A stretch of DNA of 37,114 nt from a virus. The stretch spans positions 1-37,114 of IMG/VR virus record IMGVR_UViG_3300021964_000199. One strand, given 5' to 3'. This document shows positions 1 through 37,114 of this stretch, piece after piece. The notes under the pieces are model-generated. The model worked only from the letters and a program-made list of their open reading frames with translations, ran no database searches and was not told the origin of the DNA. The translations under genes were made by a program, and so were the position numbers. Position 1 is the stretch's first letter. Every line of letters starts with the position of its first letter.

Positions 1-1971
1 TCTCATAATACCATAAGCTGCAATACCTACTGTGTTTACAGATGTTACATCTTCTAGCGATGGTTGTCTAGTTCCACGCACTGTAATGATAGCATAATGC
101 GTATCACTTCCAACAACTTCATTAGATTGTATTGGATAACTTATTTGCTCCACAACACCACGTATAATTTCAGTAGGTTGAAATAACTCTAATGTTACAG
201 ATGTACCTTCTTTATCTCTTAATGCTTTATACAAAGCATCTCCTAAACCTTTGATTTTTATAGGTTTTCTACCAGGTCTTTCTACTCTATCAGATATATT
301 AATAGGTATTCTTGCAACTACAAGTTCTGGTCTTGCTAATGCACGAAACTGTACAGATTTAACTTTAGGAGTTGACACACCATTTGTACTTTTAAGTACG
401 ACTTTACCAATAATATATCTTGACACTTCTGCTATTTGTTTTTCAACATCACCAATACCAGATATTTGCTCTATAGCTGTAGTAAATGTTGCAGCTTCAG
501 GATTATCTAAATCTTCAAACTTAGTTGAATATAATAAATCTACTTGTGTATTAGCAGGTAAATTGTTTGTTGACAGTTCTGCACCTACAAATTGTTTACT
601 TTCTGCTGTAAAAAAATCTGCAGCAGATGTAACTAAATAACCTTCAGATTCATATGTAGATGTTTCTTTATATATATCAGAACCTTCAACTACTATTACA
701 AATTTACCATTAGATTGTGTAATTCCTGATACATAACTATTACCAGCTGTTTGTAAATGTCTAGCAAGACCACCTGTTGGTAAATAATATTGCCACAAAT
801 TTACTTGATTAGTTCCTTCTTTAACACCCATAAATACACTATCACGACTTACAAACATAGCATGTGGTGTTGTATCTACGCTATCTGTAACCCATTCTTT
901 TATTAATTGTCTATTAGCTAGTACATATAAATCATCTGCATTAACAAGGTCTGCTCTATATAATCTACCTCTAGGTCTTGTATTTTCTTTAGTACCAAAA
1001 AATATAATTCCTTCTGCAGCTGCAATAGAATGTATTTCTTCAAAAGGTATTTTTGTTTGACCTTGATTTACAAATACTCCACTAGATAATTTAAAAGAAT
1101 ATACATTACCATCTGTACTACCAGCTAAAACTACAGCACCACCATCAACAATTCCTGTTATTTCGTGTGTAGGTTCTACTTCTATTATTGCATCACCTAC
1201 TGCAAAAGATGATGACCAGCTATCTGCAAACGCATCTCCTTCCCATACATACTCTGCAGTACCATCATTACCAGTAACAAACAAAGTATTTTTAACAAAC
1301 CATACACCTGTTAATCCACCTGTTGTATTAAAAGATGTGTTATGTGTATCCCAACCGTGTCCATCTGGTTCATAATGTATTAACTCTGAGTTAGAATTAG
1401 TAGCATCAGCAGTAGTAAAATATACTGTATTTCCAAATGCAGCAGCACCTGTAAAGTTATATGTTGCACCATTAGTTGCAGCTAATATAGCACTCCAAGT
1501 TCCTGCAGTAGTATCATACTCGTGTACAGTTGTACCATCAGTAACGTATATATTACCGTTAGTAGTTTGTGTCATATAATTATTGTTGTTACTAAAAGAT
1601 AAACTTTCTGCAGCTGTTGTGTATAACAAATGTATATGATAAGAAGTTTCATCATCTCCATGAAATACATCAATACCTTTGCTATCCCAAAATCTATTTA
1701 CATCATCTGGTTTACCATCTGCTCTATGTGCAGTATCTAATCCTTGACCTGCAGAAAAATTGTTTCTTGAATATATACGACCTAAGTTAGAAGTAAAATC
1801 TTCAGGATTTTGTTTAACGTTAACTTGCTGGCCTGCTTGTACATCAGATGATTGTATTGTCATTTCTCTACCAGGACCTACAGCTGTACGTAGATAAATA
1901 TTATCTAATTGTAAATTATATCCATATCTTTTAGGATTTTTAATACTATTTGTATTAGCTACTCTAGCCAT
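1..1971 (-). CDS. Propeller-like phage tail protein, 3' end cut by window edge
   Basis: An open minus-strand frame of 657 codons runs from ATG at 1971 off the left edge with no stop, so the C-terminus is missing. The N-terminus is MARVANTNSIKNPKRYGYNL. The middle is a series of short beta-rich segments with repeated turns such as NGNIYVTDGTTVHEYD, GNTVYFTTAD, FVKNTLFVTGNDG and STDGNVYSF, spaced about 40-50 residues apart as in beta-propeller or Kelch-like folds. After about residue 480 it becomes a non-repetitive beta/alpha part. Its start overlaps the stop of the upstream gene by one base (TAATG). Position after the capsid and connector genes suggests a tail hub, tailspike or receptor-interacting protein. 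I do not recognise a named family; the propeller call is by eye. Confidence 0.75.
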   Translation of the reverse strand, partial: MARVANTNSIKNPKRYGYNLQLDNIYLRTAVGPGREMTIQSSDVQAGQQVNVKQNPEDFTSNLGRIYSRNNFSAGQGLDTAHRADGKPDDVNRFWDSKGIDVFHGDDETSYHIHLLYTTAAESLSFSNNNNYMTQTTNGNIYVTDGTTVHEYDTTAGTWSAILAATNGATYNFTGAAAFGNTVYFTTADATNSNSELIHYEPDGHGWDTHNTSFNTTGGLTGVWFVKNTLFVTGNDGTAEYVWEGDAFADSWSSSFAVGDAIIEVEPTHEITGIVDGGAVVLAGSTDGNVYSFKLSSGVFVNQGQTKIPFEEIHSIAAAEGIIFFGTKENTRPRGRLYRADLVNADDLYVLANRQLIKEWVTDSVDTTPHAMFVSRDSVFMGVKEGTNQVNLWQYYLPTGGLARHLQTAGNSYVSGITQSNGKFVIVVEGSDIYKETSTYESEGYLVTSAADFFTAESKQFVGAELSTNNLPANTQVDLLYSTKFEDLDNPEAATFTTAIEQISGIGDVEKQIAEVSRYIIGKVVLKSTNGVSTPKVKSVQFRALARPELVVARIPINISDRVERPGRKPIKIKGLGDALYKALRDKEGTSVTLELFQPTEIIRGVVEQISYPIQSNEVVGSDTHYAIITVRGTRQPSLEDVTSVNTVGIAAYGIMR

Positions 1972-2978
1972 TAGGTTGGATAATTTATACTATTAAGTGT
2001 TACTGGTTCTGGATATTTAGCTCTAAGATTTTTACGAGCTTGTTGTATTAAAAGTTGTTGATATTGTAATAAACTATTTCTAAGACTGTTAGAACTGCCT
2101 ATAGGTGCGTTAGTTATGGACATTTGTTCAGTTATATATTTAGCATCAAGTTTTGCAATATCTTTACCAGCAACCATTTGTGCGGCTACACCTGCCATGA
2201 CAATTGGTTCATATTCTGTTTCTAAACCTACACTAACTAAAGTATCTGTTTCTGCAACAGGTGAAATAAATTTCTTTTTAAAAGTAACATAACATTCATA
2301 TCCAGATGAAATACCTTGAAATTGTAATGCATGAACTACTTGTGGTCCAGTTGTATAAGTTTTAGTACGTTCTGTTCCATCTTCATCTGTCCATGTAAAT
2401 GGATTAGGTAAATCAATCATTTCTACAGCTACACCAATAAATTTAAGGCCTGTTTCATCAGTACCTGAACTAAAATCTGTATATTGTGATATAGCTTTAA
2501 TTGGTGCAACTAAATAATTATTATTATCTACATCTGAACCATAAGTACCTATTACACGGTAACCAATTCCAGATGTTATTGTTTTTGTTTCTACTGCAAA
2601 TAATGTTGGATATAAATTTTCTATTTGGTCACATACAGCATCAAATACATTTTTACGAGGAAATTCTGGTCTTATTTTAATTAAATCACCAGCACTATGT
2701 GCTGCAGCTGTTGTACCTCTAGCACCTCTAGTTACAGTTATTTCATTAGTAACTGTATTAAGAGCAGTAGAAAACATTAATTCTTGTCCTACTTCTACAA
2801 TACATCCAGCATCTAAAGCATCTTCTTCTTCAACACTAAACATATCATTGGCATAACCAACTGTTGTTGTTGACGCATCAATACCACCAGTTAAATATGA
2901 ATATGATTCAACGCTTTCAGGTGGTTCTAAATACTCTCTATATACCCTATCTACTAGGTCGCCTATTGTTGTACTCAT
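1971..2978 (-). CDS. Phage structural protein, connector/adaptor-like
   Basis: 335 residues, preceded by TTAGGAG eight bases before ATG. Residues about 84-100 contain RGARGTTAAAHSAGDLI, a motif type I have seen in phage structural proteins of the adaptor/connector kind. The N-terminal IGDLVDRVYREYLEPPE and the later FPRKNVFDAVCDQIENLYPTLFAV are helical segments, as in head-completion proteins. The C-terminus ends in a long helix rich in Q and R. It sits between the decoration-like gene and the propeller-like tail gene, which fits a head-tail joining role. No enzyme motif is visible. Function is inferred from position plus the short motif. Confidence 0.6.
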   Translation of the reverse strand: MSTTIGDLVDRVYREYLEPPESVESYSYLTGGIDASTTTVGYANDMFSVEEEDALDAGCIVEVGQELMFSTALNTVTNEITVTRGARGTTAAAHSAGDLIKIRPEFPRKNVFDAVCDQIENLYPTLFAVETKTITSGIGYRVIGTYGSDVDNNNYLVAPIKAISQYTDFSSGTDETGLKFIGVAVEMIDLPNPFTWTDEDGTERTKTYTTGPQVVHALQFQGISSGYECYVTFKKKFISPVAETDTLVSVGLETEYEPIVMAGVAAQMVAGKDIAKLDAKYITEQMSITNAPIGSSNSLRNSLLQYQQLLIQQARKNLRAKYPEPVTLNSINYPT

Positions 2979-2986
2979 CAGTACTC

Positions 2987-3319
2987 CTAACTAGACTTAA
3001 ATATTAATTGTATTTCTCTATCAGCAGCTTCTGTTCCGTCTGATGTTACTCTTACAAATCCGCCTGTAGCAAAAGCCCAACCTGAAGGGTCTACTCTTGT
3101 TACATTACCTGCAGATACTGTATAAGTTACTTCAGTACCATCAGTTTCTACTACATCTACCCAAGTACTTCCATCAAAAGCAAAGTCAAATGTAACATTT
3201 GCACCTGTCATTGTAGCTGGAAATACTATACCAGATAGTAATAAACCGTCTGTTTGAACTCCTGTAGAGTTACTAGCGTCTTCTGATACGTCTATTAAAA
3301 CTTTTTTTGATATTTGCAT
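2987..3319 (-). CDS. Small beta-rich virion protein, possible capsid decoration
   Basis: 110 residues, all short beta-prone strands (GLLLSGIVFPATMTGANVTF, VTYTVSAGNVTRVD, GGFVRVTSDGTEA) with no cysteine and no helix-rich part. An AAGGAC ribosome site lies seven bases before ATG. It follows the major capsid gene after a 65-base gap that contains a small hairpin. Small beta-sandwich proteins directly after the capsid gene are often head decoration proteins or spikes; here that is only an inference from order and composition. Confidence 0.5.
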   Translation of the reverse strand: MQISKKVLIDVSEDASNSTGVQTDGLLLSGIVFPATMTGANVTFDFAFDGSTWVDVVETDGTEVTYTVSAGNVTRVDPSGWAFATGGFVRVTSDGTEAADREIQLIFKSS

Positions 3320-3353
3320 AATGTCCTTACTATAGCAGAAGAAAAGGGCAGGA

Positions 3354-3367
3354 GGTGGATTCCCACC
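3354..3367 (-). terminator. Small hairpin behind the capsid gene, weak terminator candidate
   Basis: Read on the minus strand, GGTGG-GAAT-CCACC forms a five-pair hairpin 18 bases past the capsid stop codon. A T-rich tail (CCCTTTTCTTC) begins about seven bases later rather than directly, so termination would be partial at best. It could stabilise the 3' end of the capsid message and lower expression of the following genes. Confidence 0.35.
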
Positions 3368-3384
3368 CTAATCTTCAAATTAAA

Positions 3385-4503
3385 TTAAGCTACGTCAGTT
3401 ATCTTAATATGGTATGAAGGAGGACCGAAGTCGTATCCCATTTCCATATAGATAGCTTTTGCAACTTTTGCACTATCATCTTGGTCAATATCTCTTACGA
3501 ATACTGTTCCGTATCCAGGGATATTTGTAAAGACTGGCTGTACGAAAGCAAAGTCTAAGATGAATGATGTGTTTGCAGGAATGATATTAGGGTCAATAAC
3601 CATAAGACCAATTGAACCAAATGGTGTAACAATTGTGTCAATATCAATACCAGCGATGCTTCTATCTCTAGGTAGAATTGCACCTGTAATTCCAACTGAA
3701 CCAGCTAATAGTTCTTTGTTTAAGTCAAGCAATTGCTTAGGACTTACGCAAAGTACTGGTTGTTGCATTGGAGCATGTGCATCATATAATCTTTTAAGAG
3801 CGTTAGCAATAGCATCCCAAGAAAGTACTTGGTCAGTTCCAGAACCGTCACCTGCTGTATCGTTATAATAAACGTTACCACCAACGAATGTTGGAGCTGT
3901 GTCATTATCTGCGTTAGCATTTAATGCAATGTATTCTGAAAGACCACGCATTTCTCTAGTACCTGCACCAGGTGTAGCGTTAGCTCCATCTGAGAATGTA
4001 CCATTGAATGCAAACCATTCTACTTCTCTAGCTACTTTTTCAAGAGCTAAAGACATTTGCTCTGCAAATTCATCAACAATTGGATTACTATTTGCAAGTG
4101 CTAATTCTGCTCCTGCTGTAGTAGTACCATCTCCATCTGAACCATTGAATGCAGCTGCAGACAATGTAAATGGATTTTGATGTTGATATGTTGCCATAGC
4201 TGTGTAGGTCATCTTTACACCTTTATGGAAAATTTGAGTAACGTTTGTATAAGCTACTCTATCTCTTCCAAGATATTCTGTAGGAGCAGCACCTTCCTGA
4301 GCTTTAGTTGGCTCAGAACTAACTGTATGTGAGTCAGATGCTTGGATTTGCCAGAAAGTAGATTGTAAAACCTTACCTCCGTTTAATCCTCCTGTAGCAG
4401 AAAGAAATGGTGTTCTTTGACCACCTACACGGAATAATTCCCCAGAAAAGTTATTAATGTTCTGGGAATAAATTGTATTACCTGTCAAGCTTATGCTTGC
4501 CAT
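3385..4503 (-). CDS. Major capsid protein, SU10/DUF5309-like
   Basis: 372 residues with a strong CGGAGG site seven bases from ATG. The sequence has the look of the SU10-type major head protein family (DUF5309, HK97-fold): an N-terminal arm ending in GELFRVGGQRTPFL, then the conserved TNVTQIFHKGVKMTYTAMA at about residues 86-104, a long helix LALEKVAREVEWFAFNGTFS, and later ALKRLYDAHAPMQQPVLCVS and TSFILDFAFVQPVF segments. Length is normal for the family. It lies directly after a coiled-coil scaffold candidate and before a decoration-like protein, the usual head order. The family assignment rests on motif recall and gene order. Confidence 0.85.
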   Translation of the reverse strand: MASISLTGNTIYSQNINNFSGELFRVGGQRTPFLSATGGLNGGKVLQSTFWQIQASDSHTVSSEPTKAQEGAAPTEYLGRDRVAYTNVTQIFHKGVKMTYTAMATYQHQNPFTLSAAAFNGSDGDGTTTAGAELALANSNPIVDEFAEQMSLALEKVAREVEWFAFNGTFSDGANATPGAGTREMRGLSEYIALNANADNDTAPTFVGGNVYYNDTAGDGSGTDQVLSWDAIANALKRLYDAHAPMQQPVLCVSPKQLLDLNKELLAGSVGITGAILPRDRSIAGIDIDTIVTPFGSIGLMVIDPNIIPANTSFILDFAFVQPVFTNIPGYGTVFVRDIDQDDSAKVAKAIYMEMGYDFGPPSYHIKITDVA

Positions 4504-4537
4504 AATAAACCTCCGTAAGTTGTCGTATTAAATTCTT

Positions 4538-4999
4538 TTACTTATTTTTTTCTTGTTCAATCAAATTAAGCTTTGCTCTAAGACTGTCCTTTACAGAACC
4601 ATTCTTAATAACAGCAGCTAATTGTTCGTTCAAGTCTGCTGGTACGTCTGATTTAGAATTTGCATCAAGTGCAGCCACTCTAGCTCTAGCATCATCTTGT
4701 ACCACTGGTTCAGGTGAAGGTTGTGTTATTTCCTCTACCTGTCCTGTAGGTTCAAAACCATACTCGTCTTTAGCAAACTGTGCGATAGACTCTGCATCTA
4801 CAGGGCCATCATACACTTGTTTTAACGCCTTACCGAAACCTTTGTCAGTAGATAAACCTAGCTTTCCAAAAACATTATTAATTTCTTTATCTTTGAAAGA
4901 AGCTAACTCTGCTTCTAGTTTTTTGATAGTTTCATCTTTTCTATCAATAGTTTCTCTCATTTGTTTTACACCATTATCTGGTGCATCAAATTCTTCCAT
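4538..4999 (-). CDS. Coiled-coil scaffolding protein candidate
   Basis: 153 residues. The ATG at 4999 is chosen because GTGGAGG lies six bases upstream; an in-frame GTG at 5011 would put the ribosome site inside the gene. Residues about 10-40 (MRETIDRKDETIKKLEAELA) are a charged coiled coil, followed by an acidic, proline-bearing middle and a basic helical end (SLRAKLNLIEQEKNK). No cysteines. Small, acidic, coiled-coil proteins directly upstream of the capsid gene are typically internal scaffolds. No protease gene is seen beside it. Confidence 0.7.
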   Translation of the reverse strand: MEEFDAPDNGVKQMRETIDRKDETIKKLEAELASFKDKEINNVFGKLGLSTDKGFGKALKQVYDGPVDAESIAQFAKDEYGFEPTGQVEEITQPSPEPVVQDDARARVAALDANSKSDVPADLNEQLAAVIKNGSVKDSLRAKLNLIEQEKNK

Positions 5000-5198
5000 T
5001 AGTACCTCCACTATGTGTTAACCTATCAGACAAGACCATAGGCATCTTGCCGTGGTGCTACCTTAAACACTTGACTTATTACTCTGGTAGCTACAAGCTA
5101 TAAGTCCATTACTCTACGATTTTTAATACGAGCTTTCAACGTAGGCTTCGAAAGCTGATTGCAGGTCTATTTTAGCGGACCACGCAACGCATATGTAT
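5000..5198 (-). promoter_or_regulatory. Structured leader of the scaffold/capsid transcription unit
   Basis: About 200 non-coding bases separate this unit from the helical virion genes, in a region where neighbours otherwise overlap. Read on the minus strand it holds clear complementary pairs: AGCTTTC with GAAAGCT (5153-5147 and 5134-5128), GACTTAT with ATAAGTC (about 5105-5099 and 5078-5072) whose loop contains TAGCTTGTAGCTA, and ACCA-c-GGCA with TGCC-ta-TGGT. It begins just after a promoter-like site. It could control or stabilise the abundant scaffold/capsid message. Confidence 0.55.
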
Positions 5199-5226
5199 AT
5201 TATATACTAATCTGAAATAAGTCCAA
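5199..5226 (-). promoter_or_regulatory. Sigma70-like promoter for scaffold and capsid genes
   Basis: On the minus strand TTGGAC (5226-5221), a 16-base spacer and TATAAT (5204-5199) match the sigma70 pattern, with a perfect -10 box and four of six -35 bases. It overlaps the last codons of the upstream gene and lies just before the 200-base leader, where a separate strong promoter for capsid expression would make sense. Promoter activity is inferred from sequence only. Confidence 0.55.
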
Positions 5227-6142
5227 GTACTTCGTCACCTTTTTTAGCTGCTCCTAATGTCGTACCTTGTTGAGCAATAATGTCAGCTTGTGTACGTTGT
5301 AAACGTTTCTGTGCTTCTACTTGGCCTAAACTAGCTTGTTCTAGTGTTTCTATATCTAAATCTCTACCAACAGTTCTAGCAGCTTGCATAATATCTGCAG
5401 CACCCCTATACAAACTTCTAGCTCTTTCTCTTGTTAAACCTTGTCTTCTAAGGTCTTCAAACCTAGCAAAAGTTGTTTGGAAACCAGCTGCTCTAGCTTC
5501 AGCTTCTATTTGTAATGTAGTAATTTGATTAGCAAGTACACCTTGTTCTACATCATCATTAATTAATGCACCAAATATTGCTTCATCAGATGCTTCAATA
5601 CCATATTCTCTAGCAAATAATTCTTTTACTTGTGGTATTTCATCAACAACTTGGTTGTAAACTAAATCAATTCTTTGTTGAAATTCTAATGGCGATACTT
5701 CTGTAGCAATTAAATCTTTAAATTTTTGTTCAAATAATGTTGTATCTTTAATATCATATTCAAATAATGTATTTTTATATGAAGCAATGTTAGAAACTGC
5801 ATCTAACTCAGACATAATTAATGAACCATCATCACGTTTTAAATAACCAAATTCTTTTTCCCAAGTTGCTGTTTGTCTAAGTATGCCTATAGACCTTGTA
5901 GCATCACCTGTTCTAACCCAAGCATCAGCATATTCATTTAATAAATCTTGATTAAAAAAACTATATAAAGATTTAGCTGTTTGTAATCCTTCATCTCTAC
6001 CATATTGTGGAGCTGATGTAGTAGGTACTGATACTTGTGGGTCACGGCTGTAACCTACAGCTTCTAATTCTTTAGCACGGTCTTCAGTTACTTCGTAGAA
6101 ACCTTCTAAATCTTTTCTATAAACTTTAATTAAATCTACCAT
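5207..6142 (-). CDS. Helical virion protein, possible ejection/internal protein
   Basis: 311 residues, almost entirely helical and charged, without cysteines or enzyme motifs. The C-terminal half (TTLQIEAEARAAGFQTTFAR, QGLTRERARSLYRGAADIMQ) is a long amphipathic helix region ending in a Q- and A-rich tail. The start shares one base with the stop of the 397-residue gene before it, and GGCGG precedes ATG. It belongs to a run of five large helical proteins between portal and scaffold; in podovirus-like phages such runs hold internal or ejection proteins. Function unproven. Confidence 0.55.
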   Translation of the reverse strand: MVDLIKVYRKDLEGFYEVTEDRAKELEAVGYSRDPQVSVPTTSAPQYGRDEGLQTAKSLYSFFNQDLLNEYADAWVRTGDATRSIGILRQTATWEKEFGYLKRDDGSLIMSELDAVSNIASYKNTLFEYDIKDTTLFEQKFKDLIATEVSPLEFQQRIDLVYNQVVDEIPQVKELFAREYGIEASDEAIFGALINDDVEQGVLANQITTLQIEAEARAAGFQTTFARFEDLRRQGLTRERARSLYRGAADIMQAARTVGRDLDIETLEQASLGQVEAQKRLQRTQADIIAQQGTTLGAAKKGDEVLGLISD

Positions 6143-7335
6143 TATCCGCCTTTATTTAACTCGTAATCTAATGACTTGACAACACCAGTACCAAATGACT
6201 TTGACATAGCACCATACAAATCATTAGTAGGTTTAGCATAACCTCTATCAATACCTTCTCTACGTGCTATTTCTAACTGTTTAGATGTATCATTAATACC
6301 CATAATTTGTACTAATGTAGTATCTGTTTCATCAGGTGTTACACCCCAAACACTTGCAACTAACGTCATAGCATTCTTTTTAATATTTGCCCAAGGTATT
6401 TCTCTATCCCAATTAGGATTAAAAGCAAAACGTTCATCTTTTAATTGTTCTGTAAATGTTTCTGCAAATGTAGCATCAGATAAATATTTACCAGCTAAAT
6501 TTTGTATATCATCAAGATATGGTTGTTGTAATTCTTTAGGCAAATAAGTTTCAATAATCTTAGTCATTTCTTCTACACCTTTGTTAGAAAATGTAGTTAC
6601 ACCTTCTTCTAATATTTTTTTAAATTCATCATCTACTTCATGTATAGAATATCTTTGTGTAGCAGCTGTTAATTGTGTTAATAATTTAGTATCAGACCAA
6701 CTTGCACTAGCATATTTATTAGCTACCCAATCAATAGTATCTTCATCTAAATTAGCTTCTAAAGTACGTAATGTATCTTTTACTTTAGTTACTGAATCTT
6801 CTACTAATTTTAACCTACCAATTTCATTATTTTTGTAAGTCATTAGTCTGTTATACATATTTTTATCAAAATCATATTTAGCTAATACAGCTTCAAACCT
6901 ACCTTCTGGGTCTAAATCTAAATTAGTTGTCCAATTTTCTTTATCTTCAATTAAATATTCTGTAATTAAATTTAAGTAATCTTCGTCATTAGACCAAGGT
7001 AATTCTTGATTTGCACGTTTAATAGCAGTTACAGCATTGTCTATTTCAAACTCATTATCCTGTATTTCTGTTAATAAACCTGCATACCACACCTCTCCCC
7101 TTTCTTGTAAACCACTCCAAGTACCAGGTGTTATATACTGAAAACCTTCTATATCAGTAGATATAATACCGTTTTCATCAAACGATACATTTTTAGCATC
7201 TACTATATTTTTTAATTCATTTTTGTTAACTTCCCAATAAAGTTTTTTACCTTCTGATTCATATACTAAATAAAACTTTGTACCTACTTGTATTAAAGTT
7301 GTACCTGATGGGCCGTAATTAACTTTGTATGCCAT
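6142..7335 (-). CDS. Helical virion protein of the internal-protein block
   Basis: 397 residues. The N-terminus is beta-rich (YKVNYGPSGTTLIQVGTKFY) and the rest is long charged helices (DDEFKKILEEGVTTFSNKGV, KIIETYLPKELQQPYLDDIQ). It contains W-rich turns such as TPGTWSGLQERGEVWYAG. No signal peptide or catalytic motif is visible. It is joined to both neighbours by one-base TAATG overlaps, so it is probably made in fixed ratio with them. I do not recognise a family. Confidence 0.5.
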   Translation of the reverse strand: MAYKVNYGPSGTTLIQVGTKFYLVYESEGKKLYWEVNKNELKNIVDAKNVSFDENGIISTDIEGFQYITPGTWSGLQERGEVWYAGLLTEIQDNEFEIDNAVTAIKRANQELPWSNDEDYLNLITEYLIEDKENWTTNLDLDPEGRFEAVLAKYDFDKNMYNRLMTYKNNEIGRLKLVEDSVTKVKDTLRTLEANLDEDTIDWVANKYASASWSDTKLLTQLTAATQRYSIHEVDDEFKKILEEGVTTFSNKGVEEMTKIIETYLPKELQQPYLDDIQNLAGKYLSDATFAETFTEQLKDERFAFNPNWDREIPWANIKKNAMTLVASVWGVTPDETDTTLVQIMGINDTSKQLEIARREGIDRGYAKPTNDLYGAMSKSFGTGVVKSLDYELNKGG

Positions 7336-8048
7336 TATTTATCTAACCTTAATGCATTTTTAATAGCTTCATAACCTTGTTGTGTAGGTGTTTTACCTTT
7401 ACCTAAATCACTTTCTGCATATTTATTTTCTAACCACATACTAGGAGAAAACTTCATTTGACTAGCAAAATTTTGTTTAGCACTTTCCATCATTTTTTCT
7501 TCTATATTTTCTGCACCAGAAGCATCACCCATTAATATTTTAGATTGTGCTAATCCAGCTTGTGCTTGTGCTGCACCACCTGCTCTAATAATACCAGCTA
7601 AAAAGTTAGCAGCTTCTGCTTTTACCCACCAAGTAGCAATTGAACCTAAACCTATAGCTCTAAGGCCTAATTCTAAACCTTCTGATATAGGGTCAAGAAC
7701 TGCACCTAATTTAGATATACTACCTTTAGGCAAATTATTTTTTGTTTCTATTTCTTCAATAATAGGCCTATCAATATCATCCATATCAGCTATATTGCCA
7801 TCAGTAATAGGTTTATTGTTTAAAGATTCTGCATATTGTTCATCAATTTCATTTGGTATATCTCTATCCATTGTTTGAGCATCATATGCTGGACCGTCAT
7901 AATCACCCATAACATCATTATAAGCTTGAACTTGGTCCTCAAAATATAAATCAGCTATTTGTTCACGAGTTAAACCATCTTCTATACCTTTTTCATAATA
8001 ATTTTTTATTTGTTCAGGAGTTGGTTTTATATCTTTATTATCTTCCAT
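7335..8048 (-). CDS. Virion-block protein with a central hydrophobic stretch
   Basis: 237 residues. An acidic N-terminus (KPTPEQIKNYYEKGIEDGL) precedes a small hydrophobic, glycine/alanine-rich stretch at about residues 127-170 (LGLRAIGLGSIATWWVKAEA, then AAQAQAGLAQSKILMGDASG) and a helical tail. The stretch could insert in or lie on a membrane, as expected for an ejection protein, or pack in a helix bundle. One-base overlaps tie it to both flanking genes. Confidence 0.5.
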   Translation of the reverse strand: MEDNKDIKPTPEQIKNYYEKGIEDGLTREQIADLYFEDQVQAYNDVMGDYDGPAYDAQTMDRDIPNEIDEQYAESLNNKPITDGNIADMDDIDRPIIEEIETKNNLPKGSISKLGAVLDPISEGLELGLRAIGLGSIATWWVKAEAANFLAGIIRAGGAAQAQAGLAQSKILMGDASGAENIEEKMMESAKQNFASQMKFSPSMWLENKYAESDLGKGKTPTQQGYEAIKNALRLDK

Positions 8049-9298
8049 TATTTTCTACCCATCATCCATTTTAAATACTCTGCCTGAGTATCAGCTATTG
8101 TTTTAGCTGTATTAGATAATTCAGACTGACTTTCAGCCTGTTGTTCTAATTCATCAAAAGCTTTTTGTCTAGGGTCTTCAACCTTAAACTCAGGTTTTAT
8201 ATCTTCAAACATAACATATTGACCATCACGTGTCATTTCTTCTGGCATAGTAGATATTGTAGGCCCAGTAAAATAATTCATTACTTCACCTGCACGTAGA
8301 CTTTTATCCTGTGCAATTAACGCATCTACATATGGTGTCCATTTACGCATGACACCTAAAGCTAATTCTTCTTTACGACTATCACTTAATTTATCACCAG
8401 TTATAGCAGTCCAATATTCATCTAGTTGTTCTTCTAAATCTAATTGATTTGGTTTAATATTTTTAGCTCTAATTTCAGCAGCTTTAGCTTTATCCATTTT
8501 ATAATCTGCTGCATCGCTTTCTGATTTTCTAACTGTAAGAAATGCATCCATAGCATTAGAAAATATTTCACGACTTAATATTTGTTCTTTGTTTAATTGA
8601 TTACTTCTGTAATCTAAACCACCAAAGAATTTATTAATTTCGTATGCAATAGCACCTTCATTTCTAGCTTGTTCTTCATTTTGTACAAATGATGTACGTG
8701 CAGGAGAACCTTCGTACCAATCTTGATATTCTTGATTTGCATAATCTAGTACTTGATATATAAAGTTTTCTGTAACAATACCCATATTTCCATTAACTTC
8801 ACTACCTAAATCTTCTTCGTCTATATATCCCATATTTATTGCTGCTGATTGTATTTTAGAAATATCAGATTGTTTGAGTGTTTGTATAAAAGTTTCTACA
8901 AAATTTTCTGCAGGAAATATACCTTTTTCTAAATCAATATCTATAGTTTTAGGGTTACCATCTTCACCAATAATAGGTTTACCTGCATCATCTTTTACAA
9001 CTACTTTTCTTACATTTCCAGTAGTTTGTAATCCACTACCAATAGTCCAAGAACCATCTTCATTTTGTACTATTCCAGGTACTGATGAATCTACACTTGG
9101 TCCAGAAACATTACTAAATAAATTAGTAAATGCATCGTCATCTCTGTCTTCTTGTATATAAAACTTCAATAATTCAGCGTCATTGACTGTACCACCAAAA
9201 TCACCAGGATTAGCTATAAAATCTGCAAATGTAAAACCTTCTATTCCAAGGTTTGCTGCAATTATAGCTTCTAGACGTTCACGTTTTTCTGGTGACAT
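8048..9298 (-). CDS. Helical virion-block protein
   Basis: 416 residues, acidic, helical, no cysteine. It opens with a basic helix (MSPEKRERLEAIIAANLGIE), has a beta-turn segment with NEDGSWTIGSGLQ, and ends in a coiled-coil-like tail (FDELEQQAESQSELSNTAKT). Directly downstream of the 1982-residue gene with a TAATG junction. No recognised domain; the likely role is structural, alongside the giant protein. Confidence 0.5.
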   Translation of the reverse strand: MSPEKRERLEAIIAANLGIEGFTFADFIANPGDFGGTVNDAELLKFYIQEDRDDDAFTNLFSNVSGPSVDSSVPGIVQNEDGSWTIGSGLQTTGNVRKVVVKDDAGKPIIGEDGNPKTIDIDLEKGIFPAENFVETFIQTLKQSDISKIQSAAINMGYIDEEDLGSEVNGNMGIVTENFIYQVLDYANQEYQDWYEGSPARTSFVQNEEQARNEGAIAYEINKFFGGLDYRSNQLNKEQILSREIFSNAMDAFLTVRKSESDAADYKMDKAKAAEIRAKNIKPNQLDLEEQLDEYWTAITGDKLSDSRKEELALGVMRKWTPYVDALIAQDKSLRAGEVMNYFTGPTISTMPEEMTRDGQYVMFEDIKPEFKVEDPRQKAFDELEQQAESQSELSNTAKTIADTQAEYLKWMMGRK

Positions 9299-12200
9299 TA
9301 TTTAGTACCTACTTCTCTTTTCCTAGTTTCTAATGCTGTATTATACTTCATAAATTCTCTATCCCTAGCCATTAATCTAATAATAACATTTTGCCATATT
9401 GGGTAAAAATCAGGATATTCTGCAATAACTGCATATGCATATGATGCTACCTGACTTCTTAAAGTAAATGCTACAGGGTCTTTAGAGTTTCTCCACCAAG
9501 TATCTGAGTTTCCTAACTCTACAGATATTTTATTAGCTTCTTTCCAAGCGTTATTATAGAAATCTTCAAAACCTTTACCAGCTTCAGTACCTAGTGCGTA
9601 ATCACTTGTTAACCATTGTGTACGCATTTCATTAAATCGTACAACAGATGTAGGTGTATCTGTTTGTCCATATGCACTTAAAAATCCTGGTTTCATATCC
9701 ATTAAAGCTAATCTAAATGCTTTTTTGTACATATCTTTTTCTGCAGATGACAAGTTAGGATTTTCATCTATATCTTGTGAAAACTTCTTATAATGTACAC
9801 CAGCTGCAGTATCGTTAGCATATAACATATAATCTGCTGGATTAAGTGTAGCTTGTGCAATCATATCAGCATATGAACGTTCTATTTCTGGATTATCAAA
9901 GTTTAAGAATTGATATGTTGTTTTAAATCTAACAAGATTATCTTTGTTTTTTTCTTTCCAAGTTTTAACAGAAGCATTAAATGTTCTAGCTCTAACATCT
10001 CTTTCTCTAGCTGATGTAGTTACATATGCATGTTCAAATCCATATTTAGCATAAAAAGCATTAGCAGCTGCAACATTATCGCCTGCATATTCGTCTAATA
10101 ACTGTTGATATTCATCTGCAAGTACAGCAGTCATCCACCATTTACCAGATTTATCTTTTACTGCAGATTTAAATACTGCACCTGTTACAAAACCAAATTG
10201 TGATATAAATCTATATAAGTTTAACCAACGACCTTTATGTGCAGAATATCGCATTAATGCTAAATCTAATATTGCTGGAGTTAATACACCTTTAGGCAAA
10301 TCAATAGGTAAATTATTATTTTCTAAATATGCATTAGTAAGTTCTTCTAAATCTACCATGTCACGTCTACCATCCCATTCAGGATATATAGCGTATATAT
10401 ATTTATCTAATTCACCACGATTTAATAATCGTTCTTCATCATGACTACCTTTAACAGCATCCCATACATCAATAGTAGATTCAGCACGCATATGTTCTAC
10501 TCTTGATGACATTTCCCAGCGTTCAAAGTTATTATCTGGGTCTACATATGTTTCTGACAATGCTTCTCTAACTAAATCTATACCACCTTTAGTACCACCT
10601 AAACTAGCTCTCATTTTATCTAAGAATGGTATTGGTCCACCTGCAAGTGCTTCTACAAAGTTATCTGGTGGTGGAAAAGCACCAAAAAAATCATCAGCTA
10701 TTTCTTGACTAACACCTACTTTATCAAACAATAATTTAGTGTTATAAGCAGCTAATGGTGTAGTAGAAGGAAATACTTGTGAACTAATCATGTTTACACC
10801 AGATGCAAAACCTTTAGCAATCATTTTAAAATTACTATCTTGACCAAATAACAAGTTATTTAATTTACCATTAAACGGCATAATAAACATATCTTCATCT
10901 GTTTCAGGGTCTTTGACAAAAGTTCCTTGGCCTTCGTAAGCATAAACATTACCTGCAGCTTTAGCACCTTTGTATGCAACAGAACCTTGTCTAATAAAGT
11001 ATGGATTATCTACTATAAGTTTTGACCATCTTCTACCCATTTCAAAAAATACTTCTGGGAAAGGTAACAAGTTTCTAGATATTTCAGATATTCTATGTCT
11101 AGTTTTTGTATCATACAACAATGTTTTTATGTTTTGTAACGCATATGATGATGCAATTTCGCTAACACTGTTATAGCTATCAATTTTACCTGACTTCATA
11201 GCTGATATACCTTTTAATCTATCTACAGTATCTTTAGGTATATTTGCTGCAATAGCTTCAGTTATAAATTCTTTTTGTAATTTTTTAGTAAATTGTTCAA
11301 AGTTACTAGATAAATACAACCATCTAAATTGTTTAAATACTGGTGACCTATGTAATCTAGCTAATGGTTCAGATAACAACATTGTGAATGTCCAATCTAA
11401 AAATGTATCTAATTTTTCATCTACTGCAGCTAAACCTTTTTGATTTGGTATATCTTTAATTAAAACTTTTCCAGCATCAAAATTATCTTGTGCAACAATT
11501 TGAGCCATACCATCTTTCATTTTGTTTATTTGTGATTTTGTATATCTTAAAAATGGATTGTCATTATCTGGTGCTAAATCAAATTGTATTCTTTTACCAT
11601 CAATTACAGTATCTACTTTGCCTGTTAATATACCTTGACGCAATGCTTGGTCGCCTAAATCATCAAAACTATTATCAAAATAATATGTACCTTTAAGAGG
11701 GCCTGTTTCGTGTATTCCATAATGCACTCCTTCTTTAAGATACATACCAGTACGCATTCTTATGTTTGCTTCTATTTGATTTAAGTGACTTAATAGGCCT
11801 TCTTTTTTTCTTAAAAAAGCCATATCATTACCAAATTTAGCTATGTATTCTTCTACATATTTTGCAGCTTCAGGACTATCCATCCATTTTGCTAACTCAT
11901 CTGTACCCCATCCAAGTTCTACAAGTTTTTTAGCAAATTTATCATTTCTTAATTTATGATATTGAAATATATAACCTTCTAATGCTTTTGGATTATCAGC
12001 AGATACAGGTACATAATTAATGTCTTTTGGATTTATATATCTAGTATTAAAACCTTGTCTACTAAAGTTTGCACCTAATGCATCATGATAAATAACACTT
12101 GCAGTAATATCGTTTATATCTTCACCAGAATCAATAATTTTTTGCATTATTGCTTTTATTGGTGAACGTTTAGGTAGTTGACCATAAGAAAATATCCACT

Positions 12201-15200
12201 GTATTGTTTTAAATGGATGGTCAAAAAAACTTGTTAAGTCAGGATGTACAAAAAATGCCAGTTGTTCTTCTAACATAACTCTTTGTGTCAAAGCAGGTTT
12301 ACCAATAGCTTTAGGTTTAAAGAAACTATTAGTCCAAAAATCTAATGTAGATGTAAATATATCGTTTTCTATTTTTTTAGTAGGTATTTTAAGTCCTGCA
12401 AAAAAACCATCTTCTTTTATTAATTTAACCATGTTATCTTTTGCAGCACGTAAATAACTTTGTCCATCAATTAATGGTTCTATTTCTGTAAAATATCTAC
12501 CCATTAATCTATTCATTAACCTGTTGTTAGTTAAAGGCGCTCCTTGGTCTGCAGCTTCTGATAACAAAGTAGGAGATGTAATAAATATAGTTTCACCTGT
12601 ATCAGGATTTACAATACTAGGACTGTATTCTGTTTTTATTGTTCTACCTTGTGGGTCAGCCATATAGCCTTTAACTTGTGTTTCATCTTTAAATAATGCT
12701 TTAAGTCTTCTATCCAAAATATCAGCACGTGTTTTACCTGCACGTTCTCTAACTAATGTCATATCAGCATCTTGTAATCTTTTAGCAAAATTATTTGCAT
12801 TTGTAACATTCCAATTTTTAATACTTGCAAAATCTTTTAATATAATGTCAGCTTTAGATGCACCATATCCTGTTGTTGTTAAATGCTTAATTAATGTTTG
12901 ATAAGCTTTTTGTCTACTGTAATAATTTAAAGACTGTGTTGGTTGTGTGCCAAACATTTTACGCCACTGTGGTGACATACCTTGTGTAAATTCAGAGTAA
13001 AATCCTAAGTTTCTACCTAAATTATTATCACCAGTTCTTTGCCATCTGTAAAACTCTTCTTTATCTAATACACGTTTACCGTCAAGTATTTTAGGTTTTA
13101 ACATTTTTACACCACCAGAGTTAAATTGTCTTGGTAAGTTACCTATGCTATCTACAGCTTTTAACGCATAATTAGCTGTTCTACCAGCTAGGCTGCCTAG
13201 TGACGGAATTGTTACAGATGCACCTGTAAGAGCTTCTACAGCTCCACTAAGCACAGATGATTGGCCTTTTGGTAATGCATTAAGCTGAAAGAAATCATTC
13301 ATACCTTTAAGCTTTACACCTTGGTCACCGTATATTTTTGTAAACAATTTTTGCATATCAGGTATATTGTCAATTTCTGTCATTAATACCTGTACTTTTT
13401 CAGGAAAATCTTTAGTCCAACTATTTTGTTGTAATTCCCATAAACTTTTGTTATCTACAAATTCTTGTAATTTACCTGTATCAGTTAATTTATTTACAAC
13501 TTTTTCTGTTGTAGTATCAAACATACCTGTTGCACGACCACCAAACAATCCCCAATCTTTTTTAAGTTTTGATGTTTCACGTCTAACTTGTTTTAATGTA
13601 TCTGATATTTCAGGAACAAAAGATTTATTAGCAACACTGTAATCAAAAGTTTGTATAAATTCGTCTACATTGTCTACAGCTTCACCTGTAAGTGGATTAG
13701 CTTTATTTGTTGTAATATATTCGTCAATTATTTCTTTACGTTTTATTGGACTATATAATTCAGTATCATCAAATCTATTTAATCTATTAATGTTTGTTGT
13801 AAGTTTTTTAGCTTTCTTTAAAAATTTAATAGCACCGCCACCTAACAATTCAGGCACTATTCTGTTGTAACCATCAATCCAACCTGACAATTGTTTATAT
13901 TCTTTAGAACCAACTTCAAATTCCTGTGCTGCTTGATACCTACCAGGTGAATAAGGTATTTGTATACCTAATGTTTCATTTAAATTAGGTTGTCTTTTTT
14001 CTGCATACTCTTGTGCTAACTCAGGATTGTATATAAATTTTCTACCTGCAAATGCTTCTATTTGTTGTGGTCTTTGTATAGAAGTCCAATTTATAGCACC
14101 ATTAGCATCAGGCATTTTGATTGGAGTACCAGTGTTTGCATAATATATTTTTTCTGCATCTTCTTCTGTCCAACCACGTTGTATAAGTTCTAATATTTCT
14201 GGTTTATAATTACCTTCATTATCTTTAGACAATAAACTTTCAACATTAATAACATTTTCTCTATTGTAATTAACAGGTTGACTAGAACGTACTTGATTTA
14301 ACATTTCAAACAAATATGGACTACCACCTTTTTCTTTTGCTTCTGATGCAAAACTAATCCATTTTTTTGTTTCTTCTTTCCAAGAACCAGCACGGCCTAA
14401 ACCTTTTACTTCTGTAGTTGAAAAATCAATAGGTATAAATTGTTGAGCTTCACGTTGTGTATATCCATTTTGCATATATTCATCTAATGCATTTAACTGT
14501 TGTGCATATGCCCATTGACGACCTTGAAATAATGCTTTGTTTTCTGGTAACAATAAATTAGCACCAGGAACAGACATTAATAATTTTTCAGGTACAGACA
14601 ATTTTTCATATGCTTCAGGTGTAACTAGTTCACCAGTTGTTCTATTAACATACGGTCTTTCTATAGATGTTTTATACGCAGGTGTATATTTAGCATATAA
14701 TTCTGATATTGCATCAAATGTAGATATTGTCCACAAACTTAAATGTTTTGCAAGTTTAATTGGTCCTGTAAATTCTTCTGGTGTTAAATCTAATCTACCA
14801 AAACCAGGTATATCAAACTCACCTAATGTTTCATCAATTTGTCCTGGTATTACTGCATCTAAAACTTTACGTCCTACCCATAATGCATTATCAATTAAAT
14901 AACCTGCACCAAATACTTGCAACATATTCATAGTCATATCATCGTTATATCCTTTAGATTTATAATCTTTAGATACTTCTGCCCAATCGTTTGCTGCTTG
15001 AACTGCACGTTCTTTTGTAAAAATGTCACTTAACTCTTGTAATGCACCTGCATCTACAGGTATCTCTGTTTCTGCAATAGGTTTTAATAATGCAGGAGGT
15101 ATATTTGGATAACGTTCTGTTAACGCATATGTTCTAGGTTCTACGTTAGGATTTAAATTTAAATAATTGTTATATTGTTTGTAACGTGATTTTTCACGTT

Positions 15201-15246
15201 GTATTCGATAACCAAAGTTATTTATATCTAAAGGATTAGAAAACAT
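9298..15246 (-). CDS. Giant 1982-residue virion protein
   Basis: By far the longest gene in the window, taking about one sixth of it. The sequence is predominantly helical and mixed in charge, with tyrosine- and tryptophan-rich segments and several alanine/glycine-rich parts (VLSGAVEALTGASVTIPSLG at about residue 700, SVAYKGAKAAGNVYAYEG at about residue 1415). I find no lysozyme, protease, kinase or RNA polymerase motif I would defend. Genes of this size beside the portal are commonly internal/ejection proteins in podoviruses or tape measures in long-tailed phages; long heptad repeats of a classic tape measure are not obvious, so an ejection or DNA-delivery protein is the better guess. The ATG follows the upstream stop directly (AAGGTAAATG). 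Confidence 0.6.
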   Translation of the reverse strand: MFSNPLDINNFGYRIQREKSRYKQYNNYLNLNPNVEPRTYALTERYPNIPPALLKPIAETEIPVDAGALQELSDIFTKERAVQAANDWAEVSKDYKSKGYNDDMTMNMLQVFGAGYLIDNALWVGRKVLDAVIPGQIDETLGEFDIPGFGRLDLTPEEFTGPIKLAKHLSLWTISTFDAISELYAKYTPAYKTSIERPYVNRTTGELVTPEAYEKLSVPEKLLMSVPGANLLLPENKALFQGRQWAYAQQLNALDEYMQNGYTQREAQQFIPIDFSTTEVKGLGRAGSWKEETKKWISFASEAKEKGGSPYLFEMLNQVRSSQPVNYNRENVINVESLLSKDNEGNYKPEILELIQRGWTEEDAEKIYYANTGTPIKMPDANGAINWTSIQRPQQIEAFAGRKFIYNPELAQEYAEKRQPNLNETLGIQIPYSPGRYQAAQEFEVGSKEYKQLSGWIDGYNRIVPELLGGGAIKFLKKAKKLTTNINRLNRFDDTELYSPIKRKEIIDEYITTNKANPLTGEAVDNVDEFIQTFDYSVANKSFVPEISDTLKQVRRETSKLKKDWGLFGGRATGMFDTTTEKVVNKLTDTGKLQEFVDNKSLWELQQNSWTKDFPEKVQVLMTEIDNIPDMQKLFTKIYGDQGVKLKGMNDFFQLNALPKGQSSVLSGAVEALTGASVTIPSLGSLAGRTANYALKAVDSIGNLPRQFNSGGVKMLKPKILDGKRVLDKEEFYRWQRTGDNNLGRNLGFYSEFTQGMSPQWRKMFGTQPTQSLNYYSRQKAYQTLIKHLTTTGYGASKADIILKDFASIKNWNVTNANNFAKRLQDADMTLVRERAGKTRADILDRRLKALFKDETQVKGYMADPQGRTIKTEYSPSIVNPDTGETIFITSPTLLSEAADQGAPLTNNRLMNRLMGRYFTEIEPLIDGQSYLRAAKDNMVKLIKEDGFFAGLKIPTKKIENDIFTSTLDFWTNSFFKPKAIGKPALTQRVMLEEQLAFFVHPDLTSFFDHPFKTIQWIFSYGQLPKRSPIKAIMQKIIDSGEDINDITASVIYHDALGANFSRQGFNTRYINPKDINYVPVSADNPKALEGYIFQYHKLRNDKFAKKLVELGWGTDELAKWMDSPEAAKYVEEYIAKFGNDMAFLRKKEGLLSHLNQIEANIRMRTGMYLKEGVHYGIHETGPLKGTYYFDNSFDDLGDQALRQGILTGKVDTVIDGKRIQFDLAPDNDNPFLRYTKSQINKMKDGMAQIVAQDNFDAGKVLIKDIPNQKGLAAVDEKLDTFLDWTFTMLLSEPLARLHRSPVFKQFRWLYLSSNFEQFTKKLQKEFITEAIAANIPKDTVDRLKGISAMKSGKIDSYNSVSEIASSYALQNIKTLLYDTKTRHRISEISRNLLPFPEVFFEMGRRWSKLIVDNPYFIRQGSVAYKGAKAAGNVYAYEGQGTFVKDPETDEDMFIMPFNGKLNNLLFGQDSNFKMIAKGFASGVNMISSQVFPSTTPLAAYNTKLLFDKVGVSQEIADDFFGAFPPPDNFVEALAGGPIPFLDKMRASLGGTKGGIDLVREALSETYVDPDNNFERWEMSSRVEHMRAESTIDVWDAVKGSHDEERLLNRGELDKYIYAIYPEWDGRRDMVDLEELTNAYLENNNLPIDLPKGVLTPAILDLALMRYSAHKGRWLNLYRFISQFGFVTGAVFKSAVKDKSGKWWMTAVLADEYQQLLDEYAGDNVAAANAFYAKYGFEHAYVTTSARERDVRARTFNASVKTWKEKNKDNLVRFKTTYQFLNFDNPEIERSYADMIAQATLNPADYMLYANDTAAGVHYKKFSQDIDENPNLSSAEKDMYKKAFRLALMDMKPGFLSAYGQTDTPTSVVRFNEMRTQWLTSDYALGTEAGKGFEDFYNNAWKEANKISVELGNSDTWWRNSKDPVAFTLRSQVASYAYAVIAEYPDFYPIWQNVIIRLMARDREFMKYNTALETRKREVGTK

Positions 15247-15693
15247 TTACCTTGGTGCTTCTTGATATCTTGTATTCTTTAATTGTCTTATATAAATATT
15301 TGTTGGGTCACGTTCTTCTAGTACGTCTAAAAATATATCTACATCATCAGCAGCTAAAGCTATTCTATCTACTCCTAGGCCACCACCAGTAGCACCACCA
15401 GCTCTAGGGTCTTGTCCTTGTAATTCTGTACCAGCAAACACTTGTGGTTTAGCAGACTTAACTATTGTTTGAGCATCTGGTTGTGTTCTAGGTAATCCAT
15501 TAACAGCTTTTTGACCAGCAACAAATGCTTTGTTTTCGTTATAATCAGCGTCTGGCAATCTACGTATAGGTTGTTTTACATTAGCAGGTCCACCATCAGT
15601 TCTATTCATACCTGGACCTGCACCAGGTCCTGCAGCTTTAACAAAAGCTGGTTTCTTTGGAGTTCTTTCTCCACCTCGTCTATTTTTGGTCAT
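15247..15693 (-). CDS. Basic, glycine/proline-rich small virion-region protein
   Basis: 148 residues. The N-terminal half is disordered and basic (KNRRGGERTPKKPAFVKAAG, then GPGAGPGMNRTDGG), and the C-terminal half folds into an acidic helical piece (DRIALAADDVDIFLDVLEER) ending in RQLKNTRYQEAPR. AAAGGA lies six bases from ATG. It lies between the 52-residue gene and the giant virion gene. Possible head-packaged or joining protein; family not recognised. Confidence 0.5.
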   Translation of the reverse strand: MTKNRRGGERTPKKPAFVKAAGPGAGPGMNRTDGGPANVKQPIRRLPDADYNENKAFVAGQKAVNGLPRTQPDAQTIVKSAKPQVFAGTELQGQDPRAGGATGGGLGVDRIALAADDVDIFLDVLEERDPTNIYIRQLKNTRYQEAPR

Positions 15694-15838
15694 AGAAATC
15701 CTTTGTAATTAATATTATAAGTCCTGGTTGTGGTTGTATTATTTCTAATACATTTTCAGATAAAATATCCAATTCATCAACAACACCGTATTCTTGATAA
15801 ACCATGTCCCAAAACTCACCATCGTAAAATTCATCCAT
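15680..15838 (-). CDS. 52-residue acidic protein after the portal gene
   Basis: The chosen ATG at 15838 is one base past the portal stop (TAGTATGG); an in-frame ATG at 15880 lies inside the portal gene and is less likely. The protein is acidic and aromatic at the front (MDEFYDGEFWDMVYQEYG) with a hydrophobic end (QPGLIILITKDFYDQK). Its tail overlaps the next gene by 14 bases. No family recognised; small acidic peptides here could be head-joining or chaperone proteins. Confidence 0.5.
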   Translation of the reverse strand: MDEFYDGEFWDMVYQEYGVVDELDILSENVLEIIQPQPGLIILITKDFYDQK

Positions 15839-15839
15839 A

Positions 15840-17624
15840 CTACAGTCCAAACGCAGCTGCAATACTAGGAGGTTGTCCACCAGCAGCTTGCTGCATCATT
15901 TGTTGTTGCATCATAGCCATTTGCTCTGCAGTCATTTGTGGTTCTTCAGGAGTATAAAACTGTCTGAATATTTCTAATATAGCTGCAGGATTTTCATATA
16001 CTGCAATTGCTGCCATAGTAGCTTGTGCATCACCTTGTGCAGACCTTTGTAACAATGCATCAAACAAAACATTTTCTGCTTTATTTTTACGAATACGTTC
16101 TTGTACTTTTTGTATATTTTCTAAACCATCAATATTGTCTTGTAATGTTTCTACATCAATTACACCAGCTTGCAATAACTGCAAACCAGTAACAATTTTT
16201 TGTGGTTCATCAAAACCAGCCATAACACCATAGACACGTCTAGTTCTATAATCGCCACCAATATCTTGTAGTGGTGTATAGTTTTCAGAAAATGCAGTAC
16301 CATTCAAATATCCTGCCATAGGTTTTCTACCTATAGCTTGTGAGTATGACAATACTGTATCCATTTCTAAACGTTTAGCATCCATTTCTACAAGACCATG
16401 TTTTATGATTTCTCTATATTCATTAATCATTAATGACATAGCACCATTAAGTTCTTGTAGGCCTGCTCCTGTAACAAATGAGTTAGGTGACTGTGCATCG
16501 TCAGTAACTGGATAACCACCTACTAAACGAAGTTGTCTTTCTAATCTATCAATTTGTTGGAACAATTGATATGGCATATTGTTCTGTGGTTTAGAAACTT
16601 GTGTACCAGGAGCTAGATAGTTAACAGCAAATCTACCTTTTCTATATTGTCCTGATTCTATCTCTCCTGATATGTTAGTTTCTGTAAACACAGAATCTTC
16701 CATAGCTATTGCTGACATAATATTTATTTTTGCCATCATAGCCATTAGACCTATAACGTGGTCATATTGACCTTTTAACATATCAAAAGAAACACGTTTA
16801 ACAAATACAAATGGTGGTGTAGATAATACGTTAGGTATAAAATCTAAAATTAATCTACGTTCTGGGAATATAATGTATGTACCACCTTGGTCATAATATT
16901 CAATAACTCTTACACCTTGTGATGTATTATCTTCCCATTGTTGTTCTCTATAAGTATCGTATGACATAAACGGTGTAGCATAATCGTTATACTCCTCACC
17001 TGTATCATCATCATCATCTTGTTTTAATATTTGTTCTGCAAACTCAGGATATATCTGTGCAAGTTTATACCTAGGTACTCTACGTACAACTGCTAATTCT
17101 CTTGGCTTTTGGTCAGGACCAAAGTTACCTGGGAATGTATCATAAGGGTCACGTAACTCTGCACTAGGATAATAAAAACCATTCTTATCTCTTTTAGTTG
17201 TAATTACCCAAGCACAGAAACCATAACCAGGTAGCCATCTAGATGCTTGTGCTAACTGTAAACTTAAATTTTGTTTTTCATCGTAACTTGTAACAATACG
17301 TTCTAATTTTTCTGCTCTAGTTTTAGCTCTTGCAGAATCTACATCATTAGGTACATCTACTCTAACGTTAGGTACACCTGATATTTTTTGTGCAAGTCGG
17401 TCAATACCTGATTGCAACATGTTGGGAGCAGGTAATAAATCAGCATCTGCAGTTTCCATTGTGTCACCTAGTAATGCTTTTATACCTTCTGGACCACCAT
17501 TTAAAATAGCTTTAATTCTAGCTTTGCTTACTTGTCTATCTTTGACATTACGACCAGATGTAAGATTAGCTGCATTAGCTATTACTTCTTTGTAACTTTT
17601 AACATCTAAATTTTCTATGCCCAT
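15840..17624 (-). CDS. Portal protein
   Basis: 594 residues placed directly after the terminase, overlapping it by ten bases. Portal-like features are a helical N-terminal part with ADADLLPAPNMLQSGIDRLA, a wing segment with ASRWLPGYGFCAWVITTKRD and ELRDPYDTFPGNFGPDQKPR, the central helix VIGLMAMMAKINIMSAIAME, and a C-terminal crown rich in Q and M (EEPQMTAEQMAMMQQQMMQQ). Length and gene order fit a portal of the podovirus/siphovirus type that forms the DNA channel vertex. The call is based on overall pattern and order rather than one diagnostic motif. Confidence 0.8.
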   Translation of the reverse strand: MGIENLDVKSYKEVIANAANLTSGRNVKDRQVSKARIKAILNGGPEGIKALLGDTMETADADLLPAPNMLQSGIDRLAQKISGVPNVRVDVPNDVDSARAKTRAEKLERIVTSYDEKQNLSLQLAQASRWLPGYGFCAWVITTKRDKNGFYYPSAELRDPYDTFPGNFGPDQKPRELAVVRRVPRYKLAQIYPEFAEQILKQDDDDDTGEEYNDYATPFMSYDTYREQQWEDNTSQGVRVIEYYDQGGTYIIFPERRLILDFIPNVLSTPPFVFVKRVSFDMLKGQYDHVIGLMAMMAKINIMSAIAMEDSVFTETNISGEIESGQYRKGRFAVNYLAPGTQVSKPQNNMPYQLFQQIDRLERQLRLVGGYPVTDDAQSPNSFVTGAGLQELNGAMSLMINEYREIIKHGLVEMDAKRLEMDTVLSYSQAIGRKPMAGYLNGTAFSENYTPLQDIGGDYRTRRVYGVMAGFDEPQKIVTGLQLLQAGVIDVETLQDNIDGLENIQKVQERIRKNKAENVLFDALLQRSAQGDAQATMAAIAVYENPAAILEIFRQFYTPEEPQMTAEQMAMMQQQMMQQAAGGQPPSIAAAFGL

Positions 17625-19534
17625 GGTGCTTCATTCATTTCTGTCAATTTATAATCTCCATAACTAGGGTTATAGTCTAACCCTATGTCAGCTGCATGCT
17701 CTTTTTGCATACGTCTAAAAACCTTCATTGGAAACCAACTAGCCATAACTATATCAGTTTTTTCCTTGTTTCGTTTAGAAACAGGTTTACCATCAAAGTA
17801 TAACAGTTGTTGCCTGTATTGCTGTACTTTTGCATTTGACACACCATCACCGACAGGTAAATGTATACGTCTATCTTCAAATAAGTCTGCCATAGCACCT
17901 ACACCATAAAGTGGGTCATGTTTGTTTTTTCCTGTTAAATGACCTTGTACAGTTATACCAGTACGTAATGTAAATTCTTTTATACCTTCATCCATACGAA
18001 TAGCTGATTGAAATCCGTTTTCTTCTACTATCCAATGTCTACAGTCGTACTTGTGTAACCATTCAGCTATTTGGTCAAGTGCAGCTCTAATACCACCACC
18101 ACGTTTGTTTTCTAAATCAATTAAATATAATTCACCTCTGTACTGGTCTATACCCCAAAGTACTGCAGCTTGATAACCACTAGATGCAGGGTCAAGTCCT
18201 GCTACTAAATATAAATTTTTATATACTTGCCCTAACACTAAATCAGGCCTCATGCATTGGTCTAAAATATTCATTGTAAATATTTGCGTACCTTCTACAT
18301 ATGCCTGATTAAAATAAACCATTTCGAATGTCTGTCTACCACCTGTAGATTCAGCAGAATGCAACCTAGACATTAACCATTTGTAACTACGTTTAGTAGG
18401 CCATAGCATACAATCAAAATGTTCATCTTCTTCATGTTCTGGTGTTGTACATTCTAAACTATGTGCTGTTTCTACTATGGATGTAAAATTATCAGAACGT
18501 AACAAATGATTATATAAATCATCAGGATGTTGTCTAGAACCAATTACTACTACAGCAGTATGTTCTTCTTTACGACTTGATAAAGTAGTTGTCCACCATT
18601 GTCTTGTACTTTCTCTAGCACCAGGTTGTTGTGTAGTCTGATGGTCCTCAATGTCGTCTGCAATAATTATGTCACAGTCACGTGATAGAATTTTACCACC
18701 CTTACCTACAGCTACCATAGTTGGAGATTTAATACCTGCTACTGTTCTAGTACCTACAGTAAATTGATTTTGTGACCAGTTTTTACCTGACCTGTTGTCT
18801 GGTTTAAAACTTGTACCTGGAGGACAGTATGCATCTTGTAATTCTTCGTTAGTATCTAGTACGTCAAGTACAGCAGATAATGCGTTTTTAGCTATATCCT
18901 CGTTACCACCTACCCACATAATTCTTACATTAGGGTTTTTACATATCTGATATACAGCAAAGTGTATTAATAATTCTGTTTTACCATGTCTAGGGGGGCT
19001 TAATATTAATAATTCTTTACCGTTATTAATAGAATCTATAATATTATTTATCCAATTTGTATGAAAGTCCGCGGTTTCGTATTTCTTTCCTAGTTCTGTT
19101 CTAAAGTATTTGTCGCGGAAGCTAGAAAAATTTTCTAATGCTGCTTCAGCTTCTGCGGATAGTTCCCAATCTTCTGCTGCAATTTCGTTGCGTATGTCAA
19201 TCTTGTAAGCAGCAAGCATACGACTGACAGTAGCCGATGTGCAACCAAGGAGGGAAGCCGCCTCAGCTACTGCCATGTCGCCAGTTGCAACTTCGTCAGC
19301 TAGACCTTCGCTTACAAAAGCTCGGTAATACTGACCTCTACGCACTGATGCGTAGTCACCGTCATCAGAGTTTCTCTCTGCATTTATAGGTTTATCTATT
19401 CTATCGTTATGTCGCTTGTCGGCTGCAAACTGTCGTTTCTGGCAGGTTGGTGAACAAAATTTACGCTGTTTGCCCTTTAATTTTTTCCTACATCCACTTG
19501 CAATGCAAACAACATTTTTATTGGTATCAACCAT
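17615..19534 (-). CDS. Terminase large subunit with N-terminal zinc-finger/HTH extension
   Basis: 639 residues. The packaging ATPase shows Walker A LSPPRHGKTELL (about 178-189) and Walker B DIIIADDIED (about 288-297). The RNase H-like nuclease has AGLDPASSG (D448), IVEENGFQ (E504/E505) and KTDIVMA (D594). Ahead of these sit about 140 extra residues with C10-x4-C15-x11-C27-x3-C31, the last part (KFCSPTCQKRQF) typical of small zinc fingers, and a helix-turn-helix at about 86-113 (DMAVAEAASLLGCTSATVSR). That looks like a DNA-recognition module normally found on a separate small subunit; no small terminase gene is seen next to it. GGAGG precedes ATG by an unusually long 12 bases. Confidence 0.93.
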   Translation of the reverse strand: MVDTNKNVVCIASGCRKKLKGKQRKFCSPTCQKRQFAADKRHNDRIDKPINAERNSDDGDYASVRRGQYYRAFVSEGLADEVATGDMAVAEAASLLGCTSATVSRMLAAYKIDIRNEIAAEDWELSAEAEAALENFSSFRDKYFRTELGKKYETADFHTNWINNIIDSINNGKELLILSPPRHGKTELLIHFAVYQICKNPNVRIMWVGGNEDIAKNALSAVLDVLDTNEELQDAYCPPGTSFKPDNRSGKNWSQNQFTVGTRTVAGIKSPTMVAVGKGGKILSRDCDIIIADDIEDHQTTQQPGARESTRQWWTTTLSSRKEEHTAVVVIGSRQHPDDLYNHLLRSDNFTSIVETAHSLECTTPEHEEDEHFDCMLWPTKRSYKWLMSRLHSAESTGGRQTFEMVYFNQAYVEGTQIFTMNILDQCMRPDLVLGQVYKNLYLVAGLDPASSGYQAAVLWGIDQYRGELYLIDLENKRGGGIRAALDQIAEWLHKYDCRHWIVEENGFQSAIRMDEGIKEFTLRTGITVQGHLTGKNKHDPLYGVGAMADLFEDRRIHLPVGDGVSNAKVQQYRQQLLYFDGKPVSKRNKEKTDIVMASWFPMKVFRRMQKEHAADIGLDYNPSYGDYKLTEMNEAPWA

Positions 19535-19572
19535 TATTTCACTAATCCTCCGTAGATGTTTGTATAGTGAGA

Positions 19573-19601
19573 ATTATATGTTATAGTTACCACAATTACA
19601 A
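19573..19601 (-). promoter_or_regulatory. Sigma70-like promoter of the terminase/late operon
   Basis: On the minus strand TTGTAA (19601-19596), exactly 17 bases, then TATAAT (19578-19573). The expected start point lies about 30 bases before the terminase ATG and leaves room for the GGAGG site. It is the first promoter-like site ahead of the long minus-strand run, so it probably drives packaging, portal and virion genes. Confidence 0.55.
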
Positions 19602-20010
19602 ACATTAAACCAAAGTATTTTATTACAGGTGAAGTCGGCATCGGGAGTCGGAAAGCTGGGGATACGTAAAAGTATACACTAGAAAGGCAAACCCAGTACC
19701 CAAGGATAGTTGAACAGGTTTAATTAGCATTAATAATCTCTATGCCCGCTCACGCCCTAAACATCAGTTACTGATTGGGTTTCTACTGTATAATTACCAG
19801 CATATTTTTTTAGACTTACATAACATATATGCAACGTCTAAGTTAACATATGTAGGTCAATGACTATACAGATACAGTTCTAGAAATAAGGTAGGTATAT
19901 AAATATTCTGTACAGTACTACTGTATACTGTATCTGTATAGACATATATAACCTACATATGACCAGTATATAAATTAAAATACATACCTATGGTAGTTAA
20001 ATGACATACC
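19602..20010. other. Divergent control region, possible replication origin
   Basis: No gene fits between the terminase and the first plus-strand gene (617 bases). The left part (19626-19790) is less AT-rich and contains AAACCCA (19689) complementary to TGGGTTT (about 19776). The part from 19800 is very AT-rich, with TTAGAC/GTCTAA pairing around 19809-19841, the large inverted repeat described separately, and repeated words built from CATATG, TACAG and ACATACCT. Divergent late and early units plus an AT-rich inverted repeat are what one expects of a control region or origin. No replication protein is recognisable in the window, so origin function is unproven. Confidence 0.45.
19847..19961. repeat. 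Large interrupted inverted repeat
   Basis: CATATGTAGGT (19847-19857) and CTATACAGATACAG (19864-19877) are matched exactly, in reverse order, by CTGTATCTGTATAG (19928-19941) and ACCTACATATG (19951-19961). That gives 25 identical base pairs in two blocks per arm around a 50-base AT-rich centre. The centre contains the smaller inverted words TACAG and CTGTA. This could bind a dimeric regulator or initiator, or extrude as a cruciform. Confidence 0.8.
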
Positions 20011-20040
20011 TTGAAGGCATATGATATTCATAGCTATATA
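20011..20040 (+). promoter_or_regulatory. Possible early promoter
   Basis: TTGAAG (20011-20016), 18 bases, TATATA (20035-20040). The -35 box matches four of six bases and the -10 box is acceptable but in AT-rich DNA, so chance matches are likely. It lies about 45 bases upstream of the first shared-loop hairpin and would drive the first early genes. Confidence 0.35.
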
Positions 20041-20084
20041 TAGAAACCATACAGTCCAATTAATTACGAATGACTTTAAGGTAT

Positions 20085-20116
20085 GTAAGTCTGTTATCCT
20101 TGCGGAACAGACTTAC
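20085..20116 (+). promoter_or_regulatory. Shared-loop hairpin 1
   Basis: GTAAGTCTGTT and AACAGACTTAC form eleven perfect pairs around the loop ATCCTTGCGG. It lies 35 bases before the first early ATG and has no T run, so it is not a simple terminator. The loop fits the pattern WWMCTTNYGD shared by six hairpins in the early region whose stem sequences are unrelated. Confidence 0.8.
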
Positions 20117-20151
20117 TCTGTTTCTCTAGTTAACTAAAAAAGGAGATTAAA

Positions 20152-20397
20152 ATGCTAGAAATTAAGGACGCTGTAGAAGTTCAAGAAACAGATACAGCTG
20201 AAAAGACAGAGCCAACTGCTAAGACTTTCGAGTGCAAGGCGGTTACTCACGAAGGTGATAGAAACGTGAAGTTAGGTTTTAACTTCCGAGAAAGTCGCAG
20301 CAAAAAAGATGGCGATGGCTATACAGACTATCAATTCTGGTATAGAAATCTATGTAAACCTTGTGGTCAACAAATCCTATTAGAAGCCCAAAAGTAA
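20152..20397 (+). CDS. First early protein, small cysteine-bearing orphan
   Basis: 81 residues after an AAAGGAG site. The first 25 residues are acidic and look disordered (MLEIKDAVEVQETDTAEKTE); the rest contains one cysteine (FECKAV) and a C-x2-C pair (LCKPCGQQ), which could hold a metal. It is the first gene of the plus-strand region, followed by a strong terminator, so it is a monocistronic unit. First early genes of phages often encode host-takeover proteins; function here is unknown. Confidence 0.65.
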   Translation: MLEIKDAVEVQETDTAEKTEPTAKTFECKAVTHEGDRNVKLGFNFRESRSKKDGDGYTDYQFWYRNLCKPCGQQILLEAQK

Positions 20398-20407
20398 TAG
20401 GTATGTA

Positions 20408-20449
20408 CAGTATGTCTGGTACTAAATGTGCCAGACTACTGTTTTTTTT
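20408..20449 (+). terminator. Rho-independent terminator
   Basis: CAGTATGTCTGG and CCAGACTACTG pair over eleven bases with one bulged T, and eight T follow directly (20442-20449). It ends the first early unit 10 bases after the stop codon. Confidence 0.85.
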
Positions 20450-20481
20450 AAATGAAACTATCTACAAAAACGTGATAAGTC

Positions 20482-20515
20482 GATACAACGCTTTTACTTA
20501 CGTAAGCGTTATATC
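20482..20515 (+). promoter_or_regulatory. Shared-loop hairpin 2
   Basis: GATACAACGCTT and AAGCGTTATATC pair with one C-A mismatch around the loop TTACTTACGT. It ends about five bases before the AGGAGG site of the next gene, at the head of the second early unit. Loop pattern as in hairpin 1. Confidence 0.75.
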
Positions 20516-20530
20516 TGTATAGGAGGAATA

Positions 20531-20839
20531 ATGATTAATAAATTTAAGCAATTGAATCAAGTTCGAAAGAACTTTTTAGAGATTAATTGGCGAAGTTATT
20601 TGTATTATAGATATGTATATAAATATTTATGGCGAATTATAGATAAAAAATACATAGCTATGGAAAAAGATGGCTTAAAACAATTTACTATCAAGTTTAA
20701 TAAAGAATTTAAAACTGATTTTACAGAAGAAGAACTTGATATGTTGCATGGCGACTACATAGTAGGCGCTGTTTTTTGGGATTCAATACAAGAAGATATT
20801 GATATGATGTTAGAAAGGCGAAATAATGAGAAGAGATAG
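20531..20839 (+). CDS. Early orphan protein, basic and aromatic
   Basis: 102 residues with AGGAGG six bases before ATG. The first half is basic and tyrosine-rich (NWRSYLYYRYVYKYLWRIID), the second half acidic and helical (TDFTEEELDMLHGDYIVGAV). No motif recognised. Heads a three-gene unit; its end overlaps the next gene by 14 bases. Confidence 0.6.
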   Translation: MINKFKQLNQVRKNFLEINWRSYLYYRYVYKYLWRIIDKKYIAMEKDGLKQFTIKFNKEFKTDFTEEELDMLHGDYIVGAVFWDSIQEDIDMMLERRNNEKR

Positions 20840-21077
20840 ATATTATAAAAATTGGTGGAATAATTACAAACAAGTACCTATAGGTAGAAAAAGGTATTAC
20901 GAAACATTACGTAAACCTAGATTTGTTTGGTTACATAAAAAATTGTTTAAATTAAGCGACTGGTTATATGACCTTGCATATAACATTAGAAAATTTAACA
21001 AGGAATATAACGAAATTGAATACCAAAAAATGCGTTATAGAACTATATATAAAACAGTGGAAGTTGAACAATGTTAA
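20826..21077 (+). CDS. Early orphan protein, very basic
   Basis: 83 residues, rich in K, R, Y and W (RYYKNWWNNYKQVPIGRKRY), possibly nucleic-acid binding. The start lies inside the end of the previous gene with GAAAGG eleven bases upstream. Ends in EVEQC. Function unknown. Confidence 0.55.
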   Translation: MRRDRYYKNWWNNYKQVPIGRKRYYETLRKPRFVWLHKKLFKLSDWLYDLAYNIRKFNKEYNEIEYQKMRYRTIYKTVEVEQC

Positions 21078-21238
21078 ACGCAATTAAACTTGATACACTT
21101 CGGTTAGATACTGGTAAACCATTGATAATCATTGATGTTGATGATAACAAAAAAAACAGTATATTTTTAACTATAAAAGATACAGAAGTGTTATCACTAT
21201 ATTTTAAATATGCACAAGAAGTACTAGATAACAAATAA
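21071..21238 (+). CDS. 55-residue early orphan
   Basis: ATG at 21071 overlaps the previous stop by seven bases, in another frame. The product starts MLNAIKLDTLRLDTGKPLII and ends YFKYAQEVLDNK: a beta-hairpin-like front followed by one helix. It is supported by tight packing between two other early features and an intact frame. Function unknown. Confidence 0.5.
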   Translation: MLNAIKLDTLRLDTGKPLIIIDVDDNKKNSIFLTIKDTEVLSLYFKYAQEVLDNK

Positions 21239-21239
21239 C

Positions 21240-21269
21240 GTTGTCGTATATCCTTTTGAATACGACAAC
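21240..21269 (+). promoter_or_regulatory. Shared-loop hairpin 3
   Basis: GTTGTCGTAT and ATACGACAAC form ten perfect pairs around the loop ATCCTTTTGA. It starts two bases after the previous stop and ends 19 bases before the next ATG. Confidence 0.8.
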
Positions 21270-21288
21270 TTTCATGAAAGGAGATTAT

Positions 21289-21555
21289 ATGAAGACTGTT
21301 GTATGTGGTTATTGCCAAGATAATGTAGAAACAATGCGTGATAGATACTGGTATCACTCTACTAAAACTGGAACAAAGTATCCATTGTTTATACATGGTA
21401 GCTGCGGTGTAAAGATATTTGAGCAAAACGAAAATATCTGGACATTTCACAATCTAGGCAAACAACATAGCAAGGCTATTATCACACCTACTGAGATGAA
21501 AAAAGAAGTAGAAATTGATGAAGTAATCTATGAACAGAGTAAGCTAAACATATAA
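21289..21555 (+). CDS. Small zinc-finger-like early protein
   Basis: 88 residues. ATG at 21289 is chosen for its AAAGGAG site; an earlier in-frame TTG would start inside the hairpin. Residues 5-8 are C-G-Y-C and a histidine and cysteine follow in FIHGSCGVKIF, a plausible zinc site, next to an aromatic segment DRYWYHSTKTGTKYPLF. The tail is acidic and helical. Function unknown. Confidence 0.6.
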   Translation: MKTVVCGYCQDNVETMRDRYWYHSTKTGTKYPLFIHGSCGVKIFEQNENIWTFHNLGKQHSKAIITPTEMKKEVEIDEVIYEQSKLNI

Positions 21556-21563
21556 TGTATAGC

Positions 21564-21721
21564 TAGAGTGTATATGCCCTATGTACACTCTATGGTATAT
21601 GTACGTATGCTTATGGGGACGAACCATATAAAAAAGGCAGAGCCTACAGTACGAGAGCGAATGATGAAGCAGTCGTGCCACTGGAGTACGAGTAATCTAG
21701 TAGCTTGTTGACTACTGTAGG
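21564..21721 (+). ncRNA. Structured RNA or leader, two-domain
   Basis: In the 192-base gap before the next gene, TAGAGTGTA (21564-21572) pairs perfectly with TACACTCTA (21584-21592). CCTACAGTA (21643-21651) pairs perfectly with TACTGTAGG (21713-21721), enclosing 61 bases with smaller complementary words (CAGT/ACTG, TAGT/ACTA) and the word TAGTAGCTTGTTGACTA. There is no open frame and no T run after either stem. It may be a leader of the downstream gene or a separate small RNA; it is not a tRNA, as no T-arm is found. Confidence 0.55.
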
Positions 21722-21747
21722 AGGATTTTAAATAGAAAGGAATAACT

Positions 21748-21960
21748 ATGGATATAGTAGCAGTAAGACAAGCAATAGAGGTCTTGTCACCATTATTAAA
21801 TGCCAATCAAGTTGGTCAATTAGAAGCAATGGTAGGACAAGGTATCATTAATTATCATGAGCAACAAGCTGAAAGTCGTTATAAAAACGATTTAAATCAG
21901 TTAAGTATAGATATGAAACTAGATGTAGATGCATCTGATTTTGGAGAGCCACCATTCTAG
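21748..21960 (+). CDS. 70-residue early orphan, helical
   Basis: GAAAGGA lies eight bases before ATG. The protein is one long helix pair (DIVAVRQAIEVLSPLLNANQ, GQGIINYHEQQAESRYKNDL) with an acidic end DASDFGEPPF. No cysteines. It stands alone between the two-domain RNA element and a terminator hairpin. Function unknown. Confidence 0.6.
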   Translation: MDIVAVRQAIEVLSPLLNANQVGQLEAMVGQGIINYHEQQAESRYKNDLNQLSIDMKLDVDASDFGEPPF

Positions 21961-21968
21961 TTATACAT

Positions 21969-22011
21969 TACAGCGTGCTGTATCCTTGCGGACAGCACGT
22001 TGTATTTTTTT
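21969..22011 (+). terminator. Shared-loop hairpin 4, also a terminator
   Basis: TACAGCGTGCTGT and ACAGCACGTTGTA form thirteen pairs (one G-T) around the loop ATCCTTGCGG, identical to the loop of hairpin 1. Seven T follow directly, so it should terminate the upstream unit. It is the only member of the loop family with a T run and lies 60 bases before the next ATG. Confidence 0.85.
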
Positions 22012-22063
22012 AAAAGTGTCTGTTCACAATTACGTGATAACGACAATATGAAAGGAGATAGTA

Positions 22064-22285
22064 ATGTCAAATGACTATCAAAATCCCATTTGTGGGATAA
22101 CAGGTAAAGAAGTTCCATGGAATAAAAGAACATGGATAAGTAGATATATTGATGGTGAATTAAAAACAATCCCATTATATCTAGACATAGATGCAGTACG
22201 TGATTTGCATAGGCAGTCACCTACATACAAAGCTAAAAAAGCAGCATCTGAAGTCACTGAACAAGAGCTAGTGTCTACTGAATAG
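22064..22285 (+). CDS. 73-residue early orphan
   Basis: GAAAGGAG lies six bases upstream of ATG. The sequence has one cysteine and a basic middle (KEVPWNKRTWISRYIDGELK), then a helix with DAVRDLHRQSPTYKAKKAAS. The ICGITGKEVPWNKRTW segment recalls short domains with a metal-bound turn, but only one cysteine is present. Function unknown; its stop codon lies in a hairpin. Confidence 0.6.
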   Translation: MSNDYQNPICGITGKEVPWNKRTWISRYIDGELKTIPLYLDIDAVRDLHRQSPTYKAKKAASEVTEQELVSTE

Positions 22286-22294
22286 TAGGCACTA
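22269..22294 (+). promoter_or_regulatory. Hairpin across a stop codon
   Basis: TAGTGTCTAC and GTAGGCACTA form ten pairs (one T-G) with the loop TGAATA. The gene's stop codon straddles the loop and the right arm, and the AGGAGG of the next gene lies seven bases after the stem. The loop does not fit the shared pattern. It may tune coupling between the two genes. Confidence 0.6.
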
Positions 22295-22309
22295 CGCTAG
22301 GAGGTAACT

Positions 22310-22498
22310 ATGCAAGATATAGACAAACAACTTGAATCATTATCTAAAGAACAATTGATAAACGTTATTAATTGGACTAGACGTGATTTAAACAATGCAG
22401 GCCAGAACAGAGAATTAAACGAATTTGTTCGTGGTTGGTGTCGTATGTTATTAGAAGCTGTAGAATATCAAGTTACAAAAGCGTACGATAAACAATGA
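22310..22498 (+). CDS. 62-residue helical early orphan
   Basis: AGGAGG seven bases before ATG. Two helices (QDIDKQLESLSKEQLINVIN, RELNEFVRGWCRMLLEAVEY) with a single cysteine. Overlaps the next start by four bases (ATGA). First of four small translationally coupled genes. Confidence 0.55.
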   Translation: MQDIDKQLESLSKEQLINVINWTRRDLNNAGQNRELNEFVRGWCRMLLEAVEYQVTKAYDKQ

Positions 22499-22638
22499 AA
22501 TGTTCTGTATACAAATGTAATACAGATATTAGTAACAAACAATATCCATATTACGCTGATATAAATAATGACAAAACATATCAATTAGTATGCGGATTTC
22601 ATTATGCTGATTTAAAAGAAAGGAAAAAATATGACTGA
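22495..22638 (+). CDS. 47-residue zinc-finger-like peptide
   Basis: The ATG overlaps the previous stop (ATGA). The order C3-x4-C8 ... C33-x2-H36 (MKCSVYKCNTD and LVCGFHYADL) is a compact C2CH arrangement suited to one zinc ion. It is too short for most gene callers but is well supported by the coupled start and the spaced metal ligands. Possible nucleic-acid or protein contact role. Confidence 0.55.
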   Translation: MKCSVYKCNTDISNKQYPYYADINNDKTYQLVCGFHYADLKERKKYD

Positions 22639-22750
22639 AAAACAAATTAAACAATCATTAAGTTTAATTAACGAAGCGTTACAATTGTTGCAAAAACAAC
22701 TTTCTAATCATCAACAGATATTAAAGCTGTTATTGGAGGAAAAAGAATGA
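22631..22750 (+). CDS. 39-residue coiled-coil peptide
   Basis: AAAGGA lies upstream of ATG at 22631. The product is one leucine-rich helix (SLSLINEALQLLQKQLSNHQ, then ILKLLLEEKE) with heptad-like spacing, so it may dimerise. Overlaps both neighbours by a few bases. Confidence 0.45.
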   Translation: MTEKQIKQSLSLINEALQLLQKQLSNHQQILKLLLEEKE

Positions 22751-22944
22751 CTGTTTACGAATATGTAGATGATAATGCAAAAGCTGATGAAAATTGTTTA
22801 ACTGTTGATTTCTATTTTGATAGCAATGTTACACTTAAACAAGCAGAAAAAATTGTAGATAAAATGGTTGCAGATAATTTTGATAAAATCAAAGCACATA
22901 CAGCAACTATATTTGTCAAATCGCCATTTCTCAGCAACAACTAG
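22747..22944 (+). CDS. 65-residue early orphan
   Basis: ATGA overlap with the preceding gene and TTGGAGG nine bases before ATG. Beta-strand (CLTVDFYFDSNVTL) followed by helix (KQAEKIVDKMVADNFDKIKA) and another strand, a small alpha/beta fold. Last gene before a 573-base non-coding stretch. Function unknown. Confidence 0.55.
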   Translation: MTVYEYVDDNAKADENCLTVDFYFDSNVTLKQAEKIVDKMVADNFDKIKAHTATIFVKSPFLSNN

Positions 22945-22953
22945 AGAAACGCA

Positions 22954-23011
22954 AAGCTACTTACATTGCTAGTATCCCCTTACTAGCCGCAGCCCATAAT
23001 GTAGGTAGCTT
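22954..23011 (+). ncRNA. Upstream stem competing with repeat element copy 1
   Basis: AAGCTACTTACATT (22954-22967) pairs with AATGTAGGTAGCTT (22998-23011) over fourteen bases with one T-G. Inside it GCTAGTA (22968-22974) and TACTAGC (22981-22987) form a second perfect stem with the loop TCCCCT. The right arm reuses eight bases (23004-23011) of the left arm of the large stem downstream, so both cannot form at once, as in attenuators and riboswitches. No ligand or protein is known. Confidence 0.55.
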
Positions 23012-23123
23012 GTAGCACATAAGATAGAACTAAATGACCTCTCGCTTAGACTGGTCAAAGTATGATAACGAACTAAGGCATACACGAAGTTATTTATCTC
23101 AGACTTGTGTGTTACAAGCTATC
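23004..23123 (+). ncRNA. Structured RNA element, copy 1
   Basis: GGTAGCTTGTAGCACA (23004-23019) pairs with TGTGTTACAAGCTATC (23108-23123): sixteen pairs including two G-T. Inside, AGATA/TATCT extends the stem, then TGACC/GGTCA and GTATG/CATAC give two side hairpins, a three-way-junction shape. No reading frame fits. The same outer stem returns in copy 2 with a different interior, which argues that the stem itself is under selection. Confidence 0.65.
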
Positions 23124-23175
23124 TATAATATGTCGACCATTTGGTAACCAATCCATTAGGTCTAATCATATATTA

Positions 23176-23323
23176 GGTAGCTTGTAGCACATAGGACAAT
23201 GGGTGTTATTACACGACTTAAATGCGTGGCATTGAAATAATATGCAAATCGCTCTCTGATAACATCATTGAGTTATCGCTTCACTGATAACATCATTAGA
23301 TGTTTTGTGTGTTACAAGCTATC
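23176..23323 (+). ncRNA. Structured RNA element, copy 2
   Basis: Both sixteen-base arms (23176-23191 and 23308-23323) are identical to those of copy 1. The interior is longer and unrelated; it contains the direct repeat CTGATAACATCATT twice (about 23256 and 23284), GATAAC/GTTATC and AACATC-ATTA-GATGTT hairpins. The flanks TATTAGGTAGC and CTATCTATAA are partly kept too. Tandem copies with conserved stems and free interiors suggest two related small RNAs or two binding platforms. Confidence 0.65.
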
Positions 23324-23388
23324 TATAAATATATAGCTAATACTATGAACTGTACGTCATAACGTGTTGTGAATAGGTGGAAGTAATA

Positions 23389-23455
23389 GCTATCAGAATT
23401 GTGTTCTAAAATATGCGTAAATGTTAATCAATCAGCATTTATAGATAGCAATTCT
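23389..23455 (+). ncRNA. Pseudoknot-capable segment
   Basis: GCTATC (23389-23394) can pair with GATAGC (23444-23449), and the adjoining AGAATTG (23395-23401) with CAATTCT (23449-23455). The order a-b-a'-b' permits either an H-type pseudoknot or two alternative stems; the right-hand words share one base. TAAATG/CATTTA (23418-23423, 23436-23441) forms a hairpin between them. It lies just ahead of shared-loop hairpin 5. Confidence 0.4.
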
Positions 23456-23467
23456 AAAGTAAAAGAT

Positions 23468-23505
23468 GTATGACGTGTCGTTACCTTTTGTACGACACGC
23501 CATAC
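23468..23505 (+). promoter_or_regulatory. Shared-loop hairpin 5
   Basis: GTATGACGTGTCGT and ACGACACGCCATAC pair with one mismatch over fourteen positions around the loop TACCTTTTGT. It ends 12 bases before the ATG of the next unit, overlapping the approach to its GAAAGGA site. An ATG inside the left arm (23470) is in frame with the gene but would destroy the leader, so it is not used as the start. Confidence 0.8.
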
Positions 23506-23517
23506 GAAAGGATATAT

Positions 23518-23949
23518 ATGAAATATAATGGTACAAGTATAGATGCAACTAACAGACCTACAGAAAAGTATGACGTTGAATTTGCATTTATATTAGACAG
23601 AAAAGCAAATGATGAAAGTGCTAATTCTGTATATAAAATTACAGTTGAGGCTGTATCTGCAGTTAATGCTATACAAATGGCACAAGAAATTGTATTTGCA
23701 GAAAAAGCTTCAACATTTGCACATTTTCTCATTAATAAAGCAGAAACAGACGAAATGACTGCTGAACAAATAGCACATGAATCAGAACATATTATGAAAG
23801 GTTGGTTACTTGATGACCCTACAGGTATTCAGGTTTTCAAACAAAATGATAGAGAACTGTTACATGGCATAACAGAAGAAAATGTTATGGAAAGTATGCG
23901 TAATGTTGCTAATGATGCAGAAGAATTTCTAAAGGAACAGGAGAGCTAA
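23518..23949 (+). CDS. 143-residue early protein, acidic
   Basis: Start chosen at 23518 for the GAAAGGA site. Strands at the front (KYDVEFAFILDRKANDESAN, VYKITVEAVSAVNAIQMAQE) give way to acidic helices with HESEHIMKGWLLDDP and an EEFLKEQES end. The HESEH could recall a metal site but lacks wider family context. First gene of the unit that holds the AAA/VWA pair; one-base overlap with the next gene. Confidence 0.6.
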   Translation: MKYNGTSIDATNRPTEKYDVEFAFILDRKANDESANSVYKITVEAVSAVNAIQMAQEIVFAEKASTFAHFLINKAETDEMTAEQIAHESEHIMKGWLLDDPTGIQVFKQNDRELLHGITEENVMESMRNVANDAEEFLKEQES

Positions 23950-24254
23950 TGTTACCAGATGGAATGAAACAAGCTAATCCCCCAGATAAGTATGGCGGAA
24001 GAACAGGTAAAAAACCTACATTATTGACAGATGAAAAGGTTAAAGTCTTGTTATCCATGCCAGGCGAATGGTTTATCATAGGAACACGTGATAAGTGGAT
24101 TAGTGGTGTCAAAGCAAATATAGAGTCTATGACACAAACAAATATATCTCATCTTGCAACTAAAGGCAAGTTTGAGATACAACAAAGAAAAAATGAAGAT
24201 GGACAAATAGACGTTTATTGTCGATTTGTTATGTCTACTCTTGAAGAAGAGTAA
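23949..24254 (+). CDS. 101-residue early protein, possibly DNA-binding
   Basis: TAATG overlap with the previous gene and an AGGAG site. The chain reads like a small winged-helix or SH3-type fold: GEWFIIGTRDKWISGVKANI, then TQTNISHLATKGKFEIQQRK and a final strand DVYCRFVMSTL. HLATKGKFEIQ resembles the recognition helix/wing region of replication-associated wHTH proteins, but this is a weak impression. It precedes the AAA ATPase by 15 bases. Confidence 0.55.
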   Translation: MLPDGMKQANPPDKYGGRTGKKPTLLTDEKVKVLLSMPGEWFIIGTRDKWISGVKANIESMTQTNISHLATKGKFEIQQRKNEDGQIDVYCRFVMSTLEEE

Positions 24255-24269
24255 TAGAAAGGAAATACT

Positions 24270-24998
24270 ATGGAAAATAATACAGCTGATTGCTGGAAAT
24301 TAGTTAATTCTGTAATTGGTAAATCAAATCGTATTTTATTATACGGTCCACCAGGTACAGGTAAAACATACAGTGCAGTAAAGACAAATGCACCATTAAA
24401 TATGGATGGTGACCCAAATGTTTTTGCTGTTACTATGACAGAAGATACTGCTAGTGCTAATCTAGAAGGCTTTTACAAGCCTAGTTCTAGTGGTAACTTT
24501 GAGTGGCATGACGGTATTGCAATACAGTCATGGAGAAATGGTGGTCGACTCATAATTAACGAGATTGACCATGCATCACCAGATGCTATGACATTTCTTC
24601 ACGTTATTCTTGATGACCAAGAAATAGCACAATTAACAATAAACAATGACGATAAGGAAACAGTTAGACCAGCTAGTGGCTTTCAAGTTATAGCTACAAC
24701 TAATAGTCCACCAGAGTCACTACCATTGGCACTGAAAGACAGGTTCCCAGTCAAAATACACGTGGATAGAATACATCCACAAGCTATGGCTAAATTCCCA
24801 AAAGAATGGCACAACGTTATTAACGATACAAGTATGGTTGATGACCCAGAGTCAAGAGTATCTGTACGTTCATGGAAAGAGTTCTTTGACCTACAGGTAA
24901 AGGGATTTGATACAGAAATGGCAGCTAAATTAGTATTTGCTGATAAAGCAGAAGAACTTATAGACGCTGTTTCTTTGGCTAAAGCTGATGTTGAATAA
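24270..24998 (+). CDS. MoxR/CobS-like AAA+ ATPase
   Basis: 242 residues with Walker A YGPPGTGKT (25-33), Walker B RLIINEIDHA (93-102), sensor 1 ATTN (142-145) and an arginine finger in LKDRF (R158), followed by a short helical lid. This set and the compact length match MoxR/CbbQ/CobS-type ATPases, which remodel or load partner proteins and work with VWA-domain partners. The VWA gene follows at once, overlapping by eleven bases. In some cyanophages such pairs are annotated cobS/cobT although a cobalamin role is doubtful; no other cobalt-chelation gene is seen here. Confidence 0.88.
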   Translation: MENNTADCWKLVNSVIGKSNRILLYGPPGTGKTYSAVKTNAPLNMDGDPNVFAVTMTEDTASANLEGFYKPSSSGNFEWHDGIAIQSWRNGGRLIINEIDHASPDAMTFLHVILDDQEIAQLTINNDDKETVRPASGFQVIATTNSPPESLPLALKDRFPVKIHVDRIHPQAMAKFPKEWHNVINDTSMVDDPESRVSVRSWKEFFDLQVKGFDTEMAAKLVFADKAEELIDAVSLAKADVE

Positions 24999-26478
24999 AC
25001 CATATCCATATCCAGAAATTGTTACAGGTGAACAGTGGACAGTTAACGAAACAATTGGCGACCAGACACCTTGTACAGACAATTTGAACAGACAAATGTA
25101 TGTTCCAATGGATAGGGAATGTGACATATGCGGCCTTAATCATGGTCGTATGATACGTAGACATGAATTAGGTCATGTCAAGTGGTCACCTAAAACTATG
25201 GGAAAGTTGCCGCAAGGTACAAGACCAGAAGCTATTGAGGTACTAGAAGAGATAAGAGTTAATTATCTTATGTTTCTTAATGGCCTTGGTATCAATGAAC
25301 CTACACAATGCATTGACATAATTGAAGCTAAAACATTTAATTTAATTAATAAAGCTTCAATTACAGATTTGATATTGTATGGTCTTGCTTGTTTTTGGCA
25401 TACTAACAATCCGCATCCAGATGCACCTAGTCATATTAATTTTGATGGGATGACACATCCATATCAAAGGTCTAGTCGTGTAGGTAGTCATGCTTTATCT
25501 CATGAATATATACGATTTAAAGCAATTATGGCAGATGCTATTGTAGATTCTAAATATCATAAAATTAGACAAAATGAATTGCAATTTGTTTTAAATACAG
25601 TTCATACATTTGCTGATAGATTGATACGAAGTAGAGGTACTGCACAAACAAAAGTATCATACAGAAAAGTACAAAAGCTAGCACAAGAATTGTCAGTAAT
25701 ACTAAACACATTTCTTGACAAACCTAAAGCTGATGAAATATTAGCACCTAAAGCACAACCTAGTGCTGGTGGTCAATCAGGTGAAAATGAAGGCGAAAAT
25801 GGTGATGATGCTGGTTCTGGTGATGCAAACGATTTAGAAAAACGTATGCGTCAAAAGTTATCAGAAAAACTTATAGAATATCACACAAGTCAAGGTACAG
25901 GTATGTGGGGGGATATGGAAATACATAAACCACCATTGACTGTTAATTTACAAAGTCGTCTTAAAGGTGCTAGAAATTACAGAGCATCTGATTTTGGTTA
26001 CAATCCTAAATACATTAATCGTTATTGTATTGATAAGAAAATATTCAAACAAAAACAAAATGTATTAGGTGGCACAATTCTAATAGATGCATCAGGTTCA
26101 ATGCGATTTGATGGTGAAGATATATTAGAAATTATGACATTACTACCAGCAGTGACAATTGCTATGTACAATGGTCATAGTTATGATGGTGATTTACGTA
26201 TTATAGCCAAAGGTGGTATGCGTGTAGACCAAAAGTATCTTGATAAATATGCTGGTGGTGGTAACGTAGTAGATGGTCCAGCACTAGAATGGCTTGCTAC
26301 AATGCCACCTAGAAGAATATGGGTATCAGATATGCACGTATTCGGTAGGTCTGGTAGTCATTCATCTGGTGCTAATCTTATTCGTGATTGTTTAAATATA
26401 TGTACAAAACATAAAATTATCAATTTACAAGATATAAATGAAGTAAAGGAACATGCTATTAAATTAAATATGGTATAG
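24988..26478 (+). CDS. CobT-like VWA protein with N-terminal HELGH motif
   Basis: 496 residues. An N-terminal part has C-x2-C (CDIC, 45-48) and a zinc-peptidase-like HELGH (59-63). An acidic, glycine-rich linker (GENEGENGDDAGSGDAND) lies near residue 270-285, and the C-terminal von Willebrand factor A domain has the MIDAS motif DASGS at 367-371 plus a later SDMHVFG. The HELGH plus VWA layout fits CobT-like partners of MoxR ATPases. It probably acts with the overlapping upstream ATPase to unfold, cleave or assemble a target. No separate ribosome site is visible, so translation is likely coupled. Confidence 0.85.
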   Translation: MLNKPYPYPEIVTGEQWTVNETIGDQTPCTDNLNRQMYVPMDRECDICGLNHGRMIRRHELGHVKWSPKTMGKLPQGTRPEAIEVLEEIRVNYLMFLNGLGINEPTQCIDIIEAKTFNLINKASITDLILYGLACFWHTNNPHPDAPSHINFDGMTHPYQRSSRVGSHALSHEYIRFKAIMADAIVDSKYHKIRQNELQFVLNTVHTFADRLIRSRGTAQTKVSYRKVQKLAQELSVILNTFLDKPKADEILAPKAQPSAGGQSGENEGENGDDAGSGDANDLEKRMRQKLSEKLIEYHTSQGTGMWGDMEIHKPPLTVNLQSRLKGARNYRASDFGYNPKYINRYCIDKKIFKQKQNVLGGTILIDASGSMRFDGEDILEIMTLLPAVTIAMYNGHSYDGDLRIIAKGGMRVDQKYLDKYAGGGNVVDGPALEWLATMPPRRIWVSDMHVFGRSGSHSSGANLIRDCLNICTKHKIINLQDINEVKEHAIKLNMV

Positions 26479-26483
26479 TTTGG

Positions 26484-26910
26484 GAAGCATAGTAACTCGC
26501 AAGAGTGCTTATGTAATCCTTTCCATAAGTTAAGCTATGTTCTGTAGTGGAATAGAGTCGTAAGAGAATTACGAACAAGGGTGTCCAGTCATGTCAACAA
26601 TAATCCTATAGTTAACACCACTACGCCCATTTTCATTAAAGGAAGCTGGATAGGCAACAGCAAAGCGTCACCAAGCATTCACCTTAATTTAGCAACACAA
26701 TATTTAGCATAAATTACTGGGCTGTGAATGCGTAGGGTGTAAGCGTGCGTGTGCCTGGAAGCTTCCGATGTTCTATTACAAATTATGTTGGCAAGCGTTG
26801 CCTCTTGTGAGCAAAGCGTGACAGAAGGATGGGCCGAAGTTTAGCGAAACAGGTGCTGTGTATTCATCCTTCGTAGGCAAAGCGTGCGAGAAGAGGCAGA
26901 GCTGCCAACA
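26484..26910 (+). ncRNA. Long structured RNA candidate, four domains
   Basis: A gap of about 465 bases without a gene is filled by consecutive helices. Domain 1: ACTC-GCAA-GAGT (GNRA tetraloop) near 26495-26506. Domain 2: GTAGTGG/CCACTAC (26544-26550, 26618-26624) with TCGTAA-GAGAA-TTACGA inside. Domain 3: a long irregular arm, GGAAGCT/AGCTTCC (26641, 26760), AGGCA/TGCCT, CACC/GGTG, GCATTCAC/GTGAATGC (26675, 26724) and TAATTTAGC/GCATAAATTA. Domain 4: TGTTGGCA/TGCCAACA (26786, 26903), TGCCTCTT/AAGAGGCA (26799, 26891), GAAGGATG/CATCCTTC (26824, 26865) and GTTT-AGCG-AAAC. It is locally less AT-rich than nearby genes. I do not recognise it as tmRNA, RNase P or an intron. Confidence 0.7.
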
Positions 26911-26943
26911 GACATATTTATAAGCTTGATTAAAATTATAAGT

Positions 26944-27195
26944 ATGACTATAATGAAATATATGAATATAGATAAATTGCTTGAAGAAGCAGAAACTGGA
27001 AAGCGTAGTGCAATAGTTGACCGCATCACTGATGAAGCCAAACCATTTTGGCAAGGTTGTGAAGAGCGTGTTGCAGCAGGACGTGAATTAAAACCATATG
27101 TCGTTTCTAGGTTACTTAGAGATGAATTTGGTATCAAAATAAGTGAATCAGCAGTGCGAAATCACTTTCAGAATATAGCAGAAGCTAATGAATAA
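26944..27195 (+). CDS. Small helix-turn-helix protein
   Basis: 83 residues if started at 26944; ATGs at 26953 and 26962 are equally possible and none has a clear ribosome site. An upstream GTG (26884) falls in the structured RNA and is not used. The C-terminal half, VVSRLLRDEFGIKISESAVR followed by NHFQNI, is a helix-turn-helix like those of repressors or small terminase subunits. It overlaps the metallophosphoesterase start by eight bases. It may be a regulator, or the missing small terminase partner. Confidence 0.65.
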   Translation: MTIMKYMNIDKLLEEAETGKRSAIVDRITDEAKPFWQGCEERVAAGRELKPYVVSRLLRDEFGIKISESAVRNHFQNIAEANE

Positions 27196-28246
27196 AAAAG
27201 AATTAGATAAACTATTTGCTGAAGCTGAATCACAAAAAATCGTTGAACTAAAAGCTGATAATGTCAAGCTGTTAAAACAATTAGAAAAAGCTAAAAATAA
27301 AAAAGCTGATATGATTGAAGCAGTTTACGATGCAGTATCTACTAATTTACGAACTTGGGATAAACCTAAAGTTCCAAAGCCTATGCTACACAAACGTAAT
27401 AAGAACGAAGAAGTAGCAGTAGCTGTATTGTCAGATGTTCAATTAGCAAAAGTAACGCCAGATTATAACACACAAGTAGCTGAAAAACGTGTTATTGAAT
27501 ATGCAAATAAAATCATTGAATTGACAAATGTGCAACGATATGCACATCCAGTTAACAAATGTGTTGTACTTGCAGCTGGTGACATAGTCGAAGGTGAGTT
27601 AATATTCCCAGGACAAACACATCTTATTGATGCTAGTTTATATAACCAAGTAACAATAGATGGACCTAGAATATTGACACAATTTTTTGACATATTACTT
27701 GCTAATTTTAACGAGGTAGAAGTACATTGGGTTATCGGTAATCATGGTAGCTTAGGTGGACGTGCTAGAAAAGACTATCATCCAGACTCTAATGCAGATA
27801 GGATGCTAGGCAAGATAATGGATATGGTATATGAAAATGAAAAAAGAATATCATTTGTTATACCAGATTCTGAAGGTGATAATCATTGGTTTGATATTGC
27901 TGATATTGGTAAAGGATGTAAGTTCTTTGTATGGCATGGTGATAATGTCAGAGGACATTCAGGATTTCCATGGTATGGCTTTGGTAAGAAGCTATTAGGT
28001 TGGAAAGCATTAGCTAGTAGAGGTCTTATGCCAGACTTTGATTATGCTATTGCAGGACATTTCCATACGCCTACAACAATGTACGTGAATGACATACGTT
28101 TGTGGGTTAATGGAAGCACAGAAAGCTATAACACATATGCGTTAGAACAATTAGCAAGTATGGGTAGGCCATGTCAATGGTTATTATTTGCAAAACCTAA
28201 TCATGGTGTAACAGCTGAATATCTTGTTAAGTTAAGCGAGAAATAA
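27188..28246 (+). CDS. Calcineurin-like metallophosphoesterase
   Basis: 352 residues. A coiled-coil N-terminus (about 15-50) precedes the metal-binding motifs of the family in order: VLSDVQLAK (D83, with Q in place of the usual H), AAGDIVEGE (D132), VIGNHGS (N185-H186), WHGDN (H250) and AGHFHTP (H291, H293). Such phosphoesterases act on DNA ends (SbcD/Mre11 group), cyclic nucleotides or RNA. The Q at the first motif is seen in some phage members. It could process DNA ends for the Rad52-like recombinase encoded downstream. Confidence 0.85.
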   Translation: MNKKELDKLFAEAESQKIVELKADNVKLLKQLEKAKNKKADMIEAVYDAVSTNLRTWDKPKVPKPMLHKRNKNEEVAVAVLSDVQLAKVTPDYNTQVAEKRVIEYANKIIELTNVQRYAHPVNKCVVLAAGDIVEGELIFPGQTHLIDASLYNQVTIDGPRILTQFFDILLANFNEVEVHWVIGNHGSLGGRARKDYHPDSNADRMLGKIMDMVYENEKRISFVIPDSEGDNHWFDIADIGKGCKFFVWHGDNVRGHSGFPWYGFGKKLLGWKALASRGLMPDFDYAIAGHFHTPTTMYVNDIRLWVNGSTESYNTYALEQLASMGRPCQWLLFAKPNHGVTAEYLVKLSEK

Positions 28247-28260
28247 TAAATATAGGTAAA

Positions 28261-28437
28261 ATGTATAGTATGGAAGACATAAATGTCAAGCCTAAATGGA
28301 AAGTTACAGGAATAGAATATACTGGTTTAGGAGATAAACCATATTTTATTTTGTCAGACGCTGAAGGTAACATAAAGTTACAAGCAGTTAGTCGTGGTGT
28401 AACTAGCCTAAGGGCTACATTACTAGAAGAAGAATAG
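28261..28437 (+). CDS. 58-residue early orphan
   Basis: Intact frame from ATG at 28261 (a second ATG lies at 28270). The product is a small beta fold (WKVTGIEYTGLGDKPYFILS, then AEGNIKLQAVSRGVTS) with an acidic end. AGGTAAA upstream is a weak ribosome site. It ends eight bases before shared-loop hairpin 6. Confidence 0.5.
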   Translation: MYSMEDINVKPKWKVTGIEYTGLGDKPYFILSDAEGNIKLQAVSRGVTSLRATLLEEE

Positions 28438-28444
28438 TTGTATC

Positions 28445-28476
28445 GTACTTTTCTTTACCTTACGTAAGAAAAGTAC
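28445..28476 (+). promoter_or_regulatory. Shared-loop hairpin 6
   Basis: GTACTTTTCTT and AAGAAAAGTAC form eleven perfect pairs around the loop TACCTTACGT. It ends 19 bases before the ATG of the recombinase gene, just ahead of its GAAAGGA site, and heads the last long plus-strand unit. Confidence 0.8.
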
Positions 28477-28495
28477 TTTATAGAAAGGAATTGTT

Positions 28496-29056
28496 ATGGC
28501 TAATAACGTTGATTTGTTATCCCCATTTCCAGCTGAACTAGTGCGTAAAGCACCAGCAGGTAAGTTTGGGGATTACGTACCACACGCACATTATGTAGAA
28601 AGACTACGTGATAGTGGTGTGATATATTCATGGTCATGCGAACCAGTATATGGTATGCATAACGGTGAACAAAGAATAGTTGGTGCTAAAGGCACGATAA
28701 CTATTGAAAATATGGGCAGTTATGACGGCTTTGGAGATATTGATACCTTCAAGTTAAATAGCTCAAAGCACAATGACGGCACTAATCTAAAAGACGCTGA
28801 ATCAGATGCATTTAAACGTGCATGCATGCGATTTGGCCTTGGCGTAGAGCTATGGTCTGGTTCTAAGCAGTCAGAAGAAGAAGCTACAGCAGTAGCACCT
28901 GATGGTTATACACAAGAAATGGCAGAAAAAGATGCCAAAGTTGAGGTAACTAAAGCTGATATGCGTAAGAAAGAGAACAAGCCTACCAAAGAAGATATAG
29001 CACGTATGGAATCAATCATGGATGACATTTTAAATGCATCCGAGGAAGGAAAATAA
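28496..29056 (+). CDS. Rad52/Sak-type single-strand annealing protein
   Basis: 186 residues. Features of the Rad52/Rad22 family: an N-terminal FGDYVPHAHYVERLRDSGVI, the strand EQRIVGAKGTITIENMGSYD with a glycine-rich turn, and the hallmark helix DAESDAFKRACMRFGLGVEL (about 100-119). The C-terminal 60 residues are charged and disordered. Phage proteins of this group anneal complementary single strands for recombination-dependent replication. It heads a unit with two paralogous small proteins and a zinc protein, which may be its partners. Confidence 0.85.
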   Translation: MANNVDLLSPFPAELVRKAPAGKFGDYVPHAHYVERLRDSGVIYSWSCEPVYGMHNGEQRIVGAKGTITIENMGSYDGFGDIDTFKLNSSKHNDGTNLKDAESDAFKRACMRFGLGVELWSGSKQSEEEATAVAPDGYTQEMAEKDAKVEVTKADMRKKENKPTKEDIARMESIMDDILNASEEGK

Positions 29057-29358
29057 TGGACTACAAAGTTGGTCAGATATTAACTGACGAAACATTACCA
29101 GATATGTCAGCCAAAAGAGTTGACATATTCAAAGACGACTATAAAAATCTACTTGATATGGCACCTAATAAATGGGTAGCTATGGATGTGATTGATATAG
29201 AAGGACTTGATAAAGCTGAACTTAATGCAAAAATTACCAAATACTATGCAAGAGCTAATTCTTGGAATAAAAAGTATCAAGGTGAATATGCATTTAGAAC
29301 ATACAGAGATGGCAAACAATTCGTTGTCTTTGGGAAAAGAGTTATCAATGGAATATAA
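29056..29358 (+). CDS. Small recombination-unit protein, tandem paralogue A
   Basis: 100 residues, one-base overlap (TAATG) with the recombinase gene and a GAGGAAGGA site. The sequence aligns by eye with the next gene product: YKVGQIL near the start, then PNKWVAMDVI, YYARANSWNKKY and a terminal strand FVVFGKRV. The W, Y and basic residues suit single-strand DNA contact. Not a recognised family. Confidence 0.6.
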   Translation: MDYKVGQILTDETLPDMSAKRVDIFKDDYKNLLDMAPNKWVAMDVIDIEGLDKAELNAKITKYYARANSWNKKYQGEYAFRTYRDGKQFVVFGKRVINGI

Positions 29359-29638
29359 AATAGGTCAAATATTAACAGAAGTACCAGAATCTGTTTTTAA
29401 TAGCACTTCTAAAAAGGAACCTATCTTTGATAAGGAAAATTATGCAGAAAAACTTACTGCACATCCTAATCAATGGGTTGTACTTGATATGATAGAAGAT
29501 AAAAAAGCTACCAAATTACACACAAGGTACAATAGGTATAATAAAAAATACAATTCTAAAGGCTTTGAATTTAGAAGAGTAATTACACCTACAAGCCAAT
29601 TGTTTTTAGGTAGATACAATCCAGACTTATTGTCATGA
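29348..29638 (+). CDS. Small recombination-unit protein, tandem paralogue B
   Basis: 96 residues. ATG at 29348 is chosen because the resulting MEYKIGQILTE lines up with the start of paralogue A; a longer in-frame reading lies over that gene. Shared features: YKIGQIL, PNQWVVLDMI, TRYNRYNKKY and a last strand LFLGRYNP. Divergence is high, so the duplication is old. Overlaps the previous gene by eleven bases and the next by four. Confidence 0.6.
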   Translation: MEYKIGQILTEVPESVFNSTSKKEPIFDKENYAEKLTAHPNQWVVLDMIEDKKATKLHTRYNRYNKKYNSKGFEFRRVITPTSQLFLGRYNPDLLS

Positions 29639-30198
29639 GTCAAGATATTCAGTTTATAGCAACAACAGTTGCTGGTATTACTGAACATATCAAGGACCTT
29701 GATGTACGTAAAACAGTTATTGGCAGAGCTAATGACTATGCACGTGTCAAGAAGTTTCCTAATGACAAAACGTATTGGAGTGATGACCAACTAGATAAGT
29801 ATTTCGAAATGTTAGAAAAACTTTCTGGTGCTACAGAAGCTAAAATTCCTAGTGCATTAGACCAAATGTCTTTAGACGAAAAAGTTGAAACACTTGTGGA
29901 AGCAGATGTAGTTAAGGACATCACACCAGACAATAGCAACCCAGAGTTATCTGGTGTTGTAGGAGATATAGTAAATAAAATGGAAGAAGCAAAAAATTAT
30001 CGTGATGACCTAGCATGTCCATTTTGCAAGGCCATGGTATACGATAATCGTAAATCCAAAAAAAGCGATAAGTCACCTGACTTTGTTTGCAGTACTAATG
30101 ACCCTGCAATATGTGGTGGTCATACAGGCAAATGGCGTAAGTCATGGTGGTTAGACAACTCTGACATACCTGAAGAGTGGAAAATAGAAACCTTTTAG
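29635..30198 (+). CDS. Zinc-ribbon protein of the recombination unit
   Basis: 187 residues, ATGA overlap with paralogue B. The N-terminal part is helical (VIGRANDYARVKKFPNDKTY). The C-terminus has CPFC, then a cysteine in DFVCSTNDPAICGGHTGKWR, giving four or five possible zinc ligands, and ends in tryptophan-rich WRKSWWLDNSDIPEEW. Acidic middle as in single-strand DNA-binding partners. Likely assists the annealing protein; family not recognised. Confidence 0.6.
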   Translation: MSQDIQFIATTVAGITEHIKDLDVRKTVIGRANDYARVKKFPNDKTYWSDDQLDKYFEMLEKLSGATEAKIPSALDQMSLDEKVETLVEADVVKDITPDNSNPELSGVVGDIVNKMEEAKNYRDDLACPFCKAMVYDNRKSKKSDKSPDFVCSTNDPAICGGHTGKWRKSWWLDNSDIPEEWKIETF

Positions 30199-30221
30199 GT
30201 TCAGAAGTCTAACATTAGCTA

Positions 30222-30680
30222 ATGATAGAAATAATAATCGGCTGTATGATACCTATGTTGATTACAGTCGATTCATTACCTGAATACCGAGAGTGCGTAG
30301 AAAGTGCATCCAAAATAGAATATGTTACAGATTACGCACCCTTGGTTTCAGAGTATTTTAAAGAAGAAGATATTCCTAAAGCATTAAGTATTATATTTTG
30401 TGAAAGTTCTGGTATAGCTAACGCAGTAGGTAATAATACAAATGGAACTAGGGATGTTGGACTATGGCAATTTAACGATAAAACATGGGCTTGGTTAACC
30501 CCAAAGCTTGATATAATTAATCCTAGGACCAACACACGCACCGCTACAAGTGTCGCTGCGTGGTTGGTGTACAATGATGGATGGCATCATTGGAATAGCA
30601 GTAGGCATTGTTGGAAAGGAGCTAATAATGAACGATTATATATACAGTTATTATCAAAACAAAAATCTACAAAACAGTAA
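30222..30680 (+). CDS. Secreted lysozyme/transglycosylase-like lysin
   Basis: 152 residues. A short hydrophobic start (MIEIIIGCMIPMLITVDSL) could export the protein. The catalytic core follows the transglycosylase (goose lysozyme-like) plan: ALSIIFCESSGIANAVGNN with E61 as the general acid, DVGLWQFNDKTW (78-89), the NTRTATSVAAWL helix and a final GWHHWNSSRHCW. Cysteines 60 and 130 could form a disulfide. It would cut peptidoglycan glycan strands. Unusually, it lies in the early plus-strand operon, far from the holin on the other strand. Confidence 0.8.
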   Translation: MIEIIIGCMIPMLITVDSLPEYRECVESASKIEYVTDYAPLVSEYFKEEDIPKALSIIFCESSGIANAVGNNTNGTRDVGLWQFNDKTWAWLTPKLDIINPRTNTRTATSVAAWLVYNDGWHHWNSSRHCWKGANNERLYIQLLSKQKSTKQ

Positions 30681-30810
30681 AGTGGTAGATTTATTTAATT
30701 ACTTATGTGAAGATTGCAATTCTGCATTTGTTACAGATGTACCTTGGAACAAAAAATGTGAGAATTGTCATGATAATTATTTTAAGGACTTTGATGAAAG
30801 AGAAAATTGA
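30628..30810 (+). CDS. 60-residue zinc-ribbon-like peptide
   Basis: ATG at 30628 has an AAAGGAG site. The gene starts 53 bases inside the end of the lysin gene in another frame. Two C-x2-C knuckles (CEDC and CENC) separated by 17 residues fit a small zinc ribbon, between a tyrosine-rich front and an acidic end. Could bind nucleic acid or RNA polymerase; unproven. Confidence 0.6.
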   Translation: MNDYIYSYYQNKNLQNSKVVDLFNYLCEDCNSAFVTDVPWNKKCENCHDNYFKDFDEREN

Positions 30811-30991
30811 TATAACAAAAATAAATATATTTACTAACCCTAAGTTTATGAAGGTATGGGCAAAGCAGTTTGACCAAGCATGTGGCAGTGATACTTTTAA
30901 CGTAGCACCAAACATGATTAAACTTCGTTTTCTTATGGATAAATTTGTAACAGATTATAACTGGCATTTAAGTCAGTTAGAGGAGGAATAA
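30794..30991 (+). CDS. 65-residue early orphan
   Basis: ATG at 30794 overlaps the previous gene by 17 bases; an earlier in-frame start would lie deep in that gene. The product is one mixed helix protein (NPKFMKVWAKQFDQACGSDT, MIKLRFLMDKFVTDYNWHLS). AGGAC lies upstream as a weak ribosome site. Function unknown. Confidence 0.5.
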   Translation: MKEKIDITKINIFTNPKFMKVWAKQFDQACGSDTFNVAPNMIKLRFLMDKFVTDYNWHLSQLEEE

Positions 30992-31104
30992 TGCCAACGT
31001 ATAAAATACTTGTCAGATTTGATGCTGAAGATTGGGATGACGCTGTTAGCGTTGTAGAAAATATGTATGTAAAAGATTGGATATCAGAAATGGAGGAGGA
31101 GTAA
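30991..31104 (+). CDS. 37-residue peptide
   Basis: AGAGGAGG seven bases before ATG and TAATG overlaps at both ends. The sequence MPTYKILVRFDAEDWDDAVS followed by VVENMYVKDWISEMEEE is a strand-helix unit, like half of a ferredoxin-like fold. Supported mainly by the strong ribosome site and exact gene packing. Confidence 0.55.
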   Translation: MPTYKILVRFDAEDWDDAVSVVENMYVKDWISEMEEE

Positions 31105-31652
31105 TGAATAACTTTACAGATTACAGCTACAAAACAAAATTAGAGTACGACCATAATTATGAAAGTCGTAAAAAATTTAGAGAAAGCGTTCAACAATTAC
31201 GTGATAAGGCCAAAAATAAAGATACATTTGGTGGTCGTAGGTTCTTAGGCCTAACAAAAAATGGTAATGAAGTATGGATTTCATATACAATTGACCAAGA
31301 AACACTAAATATACAGTTAAAAGCTACACATAATTTAGACAGTATTGTTGAATTTGCACCTAAACGTATAACTACAGGTACTAATGAAGCTGCACCATTA
31401 GATATGATGGATGCAAGGCAATCAGATAGAGGAGCTGTAACAAAAAATACGTTACGTTATATGCAAACTTTATTAGACCTACCACAAACAATAGGTAAGG
31501 TCGATGGTAAATGTAGTTCTCAGTTATTTATGTATGTATCTAACGCTATATACGAAGGTCAGTGGGATACTGCTGGTACTAAAGTTAGATGGATAGATAT
31601 ATTAAATGCATGGGATTTTCCAACAGGAAGATACTTTACAATTTATGGCTAA
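31104..31652 (+). CDS. 182-residue early protein of unknown function
   Basis: ATG at 31104 has GGAGGAG upstream and overlaps the previous stop by one base. Basic helical front (YESRKKFRESVQQLRDKAKN), central strands (NEVWISYTIDQETLNIQLKA) and a helical second half with GAVTKNTLRYMQTLLDLP and a final GRYFTIYG. No metal ligands or nucleotide-binding loop. Its stop overlaps the SET-domain gene. Confidence 0.6.
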   Translation: MNNFTDYSYKTKLEYDHNYESRKKFRESVQQLRDKAKNKDTFGGRRFLGLTKNGNEVWISYTIDQETLNIQLKATHNLDSIVEFAPKRITTGTNEAAPLDMMDARQSDRGAVTKNTLRYMQTLLDLPQTIGKVDGKCSSQLFMYVSNAIYEGQWDTAGTKVRWIDILNAWDFPTGRYFTIYG

Positions 31653-31947
31653 ATATCGGCCATTGCCAGATAGTCTAACTATCATGCCTAGTAAAATTGA
31701 CGGTCTAGGTATATTTGCTAAGAAAAGAATAAAGAAGGGTACTAATTTAGGCATTGTACATATCTACTGCGATTGTAATGCACAGATTATACGTACACCT
31801 TTAGGTGGCTTTATTAATCATAGTAATATACCTAACTGTCAATTAGTAAAGTTTGATGGATACAACTATTTATGGGTTAATGAAGATATAGAACCATTAA
31901 CTGAACTAACACTTAAATACACTATGTACAATCCAGAGGAGGAATAA
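31645..31947 (+). CDS. Small SET-domain protein
   Basis: 100 residues, beginning inside the previous stop region (ATGGCTAA). It shows the SET landmarks in order: a start of the type GLGIFAKKRIKKGTNLG (20-36), GGFINHSNIPNC (54-65) with the NHS cofactor/active-site loop, and a C-terminal LTLKYTMY (88-95) supplying the tyrosines. This is near the minimal SET length, similar to the free-standing viral vSET of chlorella viruses. SET proteins methylate lysines using S-adenosylmethionine; a phage version might modify a host chromatin-like or ribosomal protein. No cysteine-rich post-SET part. Confidence 0.8.
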   Translation: MAKYRPLPDSLTIMPSKIDGLGIFAKKRIKKGTNLGIVHIYCDCNAQIIRTPLGGFINHSNIPNCQLVKFDGYNYLWVNEDIEPLTELTLKYTMYNPEEE

Positions 31948-32060
31948 TGAAAAAATTATACAGAAGACTTAAATTAAAATATAAATTTCGTAAATTTACT
32001 ACGTATGAAAAAATAAAAATACAGGGTAAAACTTATAAATTTCCTATTAAAAAATACTAA
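31947..32060 (+). CDS. 37-residue basic peptide
   Basis: TAATG overlaps at both ends and AGAGGAGG before ATG. The product (MKKLYRRLKLKYKFRKFTTY and so on) is extremely basic and aromatic, so it may bind nucleic acid. Exact packing between two well-supported genes is the main support. Confidence 0.5.
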   Translation: MKKLYRRLKLKYKFRKFTTYEKIKIQGKTYKFPIKKY

Positions 32061-32335
32061 TGGACAATCTATCAGAAATGCGTGAACAAGCTCTTAAAAG
32101 GGCAGGAAACGTCTGTGAGTGGGCATATTGTACAGATAACAAATGGTTAGAGCTAGCACACATAAAAGGTATAGGTATGGGTGGTAGTAAAAAACGCAAG
32201 TTTGACTTTGATAATGTTGCTATATTATGTAAACATCATCATGACATATACGATGGTAGGCAACGTGTAGGTACAAGCATTGCATATAGAGAACTACTAA
32301 TGGGTTATCTACAGCGTGAAAGTAAAACTATTTAG
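32060..32335 (+). CDS. HNH endonuclease-like protein
   Basis: 91 residues. C19-x4-C24, then the HNH core LELAHIKGIGMGG (H34), DFDNVAILCKHHHDIYDG (N52, C57, H59-H61) give the beta-beta-alpha metal nuclease plan, with cysteines for a structural zinc. Free-standing HNH proteins of this size can be homing, nicking or packaging-related nucleases. It ends the early operon and overlaps the convergent minus-strand gene by eight bases, with no terminator hairpin between them. Confidence 0.82.
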   Translation: MDNLSEMREQALKRAGNVCEWAYCTDNKWLELAHIKGIGMGGSKKRKFDFDNVAILCKHHHDIYDGRQRVGTSIAYRELLMGYLQRESKTI

Positions 32336-32627
32336 ATTTATTATTACGTAACTGTAAACCTATAAATCCAAGTCTGTATTGTTCGTCTTGTGAACGTAAC
32401 ATTTTACTGTACATTTTATCAGCATATTTGTAAGCACCTCTATGTTGAGCATCTTTCATCTTCATAAAATACTCATTAGCTTTACGTTCAAACATACTTG
32501 ATAATGCCATATGTTGTTTTGACCTAGCATCAGATTCTTTTTTAGGCATACCTTGTGTAGTGTATGCAGAAGAAATTTTTACTTCTATTTCATTAGGTTT
32601 AGGTGCAGTTTTTTTATCGCTATGCAT
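32328..32627 (-). CDS. 99-residue late protein, basic and helical
   Basis: Last gene of the right minus-strand block. Basic, methionine-rich helices (QHMALSSMFERKANEYFMKM, YADKMYSKMLRSQDEQYRLG). One-base overlap with the upstream gene. It shares the K/R/M-rich style of its neighbours, which may be small packaged or tail-associated proteins. Family not recognised. Confidence 0.5.
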   Translation of the reverse strand: MHSDKKTAPKPNEIEVKISSAYTTQGMPKKESDARSKQHMALSSMFERKANEYFMKMKDAQHRGAYKYADKMYSKMLRSQDEQYRLGFIGLQLRNNKSK

Positions 32628-32878
32628 TATTTATTTAACTTTGTACCTTGATTAGCACGGTTTCTATCTTCCCAAGTTTTAGGATTAGCAATTTGTACTT
32701 TTCCATACATATCATTTGCTATTTTTCTACCAATAGATTGTTTATACAATTTGCGTTGAGCCATTTCTAATTTACTTGCTCTTTGTCCTATCATTCTGCC
32801 CATATGTTTTTTAAATTGCATACGCATATAATCTTCTGGGCTATGACCAGCACCTACAATTTTTGGTGTATTATTCAT
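32627..32878 (-). CDS. 83-residue late protein, very basic
   Basis: Basic helical protein (MRMQFKKHMGRMIGQRASKL, EMAQRKLYKQSIGRKIANDM) with TAATG overlaps on both sides. No cysteine. Composition suggests binding to nucleic acid or membrane phosphates. Family not recognised. Confidence 0.5.
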   Translation of the reverse strand: MNNTPKIVGAGHSPEDYMRMQFKKHMGRMIGQRASKLEMAQRKLYKQSIGRKIANDMYGKVQIANPKTWEDRNRANQGTKLNK

Positions 32879-33177
32879 TATTTACTCACTTTAGCTGGTA
32901 CTGATATTTGTTTTTTAGCAAATTCTTTAACAACCACTAACGCTGCACCTGCACCAGACATAGCTGCTAATTGCACTGCAGTAGCGTCTACACCTACAAG
33001 TGGAGCAACTGTTAATGCACCAATAAAAGCTTCAACAAATGTCCATAATGTTTTGTTTAACATTGATTTTAAGTCTTTATTCATTTTATAACTCCAAGCT
33101 TCGTTCCAAGGTGTCCACGCTACATTTTTTTTGAATGTACCATCTTGGTTTCTTTGTCTTTTATTTTTTTCAAACAT
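32878..33177 (-). CDS. Holin candidate, r1t-like
   Basis: 99 residues. A basic front of about 40 residues (MFEKNKRQRNQDGTFKKNVA) leads into two hydrophobic segments, LWTFVEAFIGALTVAPLVGV (about 44-63) and AVQLAAMSGAGAALVVVKEF (about 67-86), separated by a short turn, with a basic C-terminus. The TLWTFVEAFIGALTV start and the alanine-rich second segment resemble holins of the r1t group common in phages of Gram-positive bacteria. It would form membrane lesions that release or activate the lysin. Two genes upstream is the DUF5675 protein. Confidence 0.65.
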   Translation of the reverse strand: MFEKNKRQRNQDGTFKKNVAWTPWNEAWSYKMNKDLKSMLNKTLWTFVEAFIGALTVAPLVGVDATAVQLAAMSGAGAALVVVKEFAKKQISVPAKVSK

Positions 33178-34505
33178 TAGGCCTCTGGTTTTTTACTCCA
33201 TTGAGAACCAGGTACTTTACCTAGTATATCTTCTATAGAGCCTTTTGGTAGTACACCAAATCCGAAGGCTTTACCTTTGAAAGTTCTGTGCAATCCTTTT
33301 ATTAAAGGACCAGCTGTAAATATCGATGGTTTAACATCAGGTAGTTTACCTACATCACCAAATCCTGCAGCTTGTCCACCTTTAGATTTTGGTGGTTTAA
33401 CTGGAAATGGTCTACCTAAGTCTTCACCTAAACCAGTAGTAGGTTTTGCATAAGGTATGTTTGATTTATATAATGCTTTTTTTTGTGAATCAGTTAGTTC
33501 ATCAGTATATTGTGGTTTAGTACCAAGTGTACTTTCTAATGTAGCTTTTTTAGTTTCACCTGTTTCAAAATCAAACTCAGTTTTATATTGATTTACTTGT
33601 TCTTCTGCAAGTTGCATACCATAATCAGCACTTTGTTTTCTAGAAGCTTCTACTATTTGTTTTTCAGTCATAAGTCCACGTTCTAATAAATATTGACTTG
33701 CAGGTATTTTACCTTTGATAGGTTTACCACTAGGGTCTTGACCTATACGCATATCAGGAACATTAACAGATTTAGGTGACCTATATTCTATACCGCCAGG
33801 TGATACTTTAGGTTCTGTAGTCATTGTAATTTCTGAAATTTGTGTTTTCTTTACTTCTTTAGCAGCAGATTGTGGCGATTGTGCAGGTTCAGTACCAATT
33901 ATTGTAGCACCACCTTTGACATTAGGGTCTACTTTAATAGTAGCACTTCTACCATCAGGCAATTTAACATCTGCTTGTTGTTTAGGTACATCTAATGACA
34001 TAGCTTCTTGTGTTAAGAATGGTCCTTTAACTTGATAATAAGGTGGTTTACTTCCTAAACCTTGTTTAATTACTGGTGGTCCTTCTAATGATTTAGCTGT
34101 AACATTAGCTTCTTGTGCAATTACTTCCATAGGTGTACCTAGTCGTTCTTTTTTAAGTTCTAAAGCTGCAGTTATTTGTGCTTTTTCTGTTTCTAAAAAA
34201 GAAACTGTATCTCTTAAACCTTTTTCATAATCTACTGCTTTAGCAACACCTTTTGCTGTACGTGGTTGAGGAGGAGCTACTCTGTTTTTAAGGTCAGCTA
34301 ATGCTTTATTTGCTTTTAATAAATTATTATCAATAGATTTAAGCATTTCTTGTTCTACATATGTAGCTTCTTTATATGATTGTTGTGTTGTACCATAATC
34401 AAGAAAATCAGGAGTAGGACCTTGTGTAGCAGAACCTGATTTACCACTAGACATACCACCTTTACCTTCTATTTCGTCTATATAATCTTGTATTGGGTCT
34501 GACAT
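33177..34505 (-). CDS. 442-residue late protein, low complexity and basic
   Basis: Rich in P, G, K and T with little predicted fold: SSGKSGSATQGPTPDFLDYG at the front, a coiled-coil piece (EQEMLKSIDNNLLKANKALA), strands such as LPDGRSATIKVDPNVKGGAT, and a glycine-rich end (GFGVLPKGSIEDILGKVPGS). No enzyme motif. TAATG overlaps tie it to the holin and DUF5675 genes. It may be a virion or tail accessory protein; not recognised. Confidence 0.5.
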   Translation of the reverse strand: MSDPIQDYIDEIEGKGGMSSGKSGSATQGPTPDFLDYGTTQQSYKEATYVEQEMLKSIDNNLLKANKALADLKNRVAPPQPRTAKGVAKAVDYEKGLRDTVSFLETEKAQITAALELKKERLGTPMEVIAQEANVTAKSLEGPPVIKQGLGSKPPYYQVKGPFLTQEAMSLDVPKQQADVKLPDGRSATIKVDPNVKGGATIIGTEPAQSPQSAAKEVKKTQISEITMTTEPKVSPGGIEYRSPKSVNVPDMRIGQDPSGKPIKGKIPASQYLLERGLMTEKQIVEASRKQSADYGMQLAEEQVNQYKTEFDFETGETKKATLESTLGTKPQYTDELTDSQKKALYKSNIPYAKPTTGLGEDLGRPFPVKPPKSKGGQAAGFGDVGKLPDVKPSIFTAGPLIKGLHRTFKGKAFGFGVLPKGSIEDILGKVPGSQWSKKPEA

Positions 34506-35104
34506 TATACTATCTTTCTGCCGTCTATTTTAGCAGATAACACTTGAATTTCACCACTTATCTCTTTTAATTTATTCATTACTGTACTTGTAAGTATGAC
34601 ATCATCAGTTGCTTTATTAGATAGTTCTTTAACATCACCATCATAATCTATATATTCCACATTGACACGTATGCCTGATTGAATAGCTGCAACAACACGA
34701 GGATATACAAACTTGTATGCATCACGACTTGCTGCTACAAACCCATCTTTTTTGACAATATTGCTTTCTTGTGAGTTACCTAACAAAAGACAACCTGCAG
34801 TATTTTCGTCAGTATTACCTGTGTGCCATAAAATATATTCAAATCCTGGTACATCTTTAACCCATATCATACCTTTATGCCAGTCACCATATCTACTTTT
34901 ATACCTGTTATGAAAGCCACCTTCTGTACGTAACTCTAGTTGATATCTACCAGCAGGTATTCTAGTTTCACCCCAGACTTTAACATCACGTTGTTCGTCT
35001 TCTAATGTGTAGCATAAAAATGTACGTTTACCATTGTCTACTTCAAACAATAGTCCTGATGTAGAGTCTTTTTGGCTACTAACTCTAAGTACTTCGTATT
35101 TCAT
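34505..35104 (-). CDS. DUF5675-family protein, possible lysis or cell-wall role
   Basis: 199 residues. The N-terminal 120 match the DUF5675 plan: FLCYTLEDEQRDVKVWGETR, IPAGRYQLELRTEGGFHNRY, then GFEYILWHTGNTDENTAGCL with H94 and C105 in the order H-x-G-N ... T-x-G-C. That H/C layout resembles L,D-transpeptidase-like folds, but activity is unproven. The C-terminal 70 residues are a helical extension (VMNKLKEISGEIQVLSAKID). GTAGAAG before ATG is a weak ribosome site and the gene overlaps the HiPIP-like peptide. Confidence 0.7.
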   Translation of the reverse strand: MKYEVLRVSSQKDSTSGLLFEVDNGKRTFLCYTLEDEQRDVKVWGETRIPAGRYQLELRTEGGFHNRYKSRYGDWHKGMIWVKDVPGFEYILWHTGNTDENTAGCLLLGNSQESNIVKKDGFVAASRDAYKFVYPRVVAAIQSGIRVNVEYIDYDGDVKELSNKATDDVILTSTVMNKLKEISGEIQVLSAKIDGRKIV

Positions 35105-35252
35105 CTTCTACCCCTTTCCAGGCTTTGCACCAACCATAAGGTGCTACTTGTTCTTTGAATGCAATGCAATAGTTATTAGAATAATATTTGCAATTAGCAC
35201 AATACTGACCAGGTATATTACTTCTGTTAACATATGCTCCAGGTAACGCCAT
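35085..35252 (-). CDS. HiPIP-like iron-sulfur peptide
   Basis: 55 residues. The cysteines follow C18-x2-C21-x7-C29-x12-C42 within GQYCANCKYYSNNYC and YGWCKAW. High-potential iron-sulfur proteins carry C-x2-C, then a variable gap, then C-x13-C with GWCxAW around the last ligand; CANC and GWCKAW match closely, though the first gap is short and the second is one residue shorter. It would bind one 4Fe-4S cluster. No signal peptide, unlike periplasmic HiPIPs. It lies ahead of the DUF5675 gene, overlapping it, and shares a TAATG junction with the gene before it. Confidence 0.65.
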   Translation of the reverse strand: MALPGAYVNRSNIPGQYCANCKYYSNNYCIAFKEQVAPYGWCKAWKGVEDEIRST

Positions 35253-35380
35253 TACTTTTTTTTACGAATCTTTTTAATTTTATTGTTATGTGTTCTAGCA
35301 TAAATAAAATTTTTAGTTTCACGAGTAACTGTACCTCTATAGGTTTTGCCACCCCATTTCCAACTTACTGTTCTAGCCAT
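35252..35380 (-). CDS. 42-residue basic peptide
   Basis: MARTVSWKWGGKTYRGTVTR opens a small beta hairpin, followed by a lysine-rich end (NNKIKKIRKKK). TAATG overlaps at both ends, so it is coupled to its neighbours. Could bind nucleic acid. Not recognised. Confidence 0.5.
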   Translation of the reverse strand: MARTVSWKWGGKTYRGTVTRETKNFIYARTHNNKIKKIRKKK

Positions 35381-35673
35381 TACCACTTAACCTTATGTGA
35401 CCAATACTTAGCAGACAATTTAGATTTAGGTTTACCTTGTGCATTATGTCTAGCGTAATAAGACTTTTTACGTGCTTTATCTTTTTTAGTTTTAGGATTT
35501 TTACCAGCACCTTTAACACCTTGTTGTCCAAATCTAATTAATTTGTATGTATTACCTTCTTTAGCCATAACAACATGTGATTTAGTTTTGTGTCTAGGTG
35601 TACGTTTAGGTTTATTAACACCTTTAAGACCTTCTTTTTTCATTGTGTTTTTAACACGTTCAGGTATTGCCAT
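35380..35673 (-). CDS. Small basic phage protein with YWSxKVKW end
   Basis: 97 residues, about one third K or R. The second half (YKLIRFGQQGVKGAGKNPKT, then KSYYARHNAQGK and SAKYWSHKVKW) is a pattern I associate with short conserved proteins of cyanophages and other marine phages, of unknown role. It has AGGAGAT before ATG. Possibly a packaged or DNA-binding protein. Confidence 0.6.
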   Translation of the reverse strand: MAIPERVKNTMKKEGLKGVNKPKRTPRHKTKSHVVMAKEGNTYKLIRFGQQGVKGAGKNPKTKKDKARKKSYYARHNAQGKPKSKLSAKYWSHKVKW

Positions 35674-35788
35674 TGTATCTCCTAGTTTCTTTTTTTATTA
35701 AGTATAATGATAGTATATTACTAAAGCTAGTTATTAATGCAGCAATCACTGCCGTGCTTACAATCACAAATTTGTACAACCGAACCAT
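35660..35788 (-). CDS. 42-residue single-span membrane peptide
   Basis: Starts MVRLYKFVIVSTAVIAALIT, with one hydrophobic helix of about 22 residues, then a basic tail ETRRYNGNT that ends inside the next gene. AAGAAG is a weak ribosome site. It overlaps the 28-residue cysteine peptide in another frame, so one of the two may not be made; the clear membrane helix favours this one. Confidence 0.4.
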   Translation of the reverse strand: MVRLYKFVIVSTAVIAALITSFSNILSLYLIKKETRRYNGNT

Positions 35789-35813
35789 CTTCTTTTTCTT
35801 TTACCATACACAT
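35727..35813 (-). CDS. 28-residue cysteine-rich peptide
   Basis: The strongest ribosome site of the area (TAGGAGG) lies six bases before this ATG. The product MCMVKEKEDGSVVQICDCKH followed by GSDCCINN has five cysteines in 28 residues, enough for a metal site or disulfides. Overlaps the membrane peptide in another frame. Alternatively the site serves as entry point for coupled translation of that peptide. Confidence 0.4.
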   Translation of the reverse strand: MCMVKEKEDGSVVQICDCKHGSDCCINN

Positions 35814-35815
35814 AA

Positions 35816-36019
35816 TTAACCTCCTATTTTAAATAATAGCTCACTAAATAAACTTTCTTGCATATCTAAATCTTTTTCTAATATGCGTAATTGTTCCATC
35901 ATAGCTGCGTGTGCTACTTGTAGTTCCTCTATTGTATTAAATAACCAACCTATTACTGCAACTAATGCTGATAATACAATTGGTACTAAAGTTTTTGTGT
36001 CTATTTTTATTTGTGACAT
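35816..36019 (-). CDS. 67-residue membrane-anchored helical peptide
   Basis: One N-terminal membrane helix (TLVPIVLSALVAVIGWLF, about 10-27) followed by a long coiled coil (TIEELQVAHAAMMEQLRILE). This layout suits an i-spanin-like or accessory lysis protein. No separate ribosome site is obvious; it starts eight bases after the previous stop. Confidence 0.55.
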   Translation of the reverse strand: MSQIKIDTKTLVPIVLSALVAVIGWLFNTIEELQVAHAAMMEQLRILEKDLDMQESLFSELLFKIGG

Positions 36020-36026
36020 TATTAGC

Positions 36027-36191
36027 CTACATTAATGCAGCTACAACAACTCCACCTACTGCTACAATTAACGTTAATACTTTATAAAACTCTGATTTAT
36101 CTAACTTAGCATCTAGCTTTTCTTCTAGTCTGTCAAGTCTTTCAATGACCATATTAAGAAGTTCCTTTTGTGTATAGCCATTGTTTGTCAT
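36027..36191 (-). CDS. 54-residue coiled-coil/membrane peptide, XhlA-like
   Basis: A charged helix (NMVIERLDRLEEKLDAKLDK) leads to a C-terminal membrane helix (FYKVLTLIVAVGGVVVAALM). The order helix-then-membrane-tail is that of XhlA-type holin partners, though the sequence match is only by layout. It is the mirror image of the following 67-residue gene, so the two may pair across the membrane. Confidence 0.55.
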   Translation of the reverse strand: MTNNGYTQKELLNMVIERLDRLEEKLDAKLDKSEFYKVLTLIVAVGGVVVAALM

Positions 36192-36193
36192 TA

Positions 36194-36469
36194 TTAATTG
36201 TAACCCTTTTCAGAACCATAAGGTTTTGGTTGTGTTTTTTGAATTTTACGACCAATTTTATTACCTGACTTTTCAAGTTTTTCAAGTCTTTGACTTTCTT
36301 TAATATACTTTTTAGCATCTAAATCCTTTTTAGCTTTATCTCTACTAGCGATAGCTTTATCTATAAAATATAAATGTTGCCTGCCTCTTGATATAGCTTC
36401 TCTTCTAGGCATACCATAAGTGGTAGCATCTTCATTCGCTGAACCTATATGTCCTTTTTTATGTGCCAT
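36194..36469 (-). CDS. 91-residue basic late protein
   Basis: Lysine-rich helical protein (KAIASRDKAKKDLDAKKYIK) with GSANEDATTYGMPRREAISR near the front. The GMPRREAISRG segment resembles GMPKKESDARS in the 99-residue gene at 32328, and both products are of similar size, so the two may be distant paralogues. TAATG overlap with the gene before it. Confidence 0.5.
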   Translation of the reverse strand: MAHKKGHIGSANEDATTYGMPRREAISRGRQHLYFIDKAIASRDKAKKDLDAKKYIKESQRLEKLEKSGNKIGRKIQKTQPKPYGSEKGYN

Positions 36470-36612
36470 TATGGAAGGTCATCTTCCTGAATAGGTGACA
36501 TCCAATCCCATTCTTTATCCCAGTCTTTTGGGGTAGATATAGCTAATCTTTTAAGATAAGATACAGTTTCTTTAAAAAAATAACCTAATAAAAATCCAAT
36601 TATAAAATCCAT
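36469..36612 (-). CDS. 47-residue membrane-anchored peptide
   Basis: MDFIIGFLLGYFFKETVSYL gives a short N-terminal membrane helix; the tail (DWDKEWDWMSPIQEDDLP) is acidic and tryptophan-rich. TAATG overlap with the next gene. Small proteins of this type lie among lysis and tail genes in several marine phages; the role is unknown. Confidence 0.55.
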   Translation of the reverse strand: MDFIIGFLLGYFFKETVSYLKRLAISTPKDWDKEWDWMSPIQEDDLP

Positions 36613-36635
36613 AAGCAGGATTATAACATAAAATT

Positions 36636-36938
36636 TTATGCAGGTTTTGGATTGTCAGATTTGACTTGTGCTATGTGGTCTGCCCAAACAGTAGTTCCAT
36701 TAACGCCATCCCAGTAAATCATATCTAACTGGTCAGCAATAGAACCATAAGCCTCTTGCCTAGCTTGTATATAACCAAATTGTTGTTCTTCCCATTTGCT
36801 ATTAGCAAGGTCTATTACTCTTTGGTCATAATCAGCATCAGAAAATTCAAGTCTTTCATTATTAACTTGCTTGTACAAAGGCTTTGCAGCTTCAATCTCT
36901 GCTGTTGCCTCTACTTGTAGTTCTTCTAATGTTGCCAT
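36636..36938 (-). CDS. Small conserved phage protein with SIADQLD motif
   Basis: 100 residues with ATAGGAG before ATG. The end, EAYGSIADQLDMIYWDGVNG followed by TTVWADHIAQVKSDNPKP, carries the Y-x-S-I-x-D-Q-L-D motif shared by XkdW-like and related small tail-region proteins of many phages. The front is an acidic coiled coil. It lies just behind a tail-fibre-like gene, so a chaperone or tail-assembly role is plausible. Confidence 0.65.
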   Translation of the reverse strand: MATLEELQVEATAEIEAAKPLYKQVNNERLEFSDADYDQRVIDLANSKWEEQQFGYIQARQEAYGSIADQLDMIYWDGVNGTTVWADHIAQVKSDNPKPA

Positions 36939-36971
36939 AATATCTCCTATATTACCATATATTTCTTATAC

Positions 36972-37114
36972 TTACTTCTTTAAACCATATAATGTGAATT
37001 TAGCACCTACATCAATATTGCCTGTTGCTGTGTAAAAGTTCAATCCATTACAAGCCTGTGCAACTGTATGCACAAATCCACCTGTATTTCCTTGTAGTGT
37101 TGGAGTAGCATCTA
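36972..37114 (-). CDS. C-terminal end of a tail-fibre-like gene, cut by window edge
   Basis: Only the last 47 codons are present, ending in NGLNFYTATGNIDVGAKFTL and YGLKK. Endings of the form GNIDxGxFxLYGLK are typical of phage tail-fibre or receptor-binding proteins with beta-rich tips. The rest lies beyond the right edge. Confidence 0.6.
   Translation of the reverse strand, partial: DATPTLQGNTGGFVHTVAQACNGLNFYTATGNIDVGAKFTLYGLKK

Follow-up and report, generated by a model that had tools for sequence, protein, structure and literature searches.

What are six hairpins with one loop pattern and unrelated stems doing ahead of the early genes of an uncultivated phage? The window, by which we mean the whole stretch of DNA analyzed here, is a 37,114-base IMG/VR virus record with a GC content of 33.7%. 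Its late genes lie on the minus strand (among them TerL at 17615-19534 and the major head gene at 3385-4503), and its early genes lie on the plus strand, starting at 20 kb. IMG/VR holds hundreds of relatives of this phage, and the hairpin-bearing phages are a large uncultivated group, mostly marine. No close named phage was found in the phage collection, TerL being less than 60% identical to all records, and the single-strand annealing protein (SSAP) of the window had no match among named phage records. Contigs carrying relatives of the SSAP occur in two metagenome bins (MAGs), labeled Actinomycetota and Gammaproteobacteria.

All six hairpins were recovered at the positions, and with the loops, given in the original prediction. 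They and two genes beside them are as follows.

20085-20116, plus strand: hairpin 1, tip ATCCTTGCGG, 35 nt 5' of the ATG of gene 20152-20397, the first early gene, which is divergent from TerL; MFE -15.2 kcal/mol, z -6.1
20482-20515, plus strand: hairpin 2, tip TTACTTACGT, 15 nt 5' of the ATG of gene 20531-20839 and 34 nt downstream of the T-tail of an intrinsic terminator; z -3.7
21240-21269, plus strand: hairpin 3, tip ATCCTTTTGA, upstream of ATG 21289, which starts the gene of a small CxxC...HxxC protein; z -5.4
21289-21555, plus strand: gene of that small early protein with invariant C-C-H-C, conserved and often basic in relatives
21969-22004, plus strand: hairpin 4, tip ATCCTTGCGG, 59 nt 5' of ATG 22064; z -5.0
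23467-23506, plus strand: hairpin 5, tip TACCTTTTGT, 11 nt 5' of ATG 23518 (gene 6); z -6.2
28438-28483, plus strand: hairpin 6, tip TACCTTACGT, between the stop of gene 28261-28437 and the SSAP gene's SD; z -4.1
28496-29056, plus strand: SSAP gene, downstream of hairpin 6, an anchor for the homology-selected test described below

The predicted confinement to the early-gene strand was borne out by a motif search. The pattern WWMCTTNYGD, which was fitted post hoc to these six hairpins and then replicated in sequence from relatives that had played no part in the original prediction, occurred with a stem score of at least 6 six times on the plus strand of the window and not once on the minus strand; chance expectation per window was 0.02 at stem score 6 and 0.003 at score 8 (2000 dinucleotide shuffles). 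Strong hairpins no more than 65 nt upstream of a start codon were found at 8 of 20 starts on the plus strand and at 1 of 18 on the minus strand. The distances from hairpin 3' end to ATG were also much as predicted, at 35, 15, about 16-20, 59, 11-18, and 12-19 nt for hairpins 1 to 6, respectively. Hairpin 6 can be called intercistronic, since it fills the gap from the preceding stop codon to the SSAP SD.

RNA folding gave z values from -3.7 to -6.2 and changed the picture of the element in several respects. Stems of 10-14 pairs, as originally described, are obtained if G-U pairs and one mismatch are counted, but the perfect runs are 11, 7, 10, 8, 8, and 11 bp. The ten bases first described as a loop are present as given but form a structured tip instead of a single open loop, because the fold of all six hairpins comprises 1-2 bulged nt on the 5' side, an inner stem of 2-3 bp that includes a C-G pair, and a pyrimidine-rich loop of 4-5 bases. 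The stems are indeed unrelated between sites, but the stem of any one site is recognizable among close relatives, where it carries compensated substitutions.

Relatives were informative, as the original prediction had anticipated in proposing a covariance model. The exact motif with a stem was found in 27 hairpins in relatives (a count in which a few contigs were present in both search sets), all on the early strand and each ahead of a start codon. A covariance model built from the six hairpins alone returned about 45 further sites in 80 loci, with a best E of 1.7e-4; all matches were on the early strand but two weak ones, which are reverse shadows of plus-strand matches. Among 22 distinct window-type hairpins, all ten outer pairs were altered on both sides, and the outer-stem covariation score was 0.83 versus 0.20 for shuffled sequence, a score that is biased when taken alone because the rows were picked for having stems. 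An ortholog test drew instead on the 95 nt upstream of starts picked by protein homology only, counting distinct sequences. By this measure, a strong hairpin preceded 75% of SSAP starts (n = 59), 78% of gene 6 starts (n = 23), and 86% of gene 4 starts (n = 29), compared with 3-7% in shuffled sequence, and a hairpin was likewise present in most relatives before the first early gene beside TerL. Starts of the VWA gene (5%), exonuclease gene (10%), TerL (7%), gene 15840 (0%), and gene 29635 (5%) were near background in the same test, and those of the AAA gene (27%) and a late gene at 15247-15693 on the minus strand (33% of 40 relatives versus 8% shuffled) were intermediate. Taken with the shuffles and the covariance model, these results strongly support an element under selection, whose tip is kept and whose stems are compensated.

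Whether this element acts as RNA or as single-stranded DNA, both of which had been proposed, is addressed by the stem mismatches. Near starts, G-U mismatches numbered 126 and A-C mismatches 63, versus 510 and 392 elsewhere (Fisher p = 0.012). This excess of G-U over A-C near starts moderately favors selection on plus-strand RNA and makes the DNA form the less favored of the two.

The tips proved to differ between lineages and to change largely together within a genome. Tips are 9-10 bases long in window-like genomes; L016, L077, and L092 combine a 3-base bulge with a GAC..GUC stem; L019, L023, and L211 have UUCC or UCC followed by GAC..GUC; L068 has 7-base tips; and L024 and L025 have TC/ATC internal loops at later genes. 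The hairpins of these other lineages precede the same genes, yet their tips differ, including forms with a bulge of 3-4 bases and a GAC/GUC mini-stem. Most sites of one genome have a common tip, although some genomes mix two tip types. Within a genome, 44-49% of non-orthologous gene pairs had tips of equal length, compared with 12-15% of such pairs between genomes, a difference that 0 of 500 permutations reached. Loops varying freely, which would have spoken against the original prediction, were thus not seen. Stems are also slightly more similar within than between genomes, so part of the tip coherence could reflect descent from duplicated hairpins. Tips of 9 nt have A-U, U-A, or G-C as their inner pair beside a constant C-G pair, a covariation read from a listing of these tips, as MAFFT misaligned them. 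In addition, one identical tip base differs between the window and L009 at both sites 1 and 4 (ATCCTTGCGG and ATCCTTACGG, respectively), which hints at concerted change. A tip that is shared within a genome and shifts between lineages implies that the stem is a carrier and that the tip is read by a co-evolving factor, probably phage encoded. These findings point to a hitherto undescribed RNA switch for gene control that a single protein reads.

We tentatively favor, at a little under an even chance, a multi-site translational operator for a candidate phage RNA-binding protein, with repression as the simplest sign. The hairpins would be mRNA elements that sit, for a fixed set of early genes, in the leader or in the gap between cistrons, and the outer stem, of about 8-18 bp and free in sequence, would be a scaffold presenting the tip, that is, the 5' bulge, the short inner stem with its C-G pair, and the small loop. 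One phage-encoded RNA-binding protein would read the tip at every site of its own phage and, once bound, would control the downstream genes jointly at the level of translation; the simplest means would be to keep ribosomes from loading, because the SD is usually found a few to about 11 nt past the stem. The SD overlapped the stem in 0 of 147 cases examined, and the median distance from stem to start codon was 20 nt. Since the SD is left free, masking of the SD by the hairpin itself should not be what silences translation, so that either a binding partner or some effect on RNA stability would be needed. Counting against an operator, two window sites precede their ATG by 35 and 59 nt, distances that simple blocking of ribosomes could not bridge. 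A wider arrangement, which we also hold tentatively and consider clearly short of an even chance, would be a phage-wide posttranscriptional regulon in which one fast-evolving RNA-binding protein recognizes bulged tips before about 6-9 early genes per genome across many marine double-stranded DNA phages, with lineage-specific tip-protein pairs.

The C-C-H-C early protein is a possible tip-binding partner, and we offer it as a lead only. Its predicted fold (pLDDT 77) had no significant PDB match. No single gene stood out as linked to tip type; tip similarity tracks general phylogeny, with a correlation (rho) of 0.53 for TerL and 0.50 for the C-C-H-C protein.

An effect on RNA stability would lead to a different explanation, the chief competitor of the operator, in which the hairpins are mRNA stabilizers or processing boundaries that protect processed 5' ends or mark cuts by phage or host RNases. 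We regard this as unlikely, though as deserving serious weight: the hairpins are intercistronic and fold strongly, their C(UUNY)G-type tips are near stable tetraloops, and there are precedents in T4 and phage 7-11 (PMC8948821). Plain stability, however, leaves the bulge, the lineage-specific tips, and the restriction to certain genes unexplained, and many coupled early genes of the same transcripts have no hairpin. Transcription elements, whether terminators, attenuators, or nascent-RNA antitermination signals like boxB or HK022 put, seem improbable. A T-run lies on the 3' side of hairpin 4, and L009 and L010 have T-runs of at least 10 at the same place, so this hairpin may have a double role as terminator of the preceding gene; an intrinsic terminator also precedes hairpin 2. 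Nevertheless, hairpin 1 is ahead of the first gene, five of the six lack a T-run, and none has the U-run directly after the stem that marks an intrinsic terminator, only hairpin 4 having one nearby. Antitermination would need one site per operon, not one before the SSAP gene within a string of genes. No common promoter-like motif was found upstream of the hairpins.

Translation could also be controlled without a protein if CCUU in the loop paired with AAGG of the SD in a pseudoknot that occludes ribosome binding. By inspection, five of the six window tips hold a stretch of at least CCUU that is complementary to the AAGG of the same site; however, CCUU is absent from TTACTTACGT and from the tips of other lineages (CTGACTTAAAAGT), and where stem and SD are closest, 2-8 nt separate them, which, judged from general RNA geometry, cannot bridge a stem of at least 10 bp. 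We therefore consider this mechanism quite improbable. Very improbable, too, are single-stranded DNA hairpin promoters for a virion RNA polymerase of the kind found in phage N4, a role raised in the original prediction and not supported here. The hairpins are near early starts, and there is a late protein of 1981 aa (9298-15246, minus strand) that is conserved among these phages, with identities of 24-73%, and matches nothing in Pfam or PDB. A family search of nine records, whose controls were equally silent, detected no single-subunit RNA polymerase, and a PDB profile search with the 1981-aa protein gave no RNA polymerase match. N4 promoters are DNA, with a stem and loop conserved from -17 to +1 on the template strand and a dedicated polymerase (PMC4496689). 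Window-type hairpins resemble them in standing ahead of early genes but have no such conserved stem and loop sequence, their stems being free; their mismatches favor G-U on the RNA strand, and the recognized part is the tip on the RNA-like strand. Finally, functionless remnants of a mobile or repeated hairpin element might account for several copies per genome and for some stems in one genome being alike, but fixed orthologous positions over large divergence, a single strand, and compensated stems leave next to no probability for this account, which conservation of position nearly refutes already.

For the favored translational operator, the closest architectural parallel is the coat protein operator of single-stranded RNA phages such as MS2, which has an outer stem, a 5' bulge, a 2-bp inner stem, and a tetraloop beside the start codon and occurs as a different variant in each phage; coat protein bound there represses translation. 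The window hairpins match this plan in architecture only; they belong to double-stranded DNA phages, occur at many sites per genome, and have a longer outer stem and another loop and bulge. T4 gp43 and RegA are alike in that a phage RNA-binding protein controls early-gene translation via leader RNA; the gp43 operator is a single leader hairpin about 40 nt upstream of the start, and RegA sites have no clear structure (PMC3014915).

Two further systems resemble the window hairpins in position. T4-type intercistronic CUUCGG hairpins are stable, many-copy phage mRNA hairpins (Tuerk et al. 1988, as described in PMC8948821), for which, as for the gene 32 leader hairpins, a role in mRNA stability or processing has been proposed. 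They are similar in their intergenic mRNA position, small C-G-closed loops, and many copies, whereas the bulge with mini-stem, the lineage-specific tip, and the fixed early-gene starts are features of the window group. None of the six hairpins has a CUUCGG loop, and CTTCGG occurs four times in the window versus 2.9 expected, about the chance level. In cluster K mycobacteriophages, SAS/ESAS sequences are repeated before the starts of a subset of nonstructural genes and include an inverted repeat with a subgroup-specific consensus, as here, but departures from the ESAS repeat do not support base-pairing, and the authors favor DNA binding (PMC3203893). The stems here, in contrast, are compensated and sequence-free, and the 13-bp SAS GGGATAGGAGCCC had no match in the window with up to three mismatches. 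The likeness to MS2-type operators is one of plan, and T4 CUUCGG hairpins, SAS/ESAS, and N4 promoters each differ in at least one defining feature. Rfam gave no match above the gathering cutoff for the hairpins and elsewhere only a chance-level miRNA match (E 0.1); among open-licence papers, none was found that describes the element.

Reports of double-stranded DNA phages that control early translation at multiple sites through RNA structure are rare. If one phage protein reads the tips, these abundant uncultivated phages would be a natural source of many RNA-protein pairs that have diverged from one another, and would clearly exemplify co-evolution between a trans factor and dispersed cis sites; if the regulon exists, nature could supply sets of orthogonal RNA-protein switches. 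Should the hairpins set mRNA decay instead, they would show how phages tune a polycistronic early message.

Other noncoding features were noted in the same region. A perfect 11-bp hairpin at 22269-22294 (plus strand; tip GAAT) includes the gene 4 stop and lies 15 nt before ATG 22310; it is conserved in relatives and covaries in L034, and its tip is unlike those of the six, so that it is possibly of another kind. Past a gene end, a hairpin at 21564-21592 shows compensated changes in relatives and is followed, within 21556-21740, by a stretch resembling structured RNA. About 400 nt without an obvious gene (26480-26900), extending from the VWA gene to the gene at 26949, contain small direct repeats GCAAAGCGTG and had no Rfam match. 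Ahead of gene 6, two noncoding units in tandem, with GTAGCTTGTAGCACATA / TGTGTGTTACAAGCTAT as closing stems, occupy positions 22995-23328 and had no Rfam match; their core, TGTTACAAGCTAT, recurs in 74 of 229 loci, and these units are possibly an unknown phage RNA.
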